IMG/VR virus record: IMGVR_UViG_3300010400_000010
Location: 1 to 52,733 of that record
DNA length: 52,733 nucleotides
Source of the DNA: a virus
Strand: one strand, 5' to 3'
Shown: positions 1 through 52,733 of the stretch, one piece after another
Position numbering within the stretch: position 1 is the first letter of the stretch
Layout: the number at the start of each line of letters is the position of its first letter
Notes under the pieces: generated by a model
What the model was told of the DNA's origin: nothing
The model's input: only the letters and a program-made list of their open reading frames with translations
Databases searched by the model: none
Translations under genes and position numbers: made by a program

Positions 1-123
1 CGATGAAGGATGAAGCTGGAAACATCATCATGATCGAAGACCCTGAGGGAAAAGCTACCTTGAACGGTGACTTGGAAGAATTCTACGGAGCTGAAACGGT
101 TGTAGACTACGTTCGTTCCAAAG
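1..123. repeat. Direct terminal repeat, left copy
   Basis: Bases 1-123 are identical to 52611-52733. The repeat lies inside a coding sequence that is open across the join. The simplest reading is an assembly overlap on a circular or circularly permuted genome, not a biological terminal repeat, because a 123-base overlap inside a gene has no function of its own. Confidence 0.95.
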
Positions 124-407
124 TTCAAGGTGAGCTTCAAAAGGTGCAAATAGACGAAACCGACTCCCTCTCGATGGATGAGAAACGAGCCAAACTCCTC
201 GCTTGGATTGCCAACGACTTCGGCGGTACTGGTGAACGTGGCGGCGCTGCAATCAAAAAGAAAATGAATAGTGTCCTTGAAATCGGCGCCGAACTTGCAG
301 AAGTCTGCAAGTTGCTCGCAACCCCCGGTAACACCATGGAAAAGACATTGGAACTTGTTGCAAAACAATCCGAGTTGCTTACCCGAATGATGTCCTTCAA
401 ACCCTGA
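1..407 (+). CDS. Abundant-looking unknown phage protein, 3' part (gene crosses the circular join)
   Basis: This is the downstream part of the gene that begins at 52403. Joined across the repeat it gives a 204-residue protein. The N-terminus is Thr/Pro-rich (MPTETTTPTT), followed by a probable beta-rich part and a helical C-terminal half ending MSFKP. The ATG at position 3 is an internal methionine, not the start. Codons favour C-ending Asn, Tyr, Phe and Asp and resemble those of the major capsid gene more than the rest of the genome, which suggests high expression. It is the first gene after a sigma-54-type promoter (52211-52227) and is followed by a strong terminator, so it forms a single-gene transcription unit. 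I do not recognise the family. Its middle (YGAETVVDYV, then a basic helix) loosely resembles the product of 41772-42260. Confidence 0.9.
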   Translation, partial: MKDEAGNIIMIEDPEGKATLNGDLEEFYGAETVVDYVRSKVQGELQKVQIDETDSLSMDEKRAKLLAWIANDFGGTGERGGAAIKKKMNSVLEIGAELAEVCKLLATPGNTMEKTLELVAKQSELLTRMMSFKP

Positions 408-433
408 TAGTTAAAGCTCGTTAAAGCTTCCAT

Positions 434-467
434 AAGCCCCTTAGGTTAACTCCTGAGGGGCTTTTAG
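434..467 (+). terminator. Strong intrinsic terminator after the 204-residue protein gene
   Basis: AAGCCCC and GGGGCTTTT form a long GC-rich stem, with AGG/CCT continuing inward around a short TTAACT loop, followed by T-rich sequence. It starts 26 bases after the stop codon at 407. The A-run on the other side makes it potentially bidirectional. It isolates this gene from the origin region and terminase block. Confidence 0.85.
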
Positions 468-634
468 TTTCCCTATCTTCTCTCCACCCTGATCTACTTA
501 GAAAAACGCCTTGGCGGCCTTATAAAGCTCTAGGAAACACCGGGGAGCTTTACGCTTTGCCTTTGATTTGATGGCTTTATCGCCTTTATTGCCGTCAAAG
601 GGGGGGGTACCTCGCGACCCCTGTCCGTTGCTAC

Positions 635-722
635 AAACTCAACTTCTACAAGCAAACTCAATTCCACTTATAAAGTGAGTCAATTCTACTTCTATAAGAG
701 AAATCGATTCTACTTATATAAG
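635..722 (+). repeat. Four degenerate iterons
   Basis: Related units begin near 635, 654, 676 and 701. They share the core TCAAYTCYACTTMTATAAG with a few changes (the last has TCGATTC), and core-to-core spacing is 19, 22 and 24 bases. They run straight into the AT-rich tract. This spacing fits a protein bound about twice per helical turn pair, as in iteron origins. Confidence 0.7.
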
Positions 723-810
723 TAAATTATATTAATTATATATAAAAAAAAAAAATAAATAACTATAAGAGTACTAAGAAGATGGAGCTAGTAGGAACTA
801 GAAGGAACAA

Positions 811-850
811 GAAAGTGAAGTTGTAGGAAAGTGAAGAATCAAGAAAGTGA
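811..850 (+). repeat. Three GAAAGTGA repeats at 16-base spacing
   Basis: GAAAGTGA occurs at 811, 827 and 843, exactly 16 bases apart, inside a strand-biased purine-rich stretch (about 775-850). The stretch lies between the AT-rich tract and the right inverted-repeat arm. Confidence 0.8.
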
Positions 851-970
851 TTCACCATCATCGAGAGGGCGCGAGAGGTACCCCCTGCTTTAACGCCATC
901 AAAGGCAATAAAGCCCTCAAAGCACGTCAAACGTTAAAGCTCTAGTTGTACCATTAAGAGCTTAAACATC

Positions 971-1198
971 CTAGTTCACTATCTACTTTATCGTTCTCCT
1001 ACATATCCTCCTAATTATCAATCACATACAACGTTTACTATCACAACTAATCTCCATCAATCATATAATCACCATCCCCTACCACCTCGCAGTTGTGCGC
1101 GTGGTTTGGACTAATGTAATGTCACAAAATGTTCATTTTTGAAATCCTAAACCAATATCTATAAATAAAATAGAATAAGCTTATAGAAGCAAGATGGG
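971..1198. other. Non-coding leader region, no gene seen
   Basis: This AT-rich sequence has a pyrimidine-rich plus strand from about 960 to 1090 and many short CATC/ATCA stretches. No ORF of credible length or start context is present. TAAACCA at 1148-1154 is the inverted partner of TGGTTTA at 1205-1211 inside the sigma-54-type promoter. Nothing else is recognised. Confidence 0.5.
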
Positions 1199-1215
1199 TT
1201 GGCATGGTTTATGCT
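1199..1215 (+). promoter_or_regulatory. Sigma-54-type promoter P1 (terminase block)
   Basis: The site TTGGCATGGTTTATGCT matches the -24/-12 consensus (TGGCAY, then GC exactly 12 bases after the GG). The predicted start is near 1225. The first substantial gene downstream is the small terminase candidate at 1376. It is one of seven such sites in this genome, most likely activated by the phage's own activator at 43879-44706. Confidence 0.8.
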
Positions 1216-1236
1216 AGAGAGATGGAGAAGTTAGAG

Positions 1237-1353
1237 ATGGAAAAAATACTAGATCAAAATATGAAAAACCTCGAAAACTACAGCACCACAGCGCAGAACA
1301 TTATCAAGAACAGTGGGTTGGTGAAAGTGTGGATCGCAAAAAACAAAAAGTAA
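1237..1353 (+). CDS. Small unknown protein, 38 aa, first ORF after P1
   Basis: An open frame ends in TAA at 1351-1353. An ATG at 1222 would give 43 residues but lies at or before the predicted transcript start of P1, so the ATG at 1237 (38 residues) or 1261 (30 residues, in context CAAAATATG) is more likely. The product is basic, ends WIAKNKK, and has no recognised domain. It could be a real leader peptide or chance. The only support is its position between promoter and terminase and its small gap (22 bases) to the next start. Confidence 0.35.
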   Translation: MEKILDQNMKNLENYSTTAQNIIKNSGLVKVWIAKNKK

Positions 1354-1375
1354 GAGTCAAAAATCCTAAAACCAG

Positions 1376-1837
1376 ATGTCCCCCTCACAGTCAAACGAAA
1401 TTAAGTTCTTTCATTCACAAGGATATTCTTGTGAAGAAATTGCGCGTTCGACAAGAATGGAGTTGGGGGTGGTGAAATTTGTTTTAGGAAAGCTTCAGAA
1501 TGGAGAGAGTATTGATAGTGGGGATAATGAAGATGCAGTAAGGACGAAAAAAACCAAACACGATCTCCACGAATTAACAGACGAAGCAATCTCGTGTGTT
1601 AAGGAAGTGATGAGAAGTGCAGAAGTAAACTCGCCAGTGAAGCTGAAAGCAGCGTTGTGGTTGATTGAACATGCGATTATGTTGAAAGAACCGCCAAAAG
1701 ATGGAATGGTGGTGAACAACAATCTTCAGATCAACCAGAGTATAACACAATCGTTGTCGATGAGTGAGAAAGCAAAACAAGAAGCTCTTGGACAAGCAAA
1801 GAAGATATTAGAAGTGGTGAGTGAAACGGCAAGTTAG
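1376..1837 (+). CDS. terS: Small terminase subunit (candidate)
   Basis: The 153-residue protein lies just upstream of the large terminase. The N-terminal about 40 residues look like a helix-turn-helix (MSPSQSNEIK, then a GYSCEEIARSTRM helix pair), the usual DNA-recognition part of small terminases. The middle is charged and helical, and the C-terminus (SMSEKAKQEALGQAKKI) could be the oligomerisation helix. The role is recognition of packaging sites on concatemeric DNA and stimulation of the large subunit. The assignment rests on position, size and the HTH pattern. Any phage HTH regulator would be the alternative. The gene follows P1 and is followed by a hairpin at 1849-1868. Confidence 0.65.
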   Translation: MSPSQSNEIKFFHSQGYSCEEIARSTRMELGVVKFVLGKLQNGESIDSGDNEDAVRTKKTKHDLHELTDEAISCVKEVMRSAEVNSPVKLKAALWLIEHAIMLKEPPKDGMVVNNNLQINQSITQSLSMSEKAKQEALGQAKKILEVVSETAS

Positions 1838-1848
1838 AATAACTCAAA

Positions 1849-1868
1849 CGGCATCGGCCTAGATGCCG
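1849..1868 (+). terminator. Hairpin after terS, possible terminator or processing site
   Basis: A perfect 7-base-pair stem CGGCATC/GATGCCG with loop GGCCTA begins 12 bases after the stop at 1837 and is followed by ATAGCATTCTCATTTTT. The T-run is displaced, so termination would be partial. The identical stem recurs at 46542-46558. Confidence 0.5.
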
Positions 1869-1995
1869 ATAGCATTCTCATTTTTAAAACCATTTCTACT
1901 TCTTCTATAACCAAACAAACGGCGGAGCGAAGCGGAGCCGGTGAACAAAACTGCTAAAGATTCTCAAAACTTGATATTAAAAACCAACAACCTCT

Positions 1996-2193
1996 ATGTT
2001 TGAACCTTTTCATCCAATGTATAAAGACTTTGCAGCTTGGGAAAAAATGCAAAAACAAGGGTTGATTGGAAAAGATGGCCGTTGTTTGATGGGAAACAAG
2101 CCAGAACTTAGATTGGGAATGTTGTGTGATAATGTGGATGAGGAAGTGAGAAAGAGATTTGAACAAGAACATTTGATGTTGAAGGAAAAATGA
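1996..2193 (+). CDS. Small unknown protein, 65 aa
   Basis: This is a charged 65-residue protein (starts MFEPFHPMYK) rich in aromatic residues at the N-terminus and charged helix at the C-terminus. It starts in the typical context of this genome (AACAACCTCTATG, no Shine-Dalgarno). Its stop overlaps the start of a small membrane peptide gene by ATGA, so translation is probably coupled. No family recognised. Confidence 0.6.
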   Translation: MFEPFHPMYKDFAAWEKMQKQGLIGKDGRCLMGNKPELRLGMLCDNVDEEVRKRFEQEHLMLKEK

Positions 2194-2291
2194 AAACAAG
2201 CATGAATGACGAGAGCAGAAAATTTTACGATTGTGTGTTGATATTAGAGTTGATTTTAGTTGGATTGTTGATTGTTGGGTGGTATAAATAA
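2190..2291 (+). CDS. Small membrane peptide, 33 aa
   Basis: The ATG overlaps the TGA of the preceding gene (ATGA). The 33-residue product has a short polar N-terminus (MKTSMNDESRK) and one predicted membrane segment (VLILELILVGLLIVGW). It ends 10 bases before the preferred large terminase start. The function is unknown. Several such one-pass peptides are scattered in this genome (35450-35563, 40187-40306). Confidence 0.55.
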   Translation: MKTSMNDESRKFYDCVLILELILVGLLIVGWYK

Positions 2292-2301
2292 AATTTTTCT
2301 A

Positions 2302-4146
2302 ATGCCTACACAAGCAGATATTGATAAGATGATAGAGGAGATAAGGAAATCTGCTGGTGGAAATGTTGTAGCTGGTGGTCAATTCAACGGCCCCTCAGGA
2401 TCACAACCAAATCCCGCTTCTACTACCGAACCCCCGGCCCCGGCGATCCAGAATCAACAAAGTGATCTTCCTACAACATCACCCAGCAACAACGAGTTTA
2501 AAGGTTTCTCCTCAGTTGATGCCGTTGAAGAATCTTGTGTATTGTTTAATGATCCAGTAGACATGCTCTACACAATAGATGATGAACTTCTAGGAGGAAA
2601 ATATAAACTCCATCCATGGCAAGTCCGAATCATGTTGGATTTTGCAAAAGAATCCAATTCAGACAATCCTTTTCGAGGAGTATTAAGAGCTGCAAACGGA
2701 AGTGGTAAGGATCAAAAAATCCTAGCTCCCTGTGCTTTGTGGATGTTGTTAAGGTATCCTGAAGCTCTAACGATTCTCACTTCTAGTTCTGGATTTCAAT
2801 TAGATACTAGAACCGATGCTCCATTAAAAAGACTAGCCAACTGCGCTAATCGAAAGTTGTTTGGAAATGAACCAATTCTGAAAATCAACTACCGGCATTA
2901 CACAAACTTGCGAAATGGTTCTATAACTGAGTTGTTCGCAACCGACGAACCGGGAAAGGCCGAAGGAGCACATCCAATTTCTCCAGGTCGCCACTTTTTT
3001 ATTGGAGTCTCAGAAGCAAAAACCGTAGAGGAAAAAATTTTCCAAGCCCTTCACAGGTGTAATGGATTTACAAAACGTCTAGATGTCTCCTCACCGGGAA
3101 TGGAAACCGGCTCCTTCTACAACCACTGCACCCGAGATGATGATACTTGGACCCAATATCATGTAACAGCTTTTGATTGTCCACATTTGAGTGCAGGATA
3201 TATTAAGGAGACTGAAAAAGAATACGGATTAAATTCCACATTCTACAACTCCATGATTCTTGCTGAGTTTGGAGGAACCTCAGAAGACCTGATAGTGATG
3301 GGATATCTTCCGTTGAACAGATTATACAAGTCTATTTCAAAAGGTGAAGTTAAATATGTTGCCGAAGAATTCAATACAGGAGGTTTAGACTTATCGATGG
3401 GTGGTGATGAACAAGTTTTAATCATCAGAAACGGTAACAAAGTTCTAGGAATCGAAACCTTTCACATAACTGATGCAAATGAAATCGAATCTCATCTCCA
3501 TAACTTGTTTGAAAAATGGCACCTCAACGACGAAAGAAGTGTTGTCTATGCCGATGCAGGTGGAAGTGGGGCACCAATCATTAATCATCTTCGACGTGCC
3601 GGTTATGAAAATGTGCGATATGTCACCAACCAATCCACACCAAGAAACAAATTTGCCTATAACAACATTGGAACAGAGGGTTGGTTTCATTTAAAAAGAT
3701 TGATTGAGTTAGAGATTCCCATCCTTCCAGACAATGATTTGTTGAAATCCCAACTTGCTACAAGATATTACAAGATAGACCAAAAGAATCGTTATTGTTT
3801 GGAATTGAAAAAAGAAGCAAAAGCCAAAGGACATAAAAGTCCAGACAGGGGAGATGCACTAGTTCTTGCGTTTTCCACCTACAATCTTGCTCTGACACTT
3901 GATGGAAGTTTCAAAGACAGTGTTGTAATTACTAGACAATCTCTAGATGACCTTCTTTCCACTGATGATGGAAAATTCCGTTATATGTCCGACATGATCA
4001 AAGATAAACGAAAAGGATCAGACATCATGGGAGGACATAGAAATCAGAGTTCAATTTCCAAAATGCTCCCTTCACAACGGATGCACTTAGAGTTTTTGTT
4101 GAGTGATATCCGAAACCGTCCTAAAAAGTTAGAAACCAAAAGTTAA
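2302..4146 (+). CDS. terL: Terminase large subunit
   Basis: The 614-residue protein is the DNA packaging motor with nuclease. Walker A is AANGSGKD (G133, K136) after a conserved HPWQVRIM segment. The C-terminal RNase H-like nuclease has GGLDLSMGGDE (D363), then YADAGGSG and PDRGDAL (D515, D518). The first 75 residues are Pro/Ser/Gln-rich linker. An upstream in-frame ATG at 2272 would overlap the preceding peptide gene. MPTQADID at 2302, after TTTTTCTA, is the better start. It joins the portal ring to translocate DNA into the procapsid. Neighbours are the small terminase candidate, a small acidic protein and the portal, a standard packaging order. Confidence 0.95.
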   Translation: MPTQADIDKMIEEIRKSAGGNVVAGGQFNGPSGSQPNPASTTEPPAPAIQNQQSDLPTTSPSNNEFKGFSSVDAVEESCVLFNDPVDMLYTIDDELLGGKYKLHPWQVRIMLDFAKESNSDNPFRGVLRAANGSGKDQKILAPCALWMLLRYPEALTILTSSSGFQLDTRTDAPLKRLANCANRKLFGNEPILKINYRHYTNLRNGSITELFATDEPGKAEGAHPISPGRHFFIGVSEAKTVEEKIFQALHRCNGFTKRLDVSSPGMETGSFYNHCTRDDDTWTQYHVTAFDCPHLSAGYIKETEKEYGLNSTFYNSMILAEFGGTSEDLIVMGYLPLNRLYKSISKGEVKYVAEEFNTGGLDLSMGGDEQVLIIRNGNKVLGIETFHITDANEIESHLHNLFEKWHLNDERSVVYADAGGSGAPIINHLRRAGYENVRYVTNQSTPRNKFAYNNIGTEGWFHLKRLIELEIPILPDNDLLKSQLATRYYKIDQKNRYCLELKKEAKAKGHKSPDRGDALVLAFSTYNLALTLDGSFKDSVVITRQSLDDLLSTDDGKFRYMSDMIKDKRKGSDIMGGHRNQSSISKMLPSQRMHLEFLLSDIRNRPKKLETKS

Positions 4147-4153
4147 CAACCAT

Positions 4154-4456
4154 ATGTCCACACTTCCTACAAAACAGTTTATGTCTCTTAGTTCAAAGAA
4201 ATCCGGCCCTCCGTCAGGAGGGCCATTGGACAAAACTACAACTCCATCAAGTTCCTCCACTAACCAAATGGACGCAAAACTTGAGGAGTGTATGGCCTAC
4301 ATCCAAGAAAACCTTGATCCATCCCAAATCCCACAACTCATTCAGATGTTGAGCAGCGAAGGAGAAGAACCAATGGATGAAGAAACTGGCGATGAAGAGG
4401 ACAGTGGCGGCCCTCCAAAAAAGTTGAAAAAATTCTCCACAGAAGGAATGGAATAG
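4154..4456 (+). CDS. Small acidic protein between terminase and portal, 100 aa
   Basis: This 100-residue protein has a Ser/Pro/Gly-rich N-terminus, a short helical core (LEECMAYIQENLDPSQIPQL) and an acidic run (EGEEPMDEETGDEEDSGG) followed by a basic tail (PPKKLKKF). It starts 7 bases after terL in the context AACAACCATATG. No known fold is recognised. A role in assembly or packaging is inferred only from position. Confidence 0.75.
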   Translation: MSTLPTKQFMSLSSKKSGPPSGGPLDKTTTPSSSSTNQMDAKLEECMAYIQENLDPSQIPQLIQMLSSEGEEPMDEETGDEEDSGGPPKKLKKFSTEGME

Positions 4457-4490
4457 TTCTCACCAAAGTTCATCGGCCCTCCTCAAACAT

Positions 4491-6359
4491 ATGCCACGCA
4501 ATCCCACTTACACAACCGGAGAACCTCTACGGACACAACTGAAATCTGTCCCTACAGCAGAATCAATTTCTCCTGTTGTCGAGAAGGCCGACGAACAAAA
4601 CCAACAAGGTCAACTACAAGCAGTGTTGGATATGTTGGTAGACTACGAAGATTATGATGATGCAAAAGAACAGTTGTTGAAGTTGGAACAAATGTCTGAA
4701 AGCTTGGAACAAGAAGCCAACATCAATCGTGATTTACGCTACACAAACATAGATGTGGTTGCAGAAAAACAATCTGGTAAACTAGCTCCAGATGAAATCT
4801 ACACACCAATACATTTAATCGACACCAACATTCGCAGGGAACAAGCAAAGATTGTAGCATATATAACTTCTTCTCGAAGGGCTTACATTCTTAGGTGCGT
4901 TGAAAAACCAGACCTAAGTGTTGATCTGATGGAACAAGACTTCACAACACGTTGTAGATATGATGGGTGGAAAAAATCCTTCTTCCGTGTTATTGACGGA
5001 ATGCAGTTACACAAGCATGGAATCTTCGAGGTAATGTTCGATGATTCTAAACCCGGCGATTTTATCGTAGAAGACATTCCTTATGAAGATTTCCCAATGT
5101 ATACAGACACCCGAGATATTCAAGCTTCTGAAATGCTCATGCGACGAGTGCCGTTCACTAAGACGCAGCTTGCTTATCTTGTTGTTAAACGAGGATTTGA
5201 TTCGGCACAAATCCAAAAAGTCATTTCTTCGTTTGAACAGAAAAAAGATGTTTCAACAGTTAAGATCGAAAAAGTCTTCTTCCGCAAAGACGGCGTAGTT
5301 TATGTGGGATGGAGTTGTGTAAAATATGCAGATGGTTGGTTGAGAGAACCAAGAAAGTTATTTTTAGGAAAAAAATCAAAAGTTGGAGATCAATTTGTAG
5401 ACACTTATGAATCAAAATACCCTTTTGCAATTGCTCCCTATAACATATCAGAGGACACGTGTTTGTCTGATGGCAGAGGACGCGCTGCACTTGATCAATG
5501 GGACCAAGACGCAATGTCAAGTTTGCAATCTTCCTTTATTACAGCACACCGCAGAGCAAGTGGATTTTACTGGGCTAACGACACAGATGACCCCAACTCA
5601 ACTGGAAAAGTCACAAACTTAACTTTACGTCAAGGCCAAGTCATAGACAAGAAAATGCAGTCCTTTCAACTGTCTCCTCCAGACAGTAGCATGTTAACTG
5701 CAACTCAGAGTGTAAGCCAATTCAACTCTCAACAACAATCTTCTATCGACTTCACGGCAATGAACCGTGAAGATAGTAAGAAAACCGCAACAGAAATTCA
5801 AGCCGCACAAGCAGAAGGAGCAATGTTATCTACAACTCAAGTTAGTGTGTTTGCAGATGCAATGCAACAAGTAGGGCAGATGTGTTTTGAAATATATGTT
5901 TCTAGAGTAGTTGCAGGTTATATCAAACCTCCAGTTCCTCTTGGAATGTACGTGATGTATACATATCAAGTAAAACCCGCAGGAGATGTAGATGTTATTG
6001 AACGTCAAGAAACCCTCACTCGTATGCTACAACTTTGGCCCATCGTTTCTCAAACAGCCATCTCAGTTCCATACCTCCAAAAACTCCTAATGTTGGCGTT
6101 CCCCAACGATGCAGTACAATGGGTTCAGCTTATACAAGAAGATCAAGTTAAGAACCAGCTCCTCATGTCATTAAGCACAGTTCTAAAATCTGCAATCACC
6201 GATCCTCAAACTGGCCATCTAGAACCCCAGTTCGAGCACGATGGAGGAAGGATAGTTCAGTTGTTCAACCAAGTTCAACAAGTTCTACAAGGTGGACAAG
6301 AACAACAAGGACAAAAAGCTCCACAAGGAACTCGCACTCAACAACAACTCTCAGCTTAA
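4491..6359 (+). CDS. Portal protein
   Basis: The 622-residue protein has the size and layout of podovirus portals. It has a helical N-terminal region, a long beta/alpha wing and the characteristic stretch KKTATEIQAAQAEGAM before the C-terminal helices, with a Gln-rich tail (QQGQKAPQGTRTQQQ). It would form the 12-subunit ring at one capsid vertex, dock the terminase during packaging and hold the tail afterwards. It begins at ATG in context TCAAACATATG. Family membership is inferred from motif style, length and position between terL and scaffold/capsid. Confidence 0.88.
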   Translation: MPRNPTYTTGEPLRTQLKSVPTAESISPVVEKADEQNQQGQLQAVLDMLVDYEDYDDAKEQLLKLEQMSESLEQEANINRDLRYTNIDVVAEKQSGKLAPDEIYTPIHLIDTNIRREQAKIVAYITSSRRAYILRCVEKPDLSVDLMEQDFTTRCRYDGWKKSFFRVIDGMQLHKHGIFEVMFDDSKPGDFIVEDIPYEDFPMYTDTRDIQASEMLMRRVPFTKTQLAYLVVKRGFDSAQIQKVISSFEQKKDVSTVKIEKVFFRKDGVVYVGWSCVKYADGWLREPRKLFLGKKSKVGDQFVDTYESKYPFAIAPYNISEDTCLSDGRGRAALDQWDQDAMSSLQSSFITAHRRASGFYWANDTDDPNSTGKVTNLTLRQGQVIDKKMQSFQLSPPDSSMLTATQSVSQFNSQQQSSIDFTAMNREDSKKTATEIQAAQAEGAMLSTTQVSVFADAMQQVGQMCFEIYVSRVVAGYIKPPVPLGMYVMYTYQVKPAGDVDVIERQETLTRMLQLWPIVSQTAISVPYLQKLLMLAFPNDAVQWVQLIQEDQVKNQLLMSLSTVLKSAITDPQTGHLEPQFEHDGGRIVQLFNQVQQVLQGGQEQQGQKAPQGTRTQQQLSA

Positions 6360-6362
6360 CAT

Positions 6363-6854
6363 ATGAAAAAATTCTTGGTATTTGATGTAGAATCTAATGG
6401 TCTAAATGGTTCACCTTTTGCGATTGGTTATGTAATTGTTGATGAACTTTTAAATGAGCTAGATTTTGGATGGTGTACTTGTAATGTTGATGAAAAAGAA
6501 GCAGGAGAAAGTTTAAAGTGGCTAAAAGAAAATATTCCTCATGAAGTTCTATATGGTGGTGGTTGTAGTCAAGAGTCAATGTTGAGATGGTTTTTTGGTG
6601 TGGTAGAAGCAAACAAAGATGCAATACTTGTTTGTGATTGTGGTTATCCAGTAGAAACAAATATGTTAAAACTGGCTGGTATTCCAGTCTATCCACTTCA
6701 TGAAGTAGCTACAGCACTTATGCTCTGTGAAAAAGATCCAATTGGAATTTTTGATAGATTACCAAATGAGCTTCCAAAACATCATCCTTTAAATGATGCT
6801 AGACAATCGGCTAGAGTTTGGATTAGTTGTTTAGATCAAATTCAAAATAAGTAA
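6363..6854 (+). CDS. DnaQ-like (DEDDh) 3'-5' exonuclease-like protein
   Basis: The 163-residue protein carries exonuclease motif I near the N-terminus (FDVESNGLNG, D8 and E10), a middle Asp (CDCGYPVETN) and a DEDDh-type motif III (HHPLNDARQSARVW). These are the metal-binding residues of the DnaQ/exonuclease I fold. It is short for a standalone exonuclease but complete in motif order. The polymerase at 32707-35154 has its own proofreading domain, so this is a second exonuclease. It sits between portal and scaffold genes and uses more A/T-ending codons than its neighbours, which suggests a later-acquired cargo gene. RNA or DNA as substrate cannot be told. Confidence 0.7.
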   Translation: MKKFLVFDVESNGLNGSPFAIGYVIVDELLNELDFGWCTCNVDEKEAGESLKWLKENIPHEVLYGGGCSQESMLRWFFGVVEANKDAILVCDCGYPVETNMLKLAGIPVYPLHEVATALMLCEKDPIGIFDRLPNELPKHHPLNDARQSARVWISCLDQIQNK

Positions 6855-6860
6855 CATCTT

Positions 6861-7166
6861 ATGCCCCGACCACTATCAAACTATCGTCCACAATACTTAG
6901 GTCCAAAAGACACTCCACCAACAGCAAGTGAAGGAGAACTCTTCAACACTGCTGTAAATTTTCTCCAAACAGATTATTCAAAAAAACTCTTAGTAATTCT
7001 CAACAAACGTCGAGAAGAACTAATGTCTAAAGTTTGTTCCCAATCTGTTTCAATGGAGAAAACAGAGCTAGACGTTAAAATCCTCGGTGCCCAACTGCAA
7101 CAACTCAACAACATACTAGATATCATATATGATCCGAAACAATTCGTGGAAAAATATTCAGCTTAA
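6861..7166 (+). CDS. Small helical protein before the scaffold, 101 aa
   Basis: The 101-residue protein has a Pro-rich N-terminus and a helical remainder with heptad-like spacing (KLLVILNKRREELMSK, LGAQLQQLNNILDII). Similar small helical proteins often sit between portal and scaffold in phages. Its 3' end overlaps the first ATG of the scaffold frame by 38 bases. Function unknown. Confidence 0.7.
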   Translation: MPRPLSNYRPQYLGPKDTPPTASEGELFNTAVNFLQTDYSKKLLVILNKRREELMSKVCSQSVSMEKTELDVKILGAQLQQLNNILDIIYDPKQFVEKYSA

Positions 7167-8430
7167 CTCTGAATCTGATGGTGGAGGAGGAGCTTCTACA
7201 CCTACGGCCCCAACCACAAGTAGTCCTTCAAATCCTACTACAAGTGGATCACCCAGTAGTTCAGCACCTGCCGCAAGCAAACCAGCGCCAAGTAGTGCTC
7301 CTTCTTCACCAACTACAGATCAACAAAAAATACAAAGTGCCCTAGAACGAATTAAGGCCGCAAGTCCTGAAATTCCCAAAGGCACTCCTAAAGCTCCGGG
7401 TCAAACTGGACAAGCAGTAAAACCACTTATTAGTCACAAACCCAGTGAAGAACTATTGACTGGTGAATTTGGTGGTGAAGTAGATGAGAGTGGTTTTACA
7501 GAAGAACCAACACCAGTTGTTAAAAAGCCGGAGAATAAAGATGTGGTTGCGAAGCAACCGGAGAACAAACAGGTACAAGCTGAAGTAAAACCTGTTGAAA
7601 ACGGTGTCGATAAGGAAGACGAACCCTTCTTAAAAAAGATGTCCAAAGAAGCTTCGGCCCATTTCTTGTCGAAGCAAGCGAAGTTAAAAAGTGAGCTTGA
7701 AGTTCTGAAGCAAAAGGTCGAAGCTTCTAAACGGCCTTATCCAGAAAACTATCTCGAACATCCAGAAGCTTACAGCCTTCTTCCTGAATACGGAGAAAAT
7801 GTCCAAAAGCTAAATCAAGCAGATATGGAATATCGTCACTGGTATAATCAGCTTGTGAGAATCGAAGAAGGAAAAGACTGGCAAGATATAAAAGGTTTGG
7901 ATGAGAATGGAAATCTGGTGTTGTCTGATCCAAACAAAGCTTCGACACGGGACAAAATTGCCGTTCAAGCTCAGCTACAAAAATTAGTTGGTTTAAAAAA
8001 TCAGTTCAAAGGAGATGTTGAAAAACTCCAATCCACTTTCAATGCTGAACGTGAAAAACAAAACGGCCTCGTTGTCGGTGAAGTAAATCGCATGTTTGAA
8101 TGGGAAACCAAACCAGAATTGTTGAAAGCTGAACTCGATTTTGGTGGAACAATTGGAAAACGAAACGTTGAACAGCTTCGGAACGAGTTTGTTCAGATGA
8201 TGCCGCCAGTGTTTAGAAACAATCTTGTTACTACAAAAGTTGCAGCTAACATGTATGCGGCGATCCAACTTTATGCGTTTGAGCTAAACAAATTAAAGAG
8301 CGAAAACGCAAAACTCAAACAGGCCGGTTCCGACAACCTACGCGCTGAACCTTCTAGTGATATTCTTGCTGGAAAATCCGATAAGAGTGTTGGAAAAATT
8401 ACAGAATTCTCAATGGAAGGAATTAACTAA
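7129..8430 (+). CDS. Scaffolding protein (candidate)
   Basis: The 433-residue frame begins with about 100 residues of Ser/Thr/Pro/Ala-rich disordered sequence. A charged linker follows, then long helical segments (KQAKLKSELEVLKQKVEASK and LKNQFKGDVEKLQSTFNAE) and a small C-terminal basic region. Position directly before the major capsid gene, length and coiled-coil character fit an internal scaffold that templates procapsid assembly and then leaves. The ATG at 7129 lies inside the preceding gene, and there is no other in-frame ATG near. Translation may therefore start there, at a non-ATG codon, or by frameshift from the 6861 frame. Confidence 0.75.
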   Translation: MIRNNSWKNIQLNSESDGGGGASTPTAPTTSSPSNPTTSGSPSSSAPAASKPAPSSAPSSPTTDQQKIQSALERIKAASPEIPKGTPKAPGQTGQAVKPLISHKPSEELLTGEFGGEVDESGFTEEPTPVVKKPENKDVVAKQPENKQVQAEVKPVENGVDKEDEPFLKKMSKEASAHFLSKQAKLKSELEVLKQKVEASKRPYPENYLEHPEAYSLLPEYGENVQKLNQADMEYRHWYNQLVRIEEGKDWQDIKGLDENGNLVLSDPNKASTRDKIAVQAQLQKLVGLKNQFKGDVEKLQSTFNAEREKQNGLVVGEVNRMFEWETKPELLKAELDFGGTIGKRNVEQLRNEFVQMMPPVFRNNLVTTKVAANMYAAIQLYAFELNKLKSENAKLKQAGSDNLRAEPSSDILAGKSDKSVGKITEFSMEGIN

Positions 8431-8445
8431 ACAGATGATCTGGTT

Positions 8446-8505
8446 GTTACAGCATAATGTGTTGCTTCTATAACCAAAATTGGTTGGCACGCTTTATGCT
8501 GTAAC
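8446..8505. repeat. 12-base perfect inverted repeat framing capsid promoter P2
   Basis: GTTACAGCATAA (8446-8457) is the exact reverse complement of TTATGCTGTAAC (8494-8505). The right arm contains the -12 element of P2. A second inverted repeat, AACCAA/TTGGTT (8472-8485), is nested between the arms and abuts the -24 element. This could be a protein-binding arrangement or an extrudable hairpin. Confidence 0.85.
8484..8500 (+). promoter_or_regulatory. Sigma-54-type promoter P2 (major capsid gene)
   Basis: The site TTGGCACGCTTTATGCT has a perfect -24 block (TTGGCACG) and TGCT at -12 with correct 12-base GG-to-GC spacing. It lies in the 217-base gap before the major capsid gene, with a predicted start near 8511 and a leader of about 137 bases. 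Confidence 0.85.
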
Positions 8506-8580
8506 ATCTTCCAGTTCCTACTACCTACAGTTGCTACTTCTTTCTCAAGGGCATGAGAGGCTACTAGAAGCTAAGGGCAT

Positions 8581-8626
8581 AGCAAACACAAGAATCAAGT
8601 GTAAGTTTGATTCAAAATTGTTTGCT
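8581..8626 (+). promoter_or_regulatory. Two-tier hairpin in the capsid mRNA leader
   Basis: AGCAAAC (8581-8587) pairs with GTTTGCT (8620-8626), and inside it GAATCAA (8592-8598) pairs with TTGATTC (8607-8613). It ends 21 bases before the capsid ATG, leaving the A/C-rich stretch TTTTAACCAAAACTCCTT single-stranded for ribosome landing. A stabilising 5' structure or standby element is the likely role. Confidence 0.7.
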
Positions 8627-8647
8627 TAGTTTTAACCAAAACTCCTT

Positions 8648-9901
8648 ATGCCTAGTTACTACAATCAACCGGCATCTTTCGACAATGCAGTAACGGAAGA
8701 TACCAACAAGTTCGCCCAACTTCCCTTCTATCTCGTCAAAAACGAAGTGAAGGTTTTTCCACGTTGGAATATCTACGATCAACTCTACGGGACGATTGAT
8801 TGGGAACCAAACATGGGTACTACCATGACTGGTATTACTCCTCAGAACTCTCCTGTTGCTGAGGCGTTCTTTGTTCCTAACGAAATCACTTCCGTCCCCA
8901 ACAAGGACGTATATGAAGTTGACAGTGTTTCTCAGAGTGCAACTCTGAAAATGCACCGTTACGAATCCAAACAATTCAACTTCATTCCTTCATTCCAAGC
9001 ATTCTGGAGGGACTACATCAAGTTTGCCGACGGCGACATTGCGCGACAGATCGCAGTCTCCAACAACATGTTCATTCGTACCCAAATGTGGGCACAATCT
9101 CCTTCTGTGTTTATTGCAGGAAGTGGTTTAGTAAGTGCTCCACAGGGTGCAGTCAACAATGCAAACACTGCTGCTGGAAGTAAGAATGTTGCTTACATCC
9201 TTGGTGCATTGATTCCCAACATCAAAACCAATCTTTCTCTTCGGACGTTGTACTCTGCTGCAATGTTCATGAAAGAAGACATTGCGGCCCCTGCTTTCGA
9301 GGGGACGATGAACATGCCTAAGGACAACGAAGGTCTGATGGGTAAGTATGTGATTGTTGGTTCCACAGAAGCTTGGGACAACTTCGCATTCGACAAAGAC
9401 ACCCAGTTGTTGAAGTCAATCAATCTCGACTTGCTGTTCGAGGATTTCCACGGTCTGTTGTTTGGAAAGAACGTCTACAAGTTCGATCCATTCCCCTTGC
9501 GTTTCAAAGCTGACGGCACCGCAACTCCTCCACAAGTTCAAGTTCAAGGAACACTCCGTACCATTCCTAATCCAGACTACGTAAGTATTGCTACCTCTCC
9601 TTACGAAGTTGCTTGGATTCTCGGTGCTGATGCTTACAAAACAATCAAAGTCGGCCCTCCACCCAAGGAATTCGCCACCAAAAACATGTCTGCGAGCAAG
9701 TTCTACTCATTGAAGTGGAATAGTGAAATCCAACTCACAGATCAGGTTCTTATCACCTATGCTGATGGAACTATTGATTTGAATGTTTATGGAACTCAAT
9801 TGAAGTTCATCTCCCAATGCACCCATGGTATTTTGGCCGGTGATCCTCGTTTTGCACTTCCCATCATCTTCCAACGTACTCGCCCTGCTTTGGTAAGCTA
9901 A
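8648..9901 (+). CDS. Major capsid protein
   Basis: The 417-residue protein follows the scaffold and has the mixed alpha/beta, aromatic-rich sequence and size expected for an HK97-fold capsid subunit. It starts MPSYYNQPASFDN and ends RTRPALVS. Codon choice is strongly biased to C-ending codons (AAC, TTC, TAC, CGT), which marks it as the most highly expressed gene of the block. It is driven by P2, and with the next gene is bounded by hairpins at 10480-10549. The fold is inferred from order and style. No motif alone proves it. Confidence 0.88.
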   Translation: MPSYYNQPASFDNAVTEDTNKFAQLPFYLVKNEVKVFPRWNIYDQLYGTIDWEPNMGTTMTGITPQNSPVAEAFFVPNEITSVPNKDVYEVDSVSQSATLKMHRYESKQFNFIPSFQAFWRDYIKFADGDIARQIAVSNNMFIRTQMWAQSPSVFIAGSGLVSAPQGAVNNANTAAGSKNVAYILGALIPNIKTNLSLRTLYSAAMFMKEDIAAPAFEGTMNMPKDNEGLMGKYVIVGSTEAWDNFAFDKDTQLLKSINLDLLFEDFHGLLFGKNVYKFDPFPLRFKADGTATPPQVQVQGTLRTIPNPDYVSIATSPYEVAWILGADAYKTIKVGPPPKEFATKNMSASKFYSLKWNSEIQLTDQVLITYADGTIDLNVYGTQLKFISQCTHGILAGDPRFALPIIFQRTRPALVS

Positions 9902-9945
9902 ACAAAATGATGTTATCCACAGACAAAAACAAAAATAACACCACT

Positions 9946-10470
9946 ATGAAAAACAAATTCATGAAATATCTGGCAATCGCAATGTTGATTGTTGGGCTTG
10001 GAACCGCAGGAAATCTTAAAGCTGCCACTTACTCCACAAATGTGGCCGCTGGACAAATTTCCTTGCTTAGCTTCCAGTCCGGCACCATCTTGTCGTTGAC
10101 AGTTGCAAACACTTCAACAAATATCGCCACATGGTATTTGATTGATGCTCCAACCAACCTCACCACTTGGACTAACGCTGCATATACAAACATCACCTAC
10201 ACTGGTGTTTCAAATATTGTTCTCACTTACACCAATTATTTTGGTGTCGTTACGAGTGTGACCAATCAATATGCAACCTACACCACTAACTCCACCGCAG
10301 CAAACACCAACAACTACAACCAAATCATTGGTGATGTTATTCCAGTTGGTGCAACTCACACGATCAACTATTCCACACTTGGACAAGTGTTCAATAACGG
10401 AATTTTGTTGACCAATAACACCAACGTTACGATCACCATCCAATATCGTAAGTCGTTGATTAACAACTAA
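9946..10470 (+). CDS. Signal-peptide-bearing Asn/Thr-rich protein after the capsid gene
   Basis: The 174-residue protein begins MKNKFMKYLAIAMLIVG, a textbook Sec signal peptide with cleavage predicted after NLKA. An upstream ATG at 9907 would bury the signal, so 9946 is chosen. The mature part is beta-rich and very rich in Asn, Thr and Ser (for example NTSTNIATWYLID). The place directly behind the major capsid gene is where decoration proteins normally sit, but a cytoplasmic capsid protein would not carry an export signal. It may be exported to the cell surface or periplasm, or be a surface fibre. C-ending codons suggest strong expression with the capsid gene. Confidence 0.75.
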   Translation: MKNKFMKYLAIAMLIVGLGTAGNLKAATYSTNVAAGQISLLSFQSGTILSLTVANTSTNIATWYLIDAPTNLTTWTNAAYTNITYTGVSNIVLTYTNYFGVVTSVTNQYATYTTNSTAANTNNYNQIIGDVIPVGATHTINYSTLGQVFNNGILLTNNTNVTITIQYRKSLINN

Positions 10471-10479
10471 ACTATTCGG

Positions 10480-10501
10480 CCCAACAGTTTTCATTGTTGG
10501 G
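10480..10501 (+). promoter_or_regulatory. Hairpin after the capsid operon
   Basis: A perfect 7-base-pair stem CCCAACA/TGTTGGG with an 8-base loop lies 10 bases after the stop of the preceding gene and just before a second hairpin. It may protect the upstream mRNA 3' end or add to termination. Confidence 0.6.
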
Positions 10502-10510
10502 TTGTTGCAG

Positions 10511-10549
10511 GAGTGGGTCGGATTTGTCGGGGATTCGGCCCACTCTTTT
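10511..10549 (+). terminator. Probable intrinsic terminator of the capsid transcription unit
   Basis: GAGTGGG (10511-10517) pairs with CCCACTC (10539-10545), followed directly by TTTT. It follows the hairpin at 10480. Together they would end or attenuate the very strong capsid transcript before the tail genes. Confidence 0.65.
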
Positions 10550-10579
10550 GCAAAACAAAAACTTCAAACTTAATTTCTT

Positions 10580-11008
10580 GTGAGAATTTTTACACTACCA
10601 GCAAAAGACACAATCATTCAGCCTTGTCGAGTTATTTCCATTCCTGCTGCAACCAATGTGTGTATTTATTCTTCCAACGGTGGAACTCCGGGTGTTAATC
10701 CTGCGCAATTTTCAGTATTGTCTCCAACATCTATCGAACAACCTCCTTATAGGAATTTTTTAGTTCAAAACTGTGGAACAGTTCCGTTGAAAATCAAAAT
10801 CAACAAAGGTGTGGTTGGTGCTCCAGGAAGTGCAGACGATTTTCATATCGTTCTCCCCGCTTGTGTTGCAACCGACGACGGCACTTCACAACCAGTAGAT
10901 GTTGCTGGTGATAGTCCAATTGAAATTTGGGTTCGTAACGAAAACGGAGCTACCGCTGGAAGACTTGCTACTTATCGTTCTGGTTCTCAGTTAGATGACA
11001 AAAACTAA
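10580..11008 (+). CDS. Unknown virion-module protein, 142 aa
   Basis: The frame begins with GTG (MRIFTLPAKDTI). No ATG is in a better place. The product is beta-rich with hydrophobic strands alternating with polar loops (FLVQNCGTVPLKIKINKG; IEIWVRNENG) and no signal peptide. It could be a head decoration or head-tail joining protein. Identity is not established. It is the first gene after the capsid terminator. Confidence 0.7.
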   Translation: MRIFTLPAKDTIIQPCRVISIPAATNVCIYSSNGGTPGVNPAQFSVLSPTSIEQPPYRNFLVQNCGTVPLKIKINKGVVGAPGSADDFHIVLPACVATDDGTSQPVDVAGDSPIEIWVRNENGATAGRLATYRSGSQLDDKN

Positions 11009-11013
11009 CTTGT

Positions 11014-11247
11014 ATGACCAAACGGACAGAAAATCTTAGAATTTTCCCTAGAGTGTGTGGTTCTCAACGAGTCACACACTTTCCGGCTTTTGATCCTCCG
11101 TTGTTTGATGATGTTTGGTACAAGAACGGCATTGTTCCTCCTCCAACTCCAACTCCTCCATTTCCTTCTGGTGGAACATTAACAACTGAAGATGGTTTTT
11201 CAATTCAAACCGAAGATGGTCAAGACATCACAACAGAGAATGCTTAA
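11014..11247 (+). CDS. Small Pro/Thr-rich protein, 77 aa
   Basis: The 77-residue protein has a basic N-terminus, a proline run (VPPPTPTPPFPSGG) and a C-terminus made of a degenerate repeat (TTEDGFSI, TEDGQDI, TTENA). It is closely packed between its neighbours. Similar proline-hinged short proteins occur among phage tail components. Function not recognised. Confidence 0.65.
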   Translation: MTKRTENLRIFPRVCGSQRVTHFPAFDPPLFDDVWYKNGIVPPPTPTPPFPSGGTLTTEDGFSIQTEDGQDITTENA

Positions 11248-11250
11248 TAT

Positions 11251-12375
11251 ATGAAACGATTTTTACTTCTATTGATTGGTTTGGTTTGGTGCTTGGATGT
11301 TGGGGCCGCAAGTGTGAAAATAAGTGCTCTGCCTCTAGGAACAACAAACACACTTTACGGTACGAATGTTACCGTAATGGACCTAACACACAACACTACA
11401 AACGATACCTATAGTGTGAACCTTGGCTACCTTGGATCGAATTGGTTTTGGACAAATGTGGTTCTTCAGAACGCTTCTTCAATAAATGGAAATCTCACAG
11501 TAAATGGAAGTGTAAACATGGGAAGTTTTCAAGCTACAAATGCTTCTAATGTGAAAGCATTATTGAGTTTGGATAGTTTGAGAGTTACCAACAGTTCACA
11601 ATTCGATGGTGGAACTCAAACAGTCAATAGTGCCATTGTTCTTAATAGCACTCCACAAATCACCACACTAACGGCCTCTCGTCCACTATACTTGGATGCT
11701 GGTCAAAACATGGCATCTGCGGCCCTAAACGTAACAACTGGAAATGGCATCAGTTTGTTGAATGCTTCCAACGCAGCAGCGCCGATTTTTAAATCCCTAA
11801 CTAATACCGCTTCCACCGGCATCACCGCAACAGATCAAGGAACAAATGTGTTGTTAGCTCTAGCTTCTATTCCAAATACAGCTTTTGCTAACAGTAGTGT
11901 TACAGTAAATGGTACAGCAAACCAAGTTAACACAACCTCTGCTGCTATTGCTTTAGGTGGTAGTGCAACTTTGAGTTTGAGTTCCACACTTGTTGCTCCA
12001 GGTAGTTTAGGTGTAACTGGGCTGACTAGTTTGACCTCAGCCACTAACAATGGTTATTATGCTGGTCTAACATCTACTCTAGCTTATGTTGGTGGAACAA
12101 ACGTCATAGTTGATCTTGCTGTTGCAGATAATTTCTTGCTTACAATGACCAACACAACTTGGATGATCTTCTCCAACATCACCCAAGGCCGAAGTGGATT
12201 TGTTCATATTCTCACCAATGGCACCGCTCAAACCTTGAGTTATGGAGCTTCTAGTGTAAGCCACATTCTAACAAACGCTTCTATCACTGGAATCACTAAC
12301 CAAACTATTTGGGCTTGGAAATCTTCTTTTCACGGCACCAATGTTGCTGTAGTTTCAACCGCAGGGTTTCAATAA
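11251..12375 (+). CDS. Exported tail-fibre-like protein, 374 aa
   Basis: It starts MKRFLLLLIGLVWCL with cleavage likely after VGA or GAA, giving a Sec signal peptide. The mature start VKISALPLGTT is a sequence style common at the head of phage fibre proteins. The rest is repetitive Asn/Thr/Ser-rich beta sequence (NGNLTVNGSVNMGS and similar), as in fibres or long beta-helices. It is transcribed with the tail genes and lies 3 bases after its neighbour. It is probably a surface or receptor-contacting fibre, but the signal peptide implies export before or instead of virion assembly. Confidence 0.72.
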   Translation: MKRFLLLLIGLVWCLDVGAASVKISALPLGTTNTLYGTNVTVMDLTHNTTNDTYSVNLGYLGSNWFWTNVVLQNASSINGNLTVNGSVNMGSFQATNASNVKALLSLDSLRVTNSSQFDGGTQTVNSAIVLNSTPQITTLTASRPLYLDAGQNMASAALNVTTGNGISLLNASNAAAPIFKSLTNTASTGITATDQGTNVLLALASIPNTAFANSSVTVNGTANQVNTTSAAIALGGSATLSLSSTLVAPGSLGVTGLTSLTSATNNGYYAGLTSTLAYVGGTNVIVDLAVADNFLLTMTNTTWMIFSNITQGRSGFVHILTNGTAQTLSYGASSVSHILTNASITGITNQTIWAWKSSFHGTNVAVVSTAGFQ

Positions 12376-12376
12376 C

Positions 12377-13195
12377 ATGAGCAAAATATTCGGATATTTT
12401 CTAGTTCTGTTAATAACATTCACAGCCAGTGGTGGTCCTTCTGGTGTTAGTGGATTCTTTGTTAATCGTCCAGTAGCATCTAGTAGCAGTTTTCCACAAG
12501 CTGCTAGTTTGATTGCTTACTACAAACTAGACGAATCCAGCGGCACTCGTGTAGACCAAACAGCCAATGCACTAGATTTAACAGACAACGGTACAATATC
12601 TGTTGTTGCCGGAAAAATCAACAACGCCGTCAGTAACAATAATTCCTCTTTAATGTACTTATCAAGGAGTTCAAACGCATTATACACTGCAACTGGTGGA
12701 GCTAATTGGTCTATTGGAATGTGGTTAAACATCAACACGGCCTCAGCAGGATATTCTCCAGCTAGTTATTGGAACTGGTCCGGCAACAATGGTGGATGGT
12801 CTTTAGTCACTGGAACAGGAAGCAGCAATGCAAAACTACAACTAAACATCGCTGCAACTTTAGCTTCTGCTGCTGGTGAAAATGCAATTATATCTGGAGC
12901 AGTTCCCTTGAATCAGTGGGTTTATTTTCTCTGGTGCTATGATGGATCACAAGGAAACAACACAAATCGAATTGTTTGTTACACAAACGGTGTCAATGCT
13001 ACATTAACCTTTGCTGGAACACTTCCAGTGGCAATGTTAAAACCTAACGCACAGTTTCAACTTGCCAATTGGACTTCACGAGGTGCATTCGGATTTGCAG
13101 GTAACGTTGATGAAGTTGCAATTTGGGCCGCAACTCTATCCGCTAGTGATGCAACAACCTTATACAATGGTGGGGCCGGAATAACTTATCCTTAA
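12377..13195 (+). CDS. LamG/concanavalin-like protein with signal sequence, 272 aa
   Basis: The N-terminus MSKIFGYFLVLLITFTAS is a probable signal peptide. From about residue 45 the sequence has the LamG jelly-roll pattern: LIAYYKLDESSGTRV at the start, WSIGMWLNI in the middle, LNQWVYFLWCYDG and a closing FAGNVDEVAIWA. Such domains bind glycans or proteins. It is placed among tail fibres, so host-surface binding is likely. It starts 1 base after the preceding stop, which suggests translational coupling. Confidence 0.78.
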   Translation: MSKIFGYFLVLLITFTASGGPSGVSGFFVNRPVASSSSFPQAASLIAYYKLDESSGTRVDQTANALDLTDNGTISVVAGKINNAVSNNNSSLMYLSRSSNALYTATGGANWSIGMWLNINTASAGYSPASYWNWSGNNGGWSLVTGTGSSNAKLQLNIAATLASAAGENAIISGAVPLNQWVYFLWCYDGSQGNNTNRIVCYTNGVNATLTFAGTLPVAMLKPNAQFQLANWTSRGAFGFAGNVDEVAIWAATLSASDATTLYNGGAGITYP

Positions 13196-13196
13196 T

Positions 13197-13508
13197 ATGC
13201 CACCATATCTTGATGAGTTAAACCAAGCAGTTGCTTCTGCAATTGAATCGAATCGTCCAATAGAAGAAGCATACTTTGCCAAATATGGAGTTTATTGCAA
13301 CATTGACTGGAAAGAAATCCCTTTGGTTGTTCCAGGACACATGATCGGTGCAGCAATAAACTACAACGGTGGCTCAGATGGTATTGGAGTTGATGGAGTA
13401 TTTCAATACATCGAAGAAAATGGTAAAACTGTTTGGTTGCGTTCTATTTGCTTTGGTCCATCACAAGACCCTTTGAGGAATTATGATTGGACTTTAAAAC
13501 GTGATTAA
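13197..13508 (+). CDS. Unknown protein, 103 aa, paralogue of the next gene
   Basis: The 103-residue protein has no signal peptide (MPPYLDELNQ). It aligns with the mature part of the next gene product. Shared landmarks in order are AYF, INY, a W-L/T-R pair, GP and a terminal DWT...K. The two are therefore probably a tandem duplication. Function unknown. The frame overlaps by 8 bases a longer reading of the next gene. Confidence 0.7.
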   Translation: MPPYLDELNQAVASAIESNRPIEEAYFAKYGVYCNIDWKEIPLVVPGHMIGAAINYNGGSDGIGVDGVFQYIEENGKTVWLRSICFGPSQDPLRNYDWTLKRD

Positions 13509-13548
13509 AAACTGGGGATCACAAAGGACAACATTATGCAATCTGCAA

Positions 13549-13911
13549 ATGAAGAAACTAATTTTATCAATATTGCTAACAACAGCAATTGTATTTGCAG
13601 CATCAAATGTTCCCAATAAAGCTTTGTTAGATGCAAAAATACTCACAACAACCAACGTTTACTCAGCAGCAGAGATTGCATACTTTAGTATCCACAACGA
13701 ATACAACAAATATCCAACAACCAACATTGATATTGTATTTGGTGGAAGTTTGAGTTTTGCAACCATAAACTATATTGGACCATTCGGAAAAGGTTATCAA
13801 TTTGTTTCAATCTACACCGACACAACAAATGGTATTTGGACACGACTAGATCATATTGGACCAGAAACAAATGACTCTTGCAGACAACAAGATTGGACGT
13901 ATCAAAAATAA
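13549..13911 (+). CDS. Secreted paralogue of the preceding gene, 120 aa
   Basis: The start at ATG 13549 gives MKKLILSILLTTAIVFA, a Sec signal peptide with cleavage before ASNVP. A longer reading from GTG at 13501 would hide it. The mature 100 residues match the preceding protein in the spacing of AYF, INY, WTR, GP and DWT. One copy cytoplasmic and one exported is unusual. Role unknown. Confidence 0.72.
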   Translation: MKKLILSILLTTAIVFAASNVPNKALLDAKILTTTNVYSAAEIAYFSIHNEYNKYPTTNIDIVFGGSLSFATINYIGPFGKGYQFVSIYTDTTNGIWTRLDHIGPETNDSCRQQDWTYQK

Positions 13912-13929
13912 CATAGAAAGGTGGGGAAT

Positions 13930-14160
13930 ATGGGTAAGGAACTTGAAGAACTACAAACACGAATGGCACTAGTTGAAGATCGCTACCAACAGCTTATGAC
14001 AAAACTTGACGAACATTCCAAAGATGACAAAGCCATGTTCAAAGAGTTAAAAGACTCAATAGTGTTGTTGACATCCAAACTCGACGGCCTCACTTGGAAA
14101 GTAGCCATCATGATTGGCACAATCGAAGCTGCTTCAAAATTCATGAACCTTATCAAATAA
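13930..14160 (+). CDS. Coiled-coil protein with C-terminal membrane helix, XhlA-like (lysis candidate)
   Basis: The 76-residue protein has a charged coiled coil (LEELQTRMALVEDRYQQLM) and a C-terminal hydrophobic helix (WKVAIMIGTIEAASKF). This is the plan of XhlA/holin-associated proteins. The ATG at 13930 follows AAAGGTGGGG, one of the few Shine-Dalgarno-like sites here. An in-frame GTG at 13921 is less likely. Followed by a second membrane protein and a lipoprotein, it looks like part of a lysis cassette, although no endolysin is recognised. Confidence 0.6.
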   Translation: MGKELEELQTRMALVEDRYQQLMTKLDEHSKDDKAMFKELKDSIVLLTSKLDGLTWKVAIMIGTIEAASKFMNLIK

Positions 14161-14165
14161 ACCTT

Positions 14166-14474
14166 ATGAGTCTTTTCGTTTCAAGGACAGTAGCAAAAGC
14201 AATGTTGTTGAAAGCAATAGCATTGGAGTTCATGATTGAAAGTTTTGGTTCCCTAGTAACCTGTATCATGGCAGCATTGAGTGGATGTTTATGGAGTGAA
14301 CTTACTCCACAGATGAAATTCACTATGGTGTTGGGAATCACTGCAAATTGGTTAAAGGCTGTTAGTCCTACGATTCAGAAAGGGATTAAGGTAATTGAAC
14401 AGGAAGCAAACGGAAACAACGACACTGGATTTATAAAGAAACCCACAGAACAACAGTTTAACAACATTCCATAA
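14166..14474 (+). CDS. Holin-like membrane protein, 102 aa
   Basis: From ATG 14166 the protein has a probable amphipathic start, a hydrophobic segment (ESFGSLVTCIMAALSGCLW), a second weaker one (FTMVLGITANWLKAV) and a polar C-terminal tail. Size and topology fit a small holin. Position between the XhlA-like protein and a lipoprotein supports that. A structural membrane protein remains possible. Confidence 0.55.
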   Translation: MSLFVSRTVAKAMLLKAIALEFMIESFGSLVTCIMAALSGCLWSELTPQMKFTMVLGITANWLKAVSPTIQKGIKVIEQEANGNNDTGFIKKPTEQQFNNIP

Positions 14475-14480
14475 CATTCT

Positions 14481-14786
14481 ATGAAAACTCCTGTTACGAC
14501 TCTAATCTTTGCAATCCTCCTCACTGTTGGTTGTGCTCACTTCAACTATTCTGCGAATGAAACAAAACCCGATGGAACAGAAATTGCAACCAAAGTTAAA
14601 GCATTCACATTTTTTGATAGTAAGTCTGAGTTGTCAAAACTCAAAACTTCTACAACAGATAAAACTCAGTCTCTTGGAATCGGAACACTTAATCAAGAAG
14701 CTGAAGGAAGTAATGCAGTAAATATTGTAAACTCTGTTGTAAGTGCAGCAGTCACCGCTGCTATCAAATCCACAGTCAAACCCTAA
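14481..14786 (+). CDS. Phage lipoprotein (possible outer spanin)
   Basis: The 101-residue protein starts with a lipoprotein signal (FAILLTVGC, lipobox Cys18), so it should be acylated and anchored in the envelope. The mature part is polar and ends in a hydrophobic, Val/Ala-rich stretch (NIVNSVVSAAVTAAIK). Lipoproteins next to holins are often outer spanins (Rz1) that fuse the membranes at lysis, but this one is not Pro-rich as Rz1 is. A superinfection-exclusion lipoprotein is the alternative. Confidence 0.65.
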   Translation: MKTPVTTLIFAILLTVGCAHFNYSANETKPDGTEIATKVKAFTFFDSKSELSKLKTSTTDKTQSLGIGTLNQEAEGSNAVNIVNSVVSAAVTAAIKSTVKP

Positions 14787-14795
14787 ACATCAGTT

Positions 14796-16049
14796 GTGCC
14801 CACATCTTCTCCAATACTAACCAACACCAACTGGTTACAGTTTACTTACGCATATCCTATCAGAAAGCTGAGAGGATATGTGGAGTTACCTGTTTTCTCC
14901 TACAACACAACTTGGTATGGAGCAAGTGTGGAGGTTACACAATTCAACTTTTCTTCAACGGATGTTTTTACTTTGCGAAGACTTCCTACAGTTCCGAGTG
15001 GAGTTAACTTTTTGTTGTGCTTGAAATGGCGAAACGGTAGTGTGGTGACGAGGTATAAGTTGTGGGAAAATGTTGGTGAGGTTCTCAACGTGCCGTTGTA
15101 TGGTGGTCAGATTATACCAAAGAATTTTGTTCTAGAAGTTTGGAATTTAGAAAATGGAACAGTCGTAAGTAATGCGAGTGTGGTGAAAATCTTCTCCAGT
15201 CTTACGCAAGTTCCAGACAATTATCAAATTCCTTTGGTGGATTTCATTCTAGCTGATGGAGTTGAATGTAATAACCTAAACGGAGTTGCTGTTCAGGGAA
15301 CGCCGTTGGACCTAACCAATATTGTTGCTAGATATGCTGGAGCAACATTAGTTCCATCTGGTAACTATGCCAACACATTCAACGAATGGATCGACGTTAG
15401 TGGAAGTGCGTTTGGTGCGGCCCCATTTGCAACCGGACTCGACATCCATCATCAACCTCAAGTGCTTCTTCCTGCTGCAAACTGTACGAGAAATTTTGTA
15501 AGGTTTAGTTTTGATGGAACTGATAGAAGTTTTCTATGTGGTTCTAGCTTTGATTATCCAATTACTGTTTATATTGTGATGAGATTTAGTGGAAACTCCA
15601 ATCCACAAGATTTCTTTCGTTCCAACATAAATGGTATAAAACTTTCAAGATTCTTCACTGGTCTTGGAACAGCAATATCAGCGTCACCTGATGCCGGTGG
15701 AGCTACTTTACAATCTCAAATTGTTCCTATTGGAACTTTCTTTATTGTAAAAGCCACATGGATAAATGGGACTCATCGTTTAAGAGTTGCTAATGGAGCT
15801 GATCTTTCTGGAAATAATACTGCTGGAAGTTCAACAGCTATTGGAAGTCCTTCTATTGGAGCAGATGGAGGAATAGTTGCATGTGAAGCTGAGTTTGCTG
15901 AAATTTTGATTTACAATGAAAATATAGTTGCAGGTGGCACAAAGGATGCTCAGATAATGGCATACCTCACAGCTTTATATTTAGGTGGTAATTTCCAAGA
16001 GATAGTAATGACCTACGATACTGGTGTAGCTTGGTTGGATAATCCTTAA
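14796..16049 (+). CDS. LamG-like tail/receptor-binding protein, 417 aa
   Basis: The frame begins with GTG (MPTSSPILTNTNW). The N-terminal 150 residues form a beta-rich domain. The C-terminal half resembles a LamG jelly roll (FVRFSFDGTDRSFLCG, ITVYIVMRFSG, FFIVKATWINGTHRLRVANG and the closing CEAEFAEILIYNE). It probably binds a surface glycan as a receptor-binding or adhesion protein. It lacks a signal peptide, unlike several neighbours. A sigma-54-type site (15934-15950) lies inside its 3' end. Confidence 0.7.
   Translation: MPTSSPILTNTNWLQFTYAYPIRKLRGYVELPVFSYNTTWYGASVEVTQFNFSSTDVFTLRRLPTVPSGVNFLLCLKWRNGSVVTRYKLWENVGEVLNVPLYGGQIIPKNFVLEVWNLENGTVVSNASVVKIFSSLTQVPDNYQIPLVDFILADGVECNNLNGVAVQGTPLDLTNIVARYAGATLVPSGNYANTFNEWIDVSGSAFGAAPFATGLDIHHQPQVLLPAANCTRNFVRFSFDGTDRSFLCGSSFDYPITVYIVMRFSGNSNPQDFFRSNINGIKLSRFFTGLGTAISASPDAGGATLQSQIVPIGTFFIVKATWINGTHRLRVANGADLSGNNTAGSSTAIGSPSIGADGGIVACEAEFAEILIYNENIVAGGTKDAQIMAYLTALYLGGNFQEIVMTYDTGVAWLDNP
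15934..15950 (+). promoter_or_regulatory. Sigma-54-type site inside the preceding gene, before the tail-fibre gene
   Basis: GTGGCACAAAGGATGCT fits TGGCAY-N6-TGCT exactly with correct spacing and is in the direction of transcription. The next start codon is at 16058, giving a leader of about 97 bases, similar to the intergenic sites. Being inside codons it could be chance. Confidence 0.5.
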
Positions 16050-16057
16050 ACAATAAT

Positions 16058-17191
16058 ATGAAAAAACTCTTAGCTTTGATTTTCTTGATCTCCTTGTCTT
16101 CCCAAGGGGCCGACACAGATTTGAGAAAAGGAATTGATCTTACTGGAATGAGTAGTTTTCCAGGAACAGCCTTGAATCAACTTGTAGACAACGGCACCAT
16201 AGCCACAAACAAGGCTCTTGGAATAATTTCTCCAACGGCCCCAGATGCAAGTGGCAATCCACGCTACACTAATTGGTTTTGGATGGATGTTAGTTCTGAT
16301 CCACCAGTGATGAAAACCTATAGCAAGAATCTTGCCAATTGGTTTGGAATCGGTGTTGGTCCCAACAGTGTAGGTACGGCCCAACTAATTGATGGAAGTG
16401 TTACTACAGCCAAGATTGCTGTTGGAGCAGTTGATAGTACAAGACTTGCAAACAATGCTGTTGGAACAGCTAATCTTCAAATCGGAAGTGTTAGTTCTAC
16501 CAACATCCAAGGTGGTGGAGTAACAGGTTTCAACATCCAAACCAACTCCATCGACACCACAAAACTTGGAGCCTCTAGTGTTGATCGAACAAATCTTGCT
16601 CCAAATGCAGTAACTTCAACCAACATTGCAGCTAATAGTATTTACTCAACCAACATTGTTGCTGGACAAGTGTTTGGAACAAATATTGCGTTGAATACAA
16701 TCACATCAACAAATATTGGTAGTGGAGCTTTGTATGGAACAAACATGGTGAATAACACCATTGGAACCAACCAAGTCATAGCCTTAACAGCTATGAACAC
16801 AACAAACAATTATGGAATAGTTGTTTACACTTTGGTATCACTTACAAACGCTGCTCCAGCATTAACAACCAATTCAAGTTCTACAATCACGTTCACTCAT
16901 CAATTCGGTGTGATGCCGTTAGGATATAGGGTGGTGTATGTTTGTGTCTCTGCTGCTGGAGATAATGGATATGCTCAAGGTGATGAAATAGATGCGCTGA
17001 GTGCAGATGGAACTAATGCCGGTGGTTCCACAACACAACGAGCACAAACCATATATGCAAACTCTACTTCAGTTTTTGTTGTTACTTCTTCGGCCTCCTC
17101 AGCTTTTGTAGGAAACAAAGCAACAGGAGTTGGAGCATTGTTAAACACAACCAAATGGGTTTACAAATGCTATGCTTGGACTGTAAAATAA
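16058..17191 (+). CDS. Exported tail-fibre-like protein with repeats, 377 aa
   Basis: It begins MKKLLALIFLISLSSQGAD, a Sec signal peptide. The middle (about residues 108-250) is a run of 10-11-residue repeats of the type GSVTTAKIAVGAV, NNAVGTANLQIGSV and NTITSTNIGSGAL, typical of phage fibre shafts. The C-terminal about 120 residues (starting FTHQFGVMPLGYRVVYVC) form a distinct head domain that probably contacts the receptor. A sigma-54-type site lies 108 bases upstream. Confidence 0.75.
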   Translation: MKKLLALIFLISLSSQGADTDLRKGIDLTGMSSFPGTALNQLVDNGTIATNKALGIISPTAPDASGNPRYTNWFWMDVSSDPPVMKTYSKNLANWFGIGVGPNSVGTAQLIDGSVTTAKIAVGAVDSTRLANNAVGTANLQIGSVSSTNIQGGGVTGFNIQTNSIDTTKLGASSVDRTNLAPNAVTSTNIAANSIYSTNIVAGQVFGTNIALNTITSTNIGSGALYGTNMVNNTIGTNQVIALTAMNTTNNYGIVVYTLVSLTNAAPALTTNSSSTITFTHQFGVMPLGYRVVYVCVSAAGDNGYAQGDEIDALSADGTNAGGSTTQRAQTIYANSTSVFVVTSSASSAFVGNKATGVGALLNTTKWVYKCYAWTVK

Positions 17192-17201
17192 CCCTTCTCC
17201 C

Positions 17202-17423
17202 ATGAACCCTCCCAAACCTAAAATCAACATGGTTCCAGTTACATCTTCTAGGATGAAATCCATTGGAATCACAAATGCAGGTATGGTAGTAGAATTTCAC
17301 AACGGCGAAACCTATGGATATGCTGGAGTTCCGGCCCTAGTTTTTACCAAACTCCTTCGCTCCAAAAGTCCCGGTAAAATGTTGAACTCTATCCAAAAAC
17401 AATACAAGTACAAAAAACTATGA
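17202..17423 (+). CDS. KTSC domain protein, 73 aa
   Basis: This small protein has the KTSC pattern: VTSSRMKSIGITN, then a strand pair with VEFHNGETYGYAGVP and the end FTKLLRSKSPGKMLNSIQ. KTSC domains occur alone in phages and fused to enzymes. The function is unclear. Its stop overlaps the next start by ATGA. Confidence 0.8.
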   Translation: MNPPKPKINMVPVTSSRMKSIGITNAGMVVEFHNGETYGYAGVPALVFTKLLRSKSPGKMLNSIQKQYKYKKL

Positions 17424-18442
17424 GTGTTGGATATATTTTACGTAGGTGTCAGCAAAAAATGGGTCTTGATCCCAGTGATTCTGGTGCAAGAGCTATCATG
17501 CTCGACTATCTGAACGAAGCCGCAAACGAACTCTATCAACAGTGTGATGCAGAAGGTAGTTTGATGGAGTGCATTCTTCAGATTTATGGCAATCAACAAA
17601 TGGCATTGCCAAACTTCATCTATCGTCCACGTGGAATGCGTGAGATGACAACTCTCATGCCTTGGATTTTAGTGAATCAAACTCCACGGTTTCAACAAGG
17701 AAATTGGATCAAACAATGGAGAGAATGGACGATCAAAAACTATAGTCCAGTGAGGATGAGTTTAGATAACGAGGGGCCGTTTGTTTTGACGGTGCCGTTT
17801 GTGGAAAATCCTCCAATGGAAGTTACGATTATCGGTAACACTGCTGATAGTCAGAGAACAGTAGAAGTTGTAGTGATGGACAGTGTGTTAAAAACTACAA
17901 CAAATTCTTGGGGTCCAATATTACAGACTATCTACAAGTCCAAACCCAGTGTTTATGATCTCACCATCTATGATCTCAACGGCCCCATTCCTCTAGATGG
18001 AAGTGATCCAACAATCATGGCTGAGATTGCAAACAACTTGTTAGCTTCTCCATACCTGATTGTAGATATTTCCAAGTATCCTTTCTCAAATCAAGCCGCT
18101 GGAGCCAACATTCAAGCAATGGAAGTGTTGTATAAGCAACGGCTTCCATACTTGTATCTTGACACCGATGAATTTCCTGTACCAAACATGGATAATGTTC
18201 TTGTAAACAAGATGCTCCAGCTTTGGGCCGAAGAGCAAGGAAATGGAGATTTAGCACAAGCTTACGATGCAAAAGCCACCAGAACATTAGCTAGGAATCA
18301 ACAAGAAGCAGAGTTAGGTGAAGCTATGACTTGCGGGTTTGCAAATAATCCTCATGATAGTTTGTTGATTCACAATCCTGTTGTTCCTGCTAGGTTTGGA
18401 GGTTATCGACGTTATTGGGGTGTTGGTGGTTATGGATATTAA
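17420..18442 (+). CDS. Tail tubular/adaptor-like protein (T7 gp11 or P22 gp4 type)
   Basis: The 340-residue protein has an N-terminal helical segment (RAIMLDYLNEAANELYQQCD) and then beta-rich parts. It ends in a Gly/Tyr-rich tail. Adaptor proteins of this kind form the ring below the portal and seal packaged DNA in short-tailed phages. It precedes a nozzle-like protein, the usual order. Identification rests on sequence style and order. Confidence 0.68.
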   Translation: MSVGYILRRCQQKMGLDPSDSGARAIMLDYLNEAANELYQQCDAEGSLMECILQIYGNQQMALPNFIYRPRGMREMTTLMPWILVNQTPRFQQGNWIKQWREWTIKNYSPVRMSLDNEGPFVLTVPFVENPPMEVTIIGNTADSQRTVEVVVMDSVLKTTTNSWGPILQTIYKSKPSVYDLTIYDLNGPIPLDGSDPTIMAEIANNLLASPYLIVDISKYPFSNQAAGANIQAMEVLYKQRLPYLYLDTDEFPVPNMDNVLVNKMLQLWAEEQGNGDLAQAYDAKATRTLARNQQEAELGEAMTCGFANNPHDSLLIHNPVVPARFGGYRRYWGVGGYGY

Positions 18443-18448
18443 AACAAC

Positions 18449-20140
18449 ATGACCTTCAATCAAAACTCTTTTGCTGGTGGTTTGAACTTGTTGTCAGATG
18501 ACACAAGATTGCAACCAAATGAATATAGATTAGGATTTAATCTCAGGAATCGTTTTGATACTTTGGTTCCAAATCTCACCACTGTTCAAGATCAAAACGC
18601 TCCAGTTGGAATCAAACAAGGATTGTTTGCAATCAGTTTGAATGTTTTGATTTTATTCTGCGCTGGAAAAGCCTATTACAGATTGACAACCCAAACAGTT
18701 TGGACACAAATTGCTGGTTTTCAAATGTCAACCACAGCCTACAGGTTGTTTGCTGAGATCGTTCCGGCCTCCACATTGAATTTGAATCGGTTCCTTGTTA
18801 CACCCGGCATCACTTCTTCAAACAGTCCGTTGAAAGATGTAGTCCAAACCTCAAATGTCACTGTAAATGGAACTCCAGCTTGCATGATAGTACAGGATGG
18901 TTCCAACCAACCATGGATTATCTACATTGATCCTCTTAGTGGTTTACCTCTAAGTAGAGTTAGTCAAAACTATGCTGACTGGACAATGCTTAACAGGGAA
19001 TATATTCCCATCGGCACTCAGATGGCATATTTTTCTGGAAAACTTTATGTGGTTTCTCCTGATGGACACACCATTTTGAGTTCAGTTACAGGAAGGCCGA
19101 TGGATTTTGTCATTAACATTGATATAAATGGTGACAAAGGTGGAGATGCTTACACAACATCTTATAGTGTAAGCTTCGATCCAATATCCTGTATGATCGC
19201 AGTAAATTCTGCGGCCCTTTTCGTCTCCACACAACGGTCAAGTTTTTCAGTCACTCCAAATCTTGACATCACATTTTTTGGTGAACCAACTTTTAACTCT
19301 CAACTATTATTCGAGGCTGGTTGTGTGAATCAGTTTTCTTTCATCGACATCCTTGGAGATTATGCTTTCATTGACCATGAAGGACTCAGGAGTTTTAATG
19401 CAATTGTTCAAGAAAAGAATGAAGGAAGAAATTCCATCTTCTCTTTAAAAATTACGAGGGCTTTTAAAAACATTCTTCAATCCGGAGATTTCAACTGTGC
19501 AATCTCATTCGACAATTATGGATTATTCTCCGTTAATACTATTTATGGAAAATGCTTGGTAATCTATGATTATCTAGCTAAAGTTTTTGTCGGAATGGAT
19601 TTTGCAATCACTGGAAAAGGTTTCAAACAAATGGCTAGGTTTGAAACTGGCAGTTTGCAATTGTTTGGGATCGCCGAAGACAATGAAGTTTACCATATCT
19701 ATGGTGGAGATTCTTACGAAGTTTGTAGTGTTCAAACCGGCAGTTGGTGTAGTGGACAACCTTCAATCGAACTCAAGCCGCAAAAGTTCCGAACTGTGTT
19801 TGTCCAACAAAAACTCGATGGAGATGTTAATGTGAGTTGTTACGTAAATAATAAGAGGGTTCCAACAAACATGAGTGGAACAAAATCTCAACAACTAAAA
19901 GCCACAATGTCTGGTGTTGGTTATCCGGCATATTATCCAGTTTTATACGACAGTGGAGATACGGTTTACAATATGTATTTCCAATTCTCCGAAGCTTCTC
20001 AAGGATGGAAACACAACTTCATGGTTAGGTGGAGTGGTGGAGCAACTCTAACCAACATGCAATCAGACGTAAGTGATCTCACTCCAATGCAACCACTTCA
20101 AACCCAAGCAAAGAATAGTTTACAACAATTCAACCCATGA
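18449..20140 (+). CDS. Tail nozzle-like protein (tail tubular B / P22 gp10 type)
   Basis: The 563-residue protein opens NSFAGGLNLLSDDTRL, the hallmark of podovirus nozzle/stabilisation proteins that wrap around a beta-propeller. Repeating blade-like segments follow (LFAISLNVLILFCAGKAYY; QMAYFSGKLYVVSPDG). It would form the distal tube of a short tail. It starts 6 bases after its partner and overlaps the next gene by ATGA. Confidence 0.78.
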   Translation: MTFNQNSFAGGLNLLSDDTRLQPNEYRLGFNLRNRFDTLVPNLTTVQDQNAPVGIKQGLFAISLNVLILFCAGKAYYRLTTQTVWTQIAGFQMSTTAYRLFAEIVPASTLNLNRFLVTPGITSSNSPLKDVVQTSNVTVNGTPACMIVQDGSNQPWIIYIDPLSGLPLSRVSQNYADWTMLNREYIPIGTQMAYFSGKLYVVSPDGHTILSSVTGRPMDFVINIDINGDKGGDAYTTSYSVSFDPISCMIAVNSAALFVSTQRSSFSVTPNLDITFFGEPTFNSQLLFEAGCVNQFSFIDILGDYAFIDHEGLRSFNAIVQEKNEGRNSIFSLKITRAFKNILQSGDFNCAISFDNYGLFSVNTIYGKCLVIYDYLAKVFVGMDFAITGKGFKQMARFETGSLQLFGIAEDNEVYHIYGGDSYEVCSVQTGSWCSGQPSIELKPQKFRTVFVQQKLDGDVNVSCYVNNKRVPTNMSGTKSQQLKATMSGVGYPAYYPVLYDSGDTVYNMYFQFSEASQGWKHNFMVRWSGGATLTNMQSDVSDLTPMQPLQTQAKNSLQQFNP

Positions 20141-20370
20141 GCGCACCAGTTAATTTTATAGTTTTTACCTCACCAGATGTTTTGTTCACATCTGTTGCTG
20201 ATGCTAACAACTTTTTTGGAAACCTTACAGTTAGTAGTGCAACAACTGGAGTTGAAGGAGTTGTGAAAAAAGCCCTGTTACCAGCACCAGCGATTGTGGA
20301 CCTTACAGACCTCACCACAAAATTCAACCAACTCCTTAGTGCAATGCAAAACGCCGGTCAAGGACAATAA
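20137..20370 (+). CDS. Small unknown protein, 77 aa
   Basis: It overlaps the nozzle gene by ATGA, so it is translationally coupled to it. The product is mixed beta then helical (IVDLTDLTTKFNQLLSAM). No signal peptide. Probably a minor tail or assembly factor by position. No family recognised. Confidence 0.65.
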   Translation: MSAPVNFIVFTSPDVLFTSVADANNFFGNLTVSSATTGVEGVVKKALLPAPAIVDLTDLTTKFNQLLSAMQNAGQGQ

Positions 20371-20374
20371 AAAT

Positions 20375-20755
20375 ATGATTCATGCTACGAAAACTTTGGA
20401 CGATCTTGTGGAGTGGATATTAGTAAACAGAAAAGGAAATGCTTTTTCTGTGAATAAAGGTTGGGAAAAAGAACAAATTGCTTCTTCGATTGTATTTGCT
20501 TTTCAGTCCAACACATTGTTGTATTGTACGGAAAACAATGAGTTTGTGGGTGTGGTGGTTGGAACAAAATTGAATGGAACAGACACGATTGTTGTTCAGA
20601 ATATACTTGTTACAAAACGTGGAGTTTTAAAGAAGTTTGTTCAGGCTTTTCAATCAATGTATCCGGGTTGTGATTTGAGAGCAAAAAGAAAGGGAAAACT
20701 CGTTAATTATAACACCACAAAACTTTGTTCAAAAATTAAGAATTTATGCAAATAA
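20375..20755 (+). CDS. GNAT acetyltransferase-like virion-module protein (T7 gp13-like)
   Basis: From ATG 20375 the protein has 126 residues. A helical N-terminus (DLVEWILVNRK) is followed by a central strand (EFVGVVVGTKL), a second strand (VVQNILVTKRG) and a helix (LKKFVQAFQSMYPG). This order fits a minimal N-acyltransferase fold. Short-tailed phages often carry such a protein before their internal virion proteins. Acetyl-CoA-binding residues are weakly preserved, so it may be structural. Confidence 0.5.
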   Translation: MIHATKTLDDLVEWILVNRKGNAFSVNKGWEKEQIASSIVFAFQSNTLLYCTENNEFVGVVVGTKLNGTDTIVVQNILVTKRGVLKKFVQAFQSMYPGCDLRAKRKGKLVNYNTTKLCSKIKNLCK

Positions 20756-21690
20756 ACAATTTTGATCTTTATCTCTCACTGGTTCTTGGACACACAATAT
20801 TATTAGAATCAAAAGGCCATGAACCTTTGGGAGAAATTTGGTTAGTAAATGGTGGTGATCCTCCTGCACCGGACCCTTCTGCTTACTCGAATGCAAATTT
20901 TGCTTCACTAAGAGAAAACCTTCCGGGTATCATTCAGGCCGCAAATCAAGGAGCTGTTCCTACTGCACAATCTGGATTGGCTGCTGCACAAGCTGTAACC
21001 CCCGGTTATAGTCAGCTTGGAATTGACACTCTACGACAATATCTCCCCCAATACGCTGATGTTGGCAACCAAGTCAATGAACAAAATGCTCAAGCAAATG
21101 CACAAACAGATTTGGATGTTCTTGGTGGAACTGGTGGACAACTCGCAAGAACCGCAGCAGACCTTCAGAATCAAGTTGATCCACAAACTGCTCAGATCAG
21201 AAACTTGGAATCTGGTAGAATTCAAGACCTATTAGGCTCCATCAATCTCAATGGTCTATCTGGTGGAGAACAAGCAGCAATTGAACGAGCCAATGCACAA
21301 GGAGCATTAGCTACTGGAAATCTTGGAAACGACTCTGCTATAAACACTGTCAAGAATGCTTCTAATTTTGGTAACGCTCTCCAATCCAAACGTGATGCTC
21401 TAACAAAAGCACTAGACACTGCTACGGCTTTTCTTCCAGCTAGTAAGAGTGGTATAGATGCAACTCAAGTTGGTCTAGGAAGGCCAAGTGTAAATAGTGG
21501 TGTAAGTCAATTTGCTCCTTCTCCTGGAGCACAACAAGGTGTAGCAACAAGTGCTGGTGCTGGCACAAGTCTTGCTAATAGTGCGTTAGGTGCGACGACA
21601 GATATTTTCAATAACTCTGCCAACATCAACGCCAATCGTCGTGATAGTTTAGATCGAGCAACAGGAACACTCTCCTCGCTTCCCACTTAA
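20746..21690 (+). CDS. Internal/ejection protein candidate, Ala/Gln-rich, 314 aa
   Basis: The start lies 8 bases inside the preceding gene. After a short N-terminus the protein is low-complexity helical sequence rich in Ala, Gln, Asn and Gly, with no Cys after the N-terminus. Such sequences are typical of small pilot/ejection proteins (P22 gp7 or T7 gp14 type) that leave the virion with the DNA. A sigma-54-type site occurs at 21560-21576 in its 3' end. The next gene starts within its stop (TAATG). Confidence 0.6.
   Translation: MQINNFDLYLSLVLGHTILLESKGHEPLGEIWLVNGGDPPAPDPSAYSNANFASLRENLPGIIQAANQGAVPTAQSGLAAAQAVTPGYSQLGIDTLRQYLPQYADVGNQVNEQNAQANAQTDLDVLGGTGGQLARTAADLQNQVDPQTAQIRNLESGRIQDLLGSINLNGLSGGEQAAIERANAQGALATGNLGNDSAINTVKNASNFGNALQSKRDALTKALDTATAFLPASKSGIDATQVGLGRPSVNSGVSQFAPSPGAQQGVATSAGAGTSLANSALGATTDIFNNSANINANRRDSLDRATGTLSSLPT
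21560..21576 (+). promoter_or_regulatory. Sigma-54-type site before the glycosyltransferase block
   Basis: CTGGCACAAGTCTTGCT matches the consensus at every position except one (A for G after TGGCAC). The next start is at 21690, so the leader would be about 103 bases. It lies within codons for a Gly/Ala/Ser-rich stretch. Orientation matches transcription. Confidence 0.55.
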
Positions 21691-22124
21691 TGTCCAACGA
21701 GTTATTCACTGAGTTAGAAAGTTTCTTCCATGCTTCTGGTAAACAAGAGGCATGGAAGTTCTTATTGCATTTCACAGACTATATCGAAGGAGTGGATGAT
21801 TTGGTTGATGAGCCAAAAAACATTGAGCTTGTGAATAAGGTCGCCGCTAAAGCAATGGCGTTGTATAGTAGTAGTTATTGGGGAGAAAACAAACGCGAAT
21901 TATACTTAGTGGCTAGACTCATACATTTTACATATTTTGACATTGTAGAATGGGAACTTAGTGACGAGATATGGAAAAAACAACACGCTAAAGTGTTGTC
22001 TCATTGTGGATATAATATGTTGCTTGCAATCCTACTTCATGAGTTCGGCGACTTTGCTTATCAACGATTTTCAGTACAAATCCGTGAACATGCCCATCTA
22101 AAACACCTCAACGATCCTATATGA
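21690..22124 (+). CDS. Unknown helical protein, 144 aa
   Basis: The protein is helical and acidic, with conserved-looking aromatic residues (WKFLLHFTDYIEG; YWGENKRELYLVARLIHFTYFD). Several His cluster at the C-terminus (SVQIREHAHLKHL). Its stop overlaps the glycosyltransferase gene by ATGA, suggesting a shared job. No family recognised. Confidence 0.65.
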   Translation: MSNELFTELESFFHASGKQEAWKFLLHFTDYIEGVDDLVDEPKNIELVNKVAAKAMALYSSSYWGENKRELYLVARLIHFTYFDIVEWELSDEIWKKQHAKVLSHCGYNMLLAILLHEFGDFAYQRFSVQIREHAHLKHLNDPI

Positions 22125-22870
22125 AATTCCCGATTCATATCATAGTTTATTGCGACAATCCAGAACTAGCTGGAGCGGCTTATCTTACACTAGATTCTGT
22201 TAGGGTTGGATTTCCAACGAGTGAGATCACAGTACATTGGTGTGGAAACAATGTAGATGTGATGAAGAAAGTTGTGGAGAAGGCCGATTTGATTGATGCA
22301 AAGGTGAATTATAATTTTGCTGGAATGACTCATCCAGCAGTGGTGAAACAGTTGTTTTTAGAGGAGAGTCATTTCATCTTATTGGACTCTGATGTGGTGT
22401 TTTGGAAAAATTGTGAAGATTTTCAACCTACAAAAGGACTTATTGCTGGAAGATTGATTCCACAATATGAATGTCCAGTAGTGGAAGCTGTAATGATTCA
22501 AAGACTTCATACCAGCTTTATGTATTTTCTTGATACATCTGCAATCAGAGATGCAATCAAGAAAGAAAATCTACGGTATGTGACGTTTGATCCAATAAGT
22601 CCATTTATCTCCTGTTATCAGGGCCGGCGGCATTTTTATGATACAACTGCAAATTTGTATCAGTTGATTGATGGAGAAATTTTTGATGAGGAGATGATGG
22701 ATAGGTTTGATCATCTGGGTTGTGGAAGTTATATTGATAAAGTAGAACAAATCCGGCCTGATATTTTCAAAGGTGTTAACAAAGATTATAAGGCTTTTTT
22801 CAACGATACTTTATTGATGAAAAACTTGTGGAAAAATCACAACGAATACTACAGAGCTTTGCGAGTATGA
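22121..22870 (+). CDS. GT-A-type glycosyltransferase-like protein
   Basis: The 249-residue protein has the start of a GT-A fold (MKFPIHIIVYCDNPELAG) and a DXD motif in context HFILLDSDVVFW, the metal/nucleotide-sugar site. The C-terminal half is unlike common families. It is coupled by ATGA overlaps to genes on both sides. Inside the virion module it may decorate a virion protein or host surface glycan, or supply a modified sugar to a fibre. The acceptor is unknown. Confidence 0.62.
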   Translation: MKFPIHIIVYCDNPELAGAAYLTLDSVRVGFPTSEITVHWCGNNVDVMKKVVEKADLIDAKVNYNFAGMTHPAVVKQLFLEESHFILLDSDVVFWKNCEDFQPTKGLIAGRLIPQYECPVVEAVMIQRLHTSFMYFLDTSAIRDAIKKENLRYVTFDPISPFISCYQGRRHFYDTTANLYQLIDGEIFDEEMMDRFDHLGCGSYIDKVEQIRPDIFKGVNKDYKAFFNDTLLMKNLWKNHNEYYRALRV

Positions 22871-23193
22871 TCCACAAATTTAAAAACTGTTTAGGTATCA
22901 CTCTCTGGAGGTGGAACAATTTTCAAATCGAACTTTGGTTTTGTCCTCCAAAAACCTACATTCCTTCTCACAAACATTCTTGTATTGATAGTGAGATTTT
23001 TCCCTTAAAAGGCCATGCAATTTTTACCCGAGAAACCGAAACGGTTTTTTCAGAGTTGATTAAATTCTTTACCATCAATCACAACCAATCTCATTCTTTC
23101 GGTGTTTTTGATAAATGGTTTATTTTTCTAAATTTTGAAAAATGGACCTCAAAACCAACAAGTGCTAGTGTGGATTTTCAACCCTCAAACTAA
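22867..23193 (+). CDS. Cupin-like small protein
   Basis: The start is at ATG 22867 overlapping the previous stop. The 108-residue product has a compact cupin signature: PSHKHSCIDSEIFPLKGHAIF with the His-X-His pair and a following Glu and Gly, then NHNQSHSFGVF for the second motif. Cupins bind metal or sugar nucleotides. Paired with the glycosyltransferase, a sugar-modifying or sugar-binding role is plausible. Confidence 0.58.
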   Translation: MIHKFKNCLGITLWRWNNFQIELWFCPPKTYIPSHKHSCIDSEIFPLKGHAIFTRETETVFSELIKFFTINHNQSHSFGVFDKWFIFLNFEKWTSKPTSASVDFQPSN

Positions 23194-23201
23194 ATAAAAA
23201 T

Positions 23202-24752
23202 ATGGCCGGAAAACAAGCTCGCGGTGGACGCAGTTCTTCAAGTGGTGGTGGAAAAGGAAAAGACTTCAGTGGAGCAGTTGGACTTATTGGAGGATTGTTG
23301 GATACTCCTGCTGAAGAAGGACAACCCGGTGGTAAGAATCCGGCCTTTGGAGCAAAAGGGCCGGAAGATGTTAGTTATTCCTACAAAGGTGATCCATCTT
23401 CTGCGATTAGTAAGTTTGGAACATCTAATCCAAATGTTCCTATCACAGGATTTTGGAGCAGGTTGTTTCAAGGAGATAAAGCCAAACAAGTTGATAGTTC
23501 AAATCTCAACGCTAGGGTTGCAGGTCAGTTAGAAGATGAATCGAACAAAAAGAATGTCGGCCTCAAACGAGATGAAGAACAACACAGTTTAGACAAAGCC
23601 ACCGATATTCTTCTTGTACATAATGCTGACAAATATAAAGGAATGGACCCCGATGAAGCTAGGGCCGCAGCTAAAAACGAAGCCAATGATTTGGGAGTTG
23701 GCAATGTTTTACAAGGAGCACAAATTGCAAAAGCCAACAGAGACTTAGCAGTTTCTCAAGCTCAAATGTCTGGTGATAAAGCCAGAATTTCAGCAGCAGC
23801 AAATTCATACGATATAAATGCTGCTATTGCTGAAGCTAAAGCAAAAACTCAACAAGCTACTGATAGAGAATCAATTTCACGTGAAACTACTCCTGGACTT
23901 ATTGAAGGAGAAAAAGCTCGTAGTAGAGCGGATGTGGAGAGATTCAACAACGAAGCAATTCAAGGAGCTAAAGTTAATCCAATCAAACGTGATACTAACT
24001 ATGCTCAAGCTAAAATTGATTTAGGCCGAACTGAAAATCAATTAGGTCGGTTGGGAACCACACTAGAAACCGATAGTGCAGTTGGAGATATTGCAAACAA
24101 AGAAGCAACTTTTAATCGTGAACAACAACCAAAACAGCAGAAAGTTTTAGGTAGCACATTGGATCATGCGATTGATAAACTTGCTGATACTTTTAAAGCT
24201 CAGGATGAGGCAACAAAAACTGCAATAGTTGAGTCTATTGCAAAACGTAAAGCCACACCATCTATCTATGCTGGTGAAGCTTTTAAAGGTCGAACCCAAT
24301 ACAATAATCCAAATGCTGCTGGACAGTTTGAACTTACTCCAAACACTGATCCAAATAGTCCAGAACCTTATACAAAAGGTCCAATGGCTCCCAACACTGG
24401 ATATGTGCCAAAAGCAAACGATCTTCTTGGTCCTGTTCTAGGAAGTCCTACAAATGTTGGAAGTAGAGTTATTGGACCTGATGGAGTTGCAAGGCCGTTA
24501 GGTGGGAGTGTAGGTGGAGTTAGAAAACCTGTTGGAAGAATTGATGTTAATGAGGGACAAAAAGACGAACAAATTATTCCAGACAATGAAACTCCAAATC
24601 CGGGTTTTATTCAACCTCCACAACCAATAGCTCCAGGAATTACACCAGAAACTTCTAACGCTTTGATTCAAGCTGTGCAAAATCTCCAGAAACAAAAGCT
24701 TCGTAATTCAAGATACGAAACTGTTGGTGGTGGAATTGGTGGAAATTACTAA
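23202..24752 (+). CDS. Internal virion (ejection) protein candidate, 516 aa
   Basis: A basic, Gly/Ser-rich N-terminus (MAGKQARGGRSSSSGGGKG) is followed by helical charged sequence (about residues 100-330) and a Pro/Gly-rich C-terminus. The length and low complexity resemble internal core proteins of short-tailed phages. It sits between small tail genes and the giant protein, matching the gp14-gp15-gp16 order of T7-like phages. No enzymatic motif is seen. Confidence 0.6.
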   Translation: MAGKQARGGRSSSSGGGKGKDFSGAVGLIGGLLDTPAEEGQPGGKNPAFGAKGPEDVSYSYKGDPSSAISKFGTSNPNVPITGFWSRLFQGDKAKQVDSSNLNARVAGQLEDESNKKNVGLKRDEEQHSLDKATDILLVHNADKYKGMDPDEARAAAKNEANDLGVGNVLQGAQIAKANRDLAVSQAQMSGDKARISAAANSYDINAAIAEAKAKTQQATDRESISRETTPGLIEGEKARSRADVERFNNEAIQGAKVNPIKRDTNYAQAKIDLGRTENQLGRLGTTLETDSAVGDIANKEATFNREQQPKQQKVLGSTLDHAIDKLADTFKAQDEATKTAIVESIAKRKATPSIYAGEAFKGRTQYNNPNAAGQFELTPNTDPNSPEPYTKGPMAPNTGYVPKANDLLGPVLGSPTNVGSRVIGPDGVARPLGGSVGGVRKPVGRIDVNEGQKDEQIIPDNETPNPGFIQPPQPIAPGITPETSNALIQAVQNLQKQKLRNSRYETVGGGIGGNY

Positions 24753-24758
24753 ACTTTT

Positions 24759-27700
24759 ATGCCACTTACTACACAGCAGAAAAGAGCGTTGTTGATAGAT
24801 CATGGATATAATCCAACAAAATACGAATTGGATGAAGATGGAAATGTTTTCGATGTTGTTCCTTCGATTGAAGAACAAGCTCACCAACAAGGAGTAGAAC
24901 AAGGACTCGAAGCAGGTAAAGGTTTAAAAGGAGAAGTTAGAACAGCAGCAAACACGCTTAAATCTTCTGCGGCCCCCGGAATTGTTGGAGGAGCCGTTGG
25001 ACTTGGAACATTAGGGTTGTTAGGTGCGGCCCCTTTTACTGGTGGAAGCTCCTTGATTCCTCTAGTCGGCTCTCTTGTTGCAGGAGGACTTGCTAGTTAT
25101 GGAACTGAAAAAGCTCAAGAAGCTATCAAGGAAAAAATCTACACACCAGAAGAAATAGAAAGAGCCAAAGGTTATAGTGAAGGTTTGCAAAGTGACAACA
25201 AGATTGGAGCAACAGTTGGAAATCTTATTCCACAATTCGCTACGTTTAGACCTAGTGTAAATAGTCTGAAACAACTTGGTGGAGCAGCAAAAAATACACT
25301 AGCTCTAAATCCAGTTACGATTCCTCAAGCCACTGCTGTCAAAAATGCTTTAGTAGGAGGAAGTATTAGCGCCGGTCAAAACATTGGAGAACAAGCTTTT
25401 AGACTTGGTACTGGAGAACAAACAGATTTTGATCCCGAGAGTCTAGTACAGTCTACATTGACTGGTGGATTGATGAGTGAACCCACCCAGTTTGCTAAAA
25501 CTCTTTCTGGTGGACATCTTCAAACTACTCCATCTCCTAATGCTTTTAAAGCAAAATTAAGCAAAGTGGAGGGTGGAACTTTAGGACCAAACACAGTTAG
25601 AAACCTCGACACTGGAACTTTACAAAATCGTCCAGCATACGAAGCTTGGTTGAATAAGAAGAATGAACAAGATGCAAAAGACCTTGCGATGTTGAAACAG
25701 AAAGCTGTTGAGGCAGTAAAAACTGGTGGTGAGGGACTAACTCCAGAAGAACAAAAAATATTGGCAGAGAATTATATGATGGCGGCGAATAAACTCACAC
25801 CGCCGTTGTCACCACTTGAGGAGAATTCTGTAGTATCTGCTGAGAGTAGTCCAAAAGTTGAAACTAATGAGGATTTACAATCTCAGCTTAATGCAGAGCT
25901 TGGACAAACAGATGATAATACTCCTTTTCAACCTCAAACTCCCAATCGAAATATCCCTCGTGAAGGAGAGTTGAGAAAAGCCCAAGAAGAAGGAGCACAT
26001 TTCGGCGTTGATGTTGCCCTTGCAAATCGTAATATCACAACTCCATCTGGTACAGAAGTTCGTGGAAGACAAAAAGACTATGGTGAAGGACAACGGCCCG
26101 GAGCGGATTTAAGTCCAGAACATTGGACATCAGACACACCTTATCATGAAGTGTTGCATAAGTATGTGAGTGATCTGTTAGGGAGTAGTGACAAAACAGA
26201 TAGGGAGATGGGACAGAAAGCTTTGGAGGTGATTAAAAGTTCTCCACAAGCTCAGGAATTTCTCAAACAACACCTAGAACAAAATCCTCACCACAATCTC
26301 AATGATGCTGCTGAAGAATATTTGGCTCAGATTGGAGGAGAGAAATTTGCACAGATTGTTGAGAATGAAGCAAGTGGAAAAAATGGTGGAAAAGTGGTGG
26401 AGTATTTTAAGACGTTGGCGAATAATTGGAGGAGCCGATTTGGAACACCTACGCCGGAAAACATGGCGGAGTATTTGATCAATCGTGGGCGTAGTGGGGA
26501 TGCTTATGATTATAACACCTCTCTTAATCCAAAGTGGAGGACGAAACAAGGTGGTGGAGATAAATTTCAACCATTACCTATTGTTGGTGGACGGCCTGTT
26601 TTTACAACATCGACTGAGAAAGAACTCACAAATCAAAGGCCATTTGGTTTAACTCCTAACAAACAGGATGCTTTTTCGACACAGAGTTTGGTTAGTAAGT
26701 TGAACTCAATAGTTCCTAAAGGTGAAATGGAATTGTTGAGAGAGAATGGATTAGATGAGTTTTTGAGCGGGAAAGTTCAGGTTGGAAGGGAGGAGTTTGG
26801 AAAATGGTTGAGTGAGAATTCACCATCTCTTGAAGTGAAGAAGATGGGGAGTGGAGCTAGTGGTGGAGATACTGCATCAAATTATGCTCATGAGTTTGAA
26901 ACCAGATTTAACGATAAATACTCAATAGTAAATGAGTTTGGTTCAGTTTCTGATCAAGATGGAAAAGTAATTAAGGCCGAAGATGTTCCTGACGCTGCTG
27001 CTAGAGATTTATTGCTTAGGTATCGTAAAGCCTATGCAGAAGGTAGATTGATTCCTGACTCTAAACAGAAATCCGCCACTCAACGTTTCACCATGGTTAA
27101 TCCCAAACCTCTCGATCAAATGGAAGGTGCGACGGATATTTTGGTAAAGAGGCCACCATTGTCAGAATCTCAATTGTTATCAAAATATAAAAAAGATTTA
27201 GTAGCTGGTGATAGGGGGCAATTCAATCAAGAAGAAATTCAAGCGAGACTAAACGCAAAATCAGTTAAAGAAATAGAAGAACTTGGATCACTTGTTGATT
27301 ATAATGATACTCCCAAATTCCGTGAAGGTATCCACTTCCCCAACGATCCAAACGTAATTGGTTTTTCAAGAGGTTATACTGAAACATTACCAAGTGGTGA
27401 AAAAGTGTGGCATGTTTTTGAGGTTCAGAGTGATTGGGCGGCGAAGATGGCTAAAACATTTGGTGGAGATAGAGCACCACAATCTCCAGAAGCAATTCAA
27501 GATTATAAAGAAAGATTTGCTGATCCCCGTCTCGACTATTATCAAAACCTTCTGCTAAAAGCCAACATCCAACATGCATTAGAAACAGGACATAAGTATA
27601 TTGCAATTTCTGATGGTCCTACGGTGGCGCTTACTGAGCATCATGATCAAAGTGATATTCTAATAGGGCCGTTTAAAACTAATGAAGAAGCTCTTGCAAA

Positions 27701-30700
27701 AGCCCAACAACTAGAATCAAAATATCCTGGAAAAGAAAGAGATAATTTTGGAGTGCAAGCTTTTCGTGATGATCCAGACTATTATGTAACCCCCACCTCC
27801 AACAACAACACTCCAAAACTCGATCTCTTCAAAGAAGGCTTTCGGCCCTCCCAATTCTCAGGCGATGTTCAACACTATGATAAAAACCTTCCGGGAATTT
27901 TAAGAAAACTCACTGAAAGTGAAGGAGAAAGGGTGAGTTTTGGAGAGCATCAGAATAGTCAACAACGTGTTGCTGGAACTGGAATTCCTTTAGAGGGAGG
28001 AGAGCCTTCTAGAACAACCTCTAGAGATGATCTCCTCCTCCACGAACCCACTGACAAACTTGACTCAGAAGGTAAACCAATTCTAAAACCAAAAACCGAC
28101 ATCACTGCTAGAGTTTATCCACTAGACAAAGTTGGTAACAGACTAAATCAAGAAAGTTTCACCCAATTTGGCAAATTTCAACCTTTAAAAAAAGATACAA
28201 TCCCAACCAACATCGACCTCACCGATGTCCCAGATGCTCCACGTAAACCAAATGAAATAGTTCCAGTTCCTCGAACAGATGTTGGAAAACTCTACGACCA
28301 ACATGTTCCATGGTGGCCGGCAAGGTTGTTGTCTTCGGTTGCAGATAAAGTTGGATATGAGGGAAAAACTCCAGAGTCGAATAATATCTCCTCTTATTCA
28401 AAACAAGCGTTGAAAAGTACGCTACGAACGGCAACCAGACTTGTTGGAAAATATCTCGAACCAGTCACAAGCGCAATTGACGAAGCAGACTTGAGTAAAT
28501 CTCAACGAACAGATGTGAGAAAATATTTATATGATATGTCCCACGAAGGAAGTTCAGACTTGGAAGACACAATCATGGCTGATCCCAACATGAGATATGT
28601 TGCACAAGAAGCTGTGAAATCTTATGTTGGTTTTCATGAAGAACAACGAAAAGAAGGTTTGAAAATAAATGGACGAGCAGCAATAAGTAGGGAAGGAAAA
28701 TTTCCAGATATTGAGTCTCAAGAAACGGCCCGAACCGTTACTGAGAATCCCTTGTCTGCTGAAGCAAAACAGCTTAGAGAAGACCTCTTTGATTATTGGA
28801 TGCGAGTAACGCCGGATGACATGGTTCCTAAAAAAACCACCAAAGAACAGTTTGTTCAAAAACAAATCACAGATTATATCACAGCCATTGGAACAAGAAC
28901 GAGTGGAAAAGATGCGAGCATTGAGTTTGGAGCATTACGTAGAGCAGAAGGTCTTGGATTACCTTATAGTTGGGTAGACAAAGACATCTCTTCTACAATG
29001 CAACGATATTTCAATCGTGCTTCAAAAGATTTAGCTTATTGGAAACACATCCAAAATGATCCTTACATGAGGACCATCCTAAATATTCCAGACACAGAAA
29101 ATAAGTTTGATTCCAACTTACCAATATTGCCGGATGGAACAGAAATCCAACCCAACAATCCCATCACAGGAAACACTCGAACAGAATTGTTAGGAAGTCT
29201 GGCTAAAAACTTATCAGATTCTGATGCGGCGATTTTGAGTGGCAACCGTCTCGTAGCAAGTGGAATTCTTGGACCTCTTAGTGGACTCAAGGATTTTGTA
29301 AGTTCGAGTTTTGGAGATTTCCAATACATGCGTCCACAGGATGTTCACAATTGGTTGACAAGCTTGAAAGATTTCAAAGAAGCTTGGGATAAAAGTTTTG
29401 AGTATGGAGTGAACCGAACCAAGATCAATCGTATCCAGTATGCAGCAGACAGCATTGGAAAAATAACCGACGGCGCTAATTATGTAGCGGATTTGCTTAC
29501 TAAACTTCAAGGCCGAAACTTGTTGGAAAAAATCACCAGAGCTAAAGAATTTGCAATGGGGATGAATCTGGCTGAAACCTTCTTACAAGCTCCACCAACT
29601 GATAAAACCGCAGCTAGGTTTTTAAGATTGTTTGGTGAAGGAGTCGAAGGTGGTGCAGAACAATGGAGAGGAAACAAGAATATACCTAGGGAGGTAATTC
29701 ATGAAATGGCCGCTGCGTTTGTAGAGAGAGGACAAGGAACTTATGATAGTAGAGGGTTGCCTAGTTGGGCACAACGTGGAGCAGCAGCGCCGTTTTTCTC
29801 TCTCAATAGGTGGAGTATCGAGAAGTTTAACAACTCCTACAAAGATGTTTACTTACCTCTTAGATTGGAGGGTGATGTTTCTCCATTGTTAAAAGCCACA
29901 CTCTCTGGAGTTCTTGGTGGACTTGCTATTAAAAAACTCTCTGAAATCATGTCTGGTCGTCTTCAACAACAACCAACAATCTCTGAAGCTGAAGCTTCAA
30001 AAGAATGGGATCAAAAAGCTTATGCAGTAGCATCCACATTGAATGCTGGAGATTATTTTGGTTTTGCTGGTGGAATGGTAAACAGTATATGGGACAGTGC
30101 AGAAGGACATACGAAAACTTCTAACATAATGTTTCCAGCTTTGGACTTTGCATCCAATACGCTTGGACCTATGTTGGGAAATTGGACCCGTGCAATTCGT
30201 CAAGGGGCCGATGTTACTGATGCAACATTGAAGTTTGCTCAAGATTTGGCTGCAAACTCTATTCAGAGTTGGAGATTGATTGCAAATCATGTTGGTGATG
30301 AACAAAAAGAAGCCGTTGAAACTGCAAACCAGAAACGGGATTTGAAAGTTTACAAACGCTTGGAAGGATTTCCAGTGGATGTTAGTTCTCAAGATGCTGG
30401 TAATCCTTATTTACTGCCTGCTGGTAGAAGACTGAAAAGAGACACTAACGAAGAAGACATTTCCAAAGATGCCATCAAGGCCGTCGAACAAGCCATCGCT
30501 ACTTCAAATGGAAAAACAGATATTGCAGTTAGAAACTTGCAAAATCTGTTAAACCAACGAGGAGAAAATGTGTTACCGAATCCAACCAGTTTAGAAAAAA
30601 CCCGATTATTGTATGGTTTTAAAGACTTCTTGATTCGGACCAAAGGCCAAGCTTATTGGAATGAGTTTGCACAAAAGTATCGTGTGGATCAGGTGTTGGA

Positions 30701-30794
30701 AGCTTGGAAAAAACATGCAGTTGGGAGAGCTTTGGGAGAGAAGGGGCCGGAGTTGCAGAAGGCATTCTCTAGTCTTCAAGCCGAAGATCAGTAA
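24759..30794 (+). CDS. Giant 2011-residue virion protein with HEXXH metallopeptidase motif
   Basis: This is the largest gene. The N-terminus has a Gly/Ala-rich hydrophobic region (about residues 65-115, GGAVGLGTLGLLGAAPFTGG). A gluzincin-like motif HEVLH lies at 463-467, with a candidate third ligand Glu519/520 (NDAAEEYLAQIGG) 52 residues later. A large alpha/beta domain (about 840-1000, with KVWHVFEVQSDWAAKM) resembles modules of large polyvalent phage proteins. The C-terminal third is helical, with another hydrophobic stretch. Such proteins are injected with the DNA and can carry peptidase or wall-degrading activity. It may supply the missing virion lysozyme or peptidase. Its stop overlaps the convergent helicase gene by 7 bases. 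Confidence 0.8.
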   Translation: MPLTTQQKRALLIDHGYNPTKYELDEDGNVFDVVPSIEEQAHQQGVEQGLEAGKGLKGEVRTAANTLKSSAAPGIVGGAVGLGTLGLLGAAPFTGGSSLIPLVGSLVAGGLASYGTEKAQEAIKEKIYTPEEIERAKGYSEGLQSDNKIGATVGNLIPQFATFRPSVNSLKQLGGAAKNTLALNPVTIPQATAVKNALVGGSISAGQNIGEQAFRLGTGEQTDFDPESLVQSTLTGGLMSEPTQFAKTLSGGHLQTTPSPNAFKAKLSKVEGGTLGPNTVRNLDTGTLQNRPAYEAWLNKKNEQDAKDLAMLKQKAVEAVKTGGEGLTPEEQKILAENYMMAANKLTPPLSPLEENSVVSAESSPKVETNEDLQSQLNAELGQTDDNTPFQPQTPNRNIPREGELRKAQEEGAHFGVDVALANRNITTPSGTEVRGRQKDYGEGQRPGADLSPEHWTSDTPYHEVLHKYVSDLLGSSDKTDREMGQKALEVIKSSPQAQEFLKQHLEQNPHHNLNDAAEEYLAQIGGEKFAQIVENEASGKNGGKVVEYFKTLANNWRSRFGTPTPENMAEYLINRGRSGDAYDYNTSLNPKWRTKQGGGDKFQPLPIVGGRPVFTTSTEKELTNQRPFGLTPNKQDAFSTQSLVSKLNSIVPKGEMELLRENGLDEFLSGKVQVGREEFGKWLSENSPSLEVKKMGSGASGGDTASNYAHEFETRFNDKYSIVNEFGSVSDQDGKVIKAEDVPDAAARDLLLRYRKAYAEGRLIPDSKQKSATQRFTMVNPKPLDQMEGATDILVKRPPLSESQLLSKYKKDLVAGDRGQFNQEEIQARLNAKSVKEIEELGSLVDYNDTPKFREGIHFPNDPNVIGFSRGYTETLPSGEKVWHVFEVQSDWAAKMAKTFGGDRAPQSPEAIQDYKERFADPRLDYYQNLLLKANIQHALETGHKYIAISDGPTVALTEHHDQSDILIGPFKTNEEALAKAQQLESKYPGKERDNFGVQAFRDDPDYYVTPTSNNNTPKLDLFKEGFRPSQFSGDVQHYDKNLPGILRKLTESEGERVSFGEHQNSQQRVAGTGIPLEGGEPSRTTSRDDLLLHEPTDKLDSEGKPILKPKTDITARVYPLDKVGNRLNQESFTQFGKFQPLKKDTIPTNIDLTDVPDAPRKPNEIVPVPRTDVGKLYDQHVPWWPARLLSSVADKVGYEGKTPESNNISSYSKQALKSTLRTATRLVGKYLEPVTSAIDEADLSKSQRTDVRKYLYDMSHEGSSDLEDTIMADPNMRYVAQEAVKSYVGFHEEQRKEGLKINGRAAISREGKFPDIESQETARTVTENPLSAEAKQLREDLFDYWMRVTPDDMVPKKTTKEQFVQKQITDYITAIGTRTSGKDASIEFGALRRAEGLGLPYSWVDKDISSTMQRYFNRASKDLAYWKHIQNDPYMRTILNIPDTENKFDSNLPILPDGTEIQPNNPITGNTRTELLGSLAKNLSDSDAAILSGNRLVASGILGPLSGLKDFVSSSFGDFQYMRPQDVHNWLTSLKDFKEAWDKSFEYGVNRTKINRIQYAADSIGKITDGANYVADLLTKLQGRNLLEKITRAKEFAMGMNLAETFLQAPPTDKTAARFLRLFGEGVEGGAEQWRGNKNIPREVIHEMAAAFVERGQGTYDSRGLPSWAQRGAAAPFFSLNRWSIEKFNNSYKDVYLPLRLEGDVSPLLKATLSGVLGGLAIKKLSEIMSGRLQQQPTISEAEASKEWDQKAYAVASTLNAGDYFGFAGGMVNSIWDSAEGHTKTSNIMFPALDFASNTLGPMLGNWTRAIRQGADVTDATLKFAQDLAANSIQSWRLIANHVGDEQKEAVETANQKRDLKVYKRLEGFPVDVSSQDAGNPYLLPAGRRLKRDTNEEDISKDAIKAVEQAIATSNGKTDIAVRNLQNLLNQRGENVLPNPTSLEKTRLLYGFKDFLIRTKGQAYWNEFAQKYRVDQVLEAWKKHAVGRALGEKGPELQKAFSSLQAEDQ

Positions 30795-32017
30795 ACCTTC
30801 CCCTTCAACCTCAGTTCATTTCCAACATAAATCGTCTGTTCTGTATTTTGTAAAAAACTTATACAACTATCAATCTCCTCCACCGTTCCATCCACACTGA
30901 ACTTCAACAACAACAACTTCCTCGACGCTCCTGTTTTGTCTTGTGTGTGTTTAGCTTCTAAGAACTTCAAAATATTTGTTTGCATCTCAAACAAATAGTT
31001 ACGTCCTCCTGAGTTAAAAGCCAAGGACATTTTCGGCTCTAGTTTTGTCAACACCATCAAGGCTTGTTTACAAATATCCAACGTGATAGGTATGTTTTCA
31101 CTTTGTTCAAGAAAATTCATAATCATACACAACTTAAACCACATGGTTCTTTTTCGACCATAATATTCGTTGAGTTTGTAGTCCAAGTTTCCCCTCTGTC
31201 TGTCGAATTCTCCACTCTCATAAAAAGTCTTCATAAACTCATCGGCCTCCGGGGTGAATTTCATCTCACCACAAACTTTATGGAGACTTTTTATGTGATT
31301 CATCACATCCAAAAACGCTATCATTTGTTCGTTTGATAATCCTGGAAAGTGACGACAAAAACGTTTGTCGGTTTCGACCACCATAATACATCTTGAGAAA
31401 AAACCTTGTTCGAGAATTTTCATCTCAAGAGCCTCATGAATAAAAGCTGGGTTTGTTGCAAACAACATCGACACGCAAGAATTCACCACATCTACTGTAG
31501 GGGAATTTTTTGTTTCATACTTGTGGTCTTGACAATCATACAGATCATGGATCAGGTTGACAATTTCACAAGTTGAATTCCTCATCATAGTTGCCATTTC
31601 AGAAATTGTAAAACAGCAACTCATGTGGGACTCGACATATTTTTGGCCGTTTAGCTCATACTCGAAATCGTCTTTACATTTAGCAAGTTCAATGAGCATT
31701 TTTTGAAATGTTGTACTATCGGCTCCAAATGGGTAGACACCTTTTACAACTTTATCACCGTTTGGTTTTACTCGTTCGATGATCATGATGGGTGATTTCA
31801 TAACTTGCTTTACGCTTGTTATGATTCGGCCCTTTCCTACAGCAGGAGGGCCGCAATAAATAATGATCAAGTTTGGATGCAGTCTTGCACTTCCTCCATA
31901 CAACCACACTCTCCTCTGAAGTGCAGCGGCGATCATGAAAATATATCCCCACTCGATAAACGAGTCTGGTGATTCGTAATCTTTGTGGAAGAATCTCCAT
32001 TTGTCGAAGTTGGTCAT
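30788..32017 (-). CDS. DUF3987-like replicative helicase/ATPase
   Basis: The 409-residue protein starts at ATG 32017 (a TTG one codon earlier is less likely). It begins with a helical segment ending MIAAALQRRVWLY and a Walker A motif CGPPAVGKGR. A Walker B-like segment (CCFTISEMATMM) and the sensor-like SMLFATNPAF follow. This layout is common for phage replication helicases next to a family A polymerase. The N-terminal part has no primase centre, so the primase is unaccounted for. It is the last gene of the minus-strand module and overlaps the giant plus-strand gene tail-to-tail. Confidence 0.72.
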   Translation of the reverse strand: MTNFDKWRFFHKDYESPDSFIEWGYIFMIAAALQRRVWLYGGSARLHPNLIIIYCGPPAVGKGRIITSVKQVMKSPIMIIERVKPNGDKVVKGVYPFGADSTTFQKMLIELAKCKDDFEYELNGQKYVESHMSCCFTISEMATMMRNSTCEIVNLIHDLYDCQDHKYETKNSPTVDVVNSCVSMLFATNPAFIHEALEMKILEQGFFSRCIMVVETDKRFCRHFPGLSNEQMIAFLDVMNHIKSLHKVCGEMKFTPEADEFMKTFYESGEFDRQRGNLDYKLNEYYGRKRTMWFKLCMIMNFLEQSENIPITLDICKQALMVLTKLEPKMSLAFNSGGRNYLFEMQTNILKFLEAKHTQDKTGASRKLLLLKFSVDGTVEEIDSCISFLQNTEQTIYVGNELRLKGKVY

Positions 32018-32036
32018 CAAAGGTTGTTATATAAAT

Positions 32037-32396
32037 TTAATCCATCCAATTTCTAAAATACGGCACCCATTGTTTACGAGAATTTTCACCATAAGGTAAA
32101 ACTCGAATATTCCATATATGATAACCCTCAGTTGGATTTTTTCGATCAATAGATAAACTATATTTGGATCGGCCCTTTCGCTCCATATACTCGGTTGAGT
32201 TTACAAACTGGGTGAATTCTTCAATGGTCAATGTAAACTCATGGCCTCGTTCTTTAGCTCGTTGTTTGATTTTATTGAAGGTGTATTTTATTGGATGGAG
32301 AATTTTATAAGCTTGGGATTTGTGCTTTCCACACTTGTCTGAGTGGTGATGGAGTGGAACTTTGTGACGGCAGAATTTGACGATGCACTTTTTCAC
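32037..32396 (-). CDS. HNH-like endonuclease
   Basis: The 119-residue protein has an N-terminal Cys/His cluster (CIVKFCRHKVPLHHHSDKCG) and a C-terminal segment SIDRKNPTEGYHIWNIRVL followed by GENSRKQW. This is the common D-R-I-x-P-x-x-G-Y-x-x-x-N-I-R pattern of HNH-type nucleases of phages. The first His of the pattern is not in the usual place, so it may be divergent. Its start overlaps the preceding gene by ATGA. It could be a homing-type gene or a packaging/recombination nuclease. Confidence 0.62.
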   Translation of the reverse strand: MKKCIVKFCRHKVPLHHHSDKCGKHKSQAYKILHPIKYTFNKIKQRAKERGHEFTLTIEEFTQFVNSTEYMERKGRSKYSLSIDRKNPTEGYHIWNIRVLPYGENSRKQWVPYFRNWMD

Positions 32397-32710
32397 AACG
32401 GTCCTTTTGTTAAGGTGTTGTAGAATTTTTGTTTTTCTTCCATTAAAGCTTTTTGTGCTTTTTCTAAAGACTGATAAAGTTGTGTAGTGTCCTGCACGGT
32501 TTCTCCATCAGATTTTGAAAGACAAACATCACTAGCATAAAACGTCAAGGTGTGTTTGTGTTTTGCTTCTGGACTTGTGTGTTCAATCAACAACACATCT
32601 TTGATTTCGTACTCATATCCGTTGGGGCCGACGACGGTAAGTTCAGTATATCCGCTAGTATTTGATACTGGGTGTTTTCTAAACTGATCTACCAAATCTT
32701 GGACAGTCAT
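32393..32710 (-). CDS. Unknown 105-aa protein coupled to polymerase
   Basis: The preferred start is ATG 32710 (MTVQDLVDQFRK), which overlaps the polymerase stop (ATGA) and follows AAGGAG, a good Shine-Dalgarno at usual distance, one of few here. The product is mostly beta in the middle (YTELTVVGPNGYEYEIKDV) with a helical C-terminus. No known family. Confidence 0.7.
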   Translation of the reverse strand: MTVQDLVDQFRKHPVSNTSGYTELTVVGPNGYEYEIKDVLLIEHTSPEAKHKHTLTFYASDVCLSKSDGETVQDTTQLYQSLEKAQKALMEEKQKFYNTLTKGPL

Positions 32711-35154
32711 ACCTTTATCTCCTTCATCTCTTTCCAATTTTCACCAACATAAGTTTCAGAACCCATCTTGAACTTTTCACCTCTAGGATTTACAAGGTCT
32801 TTTTCAAGTTCATCTTTTATGATCTTAGCAAGTTGGTTTTCAAAACCAATATTGCATTGGGCCAATATAGAGTCGTGGTTATTTTGAAGAATATCCACTC
32901 CATTATCTTTGAATTCTTTTGAATAGCATTGTTGCTGAAGTTTTGTAAAAGCAATGTTGGTTATGGTTCCTACTGTTGACTGAGGTATAAAGGCATACCA
33001 TTCTTTGCATTGACTATCATCAAGATAGGAGGTGAAAATTCTAGGAAAGCCGAACAGGTTTTTTAACGTTCGTGTGTTTTTGACTTGGAGATAAACAGAT
33101 CGATGGAAGTCATTTTTAATCTCGGGAAACAAGCCATGATAACCTGAGAGAATTTCTGAGGCTTGTCGGTTGTCAATGACAACAGCGCCGTGAGACTTGA
33201 GAAGTAAGTTAAGACGAAATGTAGGCGGCTTAATGTCATAATTACCGCTGTGACATCCTTGTTTCGCGTAATAGTAATATCTAGACTTGGAGTCCCATTC
33301 GTCAGATGACTTGATAATGCTAGAAATTTCTTTCCAATTTGAAAGATTCGATAATGACCTAATCGGGCTGTTGAGATATTCATTGAGATTATATCCTAAT
33401 CTATCTTCCCATACTTTTCTGAATTGATGTAAAGCAAAATAAGTGTGGGGTTTGATTTTGTTGATGAAAAGTTCTCTAAATCTACCATGAGAACAAAGAT
33501 AAGAAACTATCAGGGCTTCTGCACCGGATTGATCGACTTGGACAAATACTTTACCCTTGTCGGGGATAATATACTTTCTAATTCCTTTCTCCCAGTTCTG
33601 CATGTTTGTTCCCCATTTTGAAAGCAATTTTCTTGAAGATAGGCGAAAAGAGCTTGTGCCAGTAATAATGTATGAACCTGTGACACGTCTTTTTTCAGCT
33701 TCATTTCTAGCACCTCCCCATCTTTCAAATTTAAGCTTACCTGTTTCTGTTGTAAGTCCACGGTAATTGAGGATACATCCGAGAGTTGGTAGATCATGTT
33801 TTAGTTTGAGTTGTTGTAGGGTTTTTTCAGCAGTAGGAGCAGAAGAGTCAGGGCATTTTAGACCAAGACCGATTGTTTTGTCGTAAAGGTATTTGGAGAT
33901 TTGTTGCCAACTTCCAGGATTTATCTCACGGCCCGCCATGATTTTAAGCATTCGCTTATATTGAGCTTTAAGCCGTTCGTTAAATTCTACCCGAGTTTTA
34001 AATCCTTCTTCGTTGATGTTTAATCCTTGGAGTGTGGCAAGGAGATAAGGAGTGATGGAGTCACATGCTTGGGTAACAGATCGCCCGGTTTGTAATCGCT
34101 CAATTTCTGGTTGTTGGTTGCGCCAAACTTCCGTAGTTCCAATAATGTCGTTGGCGTTATATGTATATAGTTGTTGTGTCTGAGCGTGATTGTGAGGTTC
34201 GTAAACTCCGGTGTTCTTGTGATAGGGGAGATCGGTGTAGAGGGAGATACAATGTCCCAAAGATTTTTCTGTTTCGGTATATAGACGGTGATGTGAAACC
34301 ATAGTATCCACCACACTACCTGAGTTAATATTAAATGGAATACCGTATTTGTACGCAAGAATGAAAAGATCAAAACTGCCATTATGCAGGATAGTAGTAT
34401 TGTTACGAATAGCCACCGCCATAGCGGATAGTATTTTGAAAGTTTCGTTTCCATAAAAATACGTGTTAGGTTGTAAATATGTCTGAACCATCGGCACCAC
34501 CACCACATCAGGACTTCCCACAAAATTATAACCAAAACAAGTCATCTCTAAATGTGAGTTTGTCTCAATATCCAGAACTAATTTTCCTCCTCTAGTGTTT
34601 CTAAGTTCTCCAACAACTCGCTCGATGTCAGGCCACAAAATGACTTGATAGTTTTGAAGTTTTTTAACTCCTTCTTTAGCGATTCTACACGCTTTCCGTA
34701 TATCTTGTCTGAGCCAAAACTGCCAATTCTTTCTTCGTGTTGTTGCTCCTGTTGTTTTTTCGTCACCTTTTTCATTTTCACTCTCACTTTCGGATTCTTC
34801 GTCGAAGTAGTTTTGTCTATCGATGGAGTCTTGGGGGGAGAAGCTCGCAATTGCAACTACCCCATTTTGAAGTATAAATGGACTTCCCCTTTCTGACAGT
34901 AAGCTTGACTCTGGTTTGTAGAATCTTAGAGAAGACTCCCCTAATAATAACAACGTCTTTGTACCTTGCGGTGATCCTAATTTTTTGTGTTGTTCTAGAA
35001 TTTGTATACATAGGTTATGTCTAGATATGATGATGTCTTTTCGTTGTGGATTAAACAGCGATTGATTGAAGAATTCTCCGGCCCATCCAGATATTAACTC
35101 GGTTGTGTCAAAACGAGAAGGACGATCTAGAACTACATTGAGGCCGGAGTACAC
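32707..35154 (-). CDS. Family A DNA polymerase with N-terminal UDG-like and 3'-5' exonuclease domains
   Basis: The 815-residue protein starts with GTG. Residues about 35-115 look like a uracil-DNA-glycosylase-like fold (LLLLGESSLRF, LSERGSPF, then ASFSPQDS in place of the HPS motif). Exonuclease motifs are LDIETN (D195, E197), HNGSFDLF and YNANDIIG. Polymerase motif A is QVDQSGAEA (D541). Motif B is YYYYAKQGCHSGNYD. Motif C reads NNHDSIL (H760, D761, S762), so the usual Glu after the catalytic Asp is Ser. It copies the phage genome. The SPO1-type architecture (UDG-like, exonuclease, polymerase) is known. Confidence 0.9.
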   Translation of the reverse strand: MYSGLNVVLDRPSRFDTTELISGWAGEFFNQSLFNPQRKDIIISRHNLCIQILEQHKKLGSPQGTKTLLLLGESSLRFYKPESSLLSERGSPFILQNGVVAIASFSPQDSIDRQNYFDEESESESENEKGDEKTTGATTRRKNWQFWLRQDIRKACRIAKEGVKKLQNYQVILWPDIERVVGELRNTRGGKLVLDIETNSHLEMTCFGYNFVGSPDVVVVPMVQTYLQPNTYFYGNETFKILSAMAVAIRNNTTILHNGSFDLFILAYKYGIPFNINSGSVVDTMVSHHRLYTETEKSLGHCISLYTDLPYHKNTGVYEPHNHAQTQQLYTYNANDIIGTTEVWRNQQPEIERLQTGRSVTQACDSITPYLLATLQGLNINEEGFKTRVEFNERLKAQYKRMLKIMAGREINPGSWQQISKYLYDKTIGLGLKCPDSSAPTAEKTLQQLKLKHDLPTLGCILNYRGLTTETGKLKFERWGGARNEAEKRRVTGSYIITGTSSFRLSSRKLLSKWGTNMQNWEKGIRKYIIPDKGKVFVQVDQSGAEALIVSYLCSHGRFRELFINKIKPHTYFALHQFRKVWEDRLGYNLNEYLNSPIRSLSNLSNWKEISSIIKSSDEWDSKSRYYYYAKQGCHSGNYDIKPPTFRLNLLLKSHGAVVIDNRQASEILSGYHGLFPEIKNDFHRSVYLQVKNTRTLKNLFGFPRIFTSYLDDSQCKEWYAFIPQSTVGTITNIAFTKLQQQCYSKEFKDNGVDILQNNHDSILAQCNIGFENQLAKIIKDELEKDLVNPRGEKFKMGSETYVGENWKEMKEIKV

Positions 35155-35165
35155 GGGGATATTGT

Positions 35166-35453
35166 TTAATGAAACAACGCAACACCAACAAGTAGTCCTA
35201 AAATAAAACCAATCACAAGTTGAGGGATATAGTTTTCTGTTTGTTTTTTTTCTTTATTCTCAACAATTGGTTCTGCTTCAGAAATAAAATATTTTGCATC
35301 CCATGTTGTGATGGATGACGGAATTTTGTTGATGTCTGTATAAACTTGACATACAACATCTACTGTGTTTTTTCCAAGAACTTTAACATAAAATGTTGAA
35401 AGATATGGATTAACCCAGTAGAACTTTCCAATTTCAATATCTTCGGATTTCAT
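35166..35453 (-). CDS. Small protein with C-terminal membrane anchor, 95 aa
   Basis: A soluble beta-rich N-terminal part (GKFYWVNPYLSTFYVKVLG) is followed by a charged linker and a C-terminal membrane segment (LVIGFILGLLVGVALF). It overlaps the upstream peptide gene by ATGA. Tail-anchored topology is likely. No function recognised. Confidence 0.65.
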   Translation of the reverse strand: MKSEDIEIGKFYWVNPYLSTFYVKVLGKNTVDVVCQVYTDINKIPSSITTWDAKYFISEAEPIVENKEKKQTENYIPQLVIGFILGLLVGVALFH

Positions 35454-35563
35454 AAAATGAAAAACCTAATCACCAACATCACACACAATACCGACACAAA
35501 CATACAAATCACCACACCCATTATGAGTAAGGAGATTTCGAGAATTTTTTCTAAGAGTTTCAT
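35450..35563 (-). CDS. Membrane peptide, 37 aa
   Basis: An ATG at 35563 opens a 37-residue frame ending TGA that overlaps the next start as ATGA. The product is almost entirely one hydrophobic segment (ISLLIMGVVICMFVSVLCVM) with a charged N-terminus. The coupling to a tail-anchored protein suggests a membrane pair. Confidence 0.55.
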   Translation of the reverse strand: MKLLEKILEISLLIMGVVICMFVSVLCVMLVIRFFIL

Positions 35564-35569
35564 AAAAGT

Positions 35570-35788
35570 TTAAAGAAACATCGCCAGCGGTTGTCGGATT
35601 TCTTGACCATTCAACGGATTCACAAACATCACTTCTATGTTGTTTTTATCTATGTGGAGTTTCTTTCCTTCTTTTGTGAAGCAACAATAAAATCCGGGGG
35701 TGTTTTCAGAAGGATGGATGTCGAAAATCTCAACAGGAGGAGATTGTTCGGTGACGAAGTAGTTACGGATTGTGGGTTGAGGGAACAT
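35570..35788 (-). CDS. Small unknown protein, 72 aa
   Basis: A beta-rich 72-residue protein (VEIFDIHPSENTPGFYCC, then IEVMFVNPLNGQEIRQ) with SH3-like alternation of strands. It is tightly packed between neighbours. No family recognised. Confidence 0.6.
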   Translation of the reverse strand: MFPQPTIRNYFVTEQSPPVEIFDIHPSENTPGFYCCFTKEGKKLHIDKNNIEVMFVNPLNGQEIRQPLAMFL

Positions 35789-35794
35789 AAAATC

Positions 35795-36031
35795 TTAAAG
35801 TGCATCCCAAGAGTTGAAAATATAGTTTGCTAACATGATTTTCTGACAAAGATAATCTGGTTTGCCTTCCAGATTACGACCAATAAAATCACTCAACGGA
35901 TTATCAGCATCTTCATACAACCACCTTAGATACTCACCCGGAACATCTTTTAAATGTTCTCCTTTGTGTTTTCCAAACGGCATCAAATCTTCGTCGGTGA
36001 AAGCTGGTTGTTTTTTATCTTTTGTGAACAT
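35795..36031 (-). CDS. DUF3820-like protein, 78 aa
   Basis: The conserved core DLMPFGKHKGEHLKDVPGEY followed by LRWLY matches the DUF3820 pattern (PFGKHKG, then P-x-x-Y-L-x-W-L). The domain is frequently found next to or fused with exonuclease and recombination proteins in phages. It starts after an AT-rich leader without Shine-Dalgarno (TTTTTAATTTTTATG). Confidence 0.8.
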   Translation of the reverse strand: MFTKDKKQPAFTDEDLMPFGKHKGEHLKDVPGEYLRWLYEDADNPLSDFIGRNLEGKPDYLCQKIMLANYIFNSWDAL

Positions 36032-36140
36032 AAAAATTAAAAAGTTGTGGTCTAGTTTATCTTTAAATAAGTAAAAACCCAGACCAATAAAAACTTTTTC
36101 TCACTCTACACTATGCACCGTCATGTAGAACAAGAAGAAC

Positions 36141-36689
36141 TCAATACGGCATCACCACATCATCAAGCCTCGATCCTCCACTGATGTTGCTGATCCTGTA
36201 ACTCAACCGATTCATCGGCTTTCCATCATCATCCAACAACGGTTGATCAATAGTGCCTTCCTGCATCTCAACCTGAACTTCTGTTGAGATCAAACATTTC
36301 ACGGCTTTTCCCTTGTATTGATTGATGTTGGGATTATCAGCATTGAATGTTGGAGGAAGGTCCATTGCTTTGTGGATTTCCTTAATGTTTGCTGCTGAGT
36401 ATTTGTTGTTTAGAACCAAGTAGGTTTTGATTTTGTTTCCACCAACTTGAGCTTTCACTAACGGCCCCCCTAACGCTGGTTTTCCATCCACAATTTCAGG
36501 AGCCTCCACAATTTCAGGCTTCACAATCTCATAAGTGAATGTGAGCATTGGATTGCCTTTTTTGTTTTGTGCTTCCCACTTGACATCAATACAACGAACA
36601 ACACCAGAGCGTTTGGTGATGTAAACTGGTTTTGTTTCAGGGACTTCGTCGAGGTTAATATTGCCGGTGAGGTTTTGGTTTTCGTTCAT
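36141..36689 (-). CDS. DUF669-like single-strand DNA-binding protein candidate
   Basis: From ATG 36689 the product has 182 residues. An upstream in-frame ATG at 36746 would translate a pure A/C-rich leader (KQQKQKQNKKH) and overlap the upstream gene. The core (RSGVVRCIDVKWEAQNKKGN, PMLTFTYEIVKPE) and the ending RLSYRISNISGG fit OB-fold-like DUF669 proteins, which act as SSBs with Sak4-type recombinases. The neighbour two genes upstream is a Sak4-like ATPase. The A/C-rich leader resembles those of other strongly expressed genes here. Confidence 0.6.
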   Translation of the reverse strand: MNENQNLTGNINLDEVPETKPVYITKRSGVVRCIDVKWEAQNKKGNPMLTFTYEIVKPEIVEAPEIVDGKPALGGPLVKAQVGGNKIKTYLVLNNKYSAANIKEIHKAMDLPPTFNADNPNINQYKGKAVKCLISTEVQVEMQEGTIDQPLLDDDGKPMNRLSYRISNISGGSRLDDVVMPY

Positions 36690-36735
36690 GTGTTTTTTGT
36701 TTTGTTTTTGTTTTTGTTGTTTGATAGATACGTTA

Positions 36736-36990
36736 TCAGCGTTCAACCTTTTTAGTGGTTAAATTATTTAAAGGTTCAGTTTCCCAGTTGAATTGGCAGC
36801 AAGTACAATGATGCATTATACAATCTTTTTTGACTTTTGCTTCCATAAATTTTATACTAATGAACTCATTGATTCTTTCTTTGTGGCGATCAGAAAAACT
36901 AAGGTCTATATCTTCATCCTTTACTTTGAAATTTCTACAGATCGCAGTATTTCCACATTTTGGACAAGGAAATTGAAATGGCTTTTTCAT
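36736..36990 (-). CDS. Zinc-ribbon protein, 84 aa
   Basis: The N-terminal CPKCGN and C-terminal HHCTCCQF clusters form a zinc ribbon with a charged helical insert (DRHKERINEFISIKFME). It overlaps the Sak4-like gene by ATGA. Its use could be DNA or RNA binding in recombination or transcription. Not otherwise recognised. Confidence 0.7.
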   Translation of the reverse strand: MKKPFQFPCPKCGNTAICRNFKVKDEDIDLSFSDRHKERINEFISIKFMEAKVKKDCIMHHCTCCQFNWETEPLNNLTTKKVER

Positions 36991-37661
36991 GATTTCTTAT
37001 AATAATTCAACGCTTCATCAATCACAAATTTGAGATCATTCTGGATCAACTTCTCCTTAAACATCTCCATCGGCGTCTTTGCACTACAAACTCCATCAGT
37101 GTTGGTACGAAAATGATATGAGATTTCCCCACTTTTTGGGTCTTTCTTCACTTCCGTAAACAACACCATCAACATTTCTTTCTCTATCTTTCCTTCGTGT
37201 TCTTTTCCCGGACAATAAATCCTTCTTGCTGCTGTTTCGGCGCCGTCGGCTTGAGGGATTTTTACAATCTCATCTATTGCAGTAAGACACACTACACAGT
37301 TGGGATTTTTCAAACCATCTAAAAATCTCCTGATTGTTGCGTTGAAATAGTTGTAGATGTCGTAACCTTTGAAAGATTGTTTTGCAAACTGCATCACGTA
37401 TTCGGTGTATTTTGTAAAACTATCTATCACTAACAATTCGGTTTTATCTTCAACTGCTTTTGCTAAACATTCTTTCACAACCTTGTCTGTTGCTGCCATG
37501 TTGTCGCATGTGAAGATTGGGAATTTTTCAAATCCTCGAAATGGGAAACCTTTACCTTCAAGATCAATGAGTTTGGTTGTGGTTGGATTGAGATTTCTTA
37601 GAGATGTGGATTTGCCTGAACCTGAAGGACCGACAATTGAGAGGAGTGCTTTATTGGACAT
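36987..37661 (-). CDS. Sak4-like RecA-fold ATPase (AAA_24 type)
   Basis: The 224-residue protein has Walker A GPSGSGKST at residues 11-19, an early acidic LIDLEGKG, Walker B ELLVIDSFTKY and a late NTDGVCSAKTP segment, all typical of the Sak4 group of phage single-strand annealing/RecA-like proteins. Its partner is the DUF669-like SSB candidate. Together with the Cas4-like nuclease this is a phage recombination set. Confidence 0.8.
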   Translation of the reverse strand: MSNKALLSIVGPSGSGKSTSLRNLNPTTTKLIDLEGKGFPFRGFEKFPIFTCDNMAATDKVVKECLAKAVEDKTELLVIDSFTKYTEYVMQFAKQSFKGYDIYNYFNATIRRFLDGLKNPNCVVCLTAIDEIVKIPQADGAETAARRIYCPGKEHEGKIEKEMLMVLFTEVKKDPKSGEISYHFRTNTDGVCSAKTPMEMFKEKLIQNDLKFVIDEALNYYKKS

Positions 37662-37688
37662 GATGATTGGGGTTGTTGTGTGTTTTAG

Positions 37689-37865
37689 TTATAGTTCAAA
37701 ATACGATTCAAGTTTCTTTATTCCGCCGTTTTGCAAATCGGGCCGTTCTTCTTTTACTTCAATATACTCTACTCCAACATCAAATCCTTCCCAAGTTTTG
37801 CATTCAAGATCACCAAATGCTTCGATGTGTTCTTGCAGGTCTTTGATTAGTTCGGATGCTTTCAT
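37689..37865 (-). CDS. Small phage protein, 58 aa
   Basis: ATG at 37865 opens MKASELIKDLQEHIEAFGDL, a start seen in many small phage proteins, followed by a strand with VGVEYIEVKEE. It ends TAA at 37689. The start overlaps the TGA of an even smaller frame (ATGA), so the gene is probably read from the same mRNA. Confidence 0.6.
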   Translation of the reverse strand: MKASELIKDLQEHIEAFGDLECKTWEGFDVGVEYIEVKEERPDLQNGGIKKLESYFEL

Positions 37866-37936
37866 TCTATTATATCTATGGTTGCTCCAAAAAATTCTTC
37901 TGGAAGATTATCAAAGTCGATGGTGTCAAAGTTCAT
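37862..37936 (-). CDS. Micro-ORF, 24 aa
   Basis: ATG 37936 to TGA 37862 encodes an acidic 24-residue peptide (MNFDTIDFDNLPEEFF). It overlaps the upstream gene by 11 bases and the downstream gene by ATGA. It may be only a coupling element rather than a functional protein. Confidence 0.4.
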   Translation of the reverse strand: MNFDTIDFDNLPEEFFGATIDIIE

Positions 37937-38384
37937 TTTGTTTTGGAAGATCATCTAATTCTTTTTGCAACTTTCCTTCCTCAATCAGTTGTTTTGTCTC
38001 AATCAAACACATCAAGTTCCAAACCGCAGCAACATCATGAGGCTCGTTTGTTAAACCTTGTAGGTGTTGGAAAGTATGACGGAGGGCCGAATCCAAATAT
38101 CTACTCAATGGCATTCCTTTTTCCCAATTTCTTTCTCCATACATTTTAGCACCGATTTCAAAATGTTTTGCGAGTTCTTTCAAAGCACGAGGTGGAAGCA
38201 AATCAAATCGGCCCTTATCTTTTCTTGAGTCTCGTTGAGAACCAGTGGAGAATTGTTCCTTGGTTTGTTCGACAAGTGGTGCTCCTTTTAAAAATTCTTC
38301 TCTTACTTCACTACAACCTTTTGAGCAACATCCATCTCCGTATACAATATAGCCAATTTCTTGAAAACAATTTTTGCAGAGCAT
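37926..38384 (-). CDS. dATP/dGTP diphosphohydrolase-like (DUF5664) protein with N-terminal Cys cluster
   Basis: The N-terminus has a zinc-finger-like cluster (CKNCFQEIGYI, then CCSKGC). From about residue 45 the pattern RKDKGRFDLLPPRALKELAK, MYGERNWEKGMPLSRYLDSA, ALRHTFQHLQG and DVAAVWNLMCLIET matches the DUF5664 family, named for dATP/dGTP diphosphohydrolase in 2-aminoadenine phages. It would hydrolyse purine dNTPs in the pool. No PurZ or DatZ is seen here, so base replacement is not indicated. The family is also present in ordinary phages. Confidence 0.7.
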   Translation of the reverse strand: MLCKNCFQEIGYIVYGDGCCSKGCSEVREEFLKGAPLVEQTKEQFSTGSQRDSRKDKGRFDLLPPRALKELAKHFEIGAKMYGERNWEKGMPLSRYLDSALRHTFQHLQGLTNEPHDVAAVWNLMCLIETKQLIEEGKLQKELDDLPKQNEL

Positions 38385-38399
38385 AATTTTTATTAGTTT

Positions 38400-39356
38400 T
38401 TATTCGTGAAATTTTGTTGGATCATACGTGACTTTTTTAAACTCACTTTCCAATAAACTCTCCTGATCTTCTTTTGAATCCATGCTACATATTCTGTGAA
38501 ACTCACATTGTCCAAACTTGGTGTCACAAGCTGTGAAGTTGTAGGGAAAACTTGTGAATGTCTCACCTTTAAGATATAACCTCAGGTTGTTTAAAAGATT
38601 CATCAGCGTTGTGTCCAAATGAACTTCAAATCTCCTGATCATTTCATCAGAAAAAACTATCACATCTGAGCGTTTGAAAATGGGTTTGGCGGTTTTGTTG
38701 ATAAAGATGCCGTTGATCATACAACCTACAGAGGATTTATTTTCTGGAAACAACAACTTATAAACATAGTTATACAACATTAGTTGTGGAGAGAGATAAT
38801 AGGAGTTGAGATAGTTGTCAACTTGGGTTAAGCTTGTGGTTTTGTGGTCCACAAGGAGGGTGTAACCTGTTAGGTTATCCAATGCTATCATGTCGATTGT
38901 TCCAGTCAACAACACTTCAAACAAATCATCTTGATAGTAAGGGATTGCGAAGGTTTTTTCTAAGATTGGTTTTCCTTCATTGTCTTTAACAGCAACCAGT
39001 CTTTCTTTTCCTTCTCCATATTGTTGCCAATACTTAACAACCGTTGTAACTAGATTTGCTGGTGTTCTCCAATCGGTTTCAGGGATGAAAATTTCTGGAC
39101 TACAATAATGATCAGTGGCAAGTTTGATCATGTTGTCAAGATTTCCTGTAGTGTAGAACTCGACCATGGATTTGTGGAAAGCCGTGCCGTATTCCATTTT
39201 GAATTCTTTTGTACTAGATCGAAGACCTCGGATGAGTTTGTAAAACAACTTTCTAGAACAAGAGCTTTCTTTGTAAATGGACGCGTCGAACATGATGATA
39301 TAACGGCCTGTTTGTGGATCATGTTGGAGAGCGAGTTCAGGATGAAGGTTAGACAT
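38400..39356 (-). CDS. Cas4/RecB-like PD-(D/E)XK nuclease
   Basis: From ATG 39356 (MSNLHPELALQ) the protein has 318 residues. It has CSRKLFYKLIRGLR and GTAFHKSMVEFY near the N-terminus, the nuclease core LTGTIDMIALD and LLVDHKTTS (Asp, then Asp-X-Lys), and a later SYYLSPQLMLYNYVY. Cys residues at the C-terminus (CDTKFGQCEFHRIC) with an N-terminal Cys could hold an iron-sulfur cluster as in Cas4/AddB. A 5'-3' resection nuclease for recombination is the likely role. Confidence 0.78.
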   Translation of the reverse strand: MSNLHPELALQHDPQTGRYIIMFDASIYKESSCSRKLFYKLIRGLRSSTKEFKMEYGTAFHKSMVEFYTTGNLDNMIKLATDHYCSPEIFIPETDWRTPANLVTTVVKYWQQYGEGKERLVAVKDNEGKPILEKTFAIPYYQDDLFEVLLTGTIDMIALDNLTGYTLLVDHKTTSLTQVDNYLNSYYLSPQLMLYNYVYKLLFPENKSSVGCMINGIFINKTAKPIFKRSDVIVFSDEMIRRFEVHLDTTLMNLLNNLRLYLKGETFTSFPYNFTACDTKFGQCEFHRICSMDSKEDQESLLESEFKKVTYDPTKFHE

Positions 39357-39361
39357 AAAAA

Positions 39362-39658
39362 TTAAAGTAATCCCATCTCTTGTTTGATCCATCTTGGCCA
39401 AACCTTAGAATTTTTTGACACTTTTATTGTGTCTAATTCATACCACCAAATATTCATATTTTCTAACAAAACTCCAAGTTTATCTGGAGGACATTTATAT
39501 GATATACAAGCAAGTCCAAAGCCATCGTATCTTGGATGGCTTACTTTTACAACAGTTGTTTTGAAAAAGAATGTTTTGTTTTTGAAGTCTATAAGATCAG
39601 CACAAGCTTTTCTGTATGATTCTAGAGACGAAAGAACTTTCGGGGTAGGTTTGGACAT
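39362..39658 (-). CDS. Unknown 98-aa protein
   Basis: Basic, beta-rich protein with aromatic residues (TFFFKTTVVKVSHPRYDG; NIWWYELDTIKV). It is tightly packed before the nuclease gene (5 bases). No family recognised. Confidence 0.6.
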   Translation of the reverse strand: MSKPTPKVLSSLESYRKACADLIDFKNKTFFFKTTVVKVSHPRYDGFGLACISYKCPPDKLGVLLENMNIWWYELDTIKVSKNSKVWPRWIKQEMGLL

Positions 39659-39683
39659 AAAAAAAGAGAGAGAAGAATGGAGG

Positions 39684-39884
39684 TTAACCTTCTAATGCTG
39701 GTTTTGGACGTTGATCAAATTGTTTTAACCTATCCAAAGCACAACCAAAACACATGTCAGGAACAAGTAATATTGAACTGTCACCTTCAGTAATCAATTT
39801 AATAACTCCTCCTCTTATAGGAGCACAAGGCCACTCTCTTGTTGTTATTTCTTGATCACAAATGTCACAAAATGTTTTAGTCAT
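39684..39884 (-). CDS. Small zinc-binding protein, 66 aa
   Basis: Cys pairs FCDICDQ and MCFGCALD could form one zinc site around a short beta insert. It resembles small phage zinc fingers of unknown role. It starts 3 bases after the upstream stop. Confidence 0.6.
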   Translation of the reverse strand: MTKTFCDICDQEITTREWPCAPIRGGVIKLITEGDSSILLVPDMCFGCALDRLKQFDQRPKPALEG

Positions 39885-39887
39885 AGG

Positions 39888-40190
39888 CTATTTTATTCCA
39901 GGTGGAAGGTTTTTGATGTCGTCTAAATTAAAAACTGCTCCATGTTGCATTGCCATTTGTTGAGCGCGTTCAAGCAAGCTCAAAGTTTTGTTTTCTTTTT
40001 TAACTTTGATTTTCTCGGATTTTTCTTCGGCCTTTTTCTTAACTGCGTCTGGATCAACAAGAATTTGAGGACGGGTTAAGGAGAGATAGGGCCGAAAGTA
40101 TTCTTCGAGTTGAAGATCAGATAGGGTTTCAATTTCTAGCAGGTCTTGTTCTGAGAGTTTGTCAGTAGATAATAAGGTTTCGATGGTCAC
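39888..40190 (-). CDS. Unknown helical charged protein, 100 aa
   Basis: It starts with GTG overlapping the stop of a membrane peptide (GTGA). The protein is helical with an acidic first half (LLEIETLSDLQLEEYF), a Lys/Glu-rich centre and the end NLDDIKNLPPGIK. No family recognised. Confidence 0.6.
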   Translation of the reverse strand: MTIETLLSTDKLSEQDLLEIETLSDLQLEEYFRPYLSLTRPQILVDPDAVKKKAEEKSEKIKVKKENKTLSLLERAQQMAMQHGAVFNLDDIKNLPPGIK

Positions 40191-40306
40191 AAAATGCTTT
40201 TGTTGTTAAAGAAAAATTCCTGAACTACTTTAATAACTACTGCAATAATCAAACATGTTAAAGCACCCAACAAAATTAGAAGAAGAATGTTAAAAATCTT
40301 TTCCAT
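40187..40306 (-). CDS. Membrane peptide, 39 aa
   Basis: ATG at 40306 is preceded by AGGAGA, a Shine-Dalgarno-like sequence. The product has a single membrane segment (ILLLILLGALTCLIIAVVIK) and a polar C-terminus. Its stop overlaps the next gene's GTG. Function unknown. Confidence 0.6.
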   Translation of the reverse strand: MEKIFNILLLILLGALTCLIIAVVIKVVQEFFFNNKSIL

Positions 40307-40314
40307 AACATCTC

Positions 40315-40539
40315 CTAGTTATTACTTGGTGGATATTGTTTACTAAATCTTGATTTCTTTTTCTCAAGCTTAGCGTTCCTTATCTGTTGGTTCTGGCTCT
40401 CTCTATACAACGCTTCCACCATGAACTTTGCTGCAAAACACGCACTAGTAGGGATGGTTCCTTGTGGAAGTACATTGGGTTCCATTCGACAATCGTAGGA
40501 GCCGTCTGGAAGATCAGTGACAGTGATGGTGATGGTCAT
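40315..40539 (-). CDS. Small unknown protein, 74 aa
   Basis: N-terminal beta strand (TITITVTDLPDGSYDCR), middle helix (FAAKFMVEALYRESQ), basic Lys-rich C-terminus (LEKKKSRFSKQ). It shares general layout with the next gene upstream. No family recognised. Confidence 0.55.
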   Translation of the reverse strand: MTITITVTDLPDGSYDCRMEPNVLPQGTIPTSACFAAKFMVEALYRESQNQQIRNAKLEKKKSRFSKQYPPSNN

Positions 40540-40545
40540 AGGAGG

Positions 40546-40770
40546 TTAGTTGTTATCTTGCAGACGAGGAAGATTCCATCCTTGAGTTTCTTTCTTCAAT
40601 CTCTCAATGGTTTGTTCCAAAATCTCAATAGCAGTTTGTGGAGTAACATTAAACCCTGTTGTTGCCACCATGCCGTTGTGTTCAAAAACCAAGATACAAG
40701 CTTTAGTTTGTTCCACACATTCTTTGATTCTTTCTTTTGACTCTTTGATGGGTTGGTATTTAGCGTTCAT
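40546..40770 (-). CDS. Small unknown protein, 74 aa
   Basis: A helical N-terminus (ESKERIKECVEQTKACILVF) leads to a strand-turn (EHNGMVATTGFNV) and a helix (TAIEILEQTIERLKKET). The order strand, turn, helix resembles small phage proteins of unknown function. The leader is A/T-rich without Shine-Dalgarno. Confidence 0.6.
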   Translation of the reverse strand: MNAKYQPIKESKERIKECVEQTKACILVFEHNGMVATTGFNVTPQTAIEILEQTIERLKKETQGWNLPRLQDNN

Positions 40771-40800
40771 TTATTTTTTTTGTTTTGTTTTTTAAATTCT

Positions 40801-41358
40801 CTATTTCACAATCCTATACCCAACATCACTCACATCAAACTCACATCCAGCAAATTTCTTACAAACCTCTTTTATCTCCGCTTGTTGTTGTTCATTCAAC
40901 AACATTTTTTTCTGAATCAACTCTCCTTCAACGGCCTTTTCAAGTTCTTTCTCCAACTTTCTCCACGGACTGATCACTTCTGGTTGGATTGTTTTGCTCA
41001 CCAACGTTATCAATCTTGCATGTGGTTTAAACCAAATCTCAATCCCCTCACCTCTTACTCTCACCACAATCTCGCTTCTTAAATTTTTGTATTTTTCTTT
41101 CTCTTCACCCTCACTATATTCTGACAACCAACCCAAAGCATCATTAGCTAGAACATACAAACTGCGTGGAACCAAACCACAATCTTTGCTTTCAATTCTT
41201 AGGTCCACTCTTTCAACAATCATCTTGTCAAAATGCGGTTTAAAACGCATTGCATTGTTTGGAGTTTTTGTTGAACGATGTTTTGGAGAAGGGGTTGGTT
41301 TAAGAGATTCAACAACTACGGTTGTTGAGAGGATTTGTTGAATGTCTTGGAGGTTCAT
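40801..41358 (-). CDS. Unknown protein, 185 aa
   Basis: A Pro/Ser/Thr-rich linker (about residues 17-35) follows a short helical N-terminus. The centre is mixed alpha/beta (IVERVDLRIESKDCGL, SEIVVRVRGEGIEIWF) and the C-terminus helical and charged. No domain recognised. It lies after the Tat-signal gene by 6 bases on the same strand. Confidence 0.65.
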   Translation of the reverse strand: MNLQDIQQILSTTVVVESLKPTPSPKHRSTKTPNNAMRFKPHFDKMIVERVDLRIESKDCGLVPRSLYVLANDALGWLSEYSEGEEKEKYKNLRSEIVVRVRGEGIEIWFKPHARLITLVSKTIQPEVISPWRKLEKELEKAVEGELIQKKMLLNEQQQAEIKEVCKKFAGCEFDVSDVGYRIVK

Positions 41359-41364
41359 AAAAAA

Positions 41365-41715
41365 TTAAATGTTAGCGTAGTCTTTTAGATTGTAACCACG
41401 CTGGAATTCTTCTACATCAAAATGGTTTTTTGGATTGGGGCCGACAACTAGAAGTTCACAAACATCTTTGTTTTTTGGATTAAGAATTGATCGTTTCATC
41501 CAATAATGATTATCAATTTCTTTTTCTGGTCCACTAAATTCTCCAGTTACTAGATCAAATTCTCTGATAGTAAGTTTGTGACATCCAGCATACATCCATT
41601 TAGGACGAACAATCTTCTTCTCAACTTTCCAAACTCGTCCAGCAGAAGGAAGAATTGTAAATCCTGCTGTTGCAACTAGAAGAGAACCTAGAAAATTACG
41701 ACGAGATGAGATCAT
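41365..41715 (-). CDS. Protein with twin-arginine (Tat) signal peptide, 116 aa
   Basis: The N-terminus MISSRRNFLGSLLVATAGF carries the Tat motif S-R-R-x-F-L followed by a moderately hydrophobic core and a possible cleavage after PSA. The mature part (about 90 residues) has basic beta-rich sequence (KIVRPKWMYAGCHKLTIREF) and LLVVGPNPKN, with no cofactor motif. Tat substrates are exported folded. A phage gene with such a signal is unusual. It could be captured from the host or act on the periplasm during infection. A hairpin (41729-41752) lies just upstream. Confidence 0.75.
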   Translation of the reverse strand: MISSRRNFLGSLLVATAGFTILPSAGRVWKVEKKIVRPKWMYAGCHKLTIREFDLVTGEFSGPEKEIDNHYWMKRSILNPKNKDVCELLVVGPNPKNHFDVEEFQRGYNLKDYANI

Positions 41716-41728
41716 TTGAAAAGATGGT

Positions 41729-41752
41729 TGGCATACTATAACTGGTATGCCA
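41729..41752 (-). terminator. Hairpin between the sigma-54-driven gene and the Tat gene
   Basis: TGGCATAC/GTATGCCA form a perfect 8-base-pair stem with an 8-base loop. On the minus strand it lies 20 bases after the stop of the 41772-42260 gene and is followed by AACCATCTTTT. It probably limits read-through from the strong P3 promoter. It contains TGGCAT on both strands but no GC at the -12 position, so it is not a promoter. Confidence 0.6.
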
Positions 41753-41771
41753 GCAGTTGTTAACTGTTGTT

Positions 41772-42260
41772 TTAAACTGTTGGAGCCGGAGCCGCATCCC
41801 CCGCATCTTCCAACAACTTCGCTTTCATCTTCTCCAACAAGGCCAAACCACCTTGAACATCTCCTTTGGAGAACAACTCTTGGGCTTCTTTCATCAGCAT
41901 GTTCGCACTCTTTTCACGAGTTCCAGGACGCCAAGCTGTAGCTTGTTCTTGAGTGAACAAAACTCCATCAGGAGATTTCGCCTTCAAACGCGCACGAAAC
42001 GCATCAAGAGTTTCACCTTTCTTCAACTCATGATCGAGCTTCACTTTCGTACGAAGCTTTGCTGCAATAGAAGTGTTGGCCAGATCAAGAATAGCTTGGA
42101 CTCCATAATCCAAGGTGAGCTTGTCAAGGTTGTTGTATTCAGGAATGATAAAGGTGTAACCGTTAAGATCACCCTTTCCGTAGGTTTCCTTTAGAAATTC
42201 CACATCAGGTTTGGGAACAACTGTCGGAACTGGATTGATTGGTACTGTTGGATCACTCAT
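41772..42260 (-). CDS. Abundant-looking unknown protein driven by sigma-54-type promoter P3
   Basis: The 162-residue protein has a Pro/Val-rich N-terminus, a small beta part (NGYTFIIPEYNNLDKLTL) and helices (AILDLANTSIAAKLRTKV, MLMKEAQELFSKGD) with an Ala/Pro end. Codons are biased (CGT, AAC, TAC, AAG) like the capsid gene. It is alone between P3 and a terminator-like hairpin, inside the otherwise replication-type strand. Its architecture resembles that of the 52403/407 protein, also driven by a sigma-54-type promoter. A DNA- or host-protein-binding role at high copy is possible, but the family is unknown. Confidence 0.8.
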   Translation of the reverse strand: MSDPTVPINPVPTVVPKPDVEFLKETYGKGDLNGYTFIIPEYNNLDKLTLDYGVQAILDLANTSIAAKLRTKVKLDHELKKGETLDAFRARLKAKSPDGVLFTQEQATAWRPGTREKSANMLMKEAQELFSKGDVQGGLALLEKMKAKLLEDAGDAAPAPTV

Positions 42261-42303
42261 GTTTTTGTTTTGTTTTGGGTTTGTTGCTTGTTTTTCCCTA
42301 GAT

Positions 42304-42322
42304 TCTCAACTAGATGTTGAGA
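42304..42322 (-). promoter_or_regulatory. Hairpin in the leader of the P3 transcript
   Basis: TCTCAAC/GTTGAGA form a perfect 7-base-pair stem with loop TAGAT in the leader. It is followed on the minus strand by an A/C-rich stretch (CAAACCCAAAACAAAACA) before the ATG. This matches the hairpin-plus-unstructured layout of the capsid leader. Confidence 0.55.
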
Positions 42323-42339
42323 GTTATCGTCGGGTTTGT

Positions 42340-42351
42340 TTGACATGTCAA
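42340..42351. promoter_or_regulatory. Palindrome at the start of the P3 transcript
   Basis: TTGACATGTCAA is a perfect 12-base palindrome overlapping the predicted P3 start site. It is placed where an operator could act. A related broken version (TTGACAACTATTGGTGTCA) lies near 52320-52340 in the leader of the other sigma-54-driven unknown gene. Confidence 0.4.
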
Positions 42352-42356
42352 TGCTA

Positions 42357-42373
42357 AGCAAGAAGCGTGCCAA
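42357..42373 (-). promoter_or_regulatory. Sigma-54-type promoter P3 (perfect consensus)
   Basis: Read on the minus strand, TTGGCACGCTTCTTGCT matches the -24/-12 consensus at every defined base. The predicted start is near 42347, about 86 bases before the ATG at 42260. It lies in a 136-base gap. Confidence 0.9.
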
Positions 42374-42396
42374 GCGTTCTGGTTATATAAGTAGGT

Positions 42397-42735
42397 TCAA
42401 TAACATCCTCGGCAACCGTCATCTTCTTGTAGATAAGTTTCTGCATCAAGCGGAATTGAACTATGATGCCATTGGTGACGAAGACTAGTTACACTTCCCG
42501 GCATCATTAACATCCAGAACATATCTCCTCCATTAAGTGGAACATCCAAAAATGGATCAACAATGCCGTGAGCTTTTTCTTTTGGACACTTGTAAACATT
42601 TTCACCAGAGAACATGATAAAGTCTCCGGCTTTAAGTTGCTCATCTTCTCCAGATTTTACTGGTAGAACTGGAACATGAATTGCGTCACGGTGTGAATCG
42701 GTGTTAGTTATTAGTTGGCCTAGTTTGATTTCCAT
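42397..42735 (-). CDS. Conserved phage protein of unknown function, 112 aa
   Basis: The pattern TDSHRDAIHVPVLPVKSGED, then LKAGDFIMFSGENVYKCP and a late DPFLDVPLNGGDMFWMLMMP is of a type I associate with small conserved phage proteins (R-D-A-I-H, then L-x-x-G-D). The C-terminus ends with two Cys (DGCRGCY). The fold is probably beta-rich. The role is unknown. It is the gene immediately upstream of P3. Confidence 0.65.
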   Translation of the reverse strand: MEIKLGQLITNTDSHRDAIHVPVLPVKSGEDEQLKAGDFIMFSGENVYKCPKEKAHGIVDPFLDVPLNGGDMFWMLMMPGSVTSLRHQWHHSSIPLDAETYLQEDDGCRGCY

Positions 42736-42759
42736 AATTTTTAGTTGCTGGATGGTTTT

Positions 42760-42951
42760 TCAGACTGTGAGTTTTTCTATCAGTTGATCTAGTTTATCTA
42801 GTTCTTTGGTTGATTTTTGTTGTTTCTCTTTCACATACAAGTCTTGCCAATAGGTGACGACTTGTTGTAAATCTTTTGAATTTGCTCTACATATTCCTTC
42901 TGAGATGTCGTTGGAAATTTGAAGAATTTTGGGTTCAGTTAGTTTTTTCAT
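42760..42951 (-). CDS. Small helical protein, 63 aa
   Basis: A helical charged protein (LQQVVTYWQDLYVKEKQQKS) with no recognised motif, closely spaced between its neighbours. Confidence 0.55.
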   Translation of the reverse strand: MKKLTEPKILQISNDISEGICRANSKDLQQVVTYWQDLYVKEKQQKSTKELDKLDQLIEKLTV

Positions 42952-42963
42952 TTGATAACTTTG

Positions 42964-43836
42964 TTATACAACCACTGGTGGTTTTCCATCTGAGCCAAGA
43001 ATTTCACAAATCTTTTTAACATTTGATTTTTGTTTTCCAATAAGCCATTCGATTCCTTGGTGTGTATCACGTAATTGATTGATAGTATTATTGTCATTAT
43101 GGTGTTGAATAGCCAAGCAACAAGCTTTAATAGCTTTAAAATGTCCAGTTCCACCAGTCGCTTTGTGTATTTCAATATACTTAATAAGACCTAACACTGG
43201 TGAACCTTTTGTCATGCCTTCCAGCGTAAACAACTGCTCTGCAAAATCATCAGCACCTTGTCTGTTAAACTCTCTATACATTGCAAGTGGTCCTAAAATA
43301 TATGATTTCATCACTTTATTAGAATGATGCATTACAATCATTAATTGACGTAGATTTGTGTCATATATTTCCAATATGCCTTTACATTGTGTAGCTGTGA
43401 TCTTTTGATCTTGTCGTTGAGCTGCAATAATTCCAACCACACGACAAGCAGAGGTAATTTGTAATACACAGCTAACTCCTTCAAGTTTAAGAGCATCAGC
43501 CACAGTGCGTTTCTTTCCACTATCAAGCGTGTCGATTATTTTAATGCCGTCTTTCTCAACTGGAAGACCGGTAACTACAAAAGTTATTAGTGGAACATCT
43601 GATTTTACACAAGCCCATAAACGATGTTGGCCGTCTACAAGATTGTCGTTGATATCGAACTTTATACTTTCTCCATTTAAGCTCCATTGACCTAATCTCA
43701 TTGATGTTGCATAAGAATCTACAGAGCCCTGTGATACAGATCGTTGACGGAACTCGTCATTTTCAATTCGATTGTTGTGTTTTGCTAAGATTTCTGCTGC
43801 TTGAGTTGGTGTGATGGTGGTTTGTTTTATGTTCAT
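42964..43836 (-). CDS. ParB/DGQHR-like protein
   Basis: The 290-residue protein has the core RSVSQGSVDSYATSMRLG, GESIKFDINDNLVDGQHRLW and a later IKIIDTLDSGKKRTVADAL. These are the conserved parts of the ParB/sulfiredoxin-like nucleotidase group with the DGQHR motif. Phage members may bind or hydrolyse nucleotides and act on DNA or regulators. It lies next to the sigma-54 activator gene, possibly in one operon. Confidence 0.7.
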   Translation of the reverse strand: MNIKQTTITPTQAAEILAKHNNRIENDEFRQRSVSQGSVDSYATSMRLGQWSLNGESIKFDINDNLVDGQHRLWACVKSDVPLITFVVTGLPVEKDGIKIIDTLDSGKKRTVADALKLEGVSCVLQITSACRVVGIIAAQRQDQKITATQCKGILEIYDTNLRQLMIVMHHSNKVMKSYILGPLAMYREFNRQGADDFAEQLFTLEGMTKGSPVLGLIKYIEIHKATGGTGHFKAIKACCLAIQHHNDNNTINQLRDTHQGIEWLIGKQKSNVKKICEILGSDGKPPVVV

Positions 43837-43878
43837 GATGGTTTTTTGTTGGTGGTTAATGGTTGAAATTGATTGATT

Positions 43879-44706
43879 TTAAAGAAGGTCTTCCTCCGTT
43901 ATAGATTCTATTCCAAGTGTTTCAACTTGACGTTTAAGGTTTAGTAATTGACGAACGTTGCCACTTAACAGTCGTTGGACTTTTGCACCAACTTTTTCTT
44001 GTGAGGCTGGTTTGGTTTGTTGGATCATGTTGGTTAGTTCTGGTGGTAGGTTGAATAGTTCTAGGTCGCCGGCCCTTTCTCTTAATGGAAGAATTTTTAG
44101 TTTGAAGCAACTCAATCTTTCATATAAGTCCCGTCGAAAGGTTCCTTTTTCAATCAATCTTAATAAGTCTCTGTGAGTTGCAAATACAAACCTACACTCA
44201 GCAATCGACTCACTACTACTTCCTACTTGTCTGTATGTACTTTCTTGAAGCAATCTTAACAACTTAACTTGTTGCATATTGTGTAAGTCTCCTATCTCAT
44301 CAATAAACAATGTTCCTCCTGTTGCTTGTTCTATCAAACCTTTTCTATCCCTATCAGCTCCAGTATAGGAGCCTTTTTTACTTCCAAACAACTCGGCTTC
44401 AAACAATGTGTCAGTAATGGCGTTAATGTTGACTGCTACAAACTCTCCTGTTCTAGTTCCGTGGAGAATTTTAGCAATGAGTTCTTTTCCAGTACCACTC
44501 TCTCCAGTTATTAGGACTGGTTCTTTTAGAACCGAGAGCTTTATAGCATTTTGTTTTAGTTTGATACAAGTTGGATTTTGAGTTTTGAAACAATCCATTG
44601 CATTATGTGTTGTTGTGGCTTGGATTATCCCTAGCTCAGACGCCAGCTTTCTTGCTTCTGGTGGGATGGATTTAGAAATGAGTTTGTTGATTTCGTCGGG
44701 GGACAT
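43879..44706 (-). CDS. Sigma-54 activator (bacterial enhancer-binding protein AAA+ domain), no DNA-binding domain
   Basis: From ATG 44706 the protein has 275 residues. An ATG at 44760 would overlap the upstream gene by 46 bases. It has Walker A GESGTGKE (68-75), the sigma-54-contacting loop GSYTGA (112-117, consensus GAFTGA), Walker B GTLFIDEIGDL (DE 136-137), sensor I ATHRD (176-180), arginine finger region FRRDLYERLSCF (190-201) and sensor II SGNVRQLLNL (248-257). The first about 50 residues are not a known regulatory domain, and the Fis-type HTH normally at the C-terminus is absent. Known relatives without HTH (such as FlgR or CtcC) act from solution. It should remodel host RpoN-RNA polymerase at the seven -24/-12 sites here. 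Confidence 0.92.
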   Translation of the reverse strand: MSPDEINKLISKSIPPEARKLASELGIIQATTTHNAMDCFKTQNPTCIKLKQNAIKLSVLKEPVLITGESGTGKELIAKILHGTRTGEFVAVNINAITDTLFEAELFGSKKGSYTGADRDRKGLIEQATGGTLFIDEIGDLHNMQQVKLLRLLQESTYRQVGSSSESIAECRFVFATHRDLLRLIEKGTFRRDLYERLSCFKLKILPLRERAGDLELFNLPPELTNMIQQTKPASQEKVGAKVQRLLSGNVRQLLNLKRQVETLGIESITEEDLL

Positions 44707-44714
44707 AAGAGATG

Positions 44715-44906
44715 TTAGGTGATTTGTTTCTTTTTCATTAACTTGCGGCATGTTTTGCATGTAACTTGATCATCCATCATGAAAAATCCATTATGAATAC
44801 CTGATAAAGATTTTGTATGCTTTGCTCCACATAATGTTTTAATGGATTTTGGGTATGTGATCGGCATTCCTTTTTTGGCTGTTAGTTTGTGTATTTTGTT
44901 TTTCAT
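44715..44906 (-). CDS. Small Cys-containing protein, 63 aa
   Basis: Basic 63-residue protein with Cys residues (TLCGAKHTKS; QVTCKTCRKLMKKK) that could bind one zinc ion. It ends 8 bases before the activator start and overlaps the upstream gene by ATGA. It may be a DNA-binding partner of the activator, but this is only positional. Confidence 0.6.
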   Translation of the reverse strand: MKNKIHKLTAKKGMPITYPKSIKTLCGAKHTKSLSGIHNGFFMMDDQVTCKTCRKLMKKKQIT

Positions 44907-45238
44907 AACAGGTTATTTTTAGCTTTGTTAAAAACTACTCCTTTATAACTACTCCACATTTTCTTTGCTTCTTCTCCTTTAAACACTAACCGATGGTTGT
45001 TTGGAAATATAAACTCACAACAATAGGTCCACTTGTCGAGAATGCCTAATCTTGTGGCTCGTTGGAGTTCGTTCTCTCCGGGATATAATGGATGAGGATG
45101 ACATAGTCCTGTTGGCATTATTACAATACCATTTATTGTTGCACAAAGAGGTTTTACTCTACACTCTACTCCTTTCCCATTATCCCACCATTCTCTAGCA
45201 TAAAGGACTTTTCGGAGATTTGGAAGTGAAGATTTCAT
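44903..45238 (-). CDS. Unknown protein, 111 aa
   Basis: Mixed alpha/beta protein with Cys/Trp residues (CRVKPLCATINGIVIMP; LDKWTYCCEFIFPNNHRLVF). It overlaps both neighbours by ATGA, so the genes from 45492 down to 44715 are translated as a chain ending next to the activator. No family recognised. Confidence 0.6.
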   Translation of the reverse strand: MKSSLPNLRKVLYAREWWDNGKGVECRVKPLCATINGIVIMPTGLCHPHPLYPGENELQRATRLGILDKWTYCCEFIFPNNHRLVFKGEEAKKMWSSYKGVVFNKAKNNLL

Positions 45239-45492
45239 ACTTTATAATCTATTTGGGTTTTACTAATTTGTTCTATTGCTTTTTTAACATCCACTAACTT
45301 TCTATCCATCCACCATGCTATTTGTTCTGGTGTTCGATTTTTCAAAAGGTGCCGTTGGAGTTCTTTTTTGTCGATCTTTACATTTTGAGTTCTTAGTTTA
45401 AAATTTGCACGTGGTGCATAATCTTTGGGGCCGGATGTTGTGTCTAGGGATTGTTTTCTTAGTTTGTTAGTTTTATCTCGTATTCTTCTCAT
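45235..45492 (-). CDS. Small basic HTH-like protein upstream of the activator, 85 aa
   Basis: The ATG at 45492 is preceded by AAAGGAGAG, a real Shine-Dalgarno, so it is preferred to an ATG at 45570 lying inside the upstream gene. The N-terminus is Arg/Lys-rich. The C-terminal half (ELQRHLLKNRTPEQIAWWMD, then RKLVDVKKAIEQI) looks like a helix-turn-helix. Being two genes from the activator, which has no DNA-binding domain, it is a candidate to supply sequence recognition. That is inference. Confidence 0.55.
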   Translation of the reverse strand: MRRIRDKTNKLRKQSLDTTSGPKDYAPRANFKLRTQNVKIDKKELQRHLLKNRTPEQIAWWMDRKLVDVKKAIEQISKTQIDYKV

Positions 45493-45505
45493 AATCTCTC
45501 CTTTC

Positions 45506-46510
45506 TTACATCGCCCAGCTTCCTTCATTTCCTTCTCCAAACTGATCTCCCAACCCATCATGTGACACAATCTTATACAATCCTGTCAACATGAGTTTGA
45601 ATTTCTCTATAATCTGTTCTTTGTTGTTTTCGTTTGCTACGTCGAAAACCAAACTGTTTTCTTTTTCATTGATTTTCAACTCTTCAGGAGTGATGGATTG
45701 CATTGTAGAGCCATATCCACCTTTGGTTGTCATGTTGTCAAAACCATAGAGCTTAATAACTTTTGTCTCAAACATCTCTTCCAATCTAAAAACAAATCTC
45801 CTAAGCATAAACGCACTACAAATTGCCACTAGCATTTTATGCTCATCAAACATTTCGTTGAAAGATTTGATCTTAATGTATGTTATTGTACATTCACTAC
45901 TATCTCTTCCCCAACTACTGTTGGAGATTGGAAAATATGCATAAACTTCAGTGTTAAAACCGATGGTTTCTAGATGATAGATAAGAGAATACATTAGAGA
46001 ACCCCGAACAAAAAACATATCAGGATCAATATTACTGTTGTTTGCGCAATTCATATAGATTGTTTGAAGTTTGTTTCCAATCTTGATGGAGTTTTCATCT
46101 TGGGTTTCTTCTACAAAATGTGTCGGTCCACAATCTGAGACGGCCATACCCATGTCTATGGTTCCTCCACTTACTACATGATGTTGGGTTTTTTGAAAGC
46201 TTTGAGAAGGGAGGATTTTCTCAAATAGTTCTTTTGGTAAACTTTCTTGGACTTTCTTGAGAGTGTCTGCTCCTTCTTTCCAGCCTTTGAGTAAAAAAGA
46301 AATGGCTTCTTCTAAAATTTGCGTTCCACTCCATGGATTGAGGCCGAATTCTTGACTCTCAGAACATGGAGTAAACTGTTGCTTATAAGAGTCTGGTAGT
46401 TCTTTTTGAACTATCTCTACAAAGTTTTCCCAATCAAGTTCTAGTTTGGAGGCTTTTAAACCTTTGATTTTGTGAGATAAAAGATTAGGAATTAGATAAG
46501 GTGTGGACAT
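45506..46510 (-). CDS. Partner protein of the MoxR-type ATPase (VWA/DUF7192-like?)
   Basis: From ATG 46510 the product has 334 residues. Earlier in-frame ATGs translate the intergenic hairpin and overlap the ATPase gene. Features are HHVVSGGTIDMGMAVSDCGP, then DMFFVRGSLMYSLIYHLE and a later IVSHDGLGDQFG. This order (a glycine-rich MIDAS-like start and a conserved R-G-x-x followed by an L-x-x-L-E helix) resembles phage proteins paired with MoxR/CbbQ ATPases. By analogy it would be the adaptor or substrate-binding half of a chaperone pair. Confidence 0.55.
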   Translation of the reverse strand: MSTPYLIPNLLSHKIKGLKASKLELDWENFVEIVQKELPDSYKQQFTPCSESQEFGLNPWSGTQILEEAISFLLKGWKEGADTLKKVQESLPKELFEKILPSQSFQKTQHHVVSGGTIDMGMAVSDCGPTHFVEETQDENSIKIGNKLQTIYMNCANNSNIDPDMFFVRGSLMYSLIYHLETIGFNTEVYAYFPISNSSWGRDSSECTITYIKIKSFNEMFDEHKMLVAICSAFMLRRFVFRLEEMFETKVIKLYGFDNMTTKGGYGSTMQSITPEELKINEKENSLVFDVANENNKEQIIEKFKLMLTGLYKIVSHDGLGDQFGEGNEGSWAM

Positions 46511-46541
46511 AAGATATGAGTATGAAAATGAGTTTGTTCTT

Positions 46542-46558
46542 CGGCATCTTCGATGCCG
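46542..46558 (-). promoter_or_regulatory. Hairpin between ATPase and partner genes
   Basis: CGGCATC/GATGCCG is a perfect 7-base-pair stem with a 3-base loop, 31 bases before the ATG at 46510. The stem sequence is the same as at 1849-1868. There is no following T-run, so processing or translational control is more likely than termination. Confidence 0.5.
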
Positions 46559-46568
46559 TTGGATCATT

Positions 46569-48248
46569 TTAGAAAGGTGTATCTTTGGAGATTTTCTTAG
46601 AACCTTGGAAAGATTTTCCTGTTGCAGCATCAAAATCTACACCTACTTCTTGGAATGTGGATTTACCATAACTCTTCGGCTTCAATCCTTGTGGTAACAC
46701 TCTATCAATATCTGTTTGTGAAGTATTTCTAAAAATCACTCCTTTTAAGATTTTGTTAAGATCAGCATTGGGTCGAAACAAAAGCTTTGTGACATTGAGA
46801 ATGTTTCGTGTGGAAACAATAATTTTGAAGTTGTTCTGAGAGATGTTGGTCCTTAACTCAAGGAGGCCGTTGAAAACTTCACAACCTTTTGCATTCCATT
46901 GTTCCAAAGTTACAACACTTCTAACTAACTGTTCTTCAAACTTTATATCATAATCCCAATCAATTGTGTAAAACTCGTTTAAAAACGCGGCATCTAGAGG
47001 ATTACGTCCTACGTATTCTCTTGTTGCTCCATTTCCCCATGTATTCATTGCACACAAGATTCGGGTTTCATCATGTGGGGTGATTTGACCATGAAAAGGA
47101 ATGTTGATACTTTTTGAAAATATCCCTTTCAACACCATCAAGACATTTTCATTTCCAGCATCGCATTCGTCAATAAAACCTAGTCCACCTTCCAAAATCA
47201 CCGGAACTAAATAACCTGGAATATAACTTCCAGAAGAAGATGTGTATCCTACAAAATCATGCAATTGCACACTTCGGCACATTTGTTTTGCACAATAATG
47301 TTTAGAGGCTAAGATTTTACTGATCTGACGTGCTGCCATGGTTTTTCCACTTCCTGTCGGACCAACTAACGCGACTGGAATTCCAGCTTGAAGAACATTT
47401 ATTGCTTCCAACAATTTTGGATGAGTATGTTCTTGGAGTTCTTGAATTGGAGATTCTGGAAGAACCCTGTGTTCAATAACTATCTTTCTTTCAGAGATGT
47501 CTACGGTTTTGAGCTTTTGTTCTACAAGCTCAAGAACTTCATTCTCGTTTAGGGCCGACTCTTGTAGTTTTTGAATTTCTGCTGTTACGATTCTATCTGC
47601 ATTAAATAATAATTCAATATCTGGCTTGACTGCTTCAATTGCAAGTCTTTTAATCATTTCGTCCATTGATGATGTCATATTAGATGGTGTGGTATATGGT
47701 GTTGGTTGAGATTGGATAGATGGAGGTGATGGATATTGTTGAGGTTGTGGAGTTTCTAGTTTTCTTCTGTAGCTATAACCTTTAGTTGGAGTGCGTCCCG
47801 GTTTAACTGTCTGCGTCCATGTTCCATCATCACATAAAAGTTCATCACCCTCTATCAAAAGCTCATGTGATGCTACTAGTCTATAGCCTTCTCCAAACAT
47901 AATTTCTGGAGAAAGTTGAGAAGGTTGTGGTCCAACATATCTTCTAAATCTCGCATTAGTATAACTATTTACTTTTCTTCCAACAGCTTGACTACAAACT
48001 TTCCACTCACAATCTATTCTATTCCAATACTCATCTCCTTTTCCTATTGTTTCATCACCACTAAGTTCTCTGTATTCGTTGTCAGGTTTCATAACTTTTT
48101 CTATTGGACGGCGATATTTAAGACTAGAGCTTATTGGTTGTCCGGGAGTGTTGATGGATTTCTCCCATTTTTTAGATGAATTATTAAATACCTCATCTCC
48201 TTCTTGAAGAATATCTCCATTTTTTAACTCTTGGTATTCTTTTTCCAT
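46569..48248 (-). CDS. MoxR/CbbQ-type AAA+ ATPase with three N-terminal repeats
   Basis: The first about 165 residues are three copies of a module with plan Y-R/Q-E-L...G-D-E...W...G...Y/F-R-R (EYQELKNGDILQEGDEVF, EYRELSGDETIGKGDEYW, GYRLVASHELLIEGDELL). A linker and coiled region follow, then the AAA+ core with Walker A GPTGSGKT, Walker B GGLGFIDECDAG and CAMNTWGNGA. MoxR ATPases remodel partner proteins, usually with a VWA-type companion. The gene downstream is the likely companion. The repeats may bind a surface or DNA target. Confidence 0.8.
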   Translation of the reverse strand: MEKEYQELKNGDILQEGDEVFNNSSKKWEKSINTPGQPISSSLKYRRPIEKVMKPDNEYRELSGDETIGKGDEYWNRIDCEWKVCSQAVGRKVNSYTNARFRRYVGPQPSQLSPEIMFGEGYRLVASHELLIEGDELLCDDGTWTQTVKPGRTPTKGYSYRRKLETPQPQQYPSPPSIQSQPTPYTTPSNMTSSMDEMIKRLAIEAVKPDIELLFNADRIVTAEIQKLQESALNENEVLELVEQKLKTVDISERKIVIEHRVLPESPIQELQEHTHPKLLEAINVLQAGIPVALVGPTGSGKTMAARQISKILASKHYCAKQMCRSVQLHDFVGYTSSSGSYIPGYLVPVILEGGLGFIDECDAGNENVLMVLKGIFSKSINIPFHGQITPHDETRILCAMNTWGNGATREYVGRNPLDAAFLNEFYTIDWDYDIKFEEQLVRSVVTLEQWNAKGCEVFNGLLELRTNISQNNFKIIVSTRNILNVTKLLFRPNADLNKILKGVIFRNTSQTDIDRVLPQGLKPKSYGKSTFQEVGVDFDAATGKSFQGSKKISKDTPF

Positions 48249-48254
48249 AACCTT

Positions 48255-49850
48255 TTACTCCTCCACTTCAATCTCATTTCCAAGTCCCTCACCAGTGATT
48301 TCTTTGTCATCTTCGTTTTCTTCATCATTGTTGTCTCGTTCAAAACATTTAGCAAACAATTCCTCCACATCTTCATCGGTTTTCTCATCCGGCATGAACA
48401 GACTTGCAAATTGTTCCTTGGCTATGATGGAACTGTTAATACACCTGAACTTGCGTTCGACTTTTGGTTTTACTTTTTCACTCTCAATGGTGTCTTTGAA
48501 CCAGAAAACTCGTTGACGTGTAGGAGAAATTGAAGTTAACCGATGGCCACGTCCTAACAATTGGGCCATTTCAATTGCAGACCATGTAGCAGGAATAAGG
48601 ACATCCCGTGGTAGTGTATTGGGATTATCATGATGAAGACTTATTGACTCTCCTCCCGCTCCAATCATTACCAGCATTATTTTTCTTCTACCAGATTGAA
48701 AATCATCTACCATTTGTTGTCTTACTTGTTGGGACTGACCGCCAACAATATATGCTATGTGGTCTTTATCTACGCCGTGCTTTTTAACCAGTGTTAGGTA
48801 AATAACTCGTAAGGCATCTTTGAAATTTTCTCCTACGATGGGAAACATGCCGGATTTGTAACTTATATAAGCTTCATCTGCCATTGGACCAGCACGTAGT
48901 AATGCACACTTTTGACGAAATTTTATAATCGACGCCATCATCATTCCCCACCGAGATTTTGGAGCACTTTTACCTGCTTCTCTAAGTTCCTCTAACCATT
49001 CTACCACGGCTTGATCATAAGCCATTCTATCTTGCGGAGATGCAAAATCACATTCTACACACTCGCTATGGGCTGGAAAAGGAAACCGAACACCTTTTAC
49101 TTCCACCATATAAGGAAGCAATTCATTCCTTAACCGTTTCATTGCACTTGGACTAAACTCCTCTATTCCTTTTGGACTTGCTATCTCCCGTAAAATCCAC
49201 GCACTTGTTTCTTTTGTGGCTTTCAGGTTATTAAACCTTGTTACCACATCAAGAGTTTCTACTATTGCTCTTGCATCCTGTATTCGTTGGTATGGTGTTG
49301 CACTAACATGAATTACTTTTACAGATTTAGGAAGTTCACGAATCACTCTTGTTCTCATTGAACTTTCGTTTCTGATTTTTTGACATTCGTCACAAATCAC
49401 CATTGCTGGCAACATCCATGGGTTCCAAACTGGTTGAATGTCTGGGTTTCCATCTTTATCAACACAACCTACAAAACTCACAAACATGTTTTGACATTCT
49501 TTTCCTCCAGTGTAGCAGAGTTGAGAATAACTCATGACCATGCACAAATGGCCAATGCCATAGGTTTGCAATTTCCTTTGGGTTTCGACTACGCCGCTTG
49601 CAGTTGTAAGCACTAAGATTGGAAAAGGATTACAAGAGCCGGGTGGCACTTGCAGAAAAGAGCCGTCTCCTAACATTTGATTAAGAGCATCTGCAAACAT
49701 GTGGGTTTTTCCTAACCCCGTTCCGGCTCTAAAGAGAATTCCTTTTTTGGTTCTCTCAGTGTGGAAAGCTTCGACAATTTTTGACGTTGTCTTTTTTTGC
49801 CAAGGAAATTCCTTTAGCTTGTCGTATTGGATGGGCTTTAAAGTGAACAT
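48255..49850 (-). CDS. SF2 (DEAD/H-like) helicase
   Basis: The 531-residue protein has motif I RAGTGLGKTHM, motif II ICDECQK, motif III VSATPYQR and, in the second RecA lobe, the late GAGGESISLHH and QLLGRGHRLTS (motif VI). The C-terminus is highly acidic (EENEDDKEITGEGLGNE). It is an ATP-dependent nucleic acid helicase/translocase for replication, recombination or transcription. Confidence 0.85.
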   Translation of the reverse strand: MFTLKPIQYDKLKEFPWQKKTTSKIVEAFHTERTKKGILFRAGTGLGKTHMFADALNQMLGDGSFLQVPPGSCNPFPILVLTTASGVVETQRKLQTYGIGHLCMVMSYSQLCYTGGKECQNMFVSFVGCVDKDGNPDIQPVWNPWMLPAMVICDECQKIRNESSMRTRVIRELPKSVKVIHVSATPYQRIQDARAIVETLDVVTRFNNLKATKETSAWILREIASPKGIEEFSPSAMKRLRNELLPYMVEVKGVRFPFPAHSECVECDFASPQDRMAYDQAVVEWLEELREAGKSAPKSRWGMMMASIIKFRQKCALLRAGPMADEAYISYKSGMFPIVGENFKDALRVIYLTLVKKHGVDKDHIAYIVGGQSQQVRQQMVDDFQSGRRKIMLVMIGAGGESISLHHDNPNTLPRDVLIPATWSAIEMAQLLGRGHRLTSISPTRQRVFWFKDTIESEKVKPKVERKFRCINSSIIAKEQFASLFMPDEKTDEDVEELFAKCFERDNNDEENEDDKEITGEGLGNEIEVEE

Positions 49851-49856
49851 AGAAGT

Positions 49857-50066
49857 TTAAAGAAATTCAGCTGTGAAAACTCTTTGATACTTTTTTGAAA
49901 TCCTCACTGTGTTCGCCCGTCCAATCATTTGTTTAACAACCTTTTGATCCAATGGGGCATTTATAATAGCTTTGATCTTTTTTGTTCCAAGCTTCATTTT
50001 TGCTTTGTGTAAACTCAATCCGGTTGACTCTCCACAAAAGCTGTAGCAGTAGATTTTAGTTTTCAT
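49857..50066 (-). CDS. Small basic protein, 69 aa
   Basis: Basic 69-residue protein (KLGTKKIKAIINAPLDQKVV) lying 6 bases before the helicase start on the same strand. It may be a nucleic-acid-binding helper of the helicase. No family recognised. Confidence 0.55.
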   Translation of the reverse strand: MKTKIYCYSFCGESTGLSLHKAKMKLGTKKIKAIINAPLDQKVVKQMIGRANTVRISKKYQRVFTAEFL

Positions 50067-50090
50067 ATTATTTTGGTTGTTATCTCATGA

Positions 50091-50117
50091 CGGCCCACTA
50101 GGTTTTCTAATGGGCCG
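50091..50117 (-). terminator. GC-rich hairpin between 50135-50800 and 49857-50066
   Basis: CGGCCCA (50091-50097) pairs with TGGGCCG (50111-50117), and TAG/CTA continue inside. It lies 18 bases after the stop of the upstream gene, with no T-run following on the minus strand. It is one of a set of GC-rich hairpins between minus-strand genes. Confidence 0.5.
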
Positions 50118-50134
50118 ATAGAGAGAACTGGTGG

Positions 50135-50800
50135 TTATTTCAACCATTTAAGATATTTAACTCCTGGAGAATTAACATCTTTTAATGTTTGAAGAATTAC
50201 ATCGGCAACTAATAACAAGAATTTTTCGTTATAGTTGTCGTAGTTGTCGTAGTTGTGGTAGTAGTTGTAGTAGTTGTAGTAGTTGTAGTAGTTGTAGTAG
50301 TGGTTGTAGTAGTGGTTGTAGTAGTGGTTGTAGTAGTTGTGGTAGTTGTAGTTGTAAAACTCTTTCCACAACATATCATCCAACACCGTTAAACTTTCAA
50401 ACTTCAACTTGTACTCCAATAACTTCTCATCCTTCTTTTCCAACTTATCATAATGTTTTTGAATCAGATAAGGTAAAATTCTTTTGGTTGAGTTCAATTT
50501 CAACTGTCTATCAAAAACTCCATCTTCCAAACAATCACTTCCAAGTTGTGCAACTGCAATATACTTCATCCCTTGTGCTCTAGATTGATTTGACTCCCAA
50601 TTACAATCGTTCAAAGCAATCTTACATTCTCTAACTTCACTGTGCACACAACTTGGTTTGTCATTAAATGGCAAGTCTAATGCAACTGTTATTGCTGCTT
50701 CAACACACATTTTTCCTTCAATAGGTTTTCCAAGTCCTTTAACCAATCCATGTGAGATTAGATCGTTGATTTTTAGAATATGTTTTTTGAGGATTTTCAT
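50135..50800 (-). CDS. Conserved protein with Tyr/Asn/His tandem-repeat insert, 221 aa
   Basis: The N-terminal 100 residues match a pattern known from phages and bacteria: LISHGLVKGLGKP, KMCVEAAITVALDLP, VRECKIALNDCNWESNQSRA and MKYIAVAQLGS. A long insert of tandem units, each rich in Tyr and Asn with some His, then extends through about residues 150-190 before a helical C-terminus (LLVADVILQTLKD). The repeat is DNA-level (see 50229-50356), and its multiples of three bases keep the frame. The function of the core is unknown. Confidence 0.65.
   Translation of the reverse strand: MKILKKHILKINDLISHGLVKGLGKPIEGKMCVEAAITVALDLPFNDKPSCVHSEVRECKIALNDCNWESNQSRAQGMKYIAVAQLGSDCLEDGVFDRQLKLNSTKRILPYLIQKHYDKLEKKDEKLLEYKLKFESLTVLDDMLWKEFYNYNYHNYYNHYYNHYYNHYYNYYNYYNYYNYYHNYDNYDNYNEKFLLLVADVILQTLKDVNSPGVKYLKWLK
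50229..50356 (-). repeat. Coding tandem repeat, 9-base unit
   Basis: On the plus strand the unit is about GTAGTAGTT (and GTAGTGGTT), repeated some 12-14 times with small changes. On the coding strand it gives Tyr, Asn and His codons (AAC/TAC/CAC). Repeats of this length are prone to slippage, so copy number may vary between virions. Confidence 0.85.
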
Positions 50801-50819
50801 AGGTTGCTTTGTTTTGTAT

Positions 50820-51239
50820 TTAGACTAAATTATTCCCAAGTTCAAGAACCGTATGTTCTCCCATCTTAACAACTAGTTCTTTTGCTTGACTTTCACTGCA
50901 TCCTTTTGACATCAAGAGACTCAACACCTTATCTACTACGGCTTGTTTTTTGTCTTTTTCAATTTTTTCTTTTTCCATTTTCTCTCGACTGATTTGTTTC
51001 CTAACACGCTCTTGAGATTGGAATTCATTCCAGTCTTTAAGACGCCATACCCTATAAAGGCTGTTTTCAAGCTTCGGTAGTAGGGTTCCTGCAAAATCTT
51101 TCAACTCGCCATTTTCCACAATGCAGTGAAAATCTTTCAAATCTTCTAAAGTTATTGCAATGGCTTCATCCTGTGATATGACTCCATATTGATTGTGTCT
51201 AATCACAAGCTCAAGGTATCGTTCAAGTGGGATGTTCAT
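50820..51239 (-). CDS. Unknown charged protein, 139 aa
   Basis: From ATG 51239 (MNIPLERYLELVIRHNQYG). An ATG at 51254 would overlap the upstream gene. The middle is a Lys/Glu-rich helix (REKMEKEKIEKDKKQAVVDK) and the C-terminus resembles a small UBA-like helical domain (LLMSKGCSESQAKELVVKMG). No family recognised. Confidence 0.6.
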   Translation of the reverse strand: MNIPLERYLELVIRHNQYGVISQDEAIAITLEDLKDFHCIVENGELKDFAGTLLPKLENSLYRVWRLKDWNEFQSQERVRKQISREKMEKEKIEKDKKQAVVDKVLSLLMSKGCSESQAKELVVKMGEHTVLELGNNLV

Positions 51240-51243
51240 AAAA

Positions 51244-51444
51244 TCAAAATCCAATCGGCATGAAAGATTCTGATTTGCATTTAGGACATTTAGGCGAGCC
51301 TTTTAGTTCTACTTTTTTATAAAACGATTCCCTATCCATTGGTAAAGGTTTTAATTTATCAATATGTCCACATGATTCACACAGCCAATAAGCAATTGAC
51401 GGTGTGCAATCCTCTCCCAAATCTTCCAAGTCTTTGTCATTCAT
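51244..51444 (-). CDS. Zinc-ribbon protein, 66 aa
   Basis: Two Cys pairs (WLCESCGHID and PKCPKCKSES) form a zinc ribbon. Nothing else is recognised. It may act in transcription or recombination, as many phage zinc ribbons do. Confidence 0.65.
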   Translation of the reverse strand: MNDKDLEDLGEDCTPSIAYWLCESCGHIDKLKPLPMDRESFYKKVELKGSPKCPKCKSESFMPIGF

Positions 51445-51466
51445 AAATTATATATTTTGGTATGTT

Positions 51467-51607
51467 TCAATTCAAAATCCCACTAACTACCAGTGATAGA
51501 AATACTACTATCAATATCCCACTAAACCACAACATCAAGTTGTCATAATCCCATGGGGGAGATTGATTTGTTTTATGGTGGAGATTAAGGAGATATTTGT
51601 TTTTCAT
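51467..51607 (-). CDS. Small membrane protein, 46 aa
   Basis: From ATG 51607 (MKNKYLLNLHHKTN). A longer reading from 51676 overlaps the next gene. A C-terminal hydrophobic segment (LMLWFSGILIVVFLSLVVSG) makes it a tail-anchored peptide. Function unknown. Confidence 0.55.
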   Translation of the reverse strand: MKNKYLLNLHHKTNQSPPWDYDNLMLWFSGILIVVFLSLVVSGILN

Positions 51608-51626
51608 GGATAATGATGTTAATAAT

Positions 51627-51875
51627 TTAAAGCCGTTGAAATTGGGGAAGTTCTTCATACACTGTCCACATATCATTTGTGTGATTATAGTGTAACATTC
51701 TTGTTTTACCTTTTAAAGAAATATAAGGAACTGCAAAATTTCCCAATGCTTCCCAATATTTCACACTACGATCTTTTTCAATTCCACCGATAAGAGTTTT
51801 AATCTTATCGTGTTTTCCTTTTGAATCTACATTTATCCAACGGTATCCGCTATTGTTTAGATATAAGGTTTTCAT
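51627..51875 (-). CDS. Unknown protein, 82 aa, first gene of the minus-strand module
   Basis: A basic, mixed protein (MKTLYLNNSGYRWINV, VKYWEALGNFAVPYISLKG) with no known domain. It is the first gene downstream of promoter P5 on the minus strand, with the GC-rich block as its long leader. If P5 is active, this is the gene it would express. Confidence 0.6.
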   Translation of the reverse strand: MKTLYLNNSGYRWINVDSKGKHDKIKTLIGGIEKDRSVKYWEALGNFAVPYISLKGKTRMLHYNHTNDMWTVYEELPQFQRL

Positions 51876-51939
51876 GATTTTTGATTGTGTTAATGTTAGA
51901 TGTTGGAGGAGGATAGAAGATGATAGTGGAGAGGCTTGG

Positions 51940-52228
51940 CGGCCTAGGACGCGATATGGCGGGTCGATACGCCGGGGGATGTTGTCACTCTAGATATGGG
52001 GGAGGATGCGCCTACGGTCAAACCCGAGAGGATTTGAGCGGTCCTAGCGGCTCGATCTAGCCGTTGGCTCAGCCATGCGCTTTGTCGCATTAAACCCCTG
52101 CTATCATTACTCAGGCTCAGCTTGTTAGATAATCTCACGGCGGGAATCATATCATAGCGGTGTCCAGTGTCTACAATAGTTTTGGGTTTAACTTGCGATG
52201 GGAAGACCCTATGGCACACTCTATGCTT
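51940..52228 (-). ncRNA. Candidate structured RNA or long leader downstream of P5
   Basis: This block has clearly higher GC than the genome around it and is preceded on its strand by sigma-54-type promoter P5. The predicted RNA contains many local hairpins: ATGCG/CGCAT around 52078-52094, CGGCT/AGCCG around 52046-52064, and GCTAT/ATAGC. The segment CAAGTTAAACCC (52195-52184) can pair with TTAACTTG (52239-52232) or with GGGTTTAA (52097-52090), which are partly exclusive. A frame is open on this strand (51944-52327), but its Ser/Arg-rich product and lack of a start after P5 argue against coding. No known RNA family is recognised. Confidence 0.4.
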
Positions 52229-52239
52229 TGACAAGTTAA
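52188..52239. repeat. Inverted repeat around promoter P4
   Basis: TTAACTTG (52188-52195) and CAAGTTAA (52232-52239) form a perfect 8-base inverted repeat. P4 lies between the arms. The right arm touches the -12 element of P5. The plan resembles the inverted repeat around P2. Confidence 0.65.
52211..52227 (+). promoter_or_regulatory. Sigma-54-type promoter P4
   Basis: ATGGCACACTCTATGCT has TGGCAC, correct spacing and TGCT. It faces the 52403 gene, giving a leader of about 165 bases. It lies face to face with P5 on the other strand. Confidence 0.7.
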
Positions 52240-52255
52240 GCATTTTCCATGCCAA
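52239..52255 (-). promoter_or_regulatory. Sigma-54-type promoter P5
   Basis: Read on the minus strand, TTGGCATGGAAAATGCT has the full -24 block and TGCT with correct spacing. The predicted start near 52229 lies at the end of P4. It would transcribe the GC-rich block toward 51875. Confidence 0.75.
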
Positions 52256-52402
52256 GCGCTTTTTGTAGCTGGAACTAGAAAGGTGGAAAATAGAAGGTGG
52301 AGAAAACCGAAAATAAATTGTTGACAACTATTGGTGTCATAAGCTAACGTCGGGAAGCTCAATAAAGAGCGAAACGAAAAACCTAACAAAAACACAAAAC
52401 AT

Positions 52403-52733
52403 ATGCCTACTGAAACCACAACCCCCACAACTAATCCCCCGGTGACTCCGAAGTTCACCGCCACGCGCAACAATATCACCGTTACCCTGACAAGGGAGGA
52501 AACAAAGAAAGGCAAAGATGGAAAAGAACCCAAGAGCTATTGGATGATTTCTCACGATTCTTTTCTCATCCCTCCCATGAAAGCTCAAGTCGCTGCTGAT
52601 GGAAAGACGCCGATGAAGGATGAAGCTGGAAACATCATCATGATCGAAGACCCTGAGGGAAAAGCTACCTTGAACGGTGACTTGGAAGAATTCTACGGAG
52701 CTGAAACGGTTGTAGACTACGTTCGTTCCAAAG
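52403..52733 (+). CDS. Abundant-looking unknown phage protein, 5' part
   Basis: The start codon is at 52403 (context CAAAAACACAAAACATATG, A/C-rich, no Shine-Dalgarno). The frame runs to the end of the window and continues at 1-407 after the circular join, giving 204 residues. The N-terminal 40 residues are disordered and Thr/Pro-rich, followed by ITVTLTREETKKGKDGK and a beta-rich part. The codon bias is capsid-like. It belongs to the P4 transcript and ends at the terminator 434-467. The function is unknown, but single-gene placement, strong promoter and terminator suggest an abundant protein. Confidence 0.9.
   Translation, partial: MPTETTTPTTNPPVTPKFTATRNNITVTLTREETKKGKDGKEPKSYWMISHDSFLIPPMKAQVAADGKTPMKDEAGNIIMIEDPEGKATLNGDLEEFYGAETVVDYVRSK
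52611..52733. repeat. Direct terminal repeat, right copy
   Basis: Identical to 1-123. It is the other half of the overlap that closes the map into a circle of 52,610 bases. Confidence 0.95.

Follow-up and report, generated by a model that had tools for sequence, protein, structure and literature searches.

Sec signals on capsid-adjacent and fibre-like proteins of a podovirus-like phage family: possible attachment to virions after lysis

To our knowledge, tailed-phage fibres are put together in the cytoplasm wherever their assembly has been worked out. Podovirus-like uncultured phages share a conserved late module in which fibre-, lectin- and jelly-roll-type proteins appear to be made with cleavable Sec signals, and this raises the question of where these proteins go and whether any of them reaches the virion. 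We addressed this in a 52.7 kb virus record, analysed over all of its 52,733 nt (the window), and in related loci, which are cited by L numbers. The boldest reading, which we hold tentatively and place somewhat below an even chance, is that in one tailed-phage family the virion is partly completed beyond the cytoplasm: the host Sec system would export capsid-adjacent and fibre proteins, which would be cleaved and would join the tailed particles only once the cell has lysed, and one fibre gene would have gained or lost its signal repeatedly.

Signalled genes between the capsid and tail-tube genes

The gene content of the window is podovirus-like, with terminase-like and portal-like genes, a capsid gene, two tail-tube-like genes and one gene for a 2011-residue protein; several of these names are based on position and relatives rather than on family matches. 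The major capsid protein (8648..9901, + strand, as are all window features below unless marked) served as the anchor for finding relatives. The name is based on its place behind the portal and scaffold-like genes and on its conservation, which runs end to end in relatives at 50–63% identity; the protein carries no signal.

N-termini were scored with a home-made script on n-, h- and c-regions, with a threshold of 4.5. The preliminary description had assigned Sec signals to five genes and a lipobox to a sixth, and each was recovered where it had been placed, with scores of 5.4–6.6. SP1, the capsid-adjacent protein (9946..10470, 174 aa), scores 5.5; its signal, at about 9946–10023, ends between GNLKA and ATYS and precedes a jelly-roll-like mature domain. 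It is followed by a fibre-like protein (11251..12375, 374 aa, score 6.0; signal about 11251–11307, site between CLDVGA and ASVKISALP) and a LamG/concanavalin-like protein (12377..13195, 272 aa, score 5.8; signal about 12377–12433). The latter matches Laminin_G_3 (PF13385, E 5.4e-8, 33.6 bits against a curated cut-off of 27.6) and has a weak cleavage site, TASG followed by G. A 120 aa protein (13549..13911) scores 6.6, with a signal at about 13549–13599 (site between IVFA and ASN), and the lipoprotein at 14481..14786 scores 6.5, with a signal at 14481–14531 and the lipobox LLTVG before the invariant Cys. The last of the six is a tail-fibre protein (16058..17191, score 5.4), in which a Sec signal (16058–16108, site between SLSSQG and ADTD) stands before a conserved N-terminal domain. 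The traits of Sec/SPase I substrates are present: positive n-regions, hydrophobic cores, small residues at −3/−1 and no later transmembrane segment. Since the mature parts of all six proteins lack any transmembrane-type hydrophobic stretch, the signalled proteins other than the lipoprotein should be soluble once exported.

When the first 30 residues were shuffled 2000 times per gene, the observed score was reached 18 times for 9946, 58 times for 11251, 9 times for 12377, once each for 13549 and 16058, and never for 14481; full shuffles of N-termini passed the threshold in 25 of 2289 cases (1.1%). All six signalled genes lie within a single block running from the capsid gene to the tail-tube genes, where 6/14 genes are above threshold versus 2/55 elsewhere in the window (p = 6e-4). 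The same script picked out 4/75 genes in lambda (including lom, Rz and bor), 1/43 in T7 and 3/77 in Cellulophaga phage phi38:1. Among phages of Verrucomicrobia, Akkermansia phages Chantilly (0/41) and Chambord (2/38) also differ from the block of the window.

The block genes without a signal are 10580, 11014, 13197, the small genes near 13921 and 14166, and 14796. A small coiled-coil protein with a hydrophobic C-terminus (13921..14160) is probably lysis-related, judging from its sequence and a weak match to phrog_1193 'hemolysin' (E 5e-4). Its small hydrophobic neighbour (14166..14474) gave no match in a family search and looks holin-like by eye. Together with the lipoprotein, the small membrane-type proteins look like lysis/envelope genes interleaved with fibres. 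The fibre-like protein at 14796..16049 lacks a signal, as do its near-clade homologues, and could be the true adsorption fibre. Two adjoining genes are paralogues, 13197..13508 and the 120 aa protein at 13549 (30% identity over 97 aa, E 6e-7 as a single comparison), and only 13549 is signalled.

Lipoproteins occupy the 14481 slot in relatives as well (for example L006:15170, L021:14924 and L017:15335). In other loci the slot holds signalled proteins of about 180 aa (L002:15576-16130, L003:15717-16262, L007:16014-16535 and L015:16056-16625), with alternating C-termini that end in F or L (YKF, IRL, FTF, WRF) and look by eye like those of outer-membrane barrels.

Conservation across related loci

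A capsid-alignment search yielded 39 related loci, in which 74/266 genes after the capsid gene are signalled, versus 2/294 before it (Fisher p 2.6e-24). In groups defined by capsid identity, 63/177 non-redundant genes are signalled in the near group (about 46–64%), against 1/51 in the far group (about 40–44%), which keeps the gene order and lacks both SP1 and signalled fibres. A second set of loci, collected by a tail-tube gene search, gave 51/196 signalled genes upstream of the tail-tube gene and 2/123 after it; the contrast between clades draws on the capsid-defined groups and not on a by-eye division of this second set.

The Sec-signalled proteins of relatives match LamG-like lectin, collagen, GDSL esterase/lipase, melibiase and InlB-like repeat families, an endosialidase N-terminal extension and several tail-fibre/tailspike PHROGs. 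No C-terminal sorting domain was found among the Pfam matches of 64 signalled proteins at E 0.001, a search that a weak or novel sorter could escape. Mature signalled proteins have a median N+T content of 24% and 6% charged residues, compared with 16% and 15% for unsignalled proteins of more than 100 residues in the same region (p ~1e-17), and their Cys content is lower than that of the unsignalled proteins. Such a composition would be the expected outcome of a long life outside the cytoplasm, though fibres generally lean that way; unsignalled relatives of the 16058 protein have 19% N+T and 8% charged residues.

In signalled near-clade fibres (e.g. L007:12319, L014:7176 and L015:12310) a short motif after the cleavage site is followed by a Gly-rich linker (GGLVSPTISANGG), and this motif could be a docking peptide. 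By eye, these mature N-termini (GGLVSPTISANGG) seemed to match those of large signal-less fibres (MARIVQQGVITTSG), a resemblance we set aside as too short.

In 22 near loci the gene immediately behind the capsid gene encodes a protein of the SP1 type, about 165 aa long; 21 of the 22 score above threshold, the last at 4.1. Sequence divergence among them is wide, despite which A or G occupies position −1 in 18/18 hand-placed cleavage sites. More distant loci also carry SP1 (L078, L084, L095, L111, L120 and L125) or lack it (L104 and L119). The AlphaFold model of SP1 is a jelly-roll (pLDDT 79), for which structure comparison gave a best Z of 8.2, many unrelated rows and a cyanophage Pam1 capsid chain at Z 6.5; no specific structural relative was found in these searches, and the SP1 alignment is too variable to support a pattern search.

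The small capsid-adjacent protein at 10580..11008 has no signal and a jelly-roll/cupin-like model (pLDDT 82.5). It is conserved in two clades, one with SP1 and one without, and from its position and predicted fold it is probably a capsid decoration protein. We considered SP1 as an exported paralogue of this protein and rejected the idea, as hhalign against the 10580 family gave a probability of 0.2%. Because there is no sequence relation between the two, SP1 cannot be called a decoration protein; their common Foldseek neighbours (A0A346A607, A0A386KKK9, A0A6J5NA36 and A0A6J5LK49) reflect a fold too common to count.

One further capsid-related ORF was noted. In L003:3053-3349, a 98 aa ORF between terminase-like genes, a leader of the export type (Tat-like) is fused to a segment that shares homology with the capsid protein's N-terminal part (52% identity over 60 aa, E 4e-18), an arrangement not seen in the other loci searched.

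A tail fibre with and without a signal

The 16058 protein matches PHROG 892 (tail fiber, E 1.8e-16) in its repeat region. Its N-terminal domain, detected in a single copy in the window record (HMM E 2e-25), occurs in 44 loci at a conserved genomic place, just upstream of the tail-tube genes; searching with the 16058 protein by itself turned up no close relatives. In 36 of the 44 loci no more than a few residues of the protein come before the domain, and in the other eight (the window, L078, L093, L095, L100, L104, L105 and L111) a signal directly precedes it. The same virion-type fibre thus occurs in two forms, one bearing an export signal and one lacking it. The well-supported branches of the tail-tube tree demand at least three changes of signal state in this family. 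The signal of 16058 ends just before the point at which its signal-less relatives begin, and cleavage would leave nearly their N-terminus. In their match to tail-fibre profiles and in the conserved place of the domain, these proteins resemble known podovirus tail fibres and tailspikes (PHROG 892 and others); they are unlike them in the predicted cleavable Sec signal before the domain in 8/44 loci.

L043:12766-14055, a protein of the 14796 type, was considered as a second signalled fibre. The case is ambiguous: a hydrophobic stretch extends its N-terminus, but its relatives start at a position matched by an internal ATG, and the extension may be untranslated.

Possible fates of the signalled proteins

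Sequence evidence underlies the predicted signals, the way they cluster and are conserved, and the fusion of one of them to a fibre domain that is unsignalled in relatives; export of the signalled block proteins is well supported at that level. We propose that these proteins would leave the cytoplasm late in infection, lose their signals to signal peptidase I, stay soluble in the periplasm and be set free together with progeny at lysis, and that at least 16058 would then dock on virions via its N-terminal domain, the N-terminus of which cleavage would have recreated. The step from export to docking is taken because that domain is retained. We give the whole sequence of events, through to docking of at least 16058, just under an even chance; actual export, periplasmic holding and post-lysis docking are what we infer. 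Release at lysis followed by virion joining, one of the outcomes offered in the preliminary description, fits best and most clearly for 16058, with the sequences supporting its export part and the docking part conjectural. Display on the cell envelope, another of those outcomes, is not favoured for the five Sec proteins, whose mature parts have neither a transmembrane-like stretch nor a sorting domain among the Pfam matches; 14481 alone has a lipid anchor.

The strongest rival, which we rate only a little lower, is that the proteins are exported and cleaved but never enter virions, acting instead in the envelope or outside the dying cell. They might bind or degrade glycans and so clear surface polymers at release, or form coats that hinder re-adsorption or superinfection. 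On this view the module would resemble lambda lom and bor, as a late cassette for the envelope that has grown by capturing genes for secreted proteins of the host. Secreted host proteins commonly contain LamG, melibiase, GDSL lipase and InlB-like repeats, all of them among the families matched. In relatives the block also includes lipoproteins and proteins whose C-termini look barrel-like (L002:15576 and L015:16056), and both lom, in the lambda tail region, and bor, elsewhere, were picked up by our script. This account offers no ready reason, however, why the N-terminal domain of 16058 should be kept behind a signal in eight loci when 36 make it signal-less, or why the window yielded the domain in a single copy.

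That the hydrophobic N-termini stay uncleaved, as membrane or virion anchors or as aids to DNA entry, is improbable. A hydrophobic N-terminus alone cannot separate a signal from an anchor, and the cleavage site of 12377 is weak, but the A or G at −1 in all 18 hand-placed SP1 sites, the end of the 16058 signal just short of the N-terminus of signal-less relatives, and a mature-part composition of the exported type all tell against this option, which the preliminary description had raised. Wrong start codons or chance hydrophobic N-termini are very improbable, even though the score is home-made, 9946 and 13549 are internal ATGs of ORFs that open at 9907 and 13501, and the L043:12766 extension is ambiguous, given the low chance rate in shuffles, the extreme clustering, the recurrence of signals in many divergent phages, and a 16058 ATG that lies 8 nt after the previous gene behind a leader resembling those of other genes, which show no Shine-Dalgarno motif.

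Among known systems, lambda Lom and Bor are likewise Sec-signalled envelope proteins of a tailed phage, with lom within the tail region, and 14481 is a protein of a kind with Bor. Neither of the two lambda proteins is a fibre, whereas the block of the window holds signalled fibre- and lectin-like proteins and one true tail-fibre family. The coat proteins of filamentous phages (Inoviridae) are Sec-signalled, cleaved virion proteins, and those phages assemble in the inner membrane; the window phage differs in having terminase, portal, icosahedral capsid and tail-tube genes. In the papers we found, signal peptides count as unusual for tailed-phage proteins: one survey took their absence as support for a phage origin of diversified target proteins (PMC6199706), no protein of Verrucomicrobia phage P8625 had a detected signal peptide (PMC4642752), and one or two were reported for rumen Bacteroides phages (PMC5723332). 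A literature search that covered subscription journals in part found no description of Sec-signalled tailed-phage fibres. If a large family of environmental phages does send fibre- and lectin-type proteins through Sec, then either tailed virions go through a maturation step after lysis or the phages supply a class of secreted adhesins and glycan-active proteins at lysis. The 16058 family, with and without a signal, and the 13197/13549 pair render the export idea directly testable. The signals also serve as a warning that a signal peptide is poor evidence against the phage origin of a fibre-like gene.

The hosts of the family are inferred to be diderm. Within cultured phages, the terminase is most similar to that of Akkermansia phages (about 30% identity), which points weakly to a verrucomicrobial host; DNA polymerase matches were scattered. 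Neither the capsid nor the tail-tube proteins had a match among 50,697 phage records, and no cultured phage matched either of them. A genome scan for the host returned two MAG contigs from different domains and was uninformative. These contigs, L042 and L043, carry capsid relatives and are binned to Deltaproteobacteria and Methanoregulaceae, assignments that are probably binning contamination; in both, a signalled protein follows the capsid gene.

Upstream of the start codons of the predicted late genes of the window (2272-24759), Shine-Dalgarno-like motifs are absent and the leaders are A/T-rich. Finally, twin-arginine-like leaders were seen at L125:3476-4216, in the window at 41365-41715 (− strand) and at L002:5532 (MKRRKFLRSFGLAASG, MISSRRNFLGSLLVATAG, MTRRDLFKFLPAG), which suggests Tat export of phage proteins besides Sec.

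Follow-up and report, generated by a model that had tools for sequence, protein, structure and literature searches.

The window analysed here, a 52,733-base stretch of DNA, is a separate virus record. Because its ends share 123 bp, the phage record is probably complete. At 43879-44706 on the minus strand lies a gene for a 275-aa protein, a predicted AAA+-only bacterial enhancer-binding protein (bEBP), i.e. a sigma-54 activator. The longest open reading frame (43879-44760, minus strand, 293 aa) begins at an ATG at 44760, which results in a 46-nt overlap with the upstream ORF 44715-44906. The ATG at 44706 is located 8 nt past the stop of that ORF in the context TAA-catctctt-ATG, comparable to TAA-catctt-ATG at 6861. 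Since the 44760 start overlaps the upstream ORF and the context of 44706 is seen at other starts, the 275-aa gene, as an earlier sequence-only reading had delimited it, is likelier. Most gene starts in the window lack a Shine-Dalgarno sequence, and many have a TAA-CAT(Y)n-ATG or AACAT/AAAAAC context.

The sequence-only reading had assigned the protein to the sigma-54 activators, and a profile search agreed: the best match is PF00158 (Sigma54_activat; E=3.4e-53) at 180 bits versus a cut-off of 20.2, and the nearest non-bEBP AAA+ family reaches 25 bits. The four motifs on which that reading relied are all present and align with those of homologues (minus strand throughout): Walker A GESGTGKE (residues 68-75, 44482-44505), kept in 23 phage homologues save for S/T at 70 and E/D at 75; loop 1 GSYTGA (residues 112-117, 44356-44373), aligned at the position of GAFTGA, the sigma-54-contacting motif; Walker B FIDEIGDL (residues 134-141, 44284-44307); and sensor II GNVRQL (residues 249-254, 43945-43962), where N250 and R252 are invariant. 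In addition, we found FRRDLYER (44116-44139), which supplies the arginine fingers R191 and R197, and F-x-x-DL-x-x-R is kept in homologues. In the alignment of 23 phage homologues the catalytic residues are kept throughout the family, and loop 1 follows the pattern G-x-[FY]-[TS]-G-[AS], with GAFTGA, GSFTGA, GAYTGA and GSYSGA as variants. In one activator subgroup (L017-L028) serine replaces the GAFTGA threonine (GSYSGA), yet the -24/-12 site next to the gene is retained.

Comparisons of profile and structure gave the same picture. A profile of the 23 phage homologues matched NtrC4, FleQ, NtrC1, LuxO, ZraR and PspF in the PDB (E 1e-76 to 1e-60), and the top PDB matches by sequence and by fold all belong to the NtrC family of activators. 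For the AlphaFold2 model of the activator (pLDDT 86.6, pTM 0.79), the best 50 Foldseek matches in the PDB are all sigma-54 activators (TM 0.64-0.73 by query), FleQ, NtrC4, NtrC1, FlrC and PspF among them. Among the predicted viral structures of BFVD, the best matches (CobS and ClpA-like proteins) share 14-19% identity; a close viral relative is therefore absent from that library. The activator also matches phrog_7998 at 1e-37, a PHROG annotated as 'unknown function'. Judged by its domain, loop 1, catalytic motifs and predicted fold, the protein is a member of the bEBPs (AAA+ clade 6). Its proposed lack of both a regulatory N-terminal domain and a Fis HTH was borne out as well. The C-terminus lies 21 residues after GNVRQL, hence no Fis HTH fits, and the 40 N-terminal residues form low-confidence predicted helices and contain no Pfam domain. 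A 2020 review sorts bEBP architectures into five groups, where groups 1-4 have a C-terminal HTH and group 5 has an N-terminal response-regulator domain (PMC7175178). With neither an HTH nor a response-regulator domain, the predicted AAA+-only architecture falls outside all five.

The activator gene is part of a long series of minus-strand genes. Upstream of it is a block (45506-49850) of a helicase (48255-49850), a MoxR/CobS-type AAA+ protein (46569-48248) and a DUF7192 protein (45506-46633), in an order that is kept in relatives. Downstream follow three genes, a -24/-12 site at 42357, a gene for a 162-aa protein (41772-42260) and a replication block (30788-39401), assigned by PHROG/Pfam matches and synteny, with a PD-(D/E)XK exonuclease, a Sak4-like protein, PolA, an endonuclease VII-like protein and a primase/helicase. 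On the plus strand, the terminase large subunit (2302-4146; phrog_2, E=5e-18) is nearest to Akkermansia phages at an identity below 30%. Capsid, portal and scaffold candidates were assigned by position only: the 417-aa capsid candidate (8648-9901, plus strand) owes its name to lying behind the candidates for portal and scaffold, has no PHROG or PDB match, and is 36-53% identical to homologues at the same position. We found no match to RpoN in the window or across 24 phage records. The remark that no phage RNA polymerase is seen likewise stood, as none was matched among the 38 larger window proteins scanned by profile; PF00940 (T7-type polymerase) was not found either, in a search without a positive control, the control genomes also lacking PF00940. 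An Rfam search gave no match.

Sigma-54 recognizes the consensus YTGGCACG-N4-TTGCW with fixed spacing, and we used TGGCAY-N6-TGCW as the strict site pattern. This specific pattern was chosen because the generic GG-N10-GC is not enriched in the window (153 found versus 145 expected). The window contains seven exact matches to TGGCAYNNNNNWTGCT versus 0.14 expected from dinucleotide shuffles, which establishes as real the sites behind the promoters that had been labelled P2 and P3. A sigma-70 consensus scan, for its part, stays at chance level (29 versus 30.5 expected). Five of the sites are intergenic, and the intergenic share of the window is ~10%. The best of them, TGGCACGCTTCTTGCT (42357-42372, minus strand, 26.4 bits), precedes the 162-aa gene by 97 bp and stands ahead of the replication block. 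Another, TGGCATGGTTTATGCT (1200-1215, plus strand, 22.2 bits), heads the terminase genes; relatives, too, have sites near the terminase block. From the start of TGGCACGCTTTATGCT (8485-8500, plus strand, 21.8 bits) to the start of the capsid candidate there are 163 bp. The site TGGCATGGAAAATGCT (52239-52254, minus strand, 22.4 bits) heads the leftward block of helicase, MoxR, DUF7192 and activator genes. The weaker TGGCACACTCTATGCT (52212-52227, plus strand, 14.8 bits) would drive a 204-aa gene that spans the record ends (joined across the terminal repeat), and it probably belongs among the sites at heads of gene blocks. The two last sites face each other with overlapping start regions (52212-52254), where the leftward and rightward gene blocks diverge. 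With a weight matrix built from relatives only, sites 42357, 52239, 1200 and 8485 rank as the top four of the window, each above 21 bits and all intergenic, versus 0.05 hits above 20 bits in shuffles scored with the same matrix. Three to four good matrix matches sit in coding sequence of the window.

Three sigma-54 sites are preceded, at about -45 to -35, by a partly palindromic element CTTMTATAA(G/C) (ACTTATATAAGT, GCTTATAGAAGC), with copies at 1179-1190, 8465-8476 and 42380-42391; several tandem copies occur at 643-725. Relatives share other upstream elements, namely ATTATACT-N5-AGTATAAT in G016 and G018 and TAGAAGAYAG in G001 and G054. Such elements might act as sigma-70 boxes, as operators or in tethering. 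Inverted repeats of at least 8 bp were found upstream of 6 of 75 sites versus 1.4 expected, a signal that is only suggestive.

Relatives, mostly contigs that are uncultured fragments, were collected by three independent routes: through the activator, the DNA polymerase (PolA) and the capsid candidate. Scans of viral contigs with the single window activator or terminase gave no match, and alignment queries were required. The activator route yielded 79 viral loci, including ~50 short proteins of 237-310 aa that end soon after the sensor-II arginine. Nearly all short-activator loci have a same-strand site 3-358 bp (usually less than 270 bp) behind the activator stop. Through PolA, 46 viral records were obtained; sites occur in 40 of the 40 that carry PF00158 and in none of the six fragments without it, a co-occurrence that in fragments is partly trivial owing to the activator-adjacent site. 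The capsid route gave 71 loci; among the 65 with enough upstream sequence, 48 have a strict site 109-226 bp ahead of the capsid-candidate start, versus a single hit in total for nine wrong spacings. Among the 17 capsid loci without a strict site, six carry TGGCAG-N6-TGC at -118/-119. On whole contigs from this route, PF00158 is present in 21 of 25 as short open frames of 263-310 codons, and the other four are 20-34 kb fragments; all whole contigs of at least 35 kb encode the activator. Sites were found in 25 of 25 (one with the reversed-pattern control). The survey of related phages that the sequence-only reading had proposed thus links activator and -24/-12 sites in dozens of contigs, collected by three routes.

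The spacing and composition of the sites conform to sigma-54 promoters. In the pooled family loci, which overlap, intergenic sites number 281 at the correct spacer versus 3 over six wrong spacers, and coding matches 75 versus 160. In 12 whole contigs (588 kb), there are 75 sites at the correct spacer versus 1-10 at each of nine others; they lie behind the activator or at the head of the replication block, near the terminase block and, in 11 of the 12, upstream of the capsid candidate. No peak at the correct spacer was seen for loci with ordinary bacterial-type bEBPs. Among 140 non-redundant sites, the columns left open by the search pattern agree with the sigma-54 consensus: T at -27, G at -20 and T at -15. 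A small second information peak falls at +1/+2, 12-13 nt behind the GC, which is the predicted start position.

Gene order around the sites is also conserved. The minus-strand order in the window is helicase, MoxR-type AAA+, DUF7192, activator, three genes, site 42357, 162-aa gene, exonuclease, Sak4-like, PolA and primase. In relatives the order is the same but these three genes are missing, and the site is flanked by the activator and the 162-aa gene homologue, the latter directly behind it. Because of this shared order, promoter 42357 appears orthologous to the site of the relatives, with three genes in the window between it and the activator. The pair of MoxR/CobS-type AAA+ and DUF7192 genes (45506-48248 in the window) keeps its place directly upstream of the activator. 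PolA is arranged in two ways: its matches fall on two separate ORFs in G009, G016, G017, G018, G026 and G028 (~48-53 kb) and in a MAG contig (G030:C112), and on one ~800-aa ORF in the window and the other subgroup. In a maximum-likelihood tree, the short phage activators form one group (97/94), apart from bacterial-type bEBPs. The family of bacterial viruses with this activator and these sites is widespread, though uncultured.

Other bEBPs labelled as phage proteins differ from this family. Many GenBank entries filed under Salmonella, Listeria, Acinetobacter or Enterococcus phage names appear to be bacterial contigs with ordinary bEBPs. Nearly all GenBank 'phage' bEBP hits look bacterial and were rejected as true phage; one of them, H1/L011, is a response regulator of Bacteroides type that carries an HTH. 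A single bEBP-bearing GenBank record seems to be an authentic phage, namely MT121960.1 (phage DP SC_2_H4_2017; L002). This human-gut phage encodes an HTH-less bEBP at 19770-20684, with Walker A GETGTDKE, beside helicase and primase genes. Like PHROG 7998, it is a short phage PF00158 protein adjoining replication genes, but unlike the window its record contains no TGGCAY-N6-TGCW sites. It groups with a Bacteroides-type regulator in the tree and is an independent acquisition. Short phage bEBPs of 282-304 aa also occur on two site-free contigs (L063 9833-10681 and L065 6638-7552), with a tail of ~30 residues after GNVR.

Taken with the known biochemistry of bEBPs, these data make it very likely that the phage activator opens the phage -24/-12 promoters on the sigma-54 polymerase of the host, at the replication, terminase and capsid blocks and at its own block. 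Host sigma-54 RNA polymerase would sit on these promoters as a silent closed complex, and an early transcript from another promoter would yield the activator early in infection. The activator should be active at once because it has no regulatory domain, and should act from solution because it has no HTH. Such constitutive action from solution is predicted from the domain architecture and has precedents in DctD250 (PMC3844500) and CtcC (PMC7482065). An activator ring would touch sigma-54 via the GSYTGA loop and use ATP for promoter opening without an enhancer site. Site 42357 would turn on the replication block, and sites 1200 and 8485 the terminase and capsid blocks. Site 52239 would drive the block with the activator's own gene, resulting in a positive feedback loop. 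The sequence-only reading had the phage take over transcription; for the replication block and the late blocks such a takeover is likely, but the very first transcripts must use something else.

The system as proposed requires a host with RpoN. The sole cellular link we found is a 49.9-kb contig of the family in the Deltaproteobacteria MAG RA.bin139 (GTDB), which has RpoN; the MAG-binned contig (L188 / G030:C112, JAKLES010000002.1) carries the activator and four sites. The MAG is a possible but weak host lead, binning of phage contigs being unreliable. Host bEBPs are common where RpoN is present, and RA.bin139 has six besides the phage one. The phage sigma-54 promoters might therefore be opened mainly by host activators, e.g. 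starvation or stress bEBPs, in which case phage genes would be coupled to the state of the host and the phage protein would only provide a boost; the sites are, moreover, present independently of any enhancer found. However, an activator of their own is kept in every whole contig of at least 35 kb in the capsid sample, and since the phage activators are one clade with intact catalytic residues, the phage protein seems to be needed. We consider control by host activators quite unlikely.

The phage protein could also serve mainly to switch on the host sigma-54 regulon and alter host physiology, the phage sites being secondary. An unregulated AAA+ activator without an HTH should indeed be promiscuous, like DctD250 (PMC3844500), and activation of host sigma-54 genes may be a side effect. 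As a main function this is very improbable, because dozens of conserved sites at the heads of phage operons would be needless for it. Finally, the block that the gene shares with helicase, MoxR and replication genes, the short lid and the variable loop 1 (GSYTGA, GSYSGA) might suggest a bEBP-derived replication or remodelling ATPase that no longer acts on sigma-54, with another reader for the -24/-12-like motif, but this is highly improbable given that loop 1 is kept as G-x-[FY]-[TS]-G-[AS] across the family, that the motif has the sequence and spacing of sigma-54 promoters along with a matching predicted start position, and that it travels with the protein in the PolA and capsid samples.

Opening of the phage's own promoters by its activator can be compared with several known systems. 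By architecture, the nearest functional analogue of the activator would be DctD250, an engineered AAA+ domain of Sinorhizobium DctD with constitutive, enhancer-free activation of many sigma-54 promoters (PMC3844500). Both consist of AAA+ only, with no regulatory or DNA-binding domain, and constitutive enhancer-free action is predicted for the phage protein; DctD250, however, is a laboratory truncation of a bacterial protein, whereas the phage activator is natural, conserved and has its own promoter set. Group 5 FlgR of Helicobacter and CtcC of Chlamydia likewise have no DNA-binding domain and act on the sigma-54 regulon (PMC7175178, PMC7482065). CtcC retains a regulatory domain (PMC7482065); both are cellular proteins with a response-regulator domain and phosphorylation control, whereas the window activator is viral. 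Group 4 bEBPs PspF and HrpR/S have no N-terminal regulatory domain (PMC7175178), but they keep the HTH and bind enhancers, and PspF is, despite its name, a host stress regulator and not a phage protein. Among phage regulators, late-gene activators such as T4 gp55/gp33/gp45, Mu C and the phiEco32-type sigma factors redirect the host polymerase (cf. PMC2988020, PMC4461284, PMC8948821). As proposed for the window phage, a phage protein there reprogrammes the host polymerase for middle or late genes. These systems use a sigma-70-type holoenzyme or replace sigma, and to our knowledge none of them takes the ATP-driven sigma-54 route. More generally, the known phage routes to host transcription are own polymerases, sigma factors and sigma-70-type activators.

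Full-text searches of the open-access literature turned up neither a phage-encoded sigma-54 activator nor a phage sigma-54 regulon, and the phage records and viral structures searched hold no description of such a system, in line with the earlier remark that phage bEBPs with a matching promoter set are little described. The parts are of known kinds; what appears to be new is their combination in a virus and the AAA+-only form.

Overall, we think it likely that a lineage of tailed phages runs its replication and virion genes via host sigma-54 by means of a stand-alone, non-DNA-binding AAA+ activator. This would be a transcription strategy of its own kind, with feedback on the activator's own operon and perhaps triggering of the whole host sigma-54 regulon. 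If true, a sigma-54 programme would keep promoters tightly silent until the ATP-driven activator comes, which suits a timed lytic switch. Under such a programme RpoN would be a host factor for these phages, and rpoN mutants should be resistant to them. As a natural AAA+-only activator, the protein might allow sigma-54 regulons to be mapped cleanly, a purpose that the engineered DctD250 has served. The combination of a short PF00158 protein and TGGCAY-N6-TGCW sites would serve as a computational tag to annotate much of an uncultured lineage of phages and to narrow its hosts to RpoN-bearing bacteria.
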